A DNA stretch of 64,000 nucleotides from Dysidea avara (lineage: Eukaryota; Porifera; Demospongiae; Dictyoceratida; Dysideidae), in NCBI RefSeq assembly GCF_963678975.1, contig NC_089280.1, positions 14,893,280-14,957,279 of the forward strand, read 5' to 3'. Made by a program: the position numbers and the translations under genes. The first letter of the stretch is position 1. The number at the start of each line of letters is the position of its first letter. This document shows positions 1-64,000 of this stretch, one piece after another. A model generated the notes under the pieces. That model was not told the DNA's origin and did no database searches. It worked only from the letters and a program-made list of their open reading frames with translations.

Positions 1-204
1 GCTAAATAATGAGCTACACAATCAATTAACTGTATTATACATCATAATTATAAGCATAATATTTTGTTGATTCTGTTCTCAGTGCTGTAGTAAAAAAAGT
101 AAAATGGTAACCCCTAAAGATGGCCTATGGCCAGTTCAATTGCAAAAAGTAGTGATGTCTATACCAAAAAAACCAAATTATAAAAAAAGAATGCATCCTT
201 CATA

Positions 205-401
205 AAGGACACGTTGAAAAGAAGAGTGAAAAGATAGTTGGCAGCCAAGAAATGGCAGTATTATAACAACAATTCAGGTTAATTTGGTGCCAATTCCTAG
301 TGAAGCTTGGAGGAGGCAACAATTCAAATTGTTATTAATAAAATTTTTGCCATTAACCATTTCTTGGCTGCCACCTTGGATTTCACATCTTTTTAGAACC
401 A
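205..401. mobile_element. MITE with inverted ends (family M1), copy 1
   Basis: An inverted repeat about 200 bp long. The left arm carries GGCAGCCAAGAAATGG at about 241-256, and the right arm carries its reverse complement at about 355-371, followed by a diverged match to the outer end. It has no coding capacity. A much better preserved relative lies at 20760-20964 and a fragment near 22466-22510. This is a non-autonomous DNA element; I cannot assign a superfamily because no clean target duplication is visible. Confidence 0.55.
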
Positions 402-1671
402 TCCTTTTTTTGGGGAGCTGCACCTTTCTTCACAGCTTGGCTGTTTTCATATGGACACTGTGATAAGGCTCAGTATACAAACCTTTGCAGTGTGACTAGT
501 GTTCCTTCTGGACAAATTGTCATCAACTATATTGTAGTAGTTCATAATAGAAAAAATAACTTTTTTAAAACACATACCAAAATTTAGGCTTTGGATTTGT
601 TTTAAAATCTTTCCAACTTGCAGGTCTTACTTTTACAGTACTATTGCACAGTATTATGTATGTTTTAAGTGGTGTACATATTGGGCGTAGGCAATAATAA
701 AAGAGTTGGTGGTAGCTATCAAGATGAGCTATAATATATTTAATAATAGCTACTTGAGTTGGTATACAAAAGTGCCCCGGCATAAATACTGAATAAGGGA
801 GAAAGTAGTGTATAACTCTCAATCAATATACGTAACTTGTTCAAAAACATCACATGCATGTAAACCCTCCTACTCTAATTCCTTAAGTATGATAACAATA
901 CTTTCACCATGCAGAAGACTGGTTGATATTTGAAAACTAATCATTAAGCAGTAAAAATATCACATGCATGCAACCTATTATTTCATTGATTATTAGCAAG
1001 TTGTCAACTTTTCTGGGTATATAAATACAGTTATTGAGTTGGGTCTGAGAGCAGTGAGTTTAGAGAATCTTCTAAATGCTCTCCTTCCTGTCTAGGATCA
1101 AACATAGTGTCTTGTACTTTTACAGTGCAGCATCCTTAAGGACGCTATAGAACGCCTATATTGTAGATATTCCAATATCCGAGATTTTTTAATAAAAAAA
1201 TTCTCCGTATAATTCCTAACAGAAACCTAACAACTCGTATTTAACTTGAGATTGCTCCATCGTCCGAGCTCCAATGAAAATCGCTGTAGGGTTTGTCCAC
1301 ACGCTGATCATCATGCAAATCTTAGTTTTATAGTACGTGTTACATTTCAGTAAGTTTTGTGTTGTTTTATAATCTTTACAAGCCTTGTATGTAGAATACT
1401 TAAAAACTTTAAAAAACGTAATCGGGTGGAAGGTAGTCACTGGTGCATACTTTAAGTGCATAGCAATTTTCAGCTTCAGCGCAATTTTCTGATGGATGTG
1501 TCATCCATTCAAAAGTATAAACAACTTCAAATTCGACATAACAATGCCATAATTGCCATAATTGAAATTACAACTCCACCTTAGGTATTGTTGCATAATT
1601 GTGGCACCTCCACTTTAGTTGCTTACCTTTATAAGCTGTTAACTTGATGTTTTTGCTTACTTACTTTTTCT
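402..1671. other. No gene recognised
   Basis: AT-rich sequence with only short open frames on both strands that look random. Short motifs such as CTTTTACAGT and CACATGCATG recur here, as they do across the window. I see no exon-like segment with coherent splice sites and no repeat longer than these motifs. Confidence 0.5.
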
Positions 1672-2763
1672 ACAAATCAATCCCCCTACCATTATGGGAT
1701 GTTCATTGTAGTATCCCATTGCTTGATCCACCATGAAACTGGAGGGATGGGTGCATAGTCTGAATGGTTGGGTGCATATTCTGTCTATGCTGTTAGTTTG
1801 GAAAAGATCTGAAACTTCTCACCATCTGGGTGACGAGCATCAAAATTTTCTGCAGCATCGAAGAATTGTCGCGCTTTCTAGCTATTTCCAACACTTCTGC
1901 AGCCACAACAATCATCAATTATAGACTAAAACTATGGCAAAAGATGTCCCTGAACGTTTGGTAACACTGGTTGTCAATTATTATTTCATCAACAGCTTCC
2001 ACGCCTCGCTCTAAGCTATGCATCAAGGGAGGCCGCAAAATCATCCAAACTTATTTCACCTCTCACGCTCCACAGCAGCTTCAAATCTTCACTAGATCAT
2101 CCTATATAACCATAATGCTGCAAAACATCCCAAAACAAACCAAAAATGCGCAAAATCTTTCATTTATGATTCGAGCTCGGTGGAGCTGCTAGTGTACTGT
2201 ATCATATGAAATTACTCAAATAACAACTAATACTACTACCAAACGTTTTGAACCATCTTTTATCATCATTCTAAACAAAATTAAGTGACCAGTGTAGCAT
2301 TAGAAGTACTGGAAAGCACTTTGGTACAATTAAGAGAATCCCTTGAAATGATGCAAAAAATTTAACGTTCTTCACCCAGATGGTGAGAAGTCTCAAATAC
2401 TTTCCAGACTAACACCATAGAAAGACTATGCATCCAACCTTATCACATCACTATGAGGAAGAGTTTGCTTTTCTTATCTTGGCTGGTAGGGCAGTTTGAA
2501 TTCTAAAATTTGTGCTTTGTTTTCTGCTTTTCGAGAGAAAGCAACCCTGGGCGGAAACCCAGTGAATCAGTTGCTTATTACTGTGCTTACTTTTTAACCA
2601 CATTAATTTTTGCATCTCACGAAATACTAAAATCGATAGTTCTATGAAGACAACCTTCGTGCCTCCGGTTTCATGGTGGATCTGCCAATGGGATACTACA
2701 ATGAACATCCCACAATGGTAGTTGTGTCGATTTGTGAAAGTTGATTTCTAGGATTGCGGACCC
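1672..2763. mobile_element. Foldback DNA element (family F1), copy 1, left end damaged
   Basis: The left arm begins near 1674 and includes ATGGGATGTTCATTGTAGTA. The right arm ends GGATTGCGGACCC at 2763. The arms are long inverted repeats: sequence at 1747-1870 (ending in the CACCATCTGGGTGA block) reappears inverted at about 2350-2440, and the outer part at 2640-2763 matches 1680-1742 inverted. Compared with copy 2 (28472-29892), the outermost left terminus and an inner piece of the left arm are missing. No transposase is present. Small frames inside (for example 1733-1924) are repeat sequence, not genes. Confidence 0.7.
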
Positions 2764-3287
2764 AAACAAAGCATACAAAGATCGCTGAGATATGATACAA
2801 TCTGAATTTACTCTCGTTACATGTACAAACTTGCAGCTGGAAGCAACTGCAGTTTCAAGATAGTACAGATTGCTAGATGACTTCCTGATTTAATAGCACC
2901 ATTTTCCCCTTTAAAATGTATGGGGAGCCGCAGAGAAAAAAAAAAGTGCCTTTTTTCAGTTTTTAAGCACTGTGAATGCCAAAGTAGCTATTTCCAGCCA
3001 AACGAACCATATATTTCTGGGATCTGCAATCAATACTCTCATCTATTGAGCATATAGAAAGACCATTTTTACAAAATTTAAAAATAGGGCTGGAATGCCT
3101 ACCTATAATAATAAATTCAGCATACACTATGTAGGGCACATCTATAATAAACCAGGGTTCTGGCTATGCCTTTGAATAAAATGGATAATGTGTGGTCGTG
3201 GACAATCAACTTGAAAACCTCTGTAGATTATTGAATGCTCAATGACATACATGCAGCTGCAGACTAAATAGCTAGCTAGAACTACTT

Positions 3288-3548
3288 TCAAACCATGATC
3301 CACTTCAAACACTGTTGATGCTGGTACATTCTGGGAATCTCCATGCCCACATCTTGTTTACCTCTGGTGATATCTCGTTTTATTAAAATCATGCTCCCTG
3401 CACAAGAGCAAGTCATTTGAGTAGCAAGCAGGCTTATAGCTTGAAGCCATCTAATTGTCTTTAACCTAGCATCAAACGATGCTTCTGTAAAGATAAATTC
3501 AGCAATATCAACAAGGTGCATATCATGAGGAGCAGATGTCACAGCCAT
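3288..3548 (-). pseudogene. N-terminal fragment of an ISXO2/IS1595 (Merlin-like) transposase
   Basis: An 86-codon frame on the minus strand starting at 3548. The segment RWLQAISLLATQMTCSCAG is typical of the start of the zinc ribbon that precedes the DDE domain in IS1595/ISXO2-type transposases, which are called Merlin in animals. The frame is lost about 25 codons before its end: shifting frame gives WAWRFPECTSINSV, which resembles the second half of the ribbon (usually W-x-W-x-C-P-x-C). I see no catalytic domain downstream on the minus strand. Likely a decayed fragment. The family call rests on this short motif only. Confidence 0.4.
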
Positions 3549-3772
3549 AGCTGCTATAATTTTGCCAACAGTTATAATTTTCGGATTAATTAATCGAACT
3601 GCTTTCAGTTGTAATGCACGTTCTTCGCGTAGCTAACTAAAGAAACTATAAATATCACCTTCAACTTCCTCTAAATAGGATTTTTATGAAATCAACTAGC
3701 GATCCAGCAGATAGAGAGATAATTATGGCGGCCCAGTCTATTGGCAACAAGTCAAGCGGCTAGGAGAAGGAA

Positions 3773-4099
3773 ATGAAAGTTTTTTTCCTGTACCCAAGGC
3801 ATCGCTGTGAATTGAAATGCAAACAATCAGGGATGTTAGACAAAATCGAAGAGACTTTGATTAGCCTCCATGCTGGTCTTCCTGGGTCATCAGCACAGGC
3901 AGCATCCGGCATAGAAGTACACACTTTACAATCCATCAAAAAAGTGATCGGAAAAAGAGATAGATCACATGCATGTAGTTGCAGTGACAAAAAGTATCTC
4001 TACTTTATTAAGCAATATGTCGCACCTGCGGGATACCTAACACCACTACATCTCCAAATCCACCATAGGTATGAAAAGAATATACTGGCCAGCATATAG
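3773..4099 (+). CDS. Hypothetical 108-codon open frame
   Basis: An ATG-initiated frame in somewhat less repetitive sequence, divergent from the transposase fragment at 3288-3548. It has no recognisable domain. Basic and cysteine residues are scattered (the middle reads KKVIGKRDRSHACSCSDKK), and there is no signal peptide or membrane segment. Composition is more protein-like than surrounding frames, but there is no supporting splice structure or homology that I can see. It may be chance or an exon of an unidentified gene. Confidence 0.2.
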   Translation: MKVFFLYPRHRCELKCKQSGMLDKIEETLISLHAGLPGSSAQAASGIEVHTLQSIKKVIGKRDRSHACSCSDKKYLYFIKQYVAPAGYLTPLHLQIHHRYEKNILASI

Positions 4100-4168
4100 C
4101 TATGGCTGGCTAGCTATATTGTTGTATTTTTATGGTTATGCATGTAGTTAAAGCTACTTCAGGTAGCT

Positions 4169-4226
4169 ATAATAGGTAGCTCAGGTAGCTCAGGTAGCTC
4201 AGGTAGCTCAGGTAGCTCAGGTAGCT
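4169..4226 (+). repeat. Tandem 9-bp repeat CAGGTAGCT
   Basis: About five uninterrupted copies of CAGGTAGCT followed by AGGTAGCTATAATA, with the same AGGTAGCTATAATA also on the left side. This is a simple microsatellite-like array with no coding content. Confidence 0.9.
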
Positions 4227-5619
4227 ATAATAAATTTGGGTTAGTGGCATACAGGCATGTAGTGGATATTATAGCATGTAGACTCATAGTATAAGCTATG
4301 TACATTAATATTCCTTACAACAATCCCATATAGCTATAAGGGTAAGTTCATAAGGGTATAATGTAGCTGATTTGACCTGATATAGTCAATTCCCTCATGC
4401 CACCTGGGGATAACTGCTACATTAAAACCACACATATTATATACTTTACTTTATGATATGGAGATACTTAAGAATTAATAAATTTGACACAGGAGCTGTT
4501 TCAGAGCTTTTCAAAACTTATTCAAATAAGGCACATTTTAAACTTTATAAAATCACTGCGTCCTAAAGCCTGATGTCATCATAACGGGAGTGGGACGTAA
4601 CATTGGTAGGCAATTATAGTGTCGGGTGGTAAATGCATTGTATTGTGTGGTTGTATGTACAGATATTAAAATTTATGAAGATGATACATATGTGTTTCTG
4701 TACTATGTATACTGTTATATTTATGCAGTCTTCTATATAGTCTGTTGTGTCCACCTTGATTTTAAATGTGCCCACATGCCTGCATGCTTGGCTTTCTCTG
4801 GCCTGGTGATAAATAGTATAACAGCTATAGCTATAGGCTATGCATATGTACATACCTAAAATATGCAGATTTGAAAGAAGCATCTAAAATCTGTGAATAG
4901 GCACCAGTGTATTATGCTGGAAAAATATTGAGCATAGTAGGTAACTGAAAGCATCAAGCATAACGATAACATAATAGGAAGAATATCTATATTTGCAAAA
5001 AAAAATTCTGTGATAATTATGTACAAATAGTGACAGTTAGGAATGAGAAGGTAGATATATATATATATACCAGCTATATATGTTTCAAATTTTTCACAAA
5101 CAGTATACAATACCTTTTAGTTGTTGTTAAGAGCGTGTTACTAAGGTTCTTGTATTCATCACCAAATAAGTTACAACATATGCAGATGTACCAAACCAAA
5201 GCCATTGTCTCTAAAAACTCTATCATACTTGTAGGAAAGATAAATGTAAAAATCTCCACGACGCTGGCAATAATTTAGCCAGAATTGCGACTTGGGTGTA
5301 TAAACAGTGTAAAAGGACAATTCCTACTTTTACAGTATAAATTAGCTACACACCATGAAGTACACTAGACACATAGATAATGATATTACCTGTCGGTAGT
5401 CCTATAAAAATAATGGCAATATATAGCATACTAAAATTGGAGAAACTAACTTCAAAAATGTACAGGCCTCTACGTCGGGCAATTTATTGTAACCCATTTA
5501 TGTTCTTTAAGGTTGATACAGACAAGTAACCACTTTGGTCACAATCTAATATCATGTATTTGGTTAGCCCAAATTCCACTTTTAGTGTGCTTGTGTGCTA
5601 TAACTCAGTGCTCAAGAAA

Positions 5620-5745
5620 CATATTAGCCTGAAACTTTTTCAGGTTAAAAATATTAACCTGAAACTTTTTCCATCCACTATGTTTAACTTTTTCAGGTTA
5701 AACATATTAACCTGAAACTTTTTCCATCCACTAAGCTATGTTGAT
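5620..5745. repeat. Interleaved direct and inverted repeats
   Basis: The block TTAACCTGAAACTTTTTC occurs three times in variants. Each is paired with its inverse CTTTTTCAGGTTAA, giving short hairpins, and CCATCCACTA follows two copies. No protein is encoded. It looks like local duplication of a hairpin. Confidence 0.7.
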
Positions 5746-6256
5746 GCTCACTTTTTGACTAAAATAGCCTTTTCCACTCAAAAGTTATGAGTGATCAATG
5801 TTGATAAATCGGAATTGTGCGAAAGACCCATTTTCACAAATCCGGTCACATATTGTGCACGATTCGTAGCCTGGTAAGGTAGATGTATGTTCAATTAGAG
5901 TAGTTGAACGTAATCTTCCGTTCTTCCTCTCTCATAATGGCGAATCTTCCTGTTAGGATGCCTGATTGGAGTGATCATAGCTCGTTAAATTGCCACACCC
6001 ATTACGACTGTTCCTTCTCCCTTGCAGTGGTATTGCTGGTAATCCTCCTTTTTAAGTCTATCTGTAGTCACTGATCTGTTTGTATTTGTTTCACAGTCGT
6101 CAAATACTTCATCCAGTGCACAGTGATGTGAGCCTCAGGACGTCCATCCTTGTAGTGTACAGCACAGCAGGGCGAAGAGTGTGTATTCCCGGCGAGTCAT
6201 CCTGTCAAGTAGCCCGATCATAGCTCGTAGACTGCCTCGATTTTCCGTTTCTAGTT

Positions 6257-9200
6257 ATGTCATCCACAAGGGGAGATAAACGTTTGGTGTAAGCTGGGAT
6301 GGGGAAGACTGGTAACACGATAAAGGTCTCCAGAATGTTTTGGACACTTTCGTGTATTCATCCGGTAGCTACGGTGTTTTAAAGGATATTTCCCGTAGTT
6401 TATCGAATTGCCACCAATTCCGGATCAAAAGATTCACCTCAAATTTTAGATTTGAATTGTACCGATCCCTTTGGAATCCGACCAAGAATAACGGGGCAGT
6501 GCCAGAAAAGAATTAGAGGATTATTATTTAGATGATGATTCCTATATAATAATATATTGTCATTTGGCAATGTTGAAGCTCCAATCCCTATATGATAGTT
6601 TAGTGAAAACTTTGTAGACAACCTACGCCCTATAACAGCTGCTCTTTTTCTGATGGAATGTCTGTCTTGCGCTCCTATTGAAAAGCCATTTAATCATTAT
6701 CTTCCCTGGTGACAATTCAGAACATTTAACTTCCCTGATGGATGTTTGTGCACAGTTTGGTTCAGAGATCTTGATCAAATCACTAATATGCAATGCACAT
6801 AATTGAATTTTGACAAATTATTGGTGTTTAATGGGAAATTGAACATAATTTTTTGATTAGAATAAAAAATTATATTTATATTTTTCTGTAGAAACTTCAA
6901 TTTATATATTTTCTGTAAAACTATATTTTCTGTGGAAACTCTATGTGACCCATGTTAATTATGTTCTGGCCCTCTGCTGAGTAGCTTATATTGAAAAATT
7001 CTAGTTCAGAGGTTCCCTTCAGTGCCTGACTGGTAAAGTAAAAACAACAAAAACAACACTGCTTATTATACTGCATAAAACTCTGGGCAAAAGTAACTGT
7101 GTTTACTTACAACTTAAAGGTGCACCAAATTCCAGTATAGTCTATAGTCACCTTAGTAGTGCACATACCATGCATGTAAAATGGAAGTTGTATATTACTT
7201 CAGCGACATCATCCTTTATTTACAACAAAGGTGCAGATAAGTCACCTGACCTATATTTGTTAACATGATGATTCCTAACAGCTCCCTACTTGCTTGTTTA
7301 AACTTTGTATACAATGTGTGGAGCTGTTTTCTAATAAATTTACTGAGTGAGATTGAACACTGATGTTGGAAACTTGAATCTAAATCTACTTGAGAAGTCA
7401 GCTATAATAAGATCGACAAAATATGGGAACATATTGTCTTGAGAGACCTTTAATAGGAAAAGTATTATTGCTGGCCTTACTAATGCCAAGTTAGTTATCA
7501 GGTATCATAAGTATGTATGAAGTGTAAAAGTATGTTTATACAGGATATCATATTTATCAGTTATAGGTATTCTTCTATGACTTTTTAAGATAGAGTTATG
7601 GGTCTTACCACTATTTTCCATTGTCAGTGGGTTGGGTGAATAAATAATTCACCTCATTAAGTTTTCAGCTAGTTTAATAATATTTCTCTATGAGACAAAG
7701 TACATGTAGATCTTATGTCACATACAGGGTCCAAACCTTAAAGCTTAAGAATTCAACTCTAATCGAATCTATTTACTGTATATCATTAATATGCATTAAT
7801 TTTCTGATTCTATTATATATCCATGCACAACATTTTCACAGATAGGCACCAGACTATTATGCATTTAATTTTGCCTATGCAGTACTCAAAAAATTTACTC
7901 AAAATTACGCTCAAAATTTTTGCCACAATTTCCATGTTTATTTCAATAGATCATGATAAACTTTGTCTTATGAACAACCGGTTAAATGTAAAAAGTACTC
8001 GTGCATTAAGAATTTGGTTACATTGTAAACTATAATAACAGTTATGTCAAAGGACTACTTAATGCCATATCAGTGACATCAATCGTTTTGTTGTTGTAAG
8101 TCAACCTTTTTCTGCGGCATACATTTTTGCTTACAAGAATCAAGATTAGAAAGCAAAGAAAATTGTTACCTCCAGGAAAGGGCAAGCTTCAAAGGTTTGA
8201 AATAGTATGTGTTTGACACACATTTTAAGTATTTACAATGTAACCTCTATGATATAAAAATAGGCATTGCACATTAACCTCATTACAAAGAGTTTCGTGA
8301 CAGTATTATCTTGATATAAATTCATATAGCTAATATCAAATATGAAGGGTTTCATTGCAGTCATTTTGATATTATAACCATAGGAGTCGTCAAGTTCTGA
8401 GGATGAATTCCTTCTTATTTCAACTTCTACAAAAGGAAAAGAAAGGCAGCTATCGGTAAGCTCATCGAAAATTTCAATGATAAAAATATTAAATTTGATT
8501 GTCTCACATTTTTAATGCATCATGTTATGCATCATACACTTCAAGGATTTGTCTGCTCCACAGAATTATCGCCTAATTACCTGCTTAAACATCATTTACA
8601 AATTGTGGACGGTTGGTTAACTGCTTTAATGTTTGATCATTGTGAAGTATATCAACTAACCTATCCAGCCCAAAAGGGGTACTCCAGAGGTCAATATGGT
8701 TGTGTGGACCACCTCTTAATTACAAATAGTATGTGGTACCTGGTATGCAGTAAGTATTGCTCTTTGTCTGTAGCATGACTGGATTACTATAAGGCATATA
8801 TATGACTCAATACCACACAATTAGCTTTTGGAGTACCTCAGGCTTTTCCATTTTCTACCTGTTTTGACTACTTGTATTGAACGTTTGATGCCATTGTGGC
8901 ACTAGGGAACCTTTTTCCTTTGTTTGCCAGTTAGAGAACCCTTGAAGTTAGCTGATGTATTGGTAAAGTGTGGAATCTACCAAGGAGATACACTGTTATT
9001 CTGTTTGTATCTGAATCCCCTAAGCTGGATAAGTTGAAGGGCTATAAGATTTCACTATCAGGAAATTTAACTCACTTTATATGGAAAACCTTAAACTTTT
9101 TCCCAGAATGATCATGGATTACAGAAAATGGTGGATTTGGTGAAAATATTATTTAATGTTAGAATGTTTTTTTTTGGCATAAGCAAGTGTACCAAATTAA

Positions 9201-12200
9201 CTGTGAAGAGAGAAAAGTCAGCCATGTATTAACAATTGGTGATGAGATTGGTGAATTGGCCTATGATGAAACCTACCGCTATTTATTCTTTCCTGAGTCC
9301 GCTGGTGATGATCATGCAAAATGTAAGGAGGCAATATCTGCAGAACTGTTGAGGAGTTACAGAGTGATGTGGAAGTCATTGCTTCATGATATGGTGCAGG
9401 CCACTAATGGTTATGGGGTTCCTCTTTCTTATGGTTTTGGGATTGTTGAATTGGACTAAAGCTGAACTCTCTCATTTTGATGTGATTACTTGTAGAGTTA
9501 TGACCTCTTTGAATAGCCATCATCCTTGCTCTGCATTGAGCGTTTGTATCTACGTCACCATATGGGAGGTCATGGACTGGTAAATATTGAGAATATGCAC
9601 AAGAGACGATTACTGATGCTCTCTCGCAATCTTCAAACATCTTGTGACCCTTTGGTTAGGGAGTATTTTGATTTAATTTTCCAATTGCCATTCTCTAAGT
9701 GCTTATTATCAAAAGCGAACAAGTTTGCTACTGACTTGGAATTAAATAACACCTCTCGTTTCACTTCTGGACAGTTAAAGAATACATTCTGCTCTGCCCA
9801 GTGGCAGAAGATTCATACCACATTGTGCGAGTAGCCTCTTCATGGCAAATTTTTCAATCATATAAGATCAGATAACATTAATGCTAGTCAGAGTTTGCTT
9901 TGGTTGAAGCACTCCCTGCGTAGTGATTCTGAAAGTTCCATTTTTGCTGTACAGGACCAAGTGATATTTACTAAAGTGTATCAGGCTAAAATTATAAGAT
10001 CTCCTGTTCCATCATTGCTGTGCAGGCTCTTTGTTGGACATGATGAAACTATTCAGCATGTTCTAGCTGGATGTGCTGTTCTAGCTTCAACTAGTTATAT
10101 TGAGTGTCATAACATGATTGCTTGAGTAGTGCACTGGCACTTATGCAAATCTTTTAAGATTCCATTGCCATCTGACACTTGGTTTTCACACAAGCCTTTG
10201 CCTGTTATAGAAAATGATGATGTTGCCAAGATATTATGGGATTTTGGATTATTTACCAACATTAGAATATAAATAACAGACCAGATATAGTTGTTTTTAT
10301 TAAACAGTGCCACCATATAATGTTTGTAGAGATTTCATGCCCAGCTGACATTAATGTATTTGGGAAAGATGAGAAGGTTTCAAAATATCAGCCAATAGCT
10401 AGAGAAGTTTCAACTTGTTATAATCAGCCAGTTGAAGTCATTCCAATTGTTTTTGGGCTCTCTGGTGTTGTGTCTTGTCATCAGAAAAATTATCTGAAGA
10501 AGTTACCTTGTTACAGCAATAGCCTGTTTCAGCTGCTTCAACAAACAGCTTTGCTTGGAACTATTTCAATTTTGAGAGAAATTAATTTTAAGTTTGGTGC
10601 TAATTTAGTATTTTTGCTTGTACACCATTACATTTCTCTACAAATGTATATGTGTAATTATTTTAATGAAATCCAGTACTAGTATAGTAGTAGTAGTATT
10701 AGTAGTAGTAGTAGCAATAGTAGTAGTAGTAGTAGTAGCAGTCTGTCCAGCACTGGCACCTACTGTTTATTTATATCGCCACAATTTAGTAGCACAGGTC
10801 CTGCACTGGCATTTATCACTGGTGAACTCTTTACCAATGTCGTCTAGATCATGGTATACGCACAAGCCCATGCCCATATTGGAAAACTCGCTAGCAAAAC
10901 TACTCTGGGATTTTGGCCTTGTGACTGAGTCATCACCTTTCAAATCGTCCAGATTTGGTGTGATATGATTATAGTCATTCTGTTAGACAGTGTTTTGAAG
11001 TATCCTGTCCAGCAGATGTGATTGTGGTGACCAAAGAGACTAAAAATGTTAAAAAATACCAGACCTCTAGAAAGTGACCTTCATCAGCTTCACCCACACA
11101 TGTCCATTGAGGTTATACCAATTGTTATTGGCCACACTGGTGTGGTATCTCTACATAGTAAACAGTTGTTTAACAAGATCCCTGGTTTTTGTGACTAGTT
11201 AGCATCTATTCGTATTCTGCGAAAACTACATCTTTAAAAATTGTGTATCTTATGTTGTACATGATGCACTCTTATATTTCTGTACTCCTGTACATGTGAA
11301 TTTAATCAATTAATGAGTTGGTAGTAGTAGTAGTAGCAGTAGTACAAAACTTGTTCTACAGAAAGTTGGCTGTCTTAGCTCAACATCTTTCAGCATCACT
11401 AGTACAACTGTGTTCCCAGTTGGACAGATTGCTGCCGCCAAGAATCTCTGTTTTATCAAGAGTAGATGTTTACTGCTCTTCACTGGATGTCTCATCTAAC
11501 TGGTTGTCATGTACTCCTTGTGAGATAAAAGAAACCTTATGCGACAAACAACTTTGGCTGCAAATCCATTACATGGTAAGTTTTTCTCATTATTACAGCG
11601 TAATGCACTTAATCAGAAGAGAAGTGTTTGCTGGTTGAAACAACATCTTCACTCTGAATCTGAGTCAACAAGTGCTGGCTATACAGGATCAGGTGGTGGC
11701 TACTAGAGTATACGAGAAGAAAATTATGAATAAGAATGTCTCCTGTTTTATGCCGAGTATATGGACAAGCCAAAGAAACTATTTACACTTGCTATCAGCT
11801 TGTCCTATTCAGGTAGGTACTACCTATGTTCATCGCCACAATCTGGTGGCTTGTGCTGTGCACTGGTACCTCTGTAAGCATTATTCACTGCCTTTGAATT
11901 CTAAATCATGACTCTCTCACAACCCCCTCCAGTTTGTGAGAGCAACACAACAAAATACTATTGGATTTCCACCTACAAACCAGCTCCCATCGTGTCAGCA
12001 ATTGCCCAGACATTGTTCTGTTTGCCTATTCTCAGAAGATTTACTTTTAAAGATCTCGTGTCCTGGGGATATCAATGTTTCATCTAAAGAGGAAGAGAAA
12101 GTTGCAAGTATTTACCCTTGGCCAGGGATTTCCATCTAATGTATCACATGGTGATTGAAGTAATACCTATTGTTTTTGGACATGCTGGAGTAGTGTCTAC

Positions 12201-15200
12201 CAATTGCATGGAGTACTTGACGAAGATCCCAGGTTATTGTGAGAGTCTTTTTACAAGTTTACAAAAGGCTACTATCCTTGGAACAATTCACAATTTACGA
12301 TCAATACAAATGAACTGAGTTTTATCTGATGTAGTCTTACATGATATAACTCTTACTTACTGTATATGCCCTCTACTGTATGTACATGTGATTCAATGAT
12401 TGGTAGTAGTAGTATATAGTAGTAGTAGAAAAACAATTGTTTCAAAACTACAACTATTTCAGTTGGAATTGTTTCAAAACAATGTTTGACTTACTTGAAG
12501 AAACTCCCAGAGTTTTCAATGACACTTTTTGGCCATCTGCAGAAAGCAGCACTGATAGGAAATGTTCGTCTTCTTCAGTCAATTAAATTTAATGTATGAA
12601 CTGTTTGTCTTATGTTTTATACATGCTCTCAGTTCCTTTCTGTACAAATGTGTGTACATGCAAATTCTTAATGAAAAGTAGTAGTAGTAGTAGTATCATA
12701 TCCAGCTGACATCAATGTGTCATCCAAGGAGAGTGAAAAGATTCACAAATATCAACCGCTTGCAAGAGATTTTTATTCTATGCATCAAATGTCTGTCCAT
12801 GTAATTTCTGTTGTAATTGGCGACACAGGAGTGATGTCAACACAGTGTAGACAATTTCTGCAGTCTATCTCAGAGTTTTCTTTTAAGTTTGTTGTGCAAT
12901 GTATTTTTTGTGAACCTTGCCCACACCTTCATCATCCCTACCATTGTACTGTTGATAAATGAAAAGTGTAGAATTAAATTGGTTCGCAGAATTATCTGAT
13001 CAATTTAAGACAGTAAAGTGTCACATGAAACATGTGTGTTTGCAATAAATCTTGGCATGTAGTTAGCTTCAGCGAGTATCATAGCAGATTCTGTCTAATC
13101 GCACAACATTTAAATCATGTCTGCTCTTTTAACAGTCACATTGTATACTTAATTGTGCTTCTTATACATTACCTATACAAAATTAAATTACTACGGTGTA
13201 AATGAAATTTTAATCAGAACTACATACGCATGTGGTATGCATGCCATCAACGGCATCTATTAAATACACAGAATAATGTGGTTAGTTGGAAATTTCATTT
13301 TCAACTAAATCCCTAATTAGTACAAGATTAATAATGTTGATGCAATAATTGGAATATGACATGCACAACTAGTGATGTTTATTAACATGCATATTGTTTT
13401 ACAGTATTATTAAAGGATTCAAACAGCATTTCAGATAATTTTTTGCCACAACCACCTATCACAAGAAGGCGTCTGGTATCATTGCCATCTGCTGAAAAGG
13501 TAGACATGTAATGTGTACAGAGCACAGCAAATACGTATCTTACACACAAGTAAGGCATACCAAAAGATAATACTTAAAATCATATTGTGATTGTGTGCAA
13601 ATTTCTACATAACATTATATTAATTTATAGATTAATAATGATGATACCAATGACGCAAATGATACAGAAGTAAGTAACCGCTAGGAATTACCTACATATT
13701 TATCACAAGTTTCTCCTCTTTAGCCTATTGTAATAGATGATGGCTCAGATGATGTGGACAATGTTGCTAGCAGCAGTTCCATTGTGATTGTATGTGATGA
13801 AGTTTGATGGGCACAGATTTTTACTAGGGCTGAAGTAATTATGATCATGATTCTTTGCATTATTCTATTCAGAATTTTCTGGAAAAAGCTTTCAATGTGG
13901 TCCAAAATTATGCATAATTAATCCAACAAATTGAAATATATATGTGGAATTGACTTTTTAAACTTCTATATACTAGTTAGACATCACGAACCACTGGTAA
14001 ATAGCCAAACAAGTTTAGCAAAACTTATTTTCTGTCAAAAGTAAAGTCCATATTTGTTTACTGTACACAGAATACTGGTTTCCTGACCTCCTGAGGTTGT
14101 AAGCTGGTTCACATACACAACTAATGGCAGAATGTAACTATAACTAGCTATAAATATTTCTATTTGCTGACGAAATGTGCATACATTTGGTGCTTTAATC
14201 CACTGTCACGATCAAATCCATAAGGAACCAGACTATATGTACAATGCGCACATCATGGACTCACCTTTGTTCTCCTTTGTGTTCCATTTCTTTTCACCAA
14301 CAGTGTGTAAGATTGATCAGTGGTAAACCATGCATGTATAGCTTTAATATAATTTATGCGAATTGTTTTCCTGCAATTCTTTAAATCATTCACTGCATTC
14401 TTCATTATAAAGTGATATTTATTTTTGTTAGTTCATTGAATTACTATTAATGTGTGGATTCTTTGTAGAATGGTAGCATTGATGACACCCTAGAGGAGTG
14501 GCATCGGCTGAGATCACAAGATATAGAATCTGAGGAGACTCTCCAAGTTGACCAACAAAAAGATCTACTAAAATCCAAGGAGTCAAAAAAAGCTAAGGTG
14601 GAAATAATGATGTTTTTCCATTAATAAATCAGTGTTATCATGTTTTAGAGAATAGAAGAAATGAGAAGAAAACTTGAGCTCAAATTTTCTGAAAGGGGTG
14701 GTGAAATTTTGATAAAGTTTAGACTACCAGATGGCAGTGTGTTAAAGCAGGGTTTACTGACAGAAGACAACCCTATAGTACATATAATATAGAATGATGT
14801 TTATGTGAATTAGGACTTCACCTTGGGGATAATAGGAATGCTTTACATGGGAGTTAAATTTTTGGTACAGCAAACCCTATCAGATTTTTGTTTCTTTTTG
14901 TCTGTTAATTAAAATAACGCTTCTATTACAGCAATTTAGTGTATATATGAATTGGCTTCAGTTATCAAAATAATTCACATTTATTACTGGAGGTTTGGAT
15001 AACTGAGGATCCACTGTATTAAGCAAAATGCAAATTCATACTCTGTTTTAACAAAAAAATTTGTTGAGAAGCTTGACAGATCATGTATAGAGAGTTTCTA
15101 TTCTGTTAACTAGTTCTGGGCAGTATAGAGTAACTGGCTGCTATATTAGGGTATTCAATCACTTTATCAGAGTATAGGGCTTTTAAATGGATAATTAAAC

Positions 15201-15899
15201 TGTAGATGTATTGTTTAATGGCACAATGTGATGTGAACTTGAACAAATTACAGGATAAAAATAGCATTCGTTTGTCTTTATTGTTCCCTTAGTAAACTCA
15301 AGGTTCAACATGATACTAGGTTGCTACCATGCAATTATTTCAGGGGTAAAAGTCTCCCATAATAATATCAATACATTGGTCTCGGTTACATTACATGGCA
15401 TGTTATTCCTTTAGGTTTTGTACGAGTATATATTTTTAAAAGCAATGACAAATGCTGAAGGCTTCAAGATTTTATCAATCAAACCTAAGTGTGAGATATC
15501 TTATGATCTAGATGAGTCTTTAAGAGATCTCTGCATTGCTTCATCTATGCTTGTTGTAGAAGTTGATGAAAGTGCTGCAGATCCTCTATCATATCTACAC
15601 AATTCAAAAGTAATCATATGCTCTATCAGCACAGTTTGTATGTGTTTTTGGCTGGGGTGTTCTCTTAGAATTAATAACCAAATATTTAATGCGGTAACAG
15701 TTCATTCAATTTTTTTTTTTGATTTTAGGACAACACAAATCTATGTCGAATTTGCACATACAAACGAAGAGAGTGTGTTATGGTGCCCTGTGATCACACA
15801 GGAATCTTCAGAATGTGTGCGGATAGGATTAGCGCCTCAACTCACTGCTTCCCATTTTGCAGGCAACAGATAACTGCTATTCATCGAATCTACCAGTAG
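6257..15899 (+). CDS. Multi-exon SIM, coiled-coil, UBX-like and C-terminal RING protein
   Basis: Exons: 6257-6286 (first exon, tentative), 8384-8455, 13416-13499, 13631-13669, 13724-13789, 14469-14597, 14649-14777, 15415-15609, 15729-15899. Exons 2-9 have GT and AG at both ends, all introns are phase 0, and the last exon ends at TAG. Predicted length is about 304 residues. Exon 2 reads SSSSEDEFLLIS and exon 5 starts PIVIDDGSDD and ends SSSIVI; these are hydrophobic cores beside acidic or serine residues, typical of SUMO-interaction motifs. Exons 6-7 are charged and probably coiled coil. Exons 7-8 form a UBX-like fold beginning GEILIKFRLPDGS and ending SSMLVVEVDE. The last exon is a C3HC4-like RING (LCRIC, VPCDH, MCADRI, CFPFCR). 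The fifth zinc ligand is Phe and the last pair is CxxxC, so the RING may be impaired. Inferred role: a SUMO-targeted ubiquitin ligase or adaptor. For exon 3 an acceptor at 13404 is stronger but breaks frame; 13415 keeps phase. The first exon is the weakest part. Confidence 0.65.
6287..8383 (+). other. First intron of the RING/UBX gene (tentative); nothing else seen
   Basis: Sequence between the proposed first exon and the well-supported second exon. It is AT-rich, with scattered short frames (for example 6439-6621 minus and 7823-8035 plus) that have no recognisable content. If the first exon is wrong, the true start may lie anywhere upstream of 8384, including a CpG-richer stretch near 5870-6260. 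Confidence 0.35.
8540..10740 (+). pseudogene. LINE copy A: reverse transcriptase plus restriction-like endonuclease, decayed
   Basis: The most complete of a chain of related LINE fragments, on the coding strand of the host intron. In several frames one reads: an RT start near 8640-8720 (PAQKGYSRGQYGCVDHLLI), a palm motif at about 8785 (DYYKAYDSIPHNWLLEYL after frame correction), GIYQGDTLLFCLYLNPLS near 8970, and a YMDD-equivalent altered to LYMENL near 9080. Next come the thumb (IERLYL, GGHGLVNIENMHKRRLLML at 9530-9620), a degenerate zinc knuckle (HVLAGC near 10060), and RPDIVVF followed by VEISCPADINV at 10275-10350. The last is a PD-(D/E)XK restriction-like endonuclease signature, as in R2/NeSL/Dong-type LINEs. 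Many stops and frameshifts. It ends in a (TAG)n tail at about 10677-10740. Confidence 0.8.
10741..11344 (+). pseudogene. LINE copy B: 5'-truncated C-terminal endonuclease region
   Basis: Starts directly after the TAG tail of copy A. The first frame corresponds to the region after the zinc knuckle (YRHNLVAQVLHWHL, then THKPMPILEN and LLWDFGL, 10770-10930). A frameshift leads to FEVSCPADVIV and IEVIPIVIGHTGVVS (10990-11150), matching the endonuclease end of copy A. It has a stop in RTSRK-type sequence near 11075. It ends in a second (TAG)n tail at about 11317-11344, preceded by the shared 3' sequence GTACATGTGAATTT. Confidence 0.75.
11345..12429 (+). pseudogene. LINE copy C: truncated within the thumb/linker, endonuclease end retained
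   Basis: Starts directly after the tail of copy B. It contains KLAVLAQHLSASL and KETLCDKQLWLQ (11360-11560), then NPLHGKFFSLLQRNALNQ and CWLKQHLHSESEST, parallel to KHSLRSDSESS in copy A. Next come AIQDQVVATRVYEKKI (11675), THRHNLVA-type sequence near 11830, LKISCPGDINVSSKEEEK (12050) and VIEVIPIVFGHAGVVST (12150). Several frameshifts separate these blocks. It ends in (TAG)n with an internal TATA interruption at 12402-12429. Confidence 0.75.
12430..12696 (+). pseudogene. LINE copy D: extreme 3' end only
   Basis: After the tail of copy C, about 270 bp remain. The coding end reads YLKKLPEFSMTLFGHLQKAA and LLQSIKF, homologous to the last codons of copies A and C. Then come the shared 3' untranslated sequence and another (TAG)n tail at about 12677-12696. 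A short local duplication (TTGTTTCAAAAC twice) sits at its start. Confidence 0.7.
12697..12905 (+). pseudogene. LINE copy E: endonuclease fragment without a 3' tail
   Basis: Begins after the tail of copy D with SYPADINVSSKESEKIHKYQ, followed by VHVISVVIGDTGVMST and QFLQSISEF, matching the endonuclease end of the other copies. Homology stops near 12880 before the usual 3' terminus, and no TAG tail follows, so its 3' end was lost or replaced. After it (12905-13404) is ordinary AT-rich intron sequence leading to the acceptor of exon 3. Confidence 0.65.
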
Positions 15900-18800
15900 C
15901 AAACAGGTGGATTCGATAAATAGCTCAGCAACATTAATAGTAGATATTTATGTACATTAACAGTAGGTATTTATGTACATTATGACAATGTTATGCAATG
16001 CAGCAAGTGTCATTTTAACTTTTATGTGATTATAGTGATTCATGTTTATGTATAATGCTTTGCTTAATGCACAGATAAGGTCACAAAACAAGTGACAACA
16101 TCATACAGTACTGCATTTTAGGGTAATAATTGTCACCTGACCAAAATCAGCCTAACAGTATCTATACATGGCATAGCAATAATCACAAAACATGACAGGC
16201 TTTTACACTAAAAAAGATTGGCCACTCAGCAGTTATAAGAAAAGCGCACAGGTCAAGAGGCTACCATGAATGACACTACAGATGTGAGGAAGATGATGGA
16301 TGTGAAGCTATCAGAGTATCAGAAAGGTTACCTATTTGCCAAAAGTCAATAGTTACTTTCTGGTAAGTGGTACACTGTTACATTGTTAATCGATTCAATC
16401 AACAATGACAGCATGATAACCTTGAAATGCAGTCTACTGGATGGAATTCTGACATGAGCACTACAAAAGCATCATTTAACTAATGGATGTGTTAGCAGTG
16501 GCTCCAGTATGGGCAAGAAACACCTCTGAATGCCCAAAGAAAGCTTGTGCTGGCAATGGGGGTATTGTCATGATTGATTACCCATGCAGTCAAATGCTCA
16601 CTGTTGACTGTTACAGAAGTGGAACACAAGCTACTGTGTTCATTGCTGTGGTCTTTCAACTATTGTAATCCAATGTGAGGGAGTTTTTTTGTTTCCTGTC
16701 TGATAATTGGGACCTTCCTGTAATCTACTTCATTGTTACTGTTTTATCACATGTGCTCATCCCATTGGTTCCTTTGAAGGAGTAGGAGGTTTCCTTATAC
16801 ATTAACACTTCTACTGTCTAGTGGTCACCCACCAATTAATAATATGAATTTCTTGTTACCACCAGGCTAGAGTATCTATGCTCCACATTATTTCCGAGCT
16901 GTTAAAATAGCTGACAACTAGCCCACTTTTTTTTTAGGCACTGCAGGTAGTTTGTGTTATTTCATTATCATCTACCTGCATTCTTTTGTTTATTTTACTT
17001 GTCTGTCATTGCTACATAAACTTCTGGGTTTGCAAAATTGCCTACTTTTTACAGAACGCAAATGCATGTCTTTCTGCAGTTAAAAACTTCATCCACAGTA
17101 TGGGAACTGCTGGTATTCAGGGTTAGGAACGTACGCCTTGTGGCTGAGCTGAAATTAATTTTAGAGTATTGAAAACAGTAAATATTGTTCCTTATTTTAT
17201 CAATTGAGCTACTTTCCTTGCTGCTCTTATGAAGCTGATAATTCTTCATGATTTCTCTTCTTGTCTGAATTATCTTGTATGCATGTTTATGATATTGTAG
17301 CTGTATATTACCCTCTTTGATTTCTAGAGTGTTCAGTAGTAATGTTATTGTTCAATTAGTTGCACTGTACAGGTAACTACAGACCCACAATGATTTAGAA
17401 AGGGAGCACATTGGATTATGGGCAAAAATGAGGACAGCTGTTTAATTATGTCTGCGTGTGCGTGCATGCAATACGTCTGGGTTCACACAGAGTTCTTTAT
17501 CTACATAGTGCAGCATTCAAGGGAGATGTGTACAGTCTTAATGCATTAGAGTTCTACAGGAGGCAGTACACTTCAATAATCGAAAACACTGATCAATTAT
17601 TTGGCAGTTTTAATCTTATCAGCAAAACCTCTGTAAGTTGCACAACCCTTGAAATCCACATACCATGGAAATTGCTTTCTTTCAGCATGAAGTGACTTAC
17701 AAGATATAAAATTGCTGCCAATTTCAATACGGGAAATCCCATTCAAATTTTCCTGTTGGGTGAACCCTTAGATGGAGTTGTACACATTACATACATACTA
17801 TAACTGTATCACCCTTTGTGGACAAGAAGGAACACAAATGTTAGCACCTGGTCATGATATAAAAAAGCCTATTTTACAGAGACAGAATATGGGAGACTGT
17901 GTCAGTACATATGACTCAATTTAGAAAATCAGTCATAATTTCATGCGTGAAATAATCAGATTTCACTGTGTGTTATGGTTAAGACAGTTTGGTACTTGTT
18001 AGATTATGTAATTCATTGTATTTCAAGGTCCTAACTACTGATTGTTAACATTGTATACAAGGCTGTAATAAATAGTTTGAAATACCATATTTTGGTCACA
18101 AATACTGCAGGTGTCAAATGCAACATTGTAAGACAATACTCTGTATAGATGTAAAGAGTCTGTACATCAATAATTTACAAAATTCATACGGTAATCTGTT
18201 GAGTTTTGGGCTATTAAACTATTCAAAGTCTCTCAGCGGCAGGGGCTGCGTCGTACACTCTGCTTCTGCTAATAAATAGTGCTATTGGTAGGCTTGAGTA
18301 CATAATGCTTTATAAATTACCTATTATTCTTTCTGGCAATTCTTTTTTTATTCACCTATTATTCCCAAAGATTCCTGGAGTAATTCCTGGAATTGTAAAA
18401 GTCAAATGGATATTCTTCTGCAGCTGAATATAGATACTCTAATAGAGCAGTCACAACTAAACTTGTTAATGTCAAATCACTCTATTTTGTGTAGCACATT
18501 GTCGTATATGCCCAGTTATAACACACGTATAAGGAGAATAAGTCTCTTATCTCAACTACACAACAATGAAAATACATGGTAAAAGATTCTATATACTAAA
18601 AAAAATATCACTCTGAATATCATGCATACAAGATAAAAAAAAATTTGCTATACCATTTTATCTAATAGTGCCAGATCAAGAGGCCTCAAACTACATCACA
18701 ACCCCTCTAGCACTAAAAAGCATGTAACATTACTTATATTTTGTCAGGATCTACCCACATCTATGGAACATTAACTGACACTAATCTATCTGTTATCTCC

Positions 18801-19384
18801 ATTAGGAATAGAGCTCATTTCTGGGATCATTTCACTCGTACCTTTGACCCCCGGACCCACACAAACTACACTATCTCTGTCCATGTAGCCATTGAGTTAC
18901 CAAACAATTCTCTGTTAACATACCAAAGTAACACAGTATCGTTGATCACAAGGCTTTTTTCTCGCTCACTTTTATAATTTCTTCAGGCTGTGGGTAAAAG
19001 CCCACATTGTATGCTATAATTATGTTAATTTTAAACTGCATGCTATTCAGTATTTGAATCAGTACACAAAAAGATCACACAGGTCTAAACACTTGAATGT
19101 CAAACACCAATGGACTTTTTGGCACATGAAAGGACACAGTTATAGTGTAGTAGCACAACTCAAAAATGTGCACTTTTCATTAAACCATGAAGCATTCCAC
19201 ATAAAACTATAGGAGACATGTCTGTTTGACATACATAGTGCCATTGCAGATTTAACCTTTAGTGACCTTTATGGTCAATTTTGAAATGAAAAGTGGTCAT
19301 TTCTGTCTTCAACGTCTTAGAAGCATTAATATTGTCCCAGATCCCATTCTGGGGATTCCATTCAATCCCCAGTCTCCCAACCCC
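15900..19384. other. Long stretch with no supported gene
   Basis: AT-rich sequence after the RING gene. Open frames at 16483-16668, 17456-17695 and 18741-18977 lack recognisable domains and consistent splice structure. A copy of the dispersed motif CTCTAATAGAGCAGTCA lies at about 18437-18454. No larger repeat was seen until the minisatellite begins near 19385. Confidence 0.45.
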
Positions 19385-19833
19385 TACGTGTCTCAGTCTT
19401 ATGTCGACATGACTTTTTATGTGGACACGACATGACTTTTCATGTCGACATGTCTCAGTCTTATGTCGACATGACTTTTCATGTCGACATGTCTTAGTCT
19501 TATGTCGACATGACTTTGTCGACACGACATGACTTTTCATGTCGACATGTCTCAGTCTTATGTCAACATGACTTTATGTTGACACATGACTTCTCATGTC
19601 AACATGTCTCAGTCTTATCTCGACATGACTTTTTATGTCAACATGTCTCAGTCTTCCGTCAACATGATTTTTATGTCGACATTACTTCTCGTATCAACAT
19701 GCATGATTTCTCATATCGACATGACTTCTATCACTTCACATGTCGACGTCATTGTCATGTCGACATGGCGTGTCATGTGTCAACATGACTGTCATGTTGA
19801 CATGCATGACTTCTCACGTTGACAAACATGTGT
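19385..19833 (+). repeat. GTCGAC-rich minisatellite, array 1
   Basis: Roughly ten to twelve imperfect units of about 35-40 bp built from ATGACTTTTCATGTCGACA and TGTCTCAGTCTTATGTCGAC. Each unit contains one or two SalI-type palindromes (GTCGAC) or a GTCAAC variant. The unit length varies by internal deletions. Open frames at 19259-19540 (minus) and 19510-19822 (plus) are translations of the repeat (HVDM/CRHEKS-type), not genes. Confidence 0.9.
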
Positions 19834-19935
19834 CCACACCATTAGTAAACATTAAACCCGCAAAATTTAAAATTTTATGGTAGCAATCGACAGTCGCAGT
19901 TTTTTTTATCAACCTTTGGTACTAACGGGCAGTTG
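19834..19935 (+). repeat. Flank duplicated with the minisatellite, copy 1
   Basis: Sequence following array 1, including CCACACCAT, an AAATTTAAAATTTTATGG-like block and TCAACCTTTGGTACTAACGG. It recurs after array 2 at about 21206-21315, so array and flank were duplicated together. Both copies contain TACTAAC followed within ten bases by CAG, which resembles a branch point and acceptor, but no convincing exon follows in this copy. Confidence 0.7.
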
Positions 19936-20043
19936 ATCCTAAAATAAAAGGACAATCCCTCCGTCTTCCTTCTTCACATAACGATGTACAAAAGGCCATA
20001 ACTTGGCCGTACTTTGTTGTATTGACTTTTGCTTAGTGTCATG

Positions 20044-20475
20044 TTACTCCTCACGTGATGGCGATTCAGTTGATATATAGATATCACGTGATAATGTCAC
20101 TGTCGAACGAGCACAATGACGATACGAACGTAGAAGGACACAAAATGATTCAGCACGTCGTAGTGGGTGAGTTCCTTGTTTGTATGTTGAAAGTTTATAG
20201 ACAGGCAGATAGCTTACTCGTTGCCAATGAATAAAATCTGTTTTTCGAAGCGATAAGATGAACGCTTCATGAAATATGCTTGTTTGCAACCGCCTATGTA
20301 AATTGGAAAAGGTATTGTGCGTTTTCAATTGATTAATACAGTTCGTCTGCTCTGTATTAGCCTCCTGACATACCGCTATTACCATAATTTCTATACATGA
20401 ATGTGATGATGCCTTTACTATGCACACAAAATTGACTAACAAAATGGATATAATATAAATAAACTTATACATCAT
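20044..20475 (-). CDS. Hypothetical 143-codon frame with a signal-peptide-like start
   Basis: A minus-strand frame starting at 20475. The first ~22 residues (MMYKFIYIISILLVNFVCIV) form a hydrophobic stretch like a signal peptide. The rest has no known domain, with scattered Cys, Arg and Ser. No promoter or second exon is evident. A competing reading on the plus strand is a first exon starting at 20094 (MSLSNEHNDDTNVEGHK) that ends at a consensus GTGAGT donor at 20167 and is preceded by two CACGTG E-boxes at about 20054 and 20086. Neither is firmly supported, and both cannot easily be true. Confidence 0.22.
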   Translation of the reverse strand: MMYKFIYIISILLVNFVCIVKASSHSCIEIMVIAVCQEANTEQTNCINQLKTHNTFSNLHRRLQTSIFHEAFILSLRKTDFIHWQRVSYLPVYKLSTYKQGTHPLRRAESFCVLLRSYRHCARSTVTLSRDIYISTESPSREE

Positions 20476-20759
20476 GTATAAATTCCATATAATTGGGTAA
20501 CTAACCAGGTGCTAAATCTTTACCAAAATGCTTGCCAATTGTTTCCTAGACACCCCAACGTTCAAATGTGAACAATCCACACTTTTGTAAAAAAAGATCA
20601 TGTTCCTCTTCTCAACAACAAACTACGTATATAGCAAAAAAAAATAAAAAGACAACTGTTCAACTTGAGTTGTTTCATGGAGAAATCTCAAGAGTGCAGG
20701 TCAGTAGGTTGGTATATAAATAACCACACAAAAAAAAACCGCCAAGCTGTGAAAAAATA

Positions 20760-20964
20760 GTGCGGCCTTAAAAAGCCTGGGTGAAAAGTTGTGTAATCAA
20801 AGGTGGCGGCCAAGAAATGGCTGCAATGATGTTAATGCTAATAAATTTTAACAATGCACACAGCCATTATTAAAATTTTTTAGCATTAACATTATACAGC
20901 CATTTCTTGGCCGCCACCTTTGATTTCACAACTTTTTTTTAACCCAGGCTTTTTAAGGCCGCAC
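20760..20964. mobile_element. MITE family M1, copy 2 (well preserved)
   Basis: Near-perfect terminal inverted repeats of about 95 bp. The left end reads GTGCGGCCTTAAAAAGCC and the right end is its complement ending at 20964. Inside both arms is GGTGGCGGCCAAGAAATGG. The spacer is only a few tens of bases, so a transcript would form a long hairpin. No protein is encoded. The flanks do not show an obvious target duplication. Confidence 0.8.
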
Positions 20965-20966
20965 CT

Positions 20967-21205
20967 TCATGTCGACACGACATGACTTTTCATGTTGACA
21001 TGACTTTTTATGGTAACACGACATGACTTTTCATGATGACATGTCTTGGTTTTATGTCAACACGACATGACTTTTCATGTCCACATGTCTCAGTGTTATG
21101 TCGACATGAGTTATCGTGTCAACATGCATGATTTCTCATATCGACATGACTTCTATCACTTCACATGCAGACTTGACGAGCATGACTTCTCACGTTGACA
21201 AACAT
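20967..21205 (+). repeat. GTCGAC minisatellite, array 2
   Basis: Shorter array of the same units as 19385-19833, in the same orientation, starting immediately after MITE M1 copy 2. Units are more diverged (CATGATGACATG, GTCAACACGAC). It is followed by the same flank as array 1. Confidence 0.85.
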
Positions 21206-21315
21206 GTGCCCACACCATACATAAACATTGCATCAGTAAACATTAAATCCTCAAAATTTATAATTTTATGGCAGTCGCAGTTTTATTATCAACCTTTGGT
21301 ACTAACGGGCAGTTT
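21206..21315 (+). repeat. Flank duplicated with the minisatellite, copy 2
   Basis: Matches 19834-19935 with indels, ending in TCAACCTTTGGTACTAACGG then CAG. Here the next 80 bp (21316-21393) stay open in one frame (ASISGLNGRNKVWDHSNQNL) and end at a GTGAGT donor. It therefore resembles an internal exon, but I could not join it in phase to any other exon. Confidence 0.5.
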
Positions 21316-21393
21316 AATCTTTCAAAGTGAAGCGAGTATCTCTGGCTTGAATGGACGCAACAAAGTATGGGACCATTCAAACCAGAATTTAAA

Positions 21394-23362
21394 GGTGAGT
21401 AAAATGGTGTTTGACGCTTTTAGACAGTTCTAACAGTATTTGTGTTACAGAGTTTAGCTTTACAAGGCATGCATGCGATCCAGTTTACTGGATTATGTAT
21501 TTTCAGAGCTTGCGTTTTATAAAACAGCTGCTGGTTTAAGGGTTACAGTATTCATCCTGTTTTGTTTGAGATAAATACTCACAAGCAAAATGAATGCCAC
21601 GCCCTTTAAATAGAGTTTTTTAATCTCTTGTAGTATTTTAAGATGATGCTGCATTTGAATAGTACAACTTCAAAAAACATTTGCCTGCATTGACTTTGCA
21701 ATCTTTTTGTTCCAGATAAATCTGGATTTCATTACATTAAAATGATGTAATAAAATGCCACACCTTATTAAACCCGTCTATATAGATAGATCTGTATCAT
21801 CAACATTTGTTTTCAAATATTTAAGTCTAGAAATAGATTCAGAAAATGACATTATTGCTTTGAATAATTTCTAACCAGTACATGTGATTAGTCAACCTTA
21901 ACAAATTAAGGTTGTCAAAACTAAGGTTAAGCTTAGTTCATAAATAACTTTTAGCCTATATGCAAATGTACATACAGAGTACACTTTTTCTAATCTTCCT
22001 CTCCTTGGCACAAAATATATTACTATACATGTATTTAATGTTGATGCACACTTACTATGCACATTCACAGATTAAATTACTAGATCACTTTCAGAAAAAT
22101 TTTAATGTACCTGTATGATACCCATCTTTATACATAATGCTGGTAGTATATAGGTTACAGGCCATATGTTTGGTTTACTAGTCTACTGATGTAAAGTGCT
22201 CTTTAATAATCAAACTACGCCATTAAAAATATCCAGCATTTTAAAACATACCCGTGATTTAACACCCCTGTAGTGCACTTTTTACACACTCCCAACCTGA
22301 ATATCTTAAGAAGACTCACTCATGTATGCAAGAAACCTTGGTGACTGACACAAATATTCCATGAACACCTTCTGTCCACCTAACAGAGTAAACATGATCC
22401 AAAAATAATACTAAAGTAATAGGAAACGTTTCTACTTAAAAAGTGAAATTTTCATCTCCAAATTGTAAGGCGAAATCCACAACGGAGGCCAAGAAATGGC
22501 TGTGATGGTAAAAATTTACACAGCAAAAAATAGTGTTCCATTACTAAACCCGGCTTTATTCAGTATTGGAACAACTATTTTAAAAACTTCCTATAATGAG
22601 ACTAAACAAACCTCAAATTTATAAATGACTAATGTTATTCACTATTGGGGGCTGTAGTCTGTTTTTGTTTGAGTCAAGGCAGAATTTTTGGACTACTATT
22701 TCCAACACTTAAACATTGATGGAATGAATACAGTCAGTGTTTGTATATGAATTATGCTGTAATAACGGCAATTCGGGTGAATTTGGTGCCGCTTATTTAT
22801 CAATGTAAGAGTATGATATTAGCTAGCTTGCAGTGTACGTATCATTGCCTGCCCTAAAGATTAGTCACTTCTTAAAACACATAAATGAAATACAAATTTA
22901 TGAATGCATAAGAATTATGTTTCATTTAATCCCATGTACTTAAGACCTACATTTAGTAAACAAATCTTTGATCTTATAAATTGCAACATGAGGCATATCA
23001 CTTAACTACTCACTCAAACAGTTGTTATTTTAGGTCTTGATTTATTCTAATACTCTTGTCACATCATCGACAGCTAAAAGTGGCTGAAGATGATTAGTTT
23101 ACACATGGACACATGCTGCTTACGTTTAAGGCTCATCAAGTAAATGCACTGTATGTGTACGTAATCCTTAACAGGTTACTGAAGTGTAGGTGTCTTCTGC
23201 AGTATATACTTGGAGCAGCCACACACTATTATAGTGGCATTCAAATTGACTTTATTGTAGCAATGGGTGAGTCTACCATAAAAGTACAGTGCAGGGTAGG
23301 AATGATAGAAGCCTCAGAACCCTGAAACATTTAGATGGACACAAGCGACTTACATCACAGTA
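21394..23362. other. No gene recognised; MITE M1 debris
   Basis: AT-rich sequence. A fragment of MITE M1 lies near 22466-22510 (GGAGGCCAAGAAATGGCTG), and the block AATTTGGTGCC near 22785 also occurs in copy 1 at about 280. There are no coherent exons. Confidence 0.4.
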
Positions 23363-23391
23363 GTGTGTGTGTGTGTGTATTTGTGTGTGTG

Positions 23392-23490
<99 letters not shown>

Positions 23491-23500
23491 GCATGTGCAT
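23363..23500 (+). repeat. (GT)n microsatellite
   Basis: About 135 bp of GT dinucleotides with a few GTAT, GCGT and TTGT interruptions, ending in GCATGTGCATG. Cysteine/valine and histidine/threonine open frames across it are artefacts. Confidence 0.98.
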
Positions 23501-24562
23501 GAATAGAATGTCAGTTTTTACACTATTCGAAACAAACTCTTATCAATGACTAATAGTAATTACTATAGTTAAAACATACTGCAATGTACGCACTTATTAG
23601 ATAATAAAACTACATGTCGGTATCCTTATCATCATCACATAATGAAACACAAAGAAACAGAGTAAAGTTTGTAACTGTCAATTCATCAAGACGGCTTATT
23701 ATGCAACATAAAGGTACATACGTACGTGTACATTCTACAAGTTGGATAACCAAATTCTAAGATATCCCCAGAGGAAGGCTTTACCATCTCTTACTGATTA
23801 CTAAATGGAAACGCAAACTTTTGAAAAATTGCTTCCCCAATTTATCTTCAAATCCTTATTGTGAATAGTCCAAGTAAATATAACTGATGGCTGAAAGTGG
23901 GACCTTTTGTTTACCGTTTGTACACCAATCACTTGGCTATACACAGGATGTACTACCTCCTCACAAACACATATCAAGACTTATGGTAGTGAGGAGCGCG
24001 GCCAAGAAACTACAAAACACACGCCACAATTAATAAACGCGCACTGCTACTAATGAGTTATTTATGTGTAGGGACGGTTTCCCAATTTCAGACGTGAATT
24101 ACGCAATCAATCCGATTAGAAATGTATTGTGAAGAGGGCGCCGTGATTGTAAATGAAGGATTATCTTGTCGCAACTGCGAAAACAAGACCATGTTCACTT
24201 TATTACGCTGATATCCCGACTTTCTTTAGCGTTATCGCCATTATTATTATTGTATATAACTACCTTTTGTGGAGTAATACTGGCACAGGAATAACTTTCT
24301 GACGAAACGGTGCTCATGCATAGTAAATCCAGACAGTTAGTGATTAACATATGTCACACAAGTTAATTGATACATCCAACAATGCAGTATATCACAAAAT
24401 GTACTTTTAAAAATAAACCACTGTCCCATGTTGGTAAACAAATAAGAAATGATTATTGGCTTTGCTTCATCTGCCATTGTGTACTTGAAGGGACACCAAT
24501 CGTAAGTACTGCCGAGAAGGGGATGGTGGTGGGGTGGGGGATGCTATTGCGGCAGTTTGCAA
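23501..24562. other. No gene recognised
   Basis: Mixed sequence that is slightly more CpG-rich at 23990-24350, which includes a GCGGCCAAGAAAC block reminiscent of MITE M1. A G-rich stretch with flanking ACTGCCG/CGGCAGT inverted repeat lies at 24507-24556. No exon structure is convincing. Confidence 0.35.
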
Positions 24563-24640
24563 ATTTTCTCCCGGACTAGATGGAACACCGTTGCCACCAC
24601 CCCCACTGGCTGTCAAGTGCTGGACAGTTGAATAACAGTG
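24563..24640 (-). repeat. 3'-tail fragment of the 42-kb LINE family
   Basis: About 75 bp aligning by eye with 42232-42300: a CCCGG(A/G)CT(A/G)GATGGA block, then CCACCACCCCCA..., then GTGCTGGACA and TGAATAA. In the LINE at 42219-43600 this segment is the 3' terminus on the minus strand, so this is a short 3'-end remnant in the same orientation. Confidence 0.5.
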
Positions 24641-25350
24641 GATGACAGAGGAATCCACCACTGTCGCCCCCTATTCCATTTTGTGTAACATACCTGGATT
24701 TAAGAATTACGATATGAAGTTACGACCAAATACAAAGTTAGTACAACCATATGTTGTGTATGCATGTATATTTTAATGTCCATGTATATTGTTTGTGCGT
24801 CTCGTGCTCATGTACAGTACGTGTGCGAGTGCAAAAAGTACACGTGCACATGCGTACCAGTTTGTGATTGATCTTTACAAAAAGTGTGGTCTGTTCACAA
24901 ACAACCTGTGCTGCAAGTGGCAAACCATCAGTAATCCTAGCTAATGGGTGCCTTCCCCAATAAACCAATGCATGAATTTCACTGGACCTATCAAGAAAAA
25001 CAAGTTAATTGTGTGGTCAATCTAAACCTAGGTAACAAGTTTGGCAAGCACTATAGAGCACATTAACCATGCATAACCATACTCATTGCACATCAATGTA
25101 CCTGGAAAACCAGTACACTTTCCAGTCTTACGATCTAGATTCTGGAGGTTAGAGCCATTACTAGTAATTGATCTGTAAAATAACTAATAGTGGGACAAAT
25201 GTCTGAAAATTCGAACATTTGTTCATTAAGGAGATATGTGACAAATGCATTTCACAAACATTCGTTAGCATGGTTACTATGGTACATAAGCATAGCAACA
25301 TTTTTAGGAAATAAATTCAGTGGAATTTAGATTACCACACTACTGAGAAT

Positions 25351-25398
25351 GCATCTATAAACGCATCTGTAAACGCATCTGTAAACGCATCTGTAAAC
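25351..25398 (+). repeat. Tandem 12-bp repeat GCATCTGTAAAC
   Basis: Four copies of GCATCTRTAAAC. Twelve is divisible by three, so minus-strand translation gives a repeating TDAF tetrapeptide, but no gene is evident around it. Confidence 0.9.
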
Positions 25399-26930
25399 CC
25401 TACGTAGTAATGCTTAAGTTGCTGTGCGGCCATAGCATAATGACATCTAAAGTCATGAATCTTTAATTTTGATAAAGCAAGCAAAATGTATGTGCCAAGA
25501 TGCCCTATTTTCACAGGCCAGGTCATATTATGGTGCAATATTAAATACTTCTTATTTTTAGTTCAAGTGACCTAATTTAAGGTACTGAGAGCTGATAATG
25601 TACAATCATTAACTTTCATAAAAAAAACTATAAACAACACAATCAACCACAATAAATGGCTTCAACCTATAGCCTCAACTAATATACAAGAAAAGAGGCT
25701 ATATTGATAGCATAATCCACAATCAGCTGGTAGGTTTTGGTGGCTCCTTTTCCTCCTGGAAATATGCAACACACATAGTTACATGACTCCAATTGTATGC
25801 GTGTCCGTGTGCTTGCATGTTCATGTTCACGTGTGCCCATGTGCATAGTATGTAAGTGTCTCTATGTGTGTGTAGTGTGTGTGTGTGTTCGCTATTTGGA
25901 CTGCATGGGTGTATCCATTCACTGGAAGCTTCTGTCCACAGCTCGGAACAGTCCATGTACTTCTGATAAAAAGCAGGAGAAAAGAGTTCTATATAAACTT
26001 GTTCTTCTGAAACAATTTTTTTGCCCTTCTTTTCTAGCTGCTACCAGCCTGGCGGAGAACACGACGTTGTTGGCCCTGTCGCGAAATAGTCTTCCACATG
26101 TCAGTATCCAGGCTACGTACACAACATTATCCGGAAAAATATTTTGTAAAATTTTCAGTCCAAATGTGCCCCAAAAAAAAATTTCGCCGATGCGGACTGT
26201 ATTAAAACGCGTATTTTGACATATTTCGCTTTATTTCTCACCCTTGTGTTACACCTAGCGTCACCTTTTACCAGTCAACTTATCCATGTTTGTACAGTCC
26301 ATCTAGCACTGACGTTATCTAATCCTTGTTTGTTTATACGCGTATTTTCTTCGATCAAACCTGTAATCCCTACAATAACTTTTAAAGACACGATGTGGAC
26401 ACAAGCCCTAATGTCTGATAACCAAGTTGTACAAGCATGTGGAACCGTAAGTTACCTAGGGAAGGTATTTTAAGCAGAAATCTTTTAAACTCCAATTTAG
26501 TGCCACGCCTCATGCGTGCGTTGATAATTGGCAAATGTCTTATAAACAAGTGTGAAAGCATCAAGAACGTAGGTCACTAGAGAAGGTGTTACAAGCATAA
26601 TTCTTGTTGCCACACCACACATGGTGTATTAAAATAACTTGTGTGTTCTGGTGGTGCTCAAACCAGCTTGTTACATAGCATTACCCACCCTATTAAACAG
26701 CAAGTAGTCACTTCCATTGTAGCTTTCGTCATGCATGTCATTTAATTAATACACATGTTACATAACAAAATATATCACATTAATTGTTCGTGACATTAAC
26801 AATAAAATTCTGACAATAAAATGGGATAGTTATAGTCCCATCACAACTGTACGTACGCCTCATCCTGGAAATTCAGAAGATTGTAATCAACTGAGATATA
26901 ATGCCAAGATCTTACCAGGCCTCATCGTCC
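25399..26930. other. No supported gene
   Basis: Contains a strong polypyrimidine-AG at about 26015-26038 followed by CpG-containing sequence to 26122. That could be an exon, but every frame is either short or domain-free. Short (GT) and ACGTGTGC-type sequence lies at 25790-25890. Confidence 0.3.
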
Positions 26931-27580
26931 ATGTACACTTGACAATTGAGAACTAAAGATCACACATAACATTATATAATTCCTCTGTCTATATAAACTT
27001 ACTCCCCCTAACCTTGATCTTTACGTATGTACCACTGCTAGTGAGAGAACCGCATGCTATGACCAAGTACCCTGTACCTGTAAAATTGACAGGGCATTAA
27101 ATACAATACAGCTAAAAATCTGTCACTTTTTACACAAATGACAGATTTGGGGATCTGAAAATTCATCACTCTTGAGGTAATACAAAAATTTCTTAGTATA
27201 CACACAGACTGACTTGAAGATTCACAACGTCCTTGATGGCTACTACAGTTCACGCACACTTGGTGTACAGTCCACGTACACTTGGTGTACCGTCCACGTA
27301 TACTTGACAATTGAGAACTAAAGAACACACATAACACTATAAAATTCCTTTGTCTACTTACCCCCCAAACCTTGATCTTAGTTGCTAAGTTTAGAGCAGC
27401 TCTAGCCAAGTTATGTATGTAGCACTGCTAGTAAGAGAACCACAAGCTATGACCAAGTACCCTGTACCTGTAAAATCGACAGGCGGGCATTAAATACATT
27501 ACAGCTAAAAATCTCACTTTTTACGTAAATGACAGATTTGGGGAACTGAAAATTCATCACAATCGAGGTAATACGTTTGA
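26931..27580 (+). repeat. Direct duplication of about 365 bp
   Basis: The block beginning ACTTGACAATTGAGAACTAA at 26938 recurs at about 27303. The following CCTTGATCTT, GCTAGTRAGAGAACC, CAAGTACCCTGTACCTGTAA and AATGACAGATTTGGGG blocks recur in the same order (27040-27175 and 27418-27560). A 22-24-bp tandem of GTCCACGTACACTTGGTGT lies between the copies at 27240-27300. The 123-codon minus frame at 27038-27409 runs through this repeat and is unlikely to be a gene. Confidence 0.8.
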
Positions 27581-27997
27581 GGATTCACAAGTTGGCCCAG
27601 CAGTGACCTTACTACACAGTGTCCTGATTAGACAGGTTTCACTGTACTTAATGACCTGTATATATTCAATGTGAAAGAGTATTTTTTTTGTACAAGCATC
27701 ATGTAGATTACCTTACTTCTTCCACCTAGTTCCGGGACTTCTAAATTGGTACTACAGTGACAATGAAAGCTGTTTGGTCTGTACGAGTACACCTTGTTGA
27801 CAATCCATCCATGAGATATAATTTCAAGCGGGATAATCAACTTGGTACCATCACAGAAGTTTTCAGCTTGGCCTCAGTGAACTTGCACTAGTCAGTGCAG
27901 ACGTCTGACAGTCTAAAAACCAATCGCATACACGCGGTTATATGGGGTGCCATTTGTCTCAAAACCCCAAAAATTGAGATCTAAACTAAATATCGTT

Positions 27998-28235
27998 GAT
28001 ATTTACTAAACATCGACGACATTTAGCTAAACATCGACGACATTTAGCTAAACATCGATGACATTTACTAAACATCGACGACTTTTGCTAAACATCGACG
28101 ATATTTACTAAACATCGACGATATTTACTAAACATCGACGATATTTACTAAACATCGACGATATTTACTAAACATCGACGATATTTACTAAACATCGACG
28201 ACATTTACTAAACATCGACGATATTTAATAATTCA
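27998..28235 (+). repeat. 20-bp tandem array, left arm
   Basis: About eleven to twelve copies of ACTAAACATCGACGATATTT with variants GACATTTAGCT and GACTTTTGCT. It is located about 57 bp inside the left terminus of the 7.4-kb element. Confidence 0.95.
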
Positions 28236-28471
28236 TCTGTTTTTGCGTTTTAATTTTCTGCGAATCCTTCAGTATAATAATATTATGGGTGCTTATACTT
28301 GTAACTACTAATTGCTGATTAGCTGCTTGTGACTGTAGATGAACCATCTGTGGTGCTATGCGTGACTCATTAGGCTTGTTTTCATTAGGATGCGTCCACG
28401 ACCTTTAATGCGCGTTTATTAAGATCAATGTTACTGTCATCGGCGACGAGATGAACTGATCTCATCTGTGA

Positions 28472-29892
28472 TAGGGTCCGCAATCCGAAAAATCAACTTC
28501 TACAAATCAATCCCCCTATCATTGTGGGATGTTCATTGTAGTATCCCATTGCTTGATCTACCATGAAACCGGAGACACGATTGTTGTCTTCACAGAAATA
28601 TCAAAGGACCGGATGAAACTTGCTACTTAGCCAAATTGTATCCAGAGTTGTTGTAGTTGAAAACTACGCACAAAAATAAGTAAATGGTTTACTGGGTGCC
28701 CGGCACAGAGTTGCTTTCTTTGAAAAAACAGACAAAGAAATACGAAGTTTCGAATTCAAACTGCCCTACCACCCAGTGCAAGAGAAGCCAACTCTTCCTC
28801 ATAGTGTTTTGATACGGTTGGGTGCATAGTCTGTCTATGCTGTTAGTTTGTAAAAGATCTGAGACTTCTCACCATCTGGGTGACGAGCATCAAATTTTTT
28901 TGCAGCATCAAAGAATTGTGTTGCGAATTCTACCCATTTCCAGCGCTTCTGCAGCCACAACAATCATCAATTATAGACTAAAACTATGGCAAAAGATGTC
29001 CCTGAACGTTTGGTAACAGCGGTTGTCAATTATTATTTCATCCACAGCTTCCACGCCTCACTCTAAGCTATGCATCAAAATCGTCCAAATTTGACTTCAC
29101 CTCTAATGCTCTACAGCAGCTTCAAATCTTCACTAGATCACCCTACATCACCATTATGCTGCAAAACATCTCAAAACAGACCGGAAAATGCTCAAAATCT
29201 TTCATTTTTTATTCGAGCTGGGTGGAGCTCCTGGTGAGCTGCTGGTATACTGCATCATATGAAATCACAGAAACACTAACTACTACTACTGCCAAACGTT
29301 TTGAACCATCATTTATCATCATTCTAAACAAAATTAAGTGACCAGTGTGGCATCAGAAGTACCAGAAAGCACTTTGGTACCATTGAGAGAATCCCTTTAA
29401 ATGATGCACGAAAATTTTGACGTTTTCACCCAGATGGTGAGAAGTCTCAGATCCTTTCCACACTAACAGCATAGACAGACTATGCATCCAACCTTATCAC
29501 ATCACTATGAGGAAGAGTTGGCTTTTCTTGTCTTGGCTGGTAGGGCAGTTTGAATTCGAAAATTTGTGTTTCATTTTCTGCTTTTTGAGAGAAAGCAACC
29601 CTGTGCCGGGAACCCAGTGAATCATTTGCTTATTACTGTGCGTACTTTTTAACTACATTAACTCTAGATAATATCTAGCTAACCAGCAAGTTCTATCCTG
29701 TTCTTTGTGTGGAGCCTGAAATTTTAAAAATAATTTTTGCATCTCACGAAATACTAAAATCGATAGTTCTTTGAAGACAACAACTGTGCCTCCGGTTTCA
29801 TGGTGGATCTAGCAATGGGATACTACAATGAACATCCCACAATGGTAGGGGGATCGATTTTTGAAAGTTGATTTTTCGGATTGCGGACCCTA
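28472..29892. mobile_element. Foldback DNA element (family F1), copy 2, complete
   Basis: 1421 bp, terminal TAGGGTCCGCAATCC and its complement, flanked by a 7-bp duplication TCTGTGA (28465-28471 and 29893-29899). An 8-bp ATCTGTGA reading is possible if one terminal base is not symmetrical. The arms extend about 400 bp: the left TGGGTGCCCGGCACAGAG, AACTGCCCTACCACCCAGT and CACCATCTGGGTGA blocks recur inverted at 29400-29640. The centre (28930-29390) carries short frames without recognisable domains. It is non-autonomous. Terminal YAGGG and 7-9-bp duplications fit hAT or MULE-type elements; I cannot decide. It interrupts the left arm of the 7.4-kb element. Confidence 0.85.
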
Positions 29893-30157
29893 TCTGTGAC
29901 TAAGGATGTGAAGTATGGAGTTACCTTTTCAGTTGTAAATTTGACAACTTGTAAACTGCACGTATTTCACTTTCATCACTGGGTGCCAATACGCTCGGTG
30001 ACAGCATTATTGAATATAGCATTATTGAATATAGCTTTATTGAATATAATGCTGTCCGCTGTCACTGGGAGTATAATTCGGCTGAGTATAATTATTTAGT
30101 TGCATGAATCAAGTAGTGTTTTATTTAGTTGTTTATTAATACTTTACAGGACTGTAA

Positions 30158-30577
30158 TGCACCTATCAATGTAATTCCCGACTACCACTGATACGGGCTG
30201 AGGGTAGGGGATGGTGGGGGGGATTGATTGCTAAATTTCTCCGACATAGTGGGGATCTATCTTTACTAAAGAAATTCACTCAGACAGCAAAGGTGTGTGC
30301 TTTCAGTTTAATTAGGAAGGAGTGTCTCGGGTGCTAGCTACTACGTTCGTACTAGAATCCACTTGAACTAACTCATCACTAGACCAACGCCATACAACCG
30401 TACAAATCCCCTCCTAGCCCCGGTATTCCCGGGGGTTACAAGTTGAGACTTGGTCGTGGTTTGCATTGCCAGTACGTCCCTAGTAGGTAGAGAATTGTAA
30501 TTTTCAGTGATGCAAATCCCCACCTTCCCCACCTCAGCCCATATTAGTGGTAGTTGGGGATTACATTGATAGGTGCA
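30158..30577. mobile_element. PIF/Harbinger-type MITE, copy 1
   Basis: 420 bp with terminal TGCACCTATCAATGTAAT and its complement, flanked by TAA on both sides (30155-30157 and 30578-30580). The inverted ends extend through ACTACCACTRATAYGGGCTG. A TWA duplication is characteristic of PIF/Harbinger. There is no transposase. A second member with TTA flanks is at 43826-44159. Confidence 0.8.
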
Positions 30578-30744
30578 TAACAGATCAATACACAAAATTA
30601 AACTAATAAAATAGCTTGTTGCAATATTCATATGAATCTCAGCAGGCCACAATTTGAGTGCTCTTGTCAGACTGGTACTTTTTATTTAGTCAAATTTCCC
30701 AACCCAACGATATATGGACTTGCCTGCAAAGATGAAATTCTGAG

Positions 30745-30775
30745 AACCCTAACCCTAACCCTAACCCTAACCCTA
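30745..30775 (+). repeat. Short telomere-like (AACCCT)n tract
   Basis: Five tandem AACCCT units (TTAGGG on the other strand), ending in CCCTAGG. This is interstitial: ordinary sequence continues on both sides. Confidence 0.95.
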
Positions 30776-33526
30776 GGCGGTTGGTTGCTACAAGATAGCT
30801 ACAACCTGTGTGGACATGGTTAGAAGCTAGATAGTTGAGCTGGCAAGACATCTTGTAGAAGTGTGTACTCCAGCTGATCTTATGAGCGTCATGTTTGTAA
30901 TAGAAATTGTAATGAATTGCCACAGTTGTAATGTACAGTAGCACACTAACACATACACACACACACCAGCTATTAATATTTTACACTTTTAACTAGTAAT
31001 ACACAGCTTCTCAATGATGTAACTATGTGCAAACACTTTCAAATATAACTAGTACAAGGAGGCTATGCTATTATGTCATGAAATCCTGAAGTACTGGTTA
31101 TAATTTAACTTTGTTGAATTGCATGCTTGGACTACATCTCCACTGTTCACCTTTATGAAAAATCTCACTCCCAAGAAAGATCCAAGGTTGGAGCCTCTGC
31201 TCTCACTCAGCTATCATGTTATTCTGCTGCACGATACTGCAAAAGATGTAGACTCTACATTTCTGGGGCATATTGATACTGTGTGTTAAATTTTATTTGG
31301 GCCTATGGAAGCATTTTTGGCATGTTTTTCCCAGTAATGAAGATACAAGCCTTCATATAGCTAAAGAAAGTAATAATGGCACAATAAAACATCTTTACAA
31401 ACATTAACTTTAGAAATAAGACCTATTTTCATTCTGTAGTTACTTGTGTTGAAATTATAAGAATTCAGCTTCAGTAATTTTTGAGTCTGGCTGAGGGCTG
31501 AGGAGTATTTTGGGAAATCATCACTATTGTGGACCACAGTACCACACTCCCAATAACAGATGTTGTTTTGCAGTGTTGTATTACTACCACAACATAGTTG
31601 TTGAAACTCTACAACACATTTTGTAATTTGTGGAGGTTTTTACTCCCATACATTAAAAATATACACCTTAACCTTAACTGGTATACGGAAAATGGCTGTA
31701 TGTGGTTACTAAGCACAGCTATGTATAATTTCAGTCTTGGAATATGGTGGTGGACCTGGACCATGCTGTCCAAGTGGACCAACTAGCTATGCAAATACAA
31801 ATTGCTTAGCTTTTACAACAAAAATTAATGTGACCTTAGTCATCAATCATTTGCACATTTACAAGGTATTATATAGGGGGTAGTGCATCATAACATGAGA
31901 GTATGTCTAATCATTTTTGGGTACCTGAGAAAGCACCAGAAGCAGTTTGTCAAACATTTCCTGGAGAAGAATACCCACCCAGATCTGCAGAGGAGGTATG
32001 ACACTCTTTAAGTGTCTTCAATAAGAATTTGTGTTAATTGTATAATTATTTTTGACTTTTAAACTACTGCTGCTTAGCCTAGGTTTACTGGATTGTGGAG
32101 ACCTTGAATACAATTGCTTTCTTTACCTTTTCAAACATACTTTCTTTAAACAGGTTGGTAGGATCAGGAATCCTATAGACCTTCTTCAACACTTGTATTG
32201 TAAAGCTTTAATAAATAAAATTGACAGTGCTGATCTCTTCCATTGTTGCCATTTCATGCAGTAAGCTCTTTATCACTTGATAACGTCTCCAATTTCCTGG
32301 GGTTCAGCGAGGTCAACCAGTTTTTATTGAAACCCTTCTAAAGTAGCTTTATTACTCTGTACAAATCCTATGAGCTCACACGAGTGTGGTGTACATCTTC
32401 TGGTTCACTTATATGTCAATGAAAGTATGAAATTTTTATAAACAGTTCATATTTAATTAATACTTGGAAAGTACTGCTTCTACCTTTTGCTACCCTGTCA
32501 GTACTCAGCAGCAGGCTGCTACAATTTCAAAGTCGACGGCAATAAATCATCACAGTTTTTTTTCCAGTTTTAAGAGTCAACAATTTCTAAACACCTCAGA
32601 ACATGAGACATATTGTGTGTAAATCAACAGCTGTAATTTCAAACAGCTATAGTGTATTTTTTTACATCTGTACAGCAAACTGAAAAACACACATGTGCAT
32701 TGTGTGATGTCACTAAAGTCTAGCCTCACTATATTATGTTTTTTTGTTTTCTTTCCTTTTTAGTTGTCTCCTGGTATACACTCACAAACTTGATGTGGAC
32801 ATTCTGACAAATCACAAAAGAAATCCAAAACAGTACGTTTCTGAGCTCTGACTATGGATCATCCTTAGCGAGTTGATGAGCAACTGCATACTAGGTAGAC
32901 CTACATATGAAGCAAATACAGTGGAGTAGAATCCTACACTGACACTGCACCATTTAGTAATATACTTAATTCTTTGTTCCACTACTTGAGAAACTTTGGC
33001 AGTGGTGAAATTGATTGTCACCAAAGATCTGCTGTAGTAATTTCAATGGTTGCATACTTCATACTATTTAATTAATAAAAGGTTAAACATGTTAATGTTT
33101 AATATCAGTACAAAATACATAAGTACTGTACACATGTGTAACTCAGTAGCTGCCAAGCACAGATAAGATGTGCTTTATTACAAAAGGCCACCTAAGAATA
33201 GATGTAGGGGTGCTCGAACACTTTCTTTTTACTGTGTAGTAACTACAATAGGAAGGTACTGCTATAGAAGCTACAGGTGCACTTGTATTTTATAAACACT
33301 AATATCTTTTAAAAATTAATGTGCTTGTGCCAATTATGTTGGCATGATTGTATATTAACAGGCTAGAAAAAGCATCAAGTATTATGCCAGCATATAATAC
33401 AAGATTTTAAAGCAATGTGAATGTAAGAAATACGTGCAGCAAAATATGAACACACTATGCATAATGCTGCATTTGATATCAAATGCACAGTACTCTTATT
33501 TTTACAGTTTTTGGCTGATTTAATAT
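30776..33526. other. Interior of the 7.4-kb element; no gene recognised
   Basis: AT-rich. A segment at about 31914-31997 (FWVPEKAPEAVCQTFPGEE, or FGYLRKHQKQFVKHFLEKN in another frame) ends at a GTATGA donor-like site and could be an isolated exon, but I recognise no family. No transposase motifs were seen. Confidence 0.35.
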
Positions 33527-33585
33527 ACTCTAATAGAGCAGTCGGTTACTCTAATACAGCAGTCACAATTCTAATAAAACAGTCA
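33527..33585 (+). repeat. Cluster of the dispersed CTCTAATAGAGCAGTC motif
   Basis: Three imperfect copies in a row: CTCTAATAGAGCAGTCGG, CTCTAATACAGCAGTCAC and TTCTAATAAAACAGTCAG. Other copies are at about 18437, 36727-36808 and 61475-61511, with inverted, more diverged copies near 63625-63680. Confidence 0.75.
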
Positions 33586-33603
33586 GCTCTCAAGCACATT
33601 ATT

Positions 33604-34075
33604 TAATTGCATGTGATAAGGCATTTAGAATGTAACAATATCCTCTCAACCAATCAGTTTGGTTTCCACCAAAAACATTCTGCTGATCTTCAACTACTAT
33701 TAACTGTCCATGACTTAGCATCCAGTTTAAATGACAAAGCACAAACTGTTTGCATACTGCTGGATTTCAGCAAGGCATTCGACAAGGTTTCCCACAAACT
33801 CTTACTGTTAAAGTTAAGGTACTATGGAATTACCAGAGAGACAATTGGTCTTTTTTAGCCAACCGTAAATAGTATGTTTTTGGTCTTTTTTAGCCAACCG
33901 TAATTAGTATGTTTTTTGTGATGGTTCTATTTCAGAAGCTATCAACGTTACCAGTGGAGTACCTCAGTGCTCTGTATTGGGCCCCTTACTGTTCTTGTTT
34001 TTATAAATGACTTTCTCAGCTGTATTAAATCTACTTGTCACCTAATTTGCAGATGACTGTCTGTTGTAACATATT
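33604..34075 (+). pseudogene. CR1/Jockey-type LINE reverse transcriptase fragment
   Basis: An open frame to 33858 reads NNILSTNQFGFHQKHSA then VCILLDFSKAFDKVSHKLL, the classical RT motif with the first catalytic Asp. It is broken by a 35-bp tandem duplication at 33847-33917, then resumes in another frame near 33920-34040 as a degenerate SGVPQCSVLGPLLF block. A catalytic FADD-type box is not intact (LICR/stop near 34050). It is truncated at both ends and dead. Confidence 0.8.
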
Positions 34076-34739
34076 AATACATGTACAGATAGGTATCTTT
34101 GGAATAAGAAGGCCAATAGCTAGCTAGCATTCACAGTACATTAGTCATCTTGCATACCGTACGCAAGGAAATTTTGACATAGAAAAATTTAACAAAATTG
34201 ACAAATCAATTAATTTCATCAAACTTAAGTTCGTCAAATGTCTTTAAAAATACAGGTTTTGTCTATAATTTTTTTGATTTCGACAACATTTTATTCATCA
34301 AATCTGCTGAAATGTGAATTCGTCAAATTTTTCTTGCATCAAAATTTCCTTGCGTATGGTACAGCAGTGTAGGTAAAGTACACGAAGTGATGCATACACA
34401 TTTTTAAGTTGACATATAGAAGTGTAAAAACAAAATAAAATAATGGGATATGGTATCCACGAGACAGCAACTCATTTACAGCCATATACATATAGATCAT
34501 TTTTTAGCTAGGTTTTGAATATATGTTAGGTGGTTATTCACTTGGGTCAGTCAAGCCCATGAAACAACTGATTTAAATTGCCATGTAATAACACTACATG
34601 TAAATGGGTAGTGTCAAGACCAGTATAAACCAAGATTTGAACTGTACTAGATCCCTTCTTCTCCCTACCGAATTGGTCTGGCCACACAAGGCAACCCAAC
34701 ATAAACCACGCATGCACAAATTAAAGTATGTAGCTGTCA

Positions 34740-35127
34740 TTGTGCATAAATCCTGTATGCTATAGAGTCTCTAGACCCTCGTTCACGTGAGAGTCTGTCT
34801 CTGCCAGACTGAGTTCTGTCACTGGAACATTGAAAAGCGAAAAACGTGCAGTGTACATGCTGTCACTTTTACAGCTTTAGAGCCTAACCCCATACCTCTT
34901 ATCCTCACAGATGAGTTCCTTCCTCTCAGTCCAACTCGTCGCCAACACAGCAACATTAACCTTAACAGATGCGCAGCATTAAAGGAGGTCCGAATGCCTA
35001 ATGAGTCACGTAGTACCACAGATGATTCATCTACAGTCGCAAGCAGCTAATCAGCAATTATTAGTATTGTATGCGCCTATAATGAAAGGATCCGCAGAAA
35101 ATTAAAACGCGAAAGCAGCTGAGTTGC
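34740..35127 (+). repeat. Inner part of the right arm of the 7.4-kb element
   Basis: Reverse-complement homology with 28236-28471 plus 29893-30010. It retains the site into which the foldback element inserted in the left arm (ACAGATGAG here). The 87-codon frame at 34787-35050 lies in this arm; the left arm does not keep it open, so I do not call it a gene. Confidence 0.7.
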
Positions 35128-35310
35128 TGAATATCGTCGATGTTTAGCGAATGTCATCAATGTTTAGCAAATGTCGTCGATGTTTAGTAAATGTCGTCGA
35201 TATTTAGCTAAATGTCATCGATGTTTAGCAAATGTCGTCGATGTTTAGCAAATGTCGTCGATATTTAGCTAAATGTCGTCGATGTTTAGTAAATATCGAC
35301 GATATTTGGT
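35128..35310 (-). repeat. 20-bp tandem array, right arm
   Basis: About nine copies of AAATGTCGTCGATGTTTAGC with variants, the reverse complement of the left array at 27998-28235. Confidence 0.95.
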
Positions 35311-35403
35311 TTAGATCTCAATTTTAGGGTTTTTGAGACAAATGGCACCCCATATTAATCAGTGTGAATGGATGTGGCACTTTGTACACTAGCCCCGTTT
35401 TTT

Positions 35404-35512
35404 TTCACTCCTCCGTTCGTTACTGAACCTCCACTCCTCGTTTTGTTACTGAACCTCCACTCCTCGTTTCGTTACTGAACCCCCACTCCTCTTTTCGTTA
35501 CTGAACCTCCAC
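35404..35512 (+). repeat. Tandem repeat of about 26-27 bp
   Basis: Four units of CCACTCCTCG plus TTTCGTTACTGAACCT, with minor substitutions. Confidence 0.9.
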
Positions 35513-35605
35513 GAAGAGCTGAGTACATCAGTATTCTCACTGGCGACTCTTTAATATCCATTCGACGTTCTTCAAGCGGTGTAGACTCTACGTATCTTAG
35601 TTTCA

Positions 35606-35955
35606 GTACGATGGACTGCCATCAATAATTATTAAACCGCGTATCACGTGTATTCACTTGAGGTGTTACAGGGACTTTCCAAGAGATTTCCCCTAAATAG
35701 GCCACGTGATCATTGTCAGTCAAGTGGAACTTGTTCTTGGTTATGGCTCTACAATGTGGTACTCGTACTTTAATGTATTTTAGTGTTTAATAATATTATA
35801 CTTCCCTCTCAAGACATGTTCTGCCATCAATAATAATATAAATTGTGCATCAAGTGTGTTCACTTTTCACTTGAAGTGTTACTGTGCAGGGTCTTTCCAA
35901 GGGATATCCGCTAAATAGGTCACGTGATAATTGTCAGTCAGGTGGAACTTATTTA
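35606..35955 (+). promoter_or_regulatory. Duplicated segment with kappa-B-like and E-box motifs
   Basis: Two diverged copies (about 35606-35735 and 35823-35955) share CCATCAATAAT, TTCACTTGARGTGTTAC, a (G)GG(A/T)CTTTCCAAG block, CTAAATAGG, CACGTGAT and GTCAGTCARGTGGAACTT. The first holds GGGACTTTCC at 35671, identical to a canonical NF-kappa-B site. CACGTG occurs at 35645, 35703 and 35921. No gene start is recognised nearby, so regulatory function is an inference from motif content only. Confidence 0.35.
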
Positions 35956-37185
35956 TTTCCATTAATGCATCGTGGAGCTTTTGTTGTGGCTTTCATCATT
36001 ATGCACATACCATGGTGCAACAAAGTTTGTAACAAATTGCTGGAATGTGGTTCATGGTTTGCCGGTATGAGCTTGTGTTGTGGCTTTCAACTTTTGTAAC
36101 AGATTGGTTGAATGTACATATGCATGTGGTTCGTGGTTGCCAATGATTGTGTATATGAGTTGGGGTTGTTCCACACAGCTTGCACAATATTCAGATGTCT
36201 GCATGACGACACAAGGTTGAGTGAGACCTGTAAAAGAACCTTAAATTAAACACATTCAACTAACTTGGAACATCAGTCGCAACACCAAATACACTTGCTT
36301 GGATATCCTCATGGCTTAACTATGGAGTGACATGTGTAATTAACCGGCACTAAACAGTATCTACAACACAATTTTCTTTTCTGCAATAACTTTTTAGCAC
36401 CAAGTAAAGGTACTACTATCTCTCCTTCAAGAGCATTTCACAAGAGATGTGATATTAACTTGAGTACAACCAATATGTGGTGTATGTTTGTGAACATGTG
36501 AATATAGTGTTTGCACATTTTGTGTGCGTCTTGTGCTTGTATATGATTAAACGTGTGTTTGTATGTGGTGAAATAAAAATAATAGTATGATGTTTGTGAT
36601 CTCTTTCATAACCCTTAGCAAAGCATCTAGCTACTCTATGAATGGCAAACCAAGTTGATAGGTCTTCCTCAGGGCACTATGGCAGTGGTCATAGCAGGTT
36701 TTATTCATTGACAAGTACAGAGTGATTGATATACTCCAATAGAACAGTCAAGCAATAAATACTCTAATAGAACAGTCAGGCAATAAAATACTCTAATAAA
36801 ACAGTCATTGAACAATATAGCTGAATATTTACATCTCTGTCTGAAAACACTCCCAGATCCCAGATGCAATCTCAGAGTTGCTATTTCAAGATGGTGGCAT
36901 TCCCCAAGATCACCTAGAAAAGCATGCTTTGCAAACAAGTGCTTTACACACATCTTCGGCAACCCTGACTGTAGCATTATTGCTTGGCATGACCAGTAAT
37001 TTCCACTGGCCCTTGTCCTAATAAAAAATTATCAGCTACTATAGGAATGTATGTTATATGCTCACCACCTATCAGCAGATTTCTGTTTGGTTGCAACACT
37101 TCTACAAGGCAGAATTCATCATACACCCCCCATGGCTTGAACATTGGGTTTGTAAATTATATAACTGACAAAAATTAGTGATATC
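35956..37185. other. No gene recognised; motif cluster at 36727-36808
   Basis: AT-rich with TGTGTTG-type repeats near 36000-36160 (two copies of a CTTGTGTTGTGGCTTTCA block about 90 bp apart). Three copies of CTCYAATAGAACAGTCA lie at 36727-36808. There is no exon structure. Confidence 0.4.
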
Positions 37186-38001
37186 CCCCCAAAAACACCT
37201 TCGCTGTAAAAAAAGGCACGTCCAAGAAACTACAAGTATCTGTAACCCCATGTAAAATAGATAATCTGTAGAAAAACACTCCATGAAATTAGTGGGTAAC
37301 TGAAAGAGCTGATATCTAGAGTGGCCAAGAATCAATAATGTCACTACAACTGACTATGATTACCAAAGAATACCTTGGCTGTAAAACAGGCAAATAAAAG
37401 TAACTGGCAACCAAAACAGCTGATATCTGAAGCGGCCAAGAATAAAAGTTAAGTTGATACAACTTACTACAATTATAAACTTGCAACATTGCATCCTAAT
37501 CATTCAACTGTGTTCTATACATTCACCCTTGCTACATCCTAAATTAATTCTTTGTAACTCTAATTGGCTGGTAATTTGGCTGCCTTTTTTTTCTTTACTC
37601 TGACTATTGAAAAATACGGCCAAATTACCAGCCAATTAGAGTTACAAAGAATTAATTTAGGATGTAGCAAGGGTGAATGTATAGAACACAGTTGAATGAT
37701 TAGGATTCAATGTTGCAAGTTTATAATTGTAATAAGTTGTATCAACTTAACTTTTATTCTTGGCCGCTTCAGATATCAGCTGTTTTGGTTGCCAGTTACT
37801 TTTATTTGCCTGTTTTACAGCCAAGGTATTCTTTGGTAATCATATTCAGTTGTAGTGACATTATTGATTCTTGGCCACTCTAGATTTCAGCTCTTTCAGT
37901 CATGGAGTGTTTTTCTACAGCTTATCTATTTTACATGGGGTTACAGATACTTGTAGTTACTTGGACGCACCTTTTTTTTACAGCGAAGGTGTTTTTGGGG
38001 G
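37186..38001. repeat. Near-perfect long palindrome (~816 bp)
   Basis: Left arm 37186-37580 and right arm 37619-38001, separated by a 38-bp loop. The arms match almost base for base from the loop edge (GCCAAATTACCAGCCAATTA) out to CCCCCAAAAACACCTTCGCTG. There are no long open frames of interest. Within each arm two related blocks, GGCCGCTTCAGATATCAGCT and GGCCACTCTAGA(T/A)TTCAGCT, repeat. It may be a foldback/MITE or a recent inverted duplication; a transcript would form a long dsRNA hairpin. Confidence 0.9.
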
Positions 38002-39689
38002 CAAATATATAATTACGGCTGAAAAATACTGTAATTACTTAAGATTTTGTTACTTACGTAGTAAAATCGGTACTCAAGTACTTGTTAAGATCATATGACC
38101 CAGCTCACACGATGCATTTGCCATCAAGGAGTGACACAATGAAAGCTATAGGGTTTGATTGGCATAATTTTTCTTATCAAGAACAATAACATCAGTTACC
38201 TACAATGAGGTATGTGGTCTGACCAATGAGATCATGAACTAGGGCAAAGTGTCCTGCCTGCACCCTCCCCCTTGGCAGTCTCACACTATTTGTAATACCT
38301 CAGAAACATTATAAGGTTGGGACTTTTGTAGATCTAGAGGTTTCACTGGTTTCTGGAAAACTGTTAGCTTTCTACAATCAAAAATGATTAAAACTAAAGT
38401 TCAAGTCTAAAACCAACAAACTACCTCTCTCTCCACACACTATATGCATGAACACCCACGCACACACGCACACACACACACACATATATATAGTCAAGCA
38501 AAGCCTTAGGCTACCCCTTGCCTGCCCAGTGTGCCAGCACTGTGACACCTCTGTGCTACTCAGGTGCTATGATTTAGTGTAGGCAATTCCTTCTGTGGTA
38601 GGATTAGTAACCCACAGGAAGCTGTACCATGTCTCACAGGTAAAGGTGTGGGCACCTGAAGACCTACCTGGACTTTTACCCACTATGTTACATGCTGGAC
38701 AGTTGACATTTGCTTGCACTGTCCGCATGCACGCACGCACACACACGCACACACACACGCACACACACACACACACACACCTGTTTAGGCAATTAGGCAA
38801 CAGTCCTTCCTTACCCACATACACCAGCCCTCCATCTTATCTTCACACCTATAGTATGTTCACGTTGACCCTCAAAAACATTTAATAACTCATGGATGCA
38901 ATTACACACGATCTTGAAATTTGGCTCATTTGTAGTACTGCTTGACCCGCTAAAAATATTTCAAAATCTTGTTCAAATGTTAGACATAATATTTACGGTC
39001 AATCAAAATTTTCACAATACATTTCCTATGGGAAAGCCATATAAGTACAGTGCCCAATACAGCCCTTTCCCAAACTTGTAATGGAGCCAAACCGTACGTG
39101 TCTGTTGTTGACACCTTTGCTGTTACCAATAATCATCTGGTTGGCTGAATTTTTAACTCTGTTGAGAAAAAACCCACTTTTAATGTTTAGCCGTTTTTCA
39201 GGATTCAGCTCAACGTGAACATACTATAGTAGTGTCTCTTCTTGTCACTCTCTCCATTGATCAAAAGAAGACATATGATTCATTTTCAAGGAAAGCAATG
39301 CACAAACACACACACACATGCAAACACTGGATTCAATGTTTATAAATACACAATTAAAGGTAAGGAGTTAGTGGGAAGTGTGTGAAATTTTTATTCACAT
39401 AGCTACAGCCATTGGTAAGCTACAATACTTAAAACCAGCATTTGTATTTTGGGGAATAAGACTGGTTTTCGCACATGAAGTCACAAATATATGCTCGGAT
39501 AATACAGCATGTGTGATTTTTATGTAACTGATAGCAAACCACTTTTTCTCTGTCACGGCACTTATCAATTAGATTTATAAGAGCCAACTCCGAAAAACTC
39601 TACACTATGGCTGCAGCACATATGGACAGATTTTGCCCAGGAAACATTTGTGCAATCATTACGGTGTAGGTATAAACTAACTAAATATA
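38002..39689. other. No gene recognised; two CA microsatellites
   Basis: (CA)n tracts at about 38456-38488 and 38720-38780. Between them is a 200-bp segment whose ends abut the CA tracts, as in the microsatellite-bounded SINE at 51775-52135. The rest is AT-rich with no exons. Confidence 0.4.
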
Positions 39690-40818
39690 CAAAAAATAAT
39701 TAAACAAAAGGTGCTACCAAAAGGTCTAGAAAATATTTTTTTTTAAAAATTAAACAAAAAGGTGCTACCAAAAAGTCCAGAGTGTAAAAAAATAATAATT
39801 AAACAAAAAAGGTGCTACCAAAAAGTTCTGAAACTGTAAATAAAAGGTAATTAAACAAAAAGGTGCTACCAAAAAGTCCAGAAAATATTTTAAAAAATGT
39901 CACTAATGGGTGCCATTTCACATTGGGAAGTTGGCCCAATCCTGATTGCCCACACGGACTTGGTCATATATGCAGGGGGCGGCCGGTGGGGCACCACATG
40001 GCCCACACGCGGACTTGGTCATCGGCTTTGCTAGTGACTTGGCCTAGCTAACCTACCAGAAGAAAGCTGTTAGGATAAGGGAGGAAACTGGCTGATCCTA
40101 GTCCGGGAATCGAACCCCTGATGCCAGCACCACCCGCAGGGTTTCCCAAGCGGTCTCCTTCAACCACTCTGGTCCATCAGCTAGGCACTGATGGAGTAGT
40201 ATTTTATGCATTTAAATACATAAAATTGAAGTTAAAAAAAATTTTTTTTTTTTAACTTCAATTTTCCCACTGTGGATCTGTACCATGGACCTCCAGGTGA
40301 GCAGCCCAATGCAGTAACCATTGAACAATTAGGACCACAATTGTAATGCACACCAATTAGTATATTTCTATCCTACGTGCTCTGTACATGTGTGTTATAT
40401 TAAAGACTCAGACATTAATTTTGCATCGTACTAAAGGGATAAATAAATAATTTTTGTTTAATGCTAAACAATAATAATTATTAGTGTGAAGTATCAACAA
40501 GTTAAGAAGAGTTATTAATATATATACCTTTGCGGAGTGAGTGTACTTATCGCAGGCGGATGATTGTACTATTACTTTATGCTCTGCATGGTACTACTCT
40601 ATGTGAAGATAATTTATTTTAAACACTTCTTGATGCTGAACAAATTACAACTATTTGTATGGAATATTAACATTTCAAGGATAGTCACGAAGGACTAAAG
40701 TAGTGGATTGGAAATGAGCAATGGTGCCATGGAACAGTAGAACACTAGCTTACTGTATAATTCTTTCATTATAGCTATATACAACATTCTTATTTACAAT
40801 TTCTGTAAAGAAATAATA
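39690..40818 (-). mobile_element. Composite two-headed SINE unit 1
   Basis: Read on the minus strand. The first tRNA-like head, at about 40335-40262, has AATGGTTACTGCATTGGGCT as a box-A region and a degenerate box B. A second tRNA-like head at about 40178-40098 reads CAGAGTGGTTGAAGG and GGGGTTCGATTCCCGG, a perfect box B. Then come about 200 bp of body and a tail of about four 50-60-bp units (GGACTTTTTGGTAGCACCTT) at 39697-39890. The serine/leucine-type long variable arm is suggested by the A-B spacing. The region upstream of head 1 (40340-40818) is AT-rich and conserved between units. Neither head is a functional tRNA gene. Confidence 0.65.
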
Positions 40819-41905
40819 ACTAAACAAGTAGGTGTTGCCAAAAAGTCCAGAAAATGAAACAAAAAGGTGCTACCAAAAAGTCCAGAGAGTGTAAAAAATA
40901 ATAATTAAATAAAAAGGTGCTACCAAAAAGTCCTGAAACTGTAAATAAAAGGTGATTAAACAAAAAGGTACTACCAAAAAGTCCAGAAAATGTAAAAAAA
41001 ATGTCACTAATAGGTGCCATTTCACATTGGGAAGTTGGCCCAATCCTGATTGCCCCCCAACTACACACGAGGTTGGTCATAGATGCAGGGGACAGCCAGT
41101 GGAGCACCACATGGCCCACACGCGGACTTGGTCATCGGCTTTGCTAGTGACTTGGCCTAGCTAACCTACCAAAAGAAAGCTGTGAGGAAACTGGCTGCTC
41201 CTGGTCCGGGGATCGGGCCCCTGATGCCAGCACCACCCGCAGGGTTTCCCAAGCGGTCTCCTTCAACCACTCTGGTCCATCAGCTAGGCACTGATGGAGT
41301 AGTATTTTATGCATTTAATACATAAAATTGAAGTTTAAAAAAATTTTTTTTTTAAATGTTCCCCACTGTGGATCTGTACCATGGACCTCCAGGTGAGCAG
41401 CCCAATGCAGTAACCATTGAACAATTAGGACCACAATTGTAATGCACACCAATTAGTATATTTCTATCCTACGTGCTCTGTACATGTGTGTTATATTAAA
41501 GACTCAGACATTAATTTTGCATCGTACTAAAGGGATAAATAAATAATTTTTGTTTAATGCTAAACAATAATAATTATTAGTGTGAAGTATCAACAAGTTA
41601 AGAAGAGTTATTAATATATATACCTTTGCGGAGTGAGTGTACTTATCGCAGGCTGATGCTTGTACTATTACTGTATACTCTGCATGGTACTCCTCTATGT
41701 GAAGATAATTTATTTTAAACACTTCTCGGTGCTGAACAAATTATAACTATTTGTATGGACTATTAACATTTCAAGGATAGTCACGAAGGACTAAAGTAGT
41801 GGATTGGAAATGAGCAATGGTGCCATGGAACAGTAGAACACTAGCTTGATGTATGATTCTTTTATTACAGCTATATACAACATTCTTATTTACAATTTCT
41901 GTAAA
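40819..41905 (-). mobile_element. Composite two-headed SINE unit 2
   Basis: A direct tandem copy of unit 1, offset by about 1.1 kb, highly similar throughout including the AT-rich region to 41905. The box B of head 2 is altered to GGGGCCCGATCCCCGG. The tail tandem units are at 40825-40995. Confidence 0.7.
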
Positions 41906-42117
41906 GAAATAATAACTAAACAAGCAGGTGCTGCCAAAAAGTCCAGAAAATGAAACAAAAAGGTGCTAACAAAAAGTCCTGAAACTGTAAATAAAAGGTA
42001 ATTAAACAAAAAGGTGCTACCAAAAAGTCCAGAAAATGTAAAAAAAAAGTCACTAATGGGTGCCATTTCACATTGGGAAGTTGGCCCAATCCTGATTGCC
42101 CCCCAACTACACACGGC
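41906..42117 (-). mobile_element. Composite SINE unit 3, interrupted
   Basis: Tail repeats and the start of the body, ending at CCCCCCAACTACACACGG. The following 1.6 kb is other elements. Sequence like the upstream AT-rich part of the unit (AAAGACTGAGACATTAATTT) resumes at about 43695-43800, so later insertions split or replaced this unit. Confidence 0.6.
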
Positions 42118-42218
42118 TAGTAGGGGATTTGACAACACCTCAAGGATGACTCATGCATGTGACTAGTATTTAACTTGAACACCTGTAGCTATAGTAAAAT
42201 TATAGCGAGTGCGATTTG

Positions 42219-43600
42219 ATTTTTTTTTTCCCCGGGCTGGATGGACTGCCCTTGCCTACCACCCCCAGCACAAAGAAAGCACGTGCTGGACAACTGAATA
42301 AAAAGGACCAGATTGCTGAAAGTTTAAAAGTCCCTGTGCTCATCAATGCGGCCCATCTCAGGAGAGGCATCAGAGGAGCGATGCGAGATGGACGTCTGAC
42401 TGTAACTAGTAAAGCCACGGCGAGATAGATGGTCAGCCAAACGACGGTAGAAAACTATTGCCTCCCTTCCCATACCTCCAGTGGTCGCAAACACAAGGGG
42501 AGTGAAGGAGGCCTGCTCAACCTCTCTGACACGGTCACCGTACTCACGTTTCTTCTGTGCCTCGTGACGTCGATACAAAGAGGGGACACTGGTGTTGCAG
42601 TAGCTTGGTGCATTAGGATGAAACACCCTTACGTCAAAAAAGGCACTTTGCCGCTGCCCCCAGAATCCCCTAGCATGTATGTCTGCCCTAGCCTCATGAT
42701 GTCCTGACGGTTGGCAGTCTTAGGTGCAATGATCTCCCCAGTAAGCGGCTGTAAAGGTGGCTCAAGGGCCATACCATGACATGTCTTGGAAAGCCACTCT
42801 GCAGTGATGTTTCGCAAAGCATTGTGGTGAACAAATGTGAGGCCTCCATGTCTGCAAATCATAGCATGATCCGTAGAAAATGGGACCCCACAAACACAGT
42901 GACTGGGTATGTTCAGGAGCTTCCAGCCGTATCTAAGATGCAAGGCATCCCAAAATTCTTGCTTCATCAGATGGAATCCCTGCTCTGCTAAAGGCAATGC
43001 TGTCAGCCAGGCAGAAGCACCCGGTTCACTGTTCAGGTCTAAAACTCTTTGGGATTGTGACGAAAGATTAGATTTGATCGTAGAAGCCCTCCCCCTCAAA
43101 GTAGAGCAACGATCCTGATGAATCTGAGCCTTGATAGAACTAACGTCGGGTAGAGGGGCTAGTAGATTCTGAGCAACAATCAAAGATCTCAGAGAGTGTG
43201 TGATTTTGATAGATGCAGTAAACTGAGAATCAGCAATGTCTACAGGATTGACAATACCCAAGCCACCTAGGCGGCAGGGTAGAGAGAGCACATCACGCTC
43301 TAAGGCAGAACAAGCACCATGGCCAGTGAGGGCAGGGATCAGCTTCAAACGGATGGCATCCTCTAGAGGCTGAAAAAGGGGCCCGACATTGGCAATGGTC
43401 CTCATGATGTATACCCACCGGCCTATCATCCCATGAGTGAAAGCACAAAAAGCCGCATGAGGACGATTTGTAGCAATCTCAGCCAAAGCAAGCACTTCAC
43501 TGGACCAAGAACAAACCTTCTTGGCCACAAACCCCTCTGCAAATTCTCGATTGTTCATAAAAGCAACTGCTGAAAATCGGTTAGTGACTGGGGACAACTG
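42219..43600 (-). pseudogene. 5'-truncated LINE, C-terminal half of the RT-endonuclease protein
   Basis: A 322-codon frame from 43597 to 42629 on the minus strand contains PHAAFCAFTHGMIGRW, LGGLGIVNP and LRYGWKLLNIPSHCVCG, then HAMICRHGG, a zinc-knuckle-like CVCG-H-C. PPLQPLTGEIIAPKTANRQD follows. After a one-base frameshift near 42640 it continues to 42324 as FFDVRVFHPNAPS and FTPLVFATTGGMGREA. This is the post-polymerase region of a LINE family common in marine invertebrate genomes, as I recall it; D-x-DVR resembles a PD-(D/E)XK nuclease but that is tentative. It ends in a CCCGGGG-A10 tail at 42219-42234. RT is absent (5' truncation). Confidence 0.75.
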
Positions 43601-43695
43601 TCAATTGCCCCAGGGGTGGGGACAAGAAGCAATGTCAAATCCCCACTTGGGGTCTGGGTACGCCCGGGTGGGGCATGTAATTGACAAGTGCATAA
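43601..43695. mobile_element. Remnant of a GC-rich MITE related to the Harbinger family
   Basis: Holds GTCAATTGCCCC, TGTCAAATCCCCACTTGGGG and GGGGCATGTAATTGACAAG, then TGCATAA. These resemble the interior and right end of the MITEs at 30158 and 43826. TAGGGGATTTGACA at 42121 may be its other half, with the LINE inserted between. Confidence 0.4.
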
Positions 43696-43825
43696 AGACT
43701 GAGACATTAATTTTGTATTCTACTAAAGGGATAAATAAATAACTTTTTATTAATGCTAAGTAATTATAATTACTTTTACAAGTTAGGAAGACTTATTAAT
43801 GGAAGAATCACGCTTATATAGCTTA

Positions 43826-44159
43826 TGCACCTATCAATGTATTGCCCCACTGCCCCCCCCCCCCCCTCAGGCATATATGGGGCTATAGTGGGGATTTGAC
43901 ACAGCCCAATGTCAAATGCCCCATAGTAGGGCAAACCTATCGTGTTAAATCCCCACCGTTGGCCCCAGTTGCAATGCGGGATTTACTCGGGATTTGACAT
44001 AGCGAAGGTAGTTACAACAAAAAAATATTTGGGTGCTTACTGAACGATCGTCAAATGCCCCATAGTGGGGCAGCAGTTTCGTGTCAATCCCCCCTGTAAA
44101 GCCCCACTTATGCCCGAGGGGGGGAGGGGGGGTGGTGGGGCAATACATTGATAGGTGCA
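43826..44159. mobile_element. PIF/Harbinger-type MITE, copy 2
   Basis: 334 bp with terminal TGCACCTATCAATGTATTGC and its complement, flanked by TTA on both sides (43823-43825 and 44160-44162). The interior is palindrome-rich (GTCAAATGCCCCATAGTGGG) with a C14-type tract near the left end. No protein is encoded. Confidence 0.85.
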
Positions 44160-44162
44160 TTA

Positions 44163-44422
44163 GTTACAGTTTCCATGTGTTATTGAATAGATCGAGTTAA
44201 GGACCAATTGACTGCTGGAAATTTAGGTGTCACCATTAGCGAGGTAACAATATCCAGTACAATAATTGTTGCTAGGGTAACAATGGTGGTATAGGTGTTG
44301 GTTTGGTGTGGCGGCCTGAGAAGAGAAGGAGAAATTACATCATCAAAACTTCCTGAAGCACGTGCCAGCTAGAGTACTAAGAATTTACAAAATGTTAGCT
44401 GTGTTACTCTGTAATTTTTAAC
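44163..44422. other. No gene recognised
   Basis: Sequence between the MITE and the MULE terminus, with no exon-like segment. Its last nine bases (ATTTTTAAC) are the probable left copy of the MULE target duplication. Confidence 0.4.
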
Positions 44423-44461
44423 AAATCCCGTTATGCGACGCGAAGCAGGCGCTTGTAACCA
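44423..44461 (+). repeat. MULE left terminal inverted repeat
   Basis: 39 bp, perfectly complementary to 55135-55173, GC-rich relative to its surroundings and with several CpG (GCGACGCGAAGC). It lies 60 bp upstream of the transposase start codon, so it may also contain promoter elements. Confidence 0.95.
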
Positions 44462-44520
44462 AGGTTACCTGGTCACTTGATATTCGCGCATTTTTTGAAT
44501 GGTTTGCGCTTGTCAACGTG

Positions 44521-47500
44521 ATGAGTGGTGATTGTTGTGTAGACGCTGTAAGCTTGACAGAACAGCTGAAAGGTGTGTTACCACCTATTGAACTGGGTAT
44601 AGATGAACTGGCACAAGAAAGTGATGCTCAGGTAAGCTTTTGCTTAGGATAATCCTTCTTACCACTAAGTTACCAGTTTGTGGTCAGACTATACTGTATA
44701 GCATCAGTGGTAATTCACTAATATTATAGCATACTGTTATTAGTTCTTAATTATTTAGTCTGCATGAAATTGTGAGCCTGTATCCAGCCAGAGTTAAAGA
44801 GAATTACAGCTAAGGTGAACTTGGAGAAGGCATGGGTATGCTTTCTTACACGTACCTAAATATGCCACTTTTACCATAACGTCTTTTGACAATTATTTTG
44901 GTATATTTGCACTGTAGTGTTCATGTGCATGTATCATATAGTAGCTGTTTCGACTTCAAAGTGAAAGTAAGCATATTCACATATTATTCCAGAGATATTC
45001 ATTGTCCACAAAGAATGTGTAGTTTATGAGATTACAGTAGAACAATTTTTTAAGGTTGCAAGCTTGCTCATATACTAGTTGCACACGGTGACACATATGT
45101 AGTATCTACAATAATTTATCATTCCCATGTGTAAGGCCTACTTGTTCCTGCCACTTTTCTTCATTAACAAATGAATACATATAAGGTGCATGTAGTTGGT
45201 TTGATTATCATACACCAAAATTATTGAGAATTTCTTACGAAACAATTTCTAACTGCCATGTTGTAGAATGCTATTCTATGTAAGATTTGTTCTATTAAAG
45301 TGGTTTGTATTACATACAATTTGGAGAAATGTTAGTAGAATTGTTATACATTAGGGGGTTCAGTTATATAATAGCTATACCATGCACACCAACCTGTATC
45401 AAATTACTCACACACACACATATGCATATATACGTGTATATATAAGCAACCAGTATATGGGGGGGGGAGAGCTCAATGACAACCACATCTGCTATGTTGT
45501 ATGTGGCTTGTTGAGCAAACGTGTCTGTTTTTTGTATTTTGCACTATGTCTCATGGTAACGGTGTAACCAAGTGTTATCTCAGTACATCTTGTTGATTTT
45601 TTTCTTCATCCAGTCTCAGCCTGCAGTGGTAAAGAATTTTCAATGTAACATCTGTTTGCAGAAATTTACAAGAAGCACAAACCTTAATAGTCACAAGGAG
45701 ACTGCCCACGGTGAAGAAGGAAAACATCATGCTTGTAGGTTTGAATGTCCAAAATGCGATGCTCGATATCGGACAATGACAGAATTGGTATCCCACTGTA
45801 ATGAATATCACCATGACATTAATTTTGGTTTGTATTATCTATATATTTAACTATTAAGTGTATATATGATATATATGTAGGGATGCAAAATCATGAGTTT
45901 GAGACCAATCAAGAATGTATAACATGGAAAGAAAAAGAAGAGGCTACCTCAAATACACACTATATCCTACACCATCAGCCCTATGTGATGTCATCAAGCG
46001 AAAATGATGGTGTTAGTGGTAAGTTATTTTACTACGTTCAGATATTCAGTTCTATTATTGCCATTAGATGTAGCACAGGAACGCTACTATTATGTATGTT
46101 GCCGAGATGGAAACTACAAAGCATCCAACCAGCCACGCAAAACTCAGAAAAAACGGCCACATCAAAAGCCAAGCAGAAAACTGGGGAAAACATGCATCTC
46201 TCGAATGTATGTTACTAAGTTTAGCTCGGGTAAAATGGAAGTCAAGTTCATCTCAGCCCATTCCAATCACAACCCAGATGAAGATGAAGCTGGATTTGTA
46301 CCACTGCCAGTAAGTACAAAGGAAGAAATTGCTATGAAGCTTAGTGTGAGGATTTCGATTGAAAGAGTAATGGAAGGTATTTAGTACTGCATGTATGCAT
46401 GCACACACAGACATTCATACAGACATGAACATGTCTGGTGCATATAATATAAAGTAGTAATATACACTGGCTATCATATATATAAGTGTATCACATAATA
46501 TATGAGCTTATCTGAGATGTTTACGCAGTAGTTTTAGTACGTAATTAATATTATTGCTAGACATTAAGGAGGGTGTTGGACATCGCACTATGCGAAAACA
46601 GTTTCACGAGTCTCTGTCTCGAAAGCACTTAGCATCCAGAAGGGACATCTTAAACATCAAACATGGCACTCTAGATCAATCAGTCATACAGCATAGTGAT
46701 GATGCTACATCAGTTCAATTGGCTGTTAATGCACTCCAAGAAGAGGAATACAATCCCATTCTGTACTTTAAGCCCCAACACATTGATGATGAAAATAATC
46801 CACAGCTATCAACGGACACCTTCATACTGATTTTACAAACAGAATTTCAGAGGCAAATGTACAGTCAGTTTTGCTCTAAAATTGTGTGCATAGACTCAAC
46901 ACATGGCACAAATTCGTATAAATTTAAGCTCATCACATTGTTAGTATCAGATGATTTTGCTGCAGGTTAGTTGTGATTCCATCGTGGCTTACTCTTGTGA
47001 TCTATTTATCTACTTAACTTGCGCAGGCCAGCCTGTTGGATGGTGTATTACAGACAAGGAGGATAGAGATGTTGTGAAAATTTTTCTAGAAAAGATGAAG
47101 ATGAAAAGTCCAGATTCAGAAGTATCAGTAATTATGACAGATGATGGTAGGTCATATTAAAATAATATTTTTTTAGAATCATAGTTATTGCTTTTTGTTA
47201 AACATGATATCATTATCGCTGCATGTATGTAACTTCAGACAATGTTGGATGGAAAGCAGCACAAGAAGTGTTTGGACAAGGACTGCATCACTTACTTTGC
47301 CGGTGGCATTTAGATAGGTAAGCGTGTATGTATGTATGGTTCAATTTATACACCACATTATGTACATGTGCACATATATTTGCATATACTGCATGTAATG
47401 TACACTTTGCAATGCTCTTACAATTACATATACTGTAGATCATGGAGAAACAATGTTCGATCAAAAGTCTCACAACCAAACCAACTGGATATATATCAGA

Positions 47501-50500
47501 CACTCTGCATTATGGAAAGTGAGCTGGATGAAGAAGAATTCAAAAGGATGATCTGCTCCTTTGTGCAACACTGGGAAAAGAAAGAAACAGTATTCATTAA
47601 ATATTTCCAGGAAAACTATTTAAATAGATGAGGTAAGAAATATACTATTAGCTCGTTTTACGTACACATAATTGAAGCATCACACACATACATACATTAC
47701 AGTGTATTGTTGCAAAGGTATGTATAAACAAGAATAATATTAAGCAGGTACTGGCAGCAACAACACATTAATTTCCTTAGAGTACTGGCAGTAAGCAACA
47801 CATTGCTGTGTAGATGACAACTTCCTTAGAGTACTGCCTGTGTTTGTGTGTATGAAAAAAAACAGTACTCTTGGTGTGCCCCAAGACTAATACAGTACTT
47901 GGCTTAGTTTTGTGCTGTATTAGTCTCTTAACATTTCCCTTGTGCTGCATTTTCCACACAAGTGTATGTATCCTATACAGTAACATTATGCTTTTATTAC
48001 ATATAGAGAAATGGGCACGGTGTTTTCGGAAATTTGCACATGCTGATACCGACACGAACATGTACTTAGAAAGGTATGCAGAAGTCAGTCAACAACAATG
48101 AGCAATATCCGCAATGACTTTTCATGTATATCTATCTATGATGTGACAAAACAAAATGGCTGCTGTAGTGTGGGGACATTGTACAGGAAGGCATTGGGCG
48201 AGATAACACACAATTGAGCATGTGAGTATAGTACTAAGGGAAATGTAAAACAAAATCCTCTAAACAATATTCAGTAAAACACCATGCTGCTAAAAATACA
48301 TAATAATACATGAAGGCTGCTACCATTTTTACAGTATAAGACTCCTATGTATGTTTGTAAAAAGCTCTATATAACATAGTACAGTACATTAGAACTTGTA
48401 TTTACAATGTATCTGTAGCACGTTAATGTATAATATTACTATATGTAGCTTTCACAATAAACTGAAGACAGTCTACTTAAATGGGAAAGTGAACAGGAGG
48501 ATTGATGTCCTACTTGATGTTCTTTTGAAGATTGAACATGATCAGTTTTTTCAATATGAAATGAAACACCGTCTATTATACCCAAATAAGCAGACCATCA
48601 AAATTGAAGATGCACACAAAAGGGGAATAAAGATCTCACCAGAATCAGTAAATGTAACTGTAATAGTTTATTAAGTACATGTGCTCATGTGTATTTTATA
48701 TAGAAAATTTGTGACACCCAATGGCATATACCTAGTCAGTCTGGGAATCATTTTCCAGGGTACACCATCACAAAGCTGGCAACTACTTGCAGAAACACAA
48801 ACTGCACAATTAAATGTAAAATTTGTGGTGAATTGTGTTATCACTTGTACAAATGTGATGACATGTGCTACGATTACATGAACGGAAACCTCTGCAAACA
48901 CTTACATCGAATTCACTCCTTGTTAGTTGATTCTGCAGAAGAAGCGCAAATTGATGATTCAGCTAATGTTGAGATGGTAGTAACTGATGAGGAGACAGAA
49001 GACACCGAGGAGACCCATGATCCAGTCAACCCACAATACAGTTTGCCAAATGGTTCTTCCAGAAGCACCTGTGAGATATTAGTGTAGTAATCAAATGAAG
49101 AAAAGATGTTATATACACATCTATCATGTATGCAAAAGCAAGAGTTCATAACGAAGGAAGTTGGTCACATGTCATCATTCATCTCGTGATCTCTAAGAAA
49201 GTGTTGAACTAATTCAACATTGACACATATCTCTTACTATTCTAAAGGACAAATTGTATATACATACCATAGTGTCCCAGAGCCCTTACAAACCTTCTCA
49301 GTAAAACGCACTACTTTCCTAGCTGCTGAACAAGCCTTAACACTTACAACAATGCTGAATTTCACATCATAGGGTTATATGACGTGTGACCAACCTCCTC
49401 TGGGTTCATAAATCCTCTATAATTTTAATATTCTGTAAAACATTTAATACTATGAACTCTTGGCAATAGTTATAACAAAAGTAGGCTTACATATACGTAG
49501 TTGCAGGTGTAGGTAAATTCCCCATACTTCTCATTATTAATTTAATATTTGTTTGTTATACATATTTCAGAGCTTTCCCCAGCAAAACAAAGTAGAGCAG
49601 TGAAACTGCCAATATGCTTACCAATATCAAAGTCAATTAGTTAATAATATACATGTATTCGTTTTATCGTCAAAAGAATTTTTAGTAAAGTAGGGTGGTG
49701 TTGCACCATTTTATCACTCTTTAGGGAAGCTCTGTAATTCAACATTAATGAACTCATACGTATATATATATATATATGCATGCCACATCATAGGAAAGAA
49801 TATAGTATGCAAGAGATATTAGAATTGCTCATGTAGTAGCTTAGTGTACAAATTGTTACTAAATAAAAATAAATTCTGTATATCCCCAGCCAGTTTTGCG
49901 GCAAGGTTTTGACACACAAAATATTGACCTTTGCATTATCAAGTACATGTGTAGCTGAGGACATGACTATAGTGGAACATCAATTGGTTGTTTACTTTAG
50001 TACTAGCTGTGTTCTGTGTAATACACAGGTTTGCATACAGACGCAAACATTTCAGTAGCCAATCTGCTCAACTAAACTGTAAAAGATGAATAGTAGTAGT
50101 ACCTCATGCAAGACGATTCTTATTGTTAATGTCAAGAGTATGTGTTTGGAATCTCAAAGGTTTGTGTTTCCAAAAATATATCAACCTCAATACATATGTT
50201 GTATGGTGCTATAGTGCTATTTGCCGGGTATGATCCGATGTATTGAAATTACCTGAAAGCTTCCAAAAATTTTCAATGTTCTGTTTAACAACACTCTACT
50301 GATAGACTGACCGAAATAATTGAACATTGCTTTTGTAGTACTTATGAGCAGTTGCTGGTATATGTAGGGTAGCTATATCACTTAAAATAAAGAATGTTTC
50401 ACATCTTAGGCCAATTTCAATAAACTTTGTGTTTTTTTGGCAAGAAAGATCCTATATTTTCAGTACAAAATATAGTAATATAATTATTTTGTTCACCTAG

Positions 50501-53500
50501 CAAGTAGACATAATTCCATGAATGGATTACAAAAGTAAGGAACACTCAACGTTACCACCATGTACCCTGTCGTTGGCTACTGACAAATGGTACAGCAATT
50601 ATAATGTAACTTAGCTACCATTTGACATGAAAGGTGTAGCCATTTTCACTCTGCTAGTTGCAACATGGATCAAGAATTTTAATCATCAAAAAATTGCCTT
50701 GATCACTTGATTTTATTTTTAAAAGTATCTTGAATCTTGATTGCCAACCATATAAGCTTACTAAATTCTTTGTGTTGCTGCTTGATTGCCATTTCTGCAG
50801 GACACCTTAATTGCTTCATTCACCGCAAAACAGCACCCTGACTGGATCTCAATCATGCTTCGACAGGTAGTATAGAAGTGACTACCCCTTGACACTTTTC
50901 AGCCAGCAAAAAATTTATTTTCATACTATTCAAGGGTCAACACAATTCAGTATTACAGTGGAATTAACTTGTATTCGCAGCTACACCATAGGTCACATAT
51001 TTCATTTAACCGGGTGGCTGTATTACTGCATAATTGTCTCTTTTGCAAAGCTTATTGATTTAACACATATTGTACAAGATTGTGATACATAATATTAATC
51101 ATGTAAATACTAGCCTTTACTTATGTTGCCTTGTTCTATTATCAGTGAACTTTTTACTTCTTTCATTGTCTATAGCATGTGAACATCATTTACAGATAGC
51201 ACAAAATTTACTAGTCCAATTACAAGCTATGATAAGTAGTGGAAATTCAGGATTGCAGCATTGCTTACCTCATGTAAATGCAACATTAAAGAAACTTGTA
51301 TACACTTGTGATGCTGCCAGCAAGATGGATACTACAGGCACAATTACTTCCTTTGAAGACAAGGAAAATTTTGCTCCTGGAAAGAAAATGAATCTTCAAC
51401 CACGATTTACTGCTACCAGTAATACTCCTGGACGCAAGAAAAGAAAGAATGTGTTACAGTATGTAAATGATAAATTTTCTATTTACATACAGTGTGCTTA
51501 TACATAATAGCTACACACAGACACACACACTAGATACAAACTTACTATACACACACACAGAGACAACACACACTAGTTACGTACATACAGTGCACACCAG
51601 CTACACATACACACACTAGATACAAACTTACTAACTACACACACACACACACACACACACATACACACTAGTTACATACATACAGTGCACACCAGCTACG
51701 TATACACACACTAGATACATACGTACAGTACATATCAGCTCTACATATATACACACACATACACAAAGCAAAGCCCATGAAACATAGCACCAGCACCGGG
51801 ATATCTGGCATCACTCAGGAACTTGACCCTTGTGCAGGCAAATCCTCCTGGGGCAGGACTTGTAACCTGCGGAAGGACTGTCCAGGTATCACAGAGAGAG
51901 GTTGCAGAACCCGAAGTTCTGTAAACACCAGGTACCTACCAATTGATGTTACAGCTGGGCGGGCTGCTTCCCCAGATGACACCAGTCCACCAGGTCCCCA
52001 ATATACTGCTGGGTAGACTGGAGCATGAAGAAAAGATTCTTGCTCAAGGAATCAACAACACCAAATTGGCATAAACAGGCATCGAACCTGGAAGCTTTTG
52101 ATTGCCAGGATGATGCTCTAGTCACTTACACACACGCACGCACACACGCACACAGAGTACATACATTAGCTATACACATACTAGTAATGTACTAGTTACA
52201 CACATGTGTGTGGTGGCTAGTATGTACTGTACGTAACATAGAGTACATACTAGCTATATATGTACAATACATACCCTGTACACATACCCTATACACATAG
52301 TAGTTACATATGTATGTACAGTACTTAATAGTTACACACATAATACATACTAACACACAATTTTGCTGTGAATAGACTAGGGTAATCATGATAACAAGAT
52401 AGTTACACATGTACGGACATATTTAATGACTGCAAGCTGTGTACCTACTTAATGATTGTTATACTACAATGTAATCATTTAAACTTCCACCAGTCTTAGT
52501 ACTGTGTATTGGCTTTATGAAAGGTCTTAATAGTGCAGCAGGTTTATGTCTGGTATATAGTTTCACTCTATATTTTTGAAATTAGTTTCATTTGTAATTT
52601 TGTATCACGTGTGTCTTGTGCTGTTTTGCTGGTTATGGCTGCCATATGTGACAATACAGCTATGCTGATAAAGAAAGTAAGCAACACATTAGAAAGGTAC
52701 TGGTAGCAACAATAGATGATGACCCTAGTAATGAGGCAAGACAACAAACAAATACGATAACATGTGATGTAAGAATATAATAACATACTGATGCTCTATC
52801 ATCATGTCATGTGCTGCACAGGATACCACTGAAGTGCAGGATGATGTAACCACAAAGAAAGAACGTGAAACTGGTATGTACAAGTACACATAAGCATTAC
52901 TGTATATGGATGCACAAAGGAATATTGGAAAATCACGTAATTGTTTACTAACAAACACACTGGTGTTGTACGTCAGCTTCTTGTACCACCCAAGTGTGCA
53001 CTTTGATTTACCTGACTCTTAAAATAAAAATGTCCGTGTGCATCTACACAGTTGCTAATGTGTAATATGTTGACATGGTAAGTTTTAATTTTGCAATAAT
53101 TTAGACAAAAATCTGTGTGTATAAAGATTTGTACATACTTTAAAATTAAACCATATACAGTAGCATGTTGTCAATAAGCTGATACGTACCTGACAAAAGC
53201 AGGATTTTTTATTTATTTATTTTTTTTTAATTCTCAACATTTCAGCCAATTAGATAATTAGAATGCTTCATCACAAATTTGGAAAGAATCATACCGCAAG
53301 ACAGGAAACTCTGAAGAAAAAAAATTTGACAAGTTTAACAAATTATTGGTTACATTTGTCAAATTTTAATTTGTGTCAATTATCACCTCAAAACTTACTT
53401 AGGGTTTAGATCTGTGATTTCCTGCTTTTCATCAAATTTTTTAAGCTGATTAATTGTGAATTCGTCAAATTTTATTTTCGTCAATAATTTCCTGTTGTAC

Positions 53501-54879
53501 AGTAACAGAATGTATACTTTTATGGTTTCATCATAAGAACATATGGTGAAACTTTCATGGGGTGCAGACACAGATATTTGGTTTTGAAATGTTATGTAGG
53601 TCAAGTAGTACTACAGATGTAACAAATTTCAATTACGCTGCTATAAATCCATCCATGTGTTAATAAAAAATTGAGCTATCAACTGCATAGGAGATGAATG
53701 CACACATACAGTGTACTGTAAACATGCATCTGTATTCTTGCTTGATGCAATCAGAATGATTATACACCTGTATATTGTACACTTGGTATAACATATTATA
53801 GTGGGAAGCAAGCGTGTAGGTACCAGATGTGGAGTGTGTGATGGATGTACTACTACAGTTGACTGCAGCTGCTGTAAGCACTGCAAGGACAAGAAAAAGA
53901 ATGGTGGTCCAGGACGGCTTAAGAAAACATGTATCAAGAAAGTGTGTACTGCAATAAACAGTGCAAATTCACGACTGACTGTACTTCAAGAAACATTGCA
54001 AGCTTGTAAGGTTTTAACAAGATGTTCATATGTCACTTATGCTCAAACAGATACTATTGCTCAAACACTAACTGCAGTAACAAGTGCAACAACATCAAGT
54101 TCATTGTTCTTGAACTCAGGTATGTAATAGTTGAAGCTATATGTGAATGACACCATTTTTTAAAATAGATCAATGCACAACTAATTCCTTGCCAAAGATG
54201 TCCGTTGCACAATATTACCAGGTACGTGTATATGTTGCGGCAATAATATCAAATACTGATTGTATAGGGAATAGCAGCAGGCACACTCAACAAGTTACCA
54301 ACAGCCAAAATAGCCGATGATCCAATCCCCCCACAAGTTCTCCATTTGTTTAACACTTGCAGTAGTAACTTTAGTGCAGCAGCTCTCTTCCTCAAACGAC
54401 AAGGAAGAATTGAGAGCGTGTTGGGAGATGGGAACTGTCTGTTCCGCTCCCTTGCCTTTAATGTACACAAAAACCAAGATATGCATGTGAAGACCAGAGA
54501 AGACATCACACGGTTTATCAAGCAACACAAACACATGTTTCAACCATATTTAACACAAGACAGGAACATTGACAGACATTTACACAACATGGCAAAGCCT
54601 GGTACATGGGGCACACAGGTTGAATTACTAGGGGCAGCAACACTCTACCAAGTGCCAATCTACGTTGCCAGCACAAGTCAAGATCAAACATCTCACTGGA
54701 GGAAGTACACTCCACTTACACACCTGAAAACTATTGAAGAGACATGCACAAATAAAAGCTACATGGAGATAGCCCACCTAGATTCTTGTCATTTTGACCC
54801 CATTGTACCAGTAGACAGTAACAGTAGTAGTGAACCAACTATAATGGCAAGGCACCACCAAGGAGGAACGATTCATTAA
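44521..54879 (+). CDS. MULE transposase fused to C2H2, SWIM-like, CXXC and OTU domains; one in-frame TGA
   Basis: Exons: 44521-44631, 45614-45827, 45881-46018, 46068-46376, 46561-46965, 47027-47146, 47239-47317, 47439-47632, 48007-48073, 48449-48647, 48704-49070, 51176-51458, 52660-52768, 52822-52873, 53802-54119, 54169-54221, 54268-54879. All junctions are GT-AG with matching phase; total 3630 nt, 1209 codons. Residues 46-69 and 80-103 are C2H2 fingers (CNIC...H..TAH, CPKC...H...H). Residues 155-225 form a FLYWCH/FAR1-like region (YYYVCC, HSNHN). The MULE catalytic core has D369 (CIDSTHGTN), D432 (MTDDDN), LLCRWHLD at 451-458 and E545 (TNMYLESFHN). A cysteine-rich SWIM-like zone lies at 615-680 (CKHLH). 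A CXXC finger with all eight Cys is at 892-931 (CGVCDGC, KNGGPGRLK). An OTU peptidase spans about 1050-1190 (GDGNCLFRS with D1060 and C1063; H1181 in SCHFD). Codon 523 is TGA, the last whole codon before an intron; otherwise the frame is open. Inferred: cut-and-paste transposase with CpG-reading and deubiquitinase-type modules. Confidence 0.85.
49071..51175 (+). other. Intron 11 of the MULE gene (2.1 kb)
   Basis: The largest intron. AT-rich. One segment at about 50803-50866 is open in one frame (DTLIASFTAKQHPDW) between AG and GT, but including it breaks the exon 11 to 12 phase, so it is left out. No repeat families were recognised. Confidence 0.5.
51508..51770 (+). repeat. CA-rich minisatellite in MULE intron 12
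   Basis: Two to three units of roughly 110 bp made of (CA)n, ACACTAGATACAAACTTACT, CACTAGTTACRTACATACAG and TGCACACCAGCTACRTATAC blocks. It adjoins the SINE at 51775-52135. Confidence 0.8.
51775..52135 (-). mobile_element. tRNA-derived SINE bounded by CA repeats
   Basis: On the minus strand the element begins near 52125 with TGACTAGAGCATCATCCTGG (box-A-like), followed by CCAGGTTCGATGCCTG (box B) at about 52093-52078. It then has a 280-bp body ending at 51775 beside (TG)n/(CA)n. It lies inside MULE intron 12 and antisense to the gene. The 79-codon plus-strand frame at 51777-52016 is not a gene. Confidence 0.65.
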
Positions 54880-55134
54880 ATAACTAATGACTTATTCTCG
54901 ACTTAGCTATTAATATTGCAAAGAGTTACTTGAGTTTTATCTTATTTTAATGTGGGAGCCTAATGTGGGAAGGTTAAGAAATACAAACAGTAATGTACAA
55001 AACACAACTTACTGGCGAGGAAGACAACGGTGTACAATTGAGAAGCAGGTGAATTAACTGAACAAATGAAGTCCCCGTAGTCCAAAAAGCGCATCAAACT
55101 ACACTGATTAAGCGCACAAAATATTACGTTCTCA

Positions 55135-55173
55135 TGGTTACAAGCGCCTGCTTCGCGTCGCATAACGGGATTT
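55135..55173 (-). repeat. MULE right terminal inverted repeat
   Basis: Exact complement of 44423-44461. It lies 256 bp downstream of the stop codon of the transposase gene. It is followed by AATGTTAAC, the likely right target duplication. Confidence 0.95.
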
Positions 55174-55281
55174 AATGTTAACCGTGTGTGCGTGTTCGTG
55201 ATTGATTGGTTGGTATACAAGTTTGAAGTTTCTTATATCAAGAATTCACTAATATTAAAAACTCTTGTTTATATTCATTAG

Positions 55282-56260
55282 ATCTTATGGACTTCGCTGA
55301 AAAGAGGAAAAGTTAATAGCAAAGACAATGAGTATCTTCAAATGATGGATCTTTATGTTGAGCTGTTAACAAATCTTCAAAGACAACTGCAAGTGTATTG
55401 TTGATGTGCTGAGAAACTATGCTAGAGCTGGGGATTCTTCTGCCAGTGGTTCAAACCAAAAGGTATTAACATCAGCGTTCAAGGTTTGCACCATTGTGTT
55501 TCTGTAAGTAGTGTAGTATGTGTTATGCTGACGTAGGTGCAGTACTTGTAAGGGACTGCATCAGTCAGCAGATTAGTGAAGCACAGCTTAAGGTGTGTGC
55601 ATGAGTGTGAAAGAAGTGTTTTATGTCGCATCTTCTTAGCTATTGTTCACGTCCATTGAAGAAGACATATACGACTATCAATACCAAACAACAGCCTTTC
55701 CACTGCTAAGGGTGTGTCTCCATAGTACATGTTAATGTGCGATGTAACTTGTGATGTGTTAGGCTTTCTTGGAACAGTCTGGTGTAATTGATAACTGCAC
55801 CACTTTATTCATTACTTATGAATTTGAGTGGTTATTAATTTTTTTCAGGAAGGTTGGTCATCATCACTGTTACCTAAGTGACATGCTGTGTGCTACCTAT
55901 GCTGTGCTACAGTTTCTCCCAGACTATAAACTGAAGAAGAAGCTTTAGTCTTACCTTGATTTGTTCATATAGGTACGTAAAATACTTGTTTATATTTACA
56001 TACTTATATTTTGTGACTAGCTTTGAGGTGCAGGGTGGCAGAGAGCCGGTATTGGAAACGTCTGTAATATTTGCTAAATTCCCAAAGGTAAAAAATTGTG
56101 GTCTGTTTACTAAGCTCGTATTTGCTTTCACCAGACAACTCTGCAAAATGGCAACATACTTTTTCATCCCAGTGGCCAGTCGTCTTGTTAATGATGACTC
56201 ACCAATGTGTAGGTCTATGGTGGCTGAAGCAATGAAAGATTTAATCACTAATGTGAGGAA
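55282..56260 (+). pseudogene. UTP20: UTP20-like gene fragment (small-subunit processome protein)
   Basis: Exon-like blocks with intact splice sites but broken frames: 55282-55462 (frameshift near 55390), about 55538-55592 (AVLVRDCISQQISEAQLK), 55640-55711 (LLFTSIEEDIYDYQYQTTAF), 55763-55800 (AFLEQSGVIDN), about 55850-55945 (VLQFLPDYKLKKKL, then stop), 56027-56086 (GGREPVLETSVIFAKFPK) and 56135-56260 (FFIPVASRLVNDDSPMCRSM, frameshift at its start). The order and spacing match the C-terminal third of UTP20 as I remember it (I/V-EED-x-YD...TAFGLLKAI; DYPL..KL; FIPL...NDDS). UTP20 is an HEAT-repeat-type nucleolar scaffold for 18S rRNA processing. At least three frame disruptions indicate a pseudogene or assembly errors. 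Upstream exons are not visible; the MULE ends 108 bp before the first block. Confidence 0.65.
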
Positions 56261-57659
56261 GTATGTAGTACTATGAAACTTTAATGAGACTACATGTTGT
56301 GATAGTACAGTAGCAATGCTAAGATGTATGTCACCTCATTAATATTGGTCCCTTCATTGTTGGACATTTCACTACATGTTGTTGTAACAAGGTGGTTGTT
56401 ATTGCCCTCTATTAATCGATCCCCACAATATAATCAATTTTGGACTTAATGTCTATATAATCACTGCCTAGTTATAGCCAGGGCTACCTATGTACACCTG
56501 TATGTGAAATATAGTCTGCTTGTTCTGATATGTGAAAGTGTTACATGATAGACTACCGACAAGCCCACAAATCAATATAGCATGTATGCAGCATGCCTTC
56601 CACCATGCTACTGTTATTCTGCAGCAGTTCTTTCTGACCACCCTGCCACAGCAATGATCCTATTCAGTGTATCAACATTGTTATTTGCTATTGATATATT
56701 GACAGGCATGTAGAAGATTGTTAACAGGACTAATTATTGTATGATTTTGAGCACACATTATTGTGTATTTAGTTTAGGTTTAGTATGATCCTATATTCCA
56801 AGTAGAAAGCTAGAGGTTCAATTAATCTGTATTATGTATAAGTTTGTAATGGCGTGTGTTGTGTCTTTCAGATTGGGCTCATGACCTATCCTGGAAATCA
56901 TATGTGTCTGATTGTGGCTGCTAGATTCTCCAGGTTACTCACTCTGCATCCTTGCCAACGTGGATTGTGGGTTGACTATCTGTGAGGCCGATCACATTGT
57001 TACTGGCACATACAGTACGAAACAGTCTACTGAGTGGCAGGTTTATGGATAATATGGAGATGATGATGACATTGTACACGTTCTGCAAAGGCTGTGATGT
57101 CATTCATTAAGTTTGGTCATGGTGAGTTCTTTTTTTCCAATTTCTCTTACTTGTAGCATATTCAGGTACATGAAGAGTTCGCTATGTAGCCTGGACGTTG
57201 TGATGTGAAAAAACTATTATGATTGATGACTATTATGATTGACGAATGGTTAATCAAAGTATTTACGTGTGTTAAGTACTATACATGCTTTTATATTTAT
57301 TCTTACTTTTATGATGTCAGTGATGTCATGCAAATTTGATGTATAACTTGAAGTTATGATAGGTACTTGCATAAGCTTGAATTATATAATCAAGTGTTGT
57401 GACAGTACGTCGTATGCAATCCACCTGTGTACAACAGCATGTTTTTGTGCCACAATTATCTCTCCAATGTACATTGCTAATGTTGCTATGAGTTACCATC
57501 ACTGATCTCAAAAATAATATTATTACCATACACTTATAGAGAACATTAATTTCCACCTACATGGACTCATTGGAAAGCGTGATCTGCTCAGTTACCATGG
57601 TAACCATTTGCTTTCTTTACAGCTTCCACTTAAAATTTATATCTACATTTTATTGATGA
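56261..57659. other. No clear gene; possible further UTP20 debris
   Basis: A block after an acceptor at about 56870 (DWAHDLSWKSYVSDC in one frame) could be a decayed downstream exon, but I cannot align it with confidence. The remainder is AT-rich. Confidence 0.3.
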
Positions 57660-58905
57660 AAACAATTGGCAATTGTAAAGCTTACATATACACTACTTGA
57701 CAAGCCAGTTACCTCATTGGCAATGATATATAGTCTGGTCAGTTTCTATGGTAACTGCATTGCCTTCTCTTCATAAACATAGTTAGCAAAGTGTACATCA
57801 TGTCCTCTTAAATAAGATGGATGACCTTGATCAGATCGTGCATGCATGACATAAAGGAGCCATTTGTGATTCTGTTTGCCTTTAAGGTTGACAGCCCCAC
57901 CCTCCTCCCTGCTTTAATTTCTGCCCAGCTTGAGCGCTGAGAGCTTCAGGGGTCAAGATAAGAAGATGGCCTTTTTGATCTAAAAATAGTTAATTAACCT
58001 TTTGACCACTTTCTTATGCCTCCTCCCGTTTAGCCCAATGCTACCATCAAGCTGAATTGGATAAGAAGAGAATGCAAGTATGTACTTTTGTAAGTACTCT
58101 CTCTACTTTCTCTCCATTCATGTTCCCTGCTTTAAATTTGGCAGGCTATGGAGTGTATAAACAGTGGAATAGACTACTGGAATGGTGGAATGATTTTTGT
58201 TAAAGTTCTTTGCATCCAACTCCTCACTACTAATCTCTGGCAGAATAATTGCCATGCACATTATTGCATTTTAGAGCATTATAATTGCCTAGCTACCTCA
58301 TTGGCAAGGATAATATCATTCCATTGTAACCACATTGCTTTATCCCAAAAGTTATCTAGGTGTACATCATTACGGTGTAGACCTCCATTAATAAGATACT
58401 AATATTATACAATTAAAAGGATGGCGTCCAGATCATGGATACACACCTTACATAAAAGGAGCATGTTGTGATGCTCTTTGGTTTTTGATGTGGTTGGCAG
58501 AACTCCTTAACTTGCTTTCAAGTTGTGTTTGTGGGAAAGCCAATGACTGTTGAGCATGCTTTTAACCAATCTATTGAGCAGGTGGTTTCCTTAATGTAGC
58601 TAATGAATTGTGGGGTGATATCACTAGTATTGCTGCCTTGTTGCCAGGCATGTCATAATGTATGCACTGAACCACCATTACAGCCTTTGTTGGGATCATT
58701 TCCGCTATATATCTGCTAATGTGTTGAAGATAGTGCCTAGCTTGATGAGTCTTCAGAAACGAGATAAGAATAATTTTATGGCATTTTTGACGTAAAAGTA
58801 TTTAACCCTTGGACTACTTCTTATGTTTCCTCCCTTTTGGCCCAATGTTATTATATTAAATTATATTGTTGAGCTGAACTGGATAATAAGAGAATGTACA
58901 GTGTA
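57660..58905 (+). repeat. Diverged direct duplication of about 0.6-0.8 kb
   Basis: Blocks in 57770-58075 recur in order at 58345-58900: GTGTACATCAT, a GATCAGATCRTG-like block, CATAAARGAGC, GAGATAAGAA/AAGATAAGAA, then TGGCATTTTTGA or TGGCCTTTTTGA, TTATG(C/T)(C/T)TCCTCCC, CCCAATG, and GCTGAAYTGGATAA(G/T)AAGAGAATG. No coding frame is conserved between copies. Confidence 0.55.
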
Positions 58906-60095
58906 CGATGAACAAGTAGCTATAGAGAGTCTGTTTTCCTACTCTGGGTCCTGCTGCAATGCAACCATTGTTTATAAAAGGCTTGCAACACTGATGAGCG
59001 GTCAGGACATCACACAGTCCTTATAGAAAAAATTAGTCATGAGTAATGTATATAAGAAGATCAAGATCAAGATCAAGCCACCACCGATGCAATGGGCCAC
59101 TGACTTAACCTGTTCCCATAGTTTGGAACTGGAGTTATTTAATTGTAATTCACGATCGTGTGTATGTATATAATTTTATGTAGCTACTATTCTGTTACAA
59201 TTCTTTGCGTGTCCATTAAAAGAATATACCATGCATAGTTTAACAGGTATGCATTTGCCATAATCAATTTGTACATGCTGTTTTAACCTAAGATCAAACT
59301 GTATTTCTGTTGTGTGTAAAAGGAATGATATATATAGAATCGTTGACACTTTTTAAAAGGACATGCATAATTATAGCTAGGTTGCAAGCATACCATAGTT
59401 ATGGTATGCATCAGGACCTCATTAACAAGGCCACCTCAAATGGTAGGTCACATGTGTACTAGCTAAGTGCCAAACAAAACTATAGGGGGTGTGTGCTATT
59501 CCACTTCAAATGCATGACATCACACATGATCGGCTCATGCAAATTAATAAGCAGTGACTTGGAAGTGCTAATCCTGCGGATCATGATTTACGTATATTAT
59601 ACGTACAAGAACCAATATTGATGTCCTGACTTATGCCTGAATCAGTATTTTAGAAGTGGTTGAAATATCATAGTATCTTAACAGCACTGCATGAGCTGGT
59701 CCTCTTTCAGGCATTAGACTCCTGACAGCTCTAGATCAAGTGGCTAGCTGGCGATATAGCCTCCCCTAAGCAGTCAATGCTTCCAACATAGCTACTCTGC
59801 GCACGAACCAGTGTAGGCTACTCTCAGCCAGTATCATGCTGTATGTGTGTACACAATAATAGCAGTAATGACAAATGACATTCAATCAGTTTGCATGGAA
59901 GACAATTAGCTAGCCACCGCTCAGTTAAACAGACAAGGCTTTGCTGAATTGCTGAAGATAAGCTGGTTTGACTCAGTCCTCCCAGCTCAGCAGATTTACT
60001 AGTAGCTTTCCCTCACTGAGTCACAAGGCTTTAGCTAGCTTGGCTCACTAGCTTACTGCATACAATATGTACCATAGGAATAATTCCTTATGATG
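58906..60095. other. No gene recognised
   Basis: AT-rich sequence with short tandem AAGATC near 59056-59080 and many AGCTAGCT runs. There are no exon or transposon motifs. Confidence 0.4.
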
Positions 60096-60215
60096 TGACT
60101 TCCTCGTGGTGCAAGCATTAGCAGTTGTGTTTATCGCAGGAGGTCAGATCACGGACCAAGTTCGATTCCCAGCTGTGGCTATTTTAGTTGAACTTTTTTT
60201 ATTTCATCCTGCAGC
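60096..60215 (+). mobile_element. tRNA-derived SINE head
   Basis: The sequence TCGTGGTGCAAGCATTAGCA (box A) at about 60105-60124 and CAAGTTCGATTCCCAG (box B) at about 60158-60173, spaced as in a tRNA, followed by a T-rich run at 60196. It does not fold into a canonical tRNA by eye, so it is called SINE rather than a tRNA gene. Confidence 0.5.
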
Positions 60216-60254
60216 TACCAACTTTGCATTTAAATAGCTCTTAAATTTGCTTGC

Positions 60255-60365
60255 TTTCCGAGCGTGTTGCTAGTGTCTAGTGTCGAGGCAAGCCGGCTGT
60301 GAAAGCAGTCAGTGTGGTGCTGGCAGGGTTCAAACCCTGGCTAGGAACAGCCAGCCTCCTCCCCT
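60255..60365 (+). mobile_element. Diverged SINE related to the composite array
   Basis: GTGGTGCTGGCAGGGTTCAA at 60315, then CCCTGG...AGCCAGCCTCCTCCCCTAA. This aligns with the head-2 box-B region and first body bases of the SINE units at 39690-42117, here on the plus strand. The box A is weak (GTTGCTAGTGTCTAGTG near 60267). Confidence 0.5.
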
Positions 60366-61474
60366 AACTCCTCAAAAAGTACACAAGACAATGAACTAGT
60401 GGTGAAGTTTCACTATAATTCCTCTCATTATTGAAGGTCTTTGAAGCAGTGGAGAGTGACTCCTGCACACTCTTTTTAGTTAGCTTTTTCACACTAGTGA
60501 GTTGCTGAGTTTTTTTTTTTTCTCAAGCTGATTAGAAGAACTAGACTACTAGTTAACCGACTTCTCTTTCTTGCCATGTACCATGATGCAAAGTATTATT
60601 TTATTATAGCTTAATGTTTTTTTAGTATCAATACTGAATCCCATATGTACGAAAGCTGCAACGGCTATCAAACGGTACGGTCGTACCGTTTAGACCTTAC
60701 CGTTTAAGTAGGAATCCATGTGAAATTTTCGCGCGCCGCCCAAATCGCGCCTTTAAAAATCATCCTAGAGATATCTTACAAGACGAAAATTACCTTTACG
60801 GAATAGTGCTAGTCCATATAATACATAAAATGCAACAAAACGCTAACAGGTGGCCGGATACAGAATTTTAAAAATCGCCAAAACTTTGAATTTTAGACTG
60901 ACTGCCTGACTGCCTGATCACAGTCGCAAGCCTAGAGGCCAAACGAAGCAGTGCACGGCAACCATTTTACGCAACACTAGCAAACTCACCAGTGGGATGT
61001 GCCTTTTGGGGTTCCGACGAGTGTGTGCCCTCTGCGCCTTGTCTTTTCTTTTATCTTCAATCAGGCTGCTTGTCTTCTTCTTCATCCAACGAAACCATAT
61101 CGGGGCGTTAATTTTCCGCATCAACATTTAAGCAGCATAATAGACGCCACAAGATTATTTAAGGCGCTTAGACTACGCTACTGTACAGAGGAATAGATTA
61201 TATTCCTTACTGATATAATCTATGACGGAGGGTACTCTATGGAGGTACTGGTACTAGCTAGATAGCTTCACGATTGGTCACAAGACCACGCCCATTCTTC
61301 ATTCTACGCATTATCGATCTACTGATTGAAACCACAATGACACACCCCTTTTGCACTAGCTGTATTTCAGTGATTACACACCTTCAATTTGGAAGGCTGA
61401 CTCGACATACTCTATAATCGATTGAAACCACGCCCCTTTTTGGGCAAGCGCACATCTTGCAGGCTGCCTCGAGA
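60366..61474. other. No supported gene; CpG-containing stretch
   Basis: Includes a palindrome AACGGTACGGTCGTACCGTT at about 60672 and a CpG-richer part at 60725-61130. On the minus strand 61127-60990 is open and ends at a GTGAGT donor, which could be a first exon. The protein is very basic and unrecognised, and I do not call it. Confidence 0.35.
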
Positions 61475-61566
61475 TACTCTAACACAGCAGTCATCCTAAT
61501 AGAACAGTCACATGTTTATAGCTAGCTGTATGCTTTAACAAAAAAACTAAACAAACCAGTAGACTA

Positions 61567-61828
61567 TATTAAAATTGTAAATTTAAAAATAAAGTAGGAA
61601 TCCAAGCAATAAAAAGTAGCGAAACAAGAGAAGAACGATGGTAGCCATTACAGCATAGCTCGGTGGGAAATTCCTGCTTTGGCATTGAACACAAAATAAT
61701 GGCTATATCATGCCAAAGTAGGGATTTCCCACCGAGCTATGTTGTAATGGCTACCATCGTTCTTGTCTTGTTTCGCTACTTTTTATTGCTTGGATTCCTA
61801 CTTTATTTTTAAATTTATAATTTTAATA
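61567..61828. mobile_element. Palindromic MITE with TA flanks
   Basis: 262 bp. Arms of about 120 bp (61567-61688 and 61705-61828) are near-identical in reverse complement, starting TATTAAAATTRTAAATTTAA and including GTAGCCATTAC and CTCGGTGGGAAAT. TA occurs on both sides (61565-61566 and 61829-61830), fitting a Tc1/mariner (Stowaway-like) target duplication. The spacer is short, so the whole element can form a hairpin. Confidence 0.75.
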
Positions 61829-62404
61829 TACTAGTGTATGGTTCATTTTGTTACTATAGGCCACTCATACGTAACTTGTGCAATGGCAATGCAATCTTCA
61901 GGCATTCGGTGTAATGAATACTCTGATATAACCTGTAGCATGACAGGGTGTGGTTTGTGCCCAAATACCCTGTTTTCGCAGGCCCTGTCACCAACATGCA
62001 CCTCTTCTCAGTTTAGAATTAGCTATAGACTCACAGAATTGTAGACTGAGGACAAACACATTGAGCACAGACAAAGCTACACAACACTGACACAATAACT
62101 ATTACAACTGTAGTAAAATAACACTCAAGCCACTGAGATGTCGACCACACTGTAGCCTGGTGCTGAAAGAAGTGCTGACTATAATATGTATGAATAAAAT
62201 AAAAATGTCTCCAAACCATGTCCAGCATTGTTTAATGTTTACGACCAGTCTATTGGTGGCTGAAGCAAAATTTAATACCCTCACCAGACCAAAATAATAA
62301 TTTCTTACAGGACTGGTATATACATGTACTCTGGTTGCTATAATGACTATTGCTACCACTGGTTACCGTATTATAGTGTCACTAATGGCCCACTTAGCAT
62401 GTTT
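61829..62404. other. No gene recognised
   Basis: Ordinary AT-rich sequence between the MITE and the SINE copy. Short frames on both strands lack features. Confidence 0.4.
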
Positions 62405-63250
62405 CCAATTGAAACAAAAAGGTAATTAAACAAAAGTGCTACCAAAAAGTCCAGAAAAGTGTAAAAAAATAAAATAAGTAAAGAAAAAAGTGCTACCAAA
62501 ATGTGTTGAAAATGTCAAAAAAATAAAATAATTAAACAGAAAAAGGTGCTACCAAACTGTCCAGAAAACGTAAAAAGAATATCACTAATGAGTGCCATTT
62601 CACATTGGGAAATTGGCCCAATCCTGATTGCCCCCCCAGCTGCGCATGGGCTTGGTCATGGATGCAGGTGACGGCCGGTGGGGCACCACATGGCCCACAC
62701 GTGGACTTGGTCATCAGCTTTGCTGATAACTTGGCCTAGCTGGCCTGCCAGGGGGGGGCTGTTGGGATGGGGGAGGGGGCTGGCTGCTCCTGGTCCAGGG
62801 ATTGGGCCCCTGATGCCAGCACCACCCGCAGGGTTTCCCAAGTGGTCTCCTTCAACCACTCTGGTCCATCAGCTAGGCACTGCTATTTAAATACATAAAA
62901 ATTGAAGTTAAAGAAAACAACTTTTTAAATGTTCCCCACTGTGGATCTGTACCATGGACCTCCAGGTGAGTAGCCCAATGCAGTAACCATTGAACAATTT
63001 GGCCCACAATTATAATGCACACCAATTAGTATATCTCTATCCTACTTGCTCTATACAGTTGTGTTATATTAAAGACTGAGACATTAATTTTGCATTATAC
63101 TAAAGGGATAAATAAATTTTTTTTAATGCTAAACAATCATAATTATTAGTGTGAAGTATGAACAAGTTAAGAAGAGTTATTAATATACCTATGGAGAGTG
63201 AGTGTACTCATCGCAGGGTGATGCTTGTACCATTATGCTAAACTCTGCAT
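62405..63250 (-). mobile_element. Composite two-headed SINE, dispersed copy
   Basis: The same organisation as the units at 39690-42117, 20 kb away: tail repeats at 62410-62575 (diverged), body, head 2 at about 62875-62795 (box B altered to GGGGCCCAATCCCTGG), head 1 at about 63005-62935, and AT-rich upstream sequence to about 63250. It shows that the composite, with its upstream part, moves or duplicates as one unit. Confidence 0.65.
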
Positions 63251-64000
63251 GGTATAACTTTATTCTGAATTTATCTGAATGTATTCAGTTTGTACATTCA
63301 GATAAAGCAACTCAACCTTGTTGTGAAATTGCACTCAATTCTTTCTGCTAGAAGAAGTGGATGAGTTTATCAGACCATGTAGTGTGTGAGACATCAATTA
63401 TTAACTTACAAATGGGATGATTTGTTCAGATGATGGAATGATTGAAACTGAGCATTTATATAGACAATGATACATGTTATTTAATTGAAGCAAAGAACCA
63501 TGTTCTTGATTTAATTATAATAGGTTATGTTTTTAGAAGATAGAAATACTTGTAAACAAAGGGATGTCACAGAATGCAATAGATTAATTACAGTAGAATC
63601 TGGACTATCCCAACAGTAGGGGTGATTGTTCTATTAAGGTATTTGTCAACAGGCGTATGTTCTATTACAGTAGTTCAACAGAGCTCTGTATATAAATCAA
63701 TGGGCTTCATTTATGCAAACAAATTCACCTATCTGAACATTCTTTTGATTCAGCTTGGATAATGTCCTGCTGTACTAATAATTATTAACTTGTTACTATG
63801 AATAGTCTGCAATGTATTAGACAATAAAATAATTGACCATATATCTGGAACGATTCATTTCAAGCTGAAAATTTTAAACAAAAAATAGAGAAATACTCAG
63901 TTTCTCATTTTACCTATAAAAGAATTGACCAATGTGCCAAAAAAGATGGCTTTCCAAAATTGGGTCACGTTGACATTTTACTGCCATCAGTATTTGCATG
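63251..64000. other. No gene recognised
   Basis: AT-rich end of the window. Two inverted, diverged copies of the dispersed motif (TGTTCTATTA) lie near 63628 and 63658. Nothing else is supported. Confidence 0.4.

Follow-up and report, generated by a model that had tools for sequence, protein, structure and literature searches.

A degenerate Mutator-like element of the sponge Dysidea avara, predicted to encode a transposase with CXXC and OTU modules, and its lineage of related elements

A stretch of 64,000 nucleotides of Dysidea avara DNA (contig NC_089280.1; hereafter the window) holds, between two inverted repeats, coding sequence for a MULE (Mutator-like) transposase core followed by a CXXC finger and an OTU protease domain. 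The locus raises the question of whether these last two modules are parts of one transposon protein, form a second gene of the same element, or are host genes enclosed by accident, and of what a transposon might do with them. Overall, we regard the element, its lineage and the fused architecture as highly probable on the comparisons described below, and the window element is most likely a degenerate copy of an autonomous-type MULE cut-and-paste transposon.

Terminal repeats and target-site duplications

The element spans 10,751 bp (positions 44423-55173 of the window) and is bounded by 39-bp terminal inverted repeats at 44423-44461 (+ strand) and 55135-55173 (- strand), which are 100% complementary, as the initial annotation had claimed. 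The inner 33 bp of the repeat finds two matches in the window and none in 100 dinucleotide shuffles. Immediately outside the repeats lie the 9-mers ATTTTTAAC (44414-44422), a candidate target-site duplication, and AATGTTAAC (55174-55182), which agree at 7 of 9 positions, a level equalled by 72 of 20,000 random pairs. Target-site duplications of MULEs measure 8-11 bp, with 9 bp being usual. Perfect 9-bp duplications flank three relatives, namely an insertion now split into two pieces (C2, GTATATAAC), a family B copy (GATTTATTT) and a family C copy (ATTTAATTA), the loci concerned being C2, c14 and c2c. The flanks are less clean elsewhere, with C7b lying inside an A run, C7a being imperfect, c1z ambiguous, and C4 having no right end. 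Both the perfect repeats of the window element and the perfect duplications of its relatives are thus those of a MULE, with the flanks of the window element matching at 7/9.

Exon chain and predicted protein

With respect to coding capacity, seventeen exons on the + strand join in matching phase, with GT and AG at 16 of 16 introns, into 1209 codons and a terminal stop, which reproduces the chain annotated initially. That chain is not open, however, since codon 523 is an in-frame TGA (47629-47631) that had been overlooked; it falls upstream of the catalytic Glu. The corresponding codon is a sense codon in all three other copies that have exon 8, which identifies the TGA as a defect of the window copy. 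The element is therefore not intact, contrary to its earlier description as intact-looking, and every other copy carries lesions of its own. Production of the full protein from the window copy would require bypass of the TGA. Escape through an alternative donor was considered and rejected: the best other GT (47590, in the interval from 47560 to the TGA) scores 2.0 against 10.2, and its use would remove matched residues. A coding-potential scan was positive in frame for 15 of the 17 exons and negative for exons 15 and 16, with other frames sometimes scoring higher, and is not decisive.

The domain content was assessed by a Pfam search of the read-through protein, with X at the inner stop. Exon 1 (44521-44631) supplies the start codon, and its frame and donor are kept in 4 of 4 copies having this exon. 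Exon 2 (45614-45827) encodes two C2H2 fingers, scoring 18.4 bits in the whole protein (cut-off 25.2) and 32.6 bits in a short piece containing both fingers. Exons 3 and 4 (45881-46018 and 46068-46376) form a FAR1/WRKY-GCM1-like region, where the FAR1 profile reaches 21.2 bits, below its cut-off of 28.1, and no FLYWCH match was listed by Pfam for the protein. The MULE-type RNase-H core lies in exons 5-7 (46561-46965, 47027-47146 and 47239-47317), with matches at approximately 46818-47312 to PF21056 (4.6e-16) and to MULE, PF10551 (9.9e-11). The first two catalytic Asp residues presumably reside in these exons, as judged by motif. Exon 8 (47439-47632) is followed by exons 9 and 10 (48007-48073 and 48449-48647), which contain ESFHNKLK, taken here to be the catalytic Glu motif. 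All three positions of the D, D, E motif are consequently present in the chain, with the TGA interrupting the frame before the Glu.

Downstream of the core, exon 11 (48704-49070) contains a SWIM-like Cx3C..CKH pattern (48854-48901) found by regular expression; Pfam gave no SWIM match in this exon at a limit of E 10, and at the diverged locus c5 the homologous position reads CxC..CKH. After intron 11 (49071-51175), exons 12-14 (51176-51458, 52660-52768 and 52822-52873) encode a linker, of which exon 12 is matched at c1z, c14, c5 and c10. Exon 15 (53802-54119) carries a zf-CXXC domain at approximately 53819-53947 (PF02008, 4.8e-7, 30.2 bits against a cut-off of 26.5) with eight Cys, the nearest solved relatives being FBXL19 (1.2e-8) and KDM2B (2.9e-8). 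Exon 16 (54169-54221) leads to exon 17 (54268-54879), which ends in the stop codon and encodes an OTU domain at approximately 54424-54792 (PF02338, 4.5e-14; OTUD3, 1.3e-11). The catalytic DGNC of the OTU domain is found in five of five families and the late His (HFD) was located by eye in the alignment, whereas DGNC is altered in the C7b copy. These retained motifs suggest that the predicted OTU domain may edit ubiquitin. A single-sequence structure model of the OTU exon was poor (pLDDT 34). Taken together, the MULE, zf-CXXC and OTU matches exceed their cut-offs in the order first proposed, and the predicted fusion of MULE, C2H2, SWIM-like, CXXC and OTU modules is supported by these matches and by the recurring order among diverged elements described below, its SWIM-like part being recognized by motif only. 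No relatives turned up in viral, phage or prokaryotic collections, which were searched with methods able to detect only close ones.

Recurrence of the modules and the number of genes

Five insertions of this family, including that of the window, were found by their whole left end, and none is undamaged. C7b is full-length with all modules present, and C7b, C7a and C2, each with a right end, all include the CXXC and OTU exons. The initial annotation had held that copies ending before 53802 would mark these exons as separate genes trapped between the repeats; the three insertions with a right end are not of that kind. C4 has the CXXC exon as well, and a search of the following 3.7 kb revealed neither exons 16-17 nor a right end. 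In terms of constraint within the family, differences at codon positions 1/2/3 of exons 12-17 amount to 4.8/3.2/3.2% between the window and C2b and 5.5/2.4/5.1% between the window and C4, so that no clear constraint emerges, while for exons 1-11 it is seen against C4 and C2 and not against C7b. Indels in multiples of three appeared enriched in exons (8/16 versus 30/183 in introns, p 0.0035), but merging shared events left 5/12 versus 19/110 (p 0.058), and this excess was therefore dropped as support.

Diverged relatives were then sought in the Dysidea avara genome. All ten further loci are colinear with the element on one strand; nine are diverged, with segment identities of 30-79%, and c10 is a decayed close copy. 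In this comparison, 0 of 53 rows fell on the opposite strand and a reversed query gave 0 matches. Diverged pieces exceeded the Pfam cut-offs for CXXC (4 of 4 tested), OTU (3 of 3) and PF21056 (1 of 1), and a family C piece gave 14.4 bits with the MULE profile, below its cut-off of 27.6. Stretches of tblastn alignment that apparently joined exons in c5, c1x and c2c were discarded, as inspection of the frames revealed gaps across introns or stops. Of 100 CXXC matches genome-wide, 68 are followed within 5 kb downstream by an OTU match on the same strand and none shows another arrangement (chance mean 0.3); no OTU was seen for the other 32 with the single-exon queries, which are insensitive. Within 15 kb downstream of 44 MULE loci, both CXXC and OTU occur at 12, CXXC only at 3 and OTU only at 9, where chance would place either at a mean of 0.13 loci, and neither was seen at 20 by the same insensitive queries. 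CXXC and OTU identities over the five families are not correlated (rho -0.06, 10 pairs). That strand and order are shared by each of the ten further loci indicates that the CXXC and OTU modules are parts of the element, and their recurrence across related elements argues that the combination is not a one-off accident. The window element thus appears to be one of a MULE lineage that comprises five families by similarity and has a common module order.

These comparisons bear directly on the two other ways of reading the locus. MULEs are described in PMC6446971 as capturing pieces of host genes, and on that ground the CXXC and OTU modules of this one copy might be host genes enclosed by accident between its repeats. 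Since the other insertions that extend so far show the order unchanged, as do the ten further loci, and given the genome-wide pairing, we reject this reading as extremely improbable. Greater weight, though still little, is given to a division into two genes, with a MULE gene stopping at the TAG at 49085-49087 after exon 11 and a separate CXXC-OTU gene downstream. MuDR is laid out as two genes, and intron 11 is the longest intron (2105 bp) with a weak donor, its leave-one-out score of 0.0 being undercut by that of intron 10 alone (-0.8). Unspliced, exon 11 would reach a stop within 17 nt, polyadenylation-like hexamers occur at 49862, 49868, 50386 and 50419, and C7a, a deletion derivative, lacks the core but retains exon 1 and exons 14-17. 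Against such a division, the donor and acceptor of intron 11 are kept in 3 of 3 copies, and the match to exon 12 at c1z begins at residue 5, ahead of the exon's first Met. Exons 11 and 12 are moreover separated by approximately 55 bp (by eye) at the C5 locus, itself damaged, which is too small for a terminator and a promoter. Approximately 420 bp separate exon 12 from the CXXC match at c1z, and approximately 270-340 bp separate the CXXC from the OTU match at c2c and c1z. Each junction is thus short in at least one family, which favors one gene. We therefore infer a single mRNA across all modules.

Known elements and a possible reading of CpG methylation

The initial annotation considered the architecture undescribed, which is correct only in part. 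An OTU domain ("Ovarian Tumour Gene") is already published for an animal MULE, MuDR-6_HM of group 14 (Dupeyron et al. 2019, PMC6446971), whose table entry, unlike the window element, gives no zinc finger and no TIR, the two being compared by description only. In the same source, Phantom, Spectre and Curupira-type animal MULEs have a MULE core bearing C2H2, FLYWCH or SWIM fingers, with 8-10 bp duplications where given; CXXC and OTU are not in its table for these elements, and CXXC is absent from its main text. Ginger1 (PMC2836005) likewise combines an animal DNA transposase with OTU or Ulp1 at the C-terminus, but its core is a Gypsy-type integrase rather than a MULE core. Helitrons with OTU or VTD deubiquitinases (PMC9741609) also encode OTU domains, in rolling-circle RepHel rather than cut-and-paste elements, and according to that study the activity of transposon OTU domains has not been tested. 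With respect to silencing, the anti-silencing MULEs of plants, VANDAL with VANC, have a protein that targets silencing marks on their own noncoding regions, CXXC and OTU not being named in the abstract of PMC10398659. DNA transposons with TET/JBP or SET genes, MuDR families included, carry epigenetic enzymes as outlined in parts of PMC12730594, yet these oxidize methyl groups or methylate histones, in contrast to a CpG reader; CXXC and OTU are absent from its main text. Passages on CXXC in PMC12460157 concern host DNMT1 and TET only. No CXXC-bearing DNA transposon was found among the literature matches listed, in a search that lay outside most subscription journals and Repbase Reports.

The predicted CXXC finger differs from its nearest solved relatives, FBXL19 and KDM2A/B, in residues that bear on whether it reads unmethylated CpG. 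The canonical CpG-binding CXXC motif is KFGG, which in family A is replaced by KNGG; the window element and all four other copies that include the exon share this change. Where FBXL19, KDM2A and KDM2B have KQ before a Cys, the window family has KK. We take the KFGG and KQ residues to be CpG contacts. The KNGG replacement weakens the case for CpG reading in the window family, and it may be that its finger has lost this ability in favor of another role, for instance in contacts with proteins or with DNA in general, a reading that we hold to be a serious one, somewhat short of an even prospect. KNGG at c10 points the same way, while all eight Cys are retained and KFGG is found at seven of the ten further loci (c1z, c14, c9, c1x, c1y, c2c and c8), with KFGR at c4b and KFNG at c5. 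KFGG is kept in A2, B and C, three of the four other families, and the lineage as a whole thus largely retains this motif.

The ends of the element are unusual in their CpG content. Within the terminal 140 bp on either side (44423-44562 and 55034-55173), the outer 100 bp contains 9 CpG, compared with 1.2 per 100 bp in the element, in a genome that is CpG-depleted. The left 39-bp repeat alone contains 5 CpG; among 3789 GC-matched 39-mers from the window, 79 have at least as many. Among copies, 5 of 67 CpG sites in the ends have changed, compared with 102 of 341 body CpGs (p 5.6e-5). This density and slow decay are compatible with a transposase that reads its own unmethylated ends; they fit such a model and do not show it. 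An alternative, to which we give a little under even weight, is that the ends are promoter-like or constrained in sequence independently of the CXXC domain. In methylated genomes, promoters rich in CpG remain free of methylation, and the window contains further CpG-dense stretches that are unconnected with CXXC. Outside CpG, too, the 39-bp ends hardly vary (1 of 203 sites changed), so that selection on the ends accounts for part of the signal. In the next 100 bp inward, on the other hand, non-CpG sites are free to change (26/640) whereas CpGs seldom do (3/32 versus 102/341 in the body, p 0.013), and CpG o/e is 1.0-1.6 at the ends of c1z, c14 and c2c as well. Neither the decay in the inner 100 bp nor the CpG o/e of the relatives ties the pattern to CXXC.

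Building from the ends, exon chain, domains, recurring order, relatives' 9-bp duplications and CpG pattern read directly from the DNA, we infer how catalysis, CpG binding and ubiquitin removal might serve transposition. Most probably, the spliced gene specifies a single modular transposase comprising two C2H2 fingers, a FAR1-like region, a DDE RNase-H core, a SWIM-like part, a linker, a CXXC finger and a C-terminal OTU protease. The C2H2, FAR1-like and SWIM-like parts would bind the element ends, and the DDE core would cut and join with a 9-bp stagger. The CXXC finger would tether the transposase to unmethylated CpG, most plausibly at the element's own CpG-dense ends, a target that we propose only tentatively. 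The OTU domain would strip ubiquitin locally, its substrate being either the transposase itself or proteins of chromatin and repair. A methylation-gated transposase is a similarly speculative extension, in which the CXXC finger would read the end CpGs such that only unmethylated copies are bound, mobilized or kept open, with the OTU domain stripping ubiquitin marks at the ends.

If correct, this model would describe a transposon able to sense by itself whether it is silenced, an ability common to a lineage of MULE families. The methylation sensitivity of the ends of some DNA transposons is usually viewed as a property of the host, and a CpG-methylation reader and a deubiquitinase in one polypeptide would make that question directly testable. 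CXXC fingers are known from KDM2, FBXL19, CFP1, MLL and DNMT1, and with the present lineage the CXXC finger would join the modules acquired by cut-and-paste elements.

Structure and damage of the window copy

The MULE at 44423-55173 is bounded by perfect 39-bp inverted repeats (44423-44461 and 55135-55173), as the initial annotation held; with up to 3 mismatches allowed, the inner 33 bp of these ends has two occurrences in the window, and 100 shuffled sequences gave none. The proposed seventeen-exon chain was also reproduced on rebuilding, with GT and AG at 16/16 introns, consistent phases and 1210 codons including the terminal stop. The element is nonetheless not intact, contrary to its first appearance, since the chain carries an additional in-frame TGA at codon 523 (47629-47631, the 3′ end of exon 8). 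We take this stop, from our own placement of the motif, to lie between the second catalytic Asp and the catalytic Glu, and a complete transposase could therefore not be made from this copy as read. Codon 523 is a sense codon in all three other copies having that exon.

With an X placed at the inner stop, the read-through protein exceeded the Pfam cut-offs for PF21056 (ZSWIM1-3 RNase-H-like, 4.6e-16), MULE (9.9e-11), OTU (4.5e-14) and zf-CXXC (4.8e-7), whereas FAR1 remained under its cut-off (21.2 versus 28.1 bits). The zf-C2H2 profile fell below cut-off in the whole protein and reached 32.6 bits (cut-off 25.2) in a short two-finger piece. Of the modules originally assigned to the MULE core, C2H2, CXXC and OTU are thus recovered and the SWIM-like part lacks a Pfam match: exon 11 gave none at E 10, and its motif reads Cx3C..CKH (CxC..CKH at the homologous place in c5, a diverged locus). 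The closest solved structures are FBXL19 (1.2e-8) and KDM2B (2.9e-8) for the CXXC finger and OTUD3 (1.3e-11) for the OTU domain.

Several other features were observed in the window. A stretch of intron 12 (51766-52135), flanked by simple repeats, resembles an inserted repeat and ends in a tRNA-like GGCATCGAACCTGG motif; we presume it to be SINE-like. Outside the element lie a near-perfect hairpin (37208-37978; 291-nt arms, 98% complementary, 20 nt apart, with more inverted arms outside) and a repeat of ~1.1-kb units (39674-43772), of which a diverged copy is found at a distance of 21 kb (62399-63216). On the minus strand, 42324-43600 contains open frames of 323 aa and 131 aa; the former has no Pfam match.

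Other insertions and the one-gene reading

A search of the genome (550.8 Mb, 108 contigs) with the left 218 bp of the element returned 16 matches, five spanning the whole query and the remainder mostly end-only. The end-only match at G000:C1:13254128-13262280 (L016) was examined, and those on C8, C12 and C13 were left out; it is an 8.15-kb element with ends 90-91% identical, and protein-level comparison with the MULE gene gave no match at E 1e-3. It is probably a non-autonomous relative.

Five insertions were counted, the window copy included, and none is undamaged. Of the other four, which were fetched and aligned, C7b is full-length; its exons 2, 6 and 17 contain stops, and exons 4 and 15 are frameshifted. 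C4 is without exons 16-17, has a frameshift in exon 2 and has lost the intron 7 acceptor; its right end was not found within the 3.7 kb fetched beyond. Two C2 pieces ~280 kb apart (L017, C2:8884945-8893137; L014, C2:9170922 onward) correspond to element positions 1-4242 and 4241-10751. Because their outer ends bear the same perfect 9 bp, GTATATAAC, they are taken as a single insertion, split by a rearrangement with its breakpoint inside the element or by misassembly; the intron 3 donor is lost, exons 4 and 15 are frameshifted and exon 12 contains a stop. C7a (L011, G000:C7:21252407-21256475) has an internal deletion that leaves exon 1 and exons 14-17, the last with an insertion; the transposase core is lost and the CXXC and OTU exons are retained between the element ends. 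Copies stopping before the CXXC exon (53802), named beforehand as grounds for rejecting the fusion, were not seen among those aligned.

The weak point of the one-gene reading is intron 11, which in the window is 2105 bp long with a poor donor; its donor and acceptor are preserved in 3/3 copies. Spacing in relatives bears on each junction: exons 11 and 12 are ~55 bp apart (by eye) at the diverged, damaged C5 locus, ~420 bp separates the matches to exon 12 and CXXC at c1z, and at c2c and c1z the distance between the CXXC and OTU matches is ~270-340 bp. Each junction is short in at least one family, with order and strand constant, and these spacings speak for one gene. Indels in multiples of three give a weaker result: they make up 8/16 in exons versus 30/183 in introns (p 0.0035), which drops to 5/12 versus 19/110 with shared events merged (p 0.058). 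Codon-position constraint, likewise a weaker result, is visible when exons 1-11 are compared with those of C4 and C2 (4.6-4.9% at third positions, 2.1-2.5% at first/second), is not visible against C7b, and is not clear for exons 12-17 in copy comparisons.

Recurrence of the architecture

Genome matches, all lower bounds, number at least 122 for the OTU exon, at least 100 for the CXXC exon and at least 51 for MULE exon 5. Within 5 kb downstream of 68/100 CXXC matches there is an OTU match on the same strand (median gap 380 bp); none has OTU in another arrangement and 32 have no OTU match, and random placement gave a mean of 0.3 pairings (at most 3 across 1000 runs). Merging the 51 MULE matches leaves 44 loci, of which 12 have both CXXC and OTU on the same strand within 15 kb downstream, 3 CXXC only and 9 OTU only (random mean with either, 0.13). 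The other 20 lack CXXC and OTU matches within 15 kb, whatever the arrangement; one of them is the left piece of the split C2 copy, and another is a locus at C9:11.01 Mb with CXXC 20.8 kb downstream. Separately, a CXXC match immediately upstream is absent for 55 of the 122 OTU matches, which may come from transposons of other types.

Ten further loci, the best-scoring OTU matches outside the five insertions (C5:15023589 and C14:8452411, of similar rank, were left out), are all colinear on one strand, with 0/53 rows on the opposite strand and no matches in a reversed-query control. CXXC and OTU are present at 10/10 and a MULE piece at 8/10. Diverged pieces scored 43-54 bits for zf-CXXC (4/4 tested) and 43-53 bits for OTU (3/3 tested); a family C piece reached 54.5 bits for PF21056, with the MULE profile under cut-off. 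Grouping by similarity gave families A (window copy and c10, a decayed close copy at 78-93%), A2 (c1z), B (c14, c9), C (c2c, c8, c1y, c1x, c4b) and D (c5). Perfect 9-bp duplications were found for a family B copy (GATTTATTT) and a family C copy (ATTTAATTA), and none was resolved at c1z. At c14 the exons encoding the first and second catalytic Asp are apparently missing; long, foldback-like inverted repeat arrays lie on both its flanks (L045+L042+L046, G000:C14, 2.25-2.27 Mb).

CpG pattern and proposed mechanism

The window has a CpG o/e of 0.42 and a TpG+CpA o/e of 1.35, values that look as in a methylated genome. The outer 100 bp at each element end holds 9 CpG, versus 1.2 per 100 bp in the element. 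At least 9 CpG occur in 314/63900 window 100-mers; the element ends supply 61 of these, and most of the others fall in tandem arrays at 28 and 35 kb and at 60.6 kb. These arrays (27940-28269 and 35086-35355) consist of CpG-rich 20-bp units and are mutually inverted; with the element ends they account for 260/314. The 5 CpG of the 39-bp end are equalled by 79/3789 GC-matched 39-mers. At c1z, c14 and c2c the ends have a CpG o/e of 1.0-1.6; the long c2c end stands out less, 3.7% of 200-mers reaching its 10 CpG.

In other copies, 102/341 aligned body CpGs are changed (96 to CA or TG), versus 5/67 in the terminal 140 bp (p 5.6e-5), in rows that are not independent, as the window copy enters every comparison. 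Non-CpG sites change at similar rates (988/32261 and 27/843). Within the 39-bp repeats non-CpG sites are constrained too (1/203 changed), whereas in the next 100 bp inward CpGs are spared (3/32, p 0.013) and other sites are not (26/640). Such a pattern is expected if the ends are unmethylated and the bodies methylated; promoter selection would account for it equally well.

The family A finger carries KNGG in place of the canonical KFGG (window and 4/4 other copies with the exon), and the window finger has Lys where FBXL19 and KDM2 carry Gln, a residue to which we assign a contact role. Both substitutions would argue against CpG reading by family A. KFGG is kept at 7/10 further loci, namely A2, B and most of C.

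With respect to novelty, the literature describes animal MULEs with C2H2, SWIM and FLYWCH fingers and, in MuDR-6_HM, an OTU domain (Dupeyron et al. 2019, PMC6446971, whose main text has no occurrence of CXXC), as well as OTU in Ginger1 transposons (PMC2836005) and Helitrons (PMC9741609) and TET/JBP or SET enzymes in other DNA transposons (PMC12730594). Of the combination taken as undescribed, an OTU in a MULE is thus already in print. No DNA transposon with a CXXC finger was found among the matches listed from the open-access literature, and the CXXC finger in a MULE is probably the new part.

Structure, domains, their order, the duplications and the CpG pattern are established at the level of sequence. 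In the mechanism we propose, the DDE core would cut and paste the element, the N-terminal fingers and SWIM-like part would bind its ends, and the CXXC finger would dock on unmethylated CpG, most plausibly at the ends of the element itself. The OTU domain may deubiquitinate the transposase, chromatin or repair factors, and a repair role has been suggested for transposon OTU and Ulp1 domains in PMC2836005.
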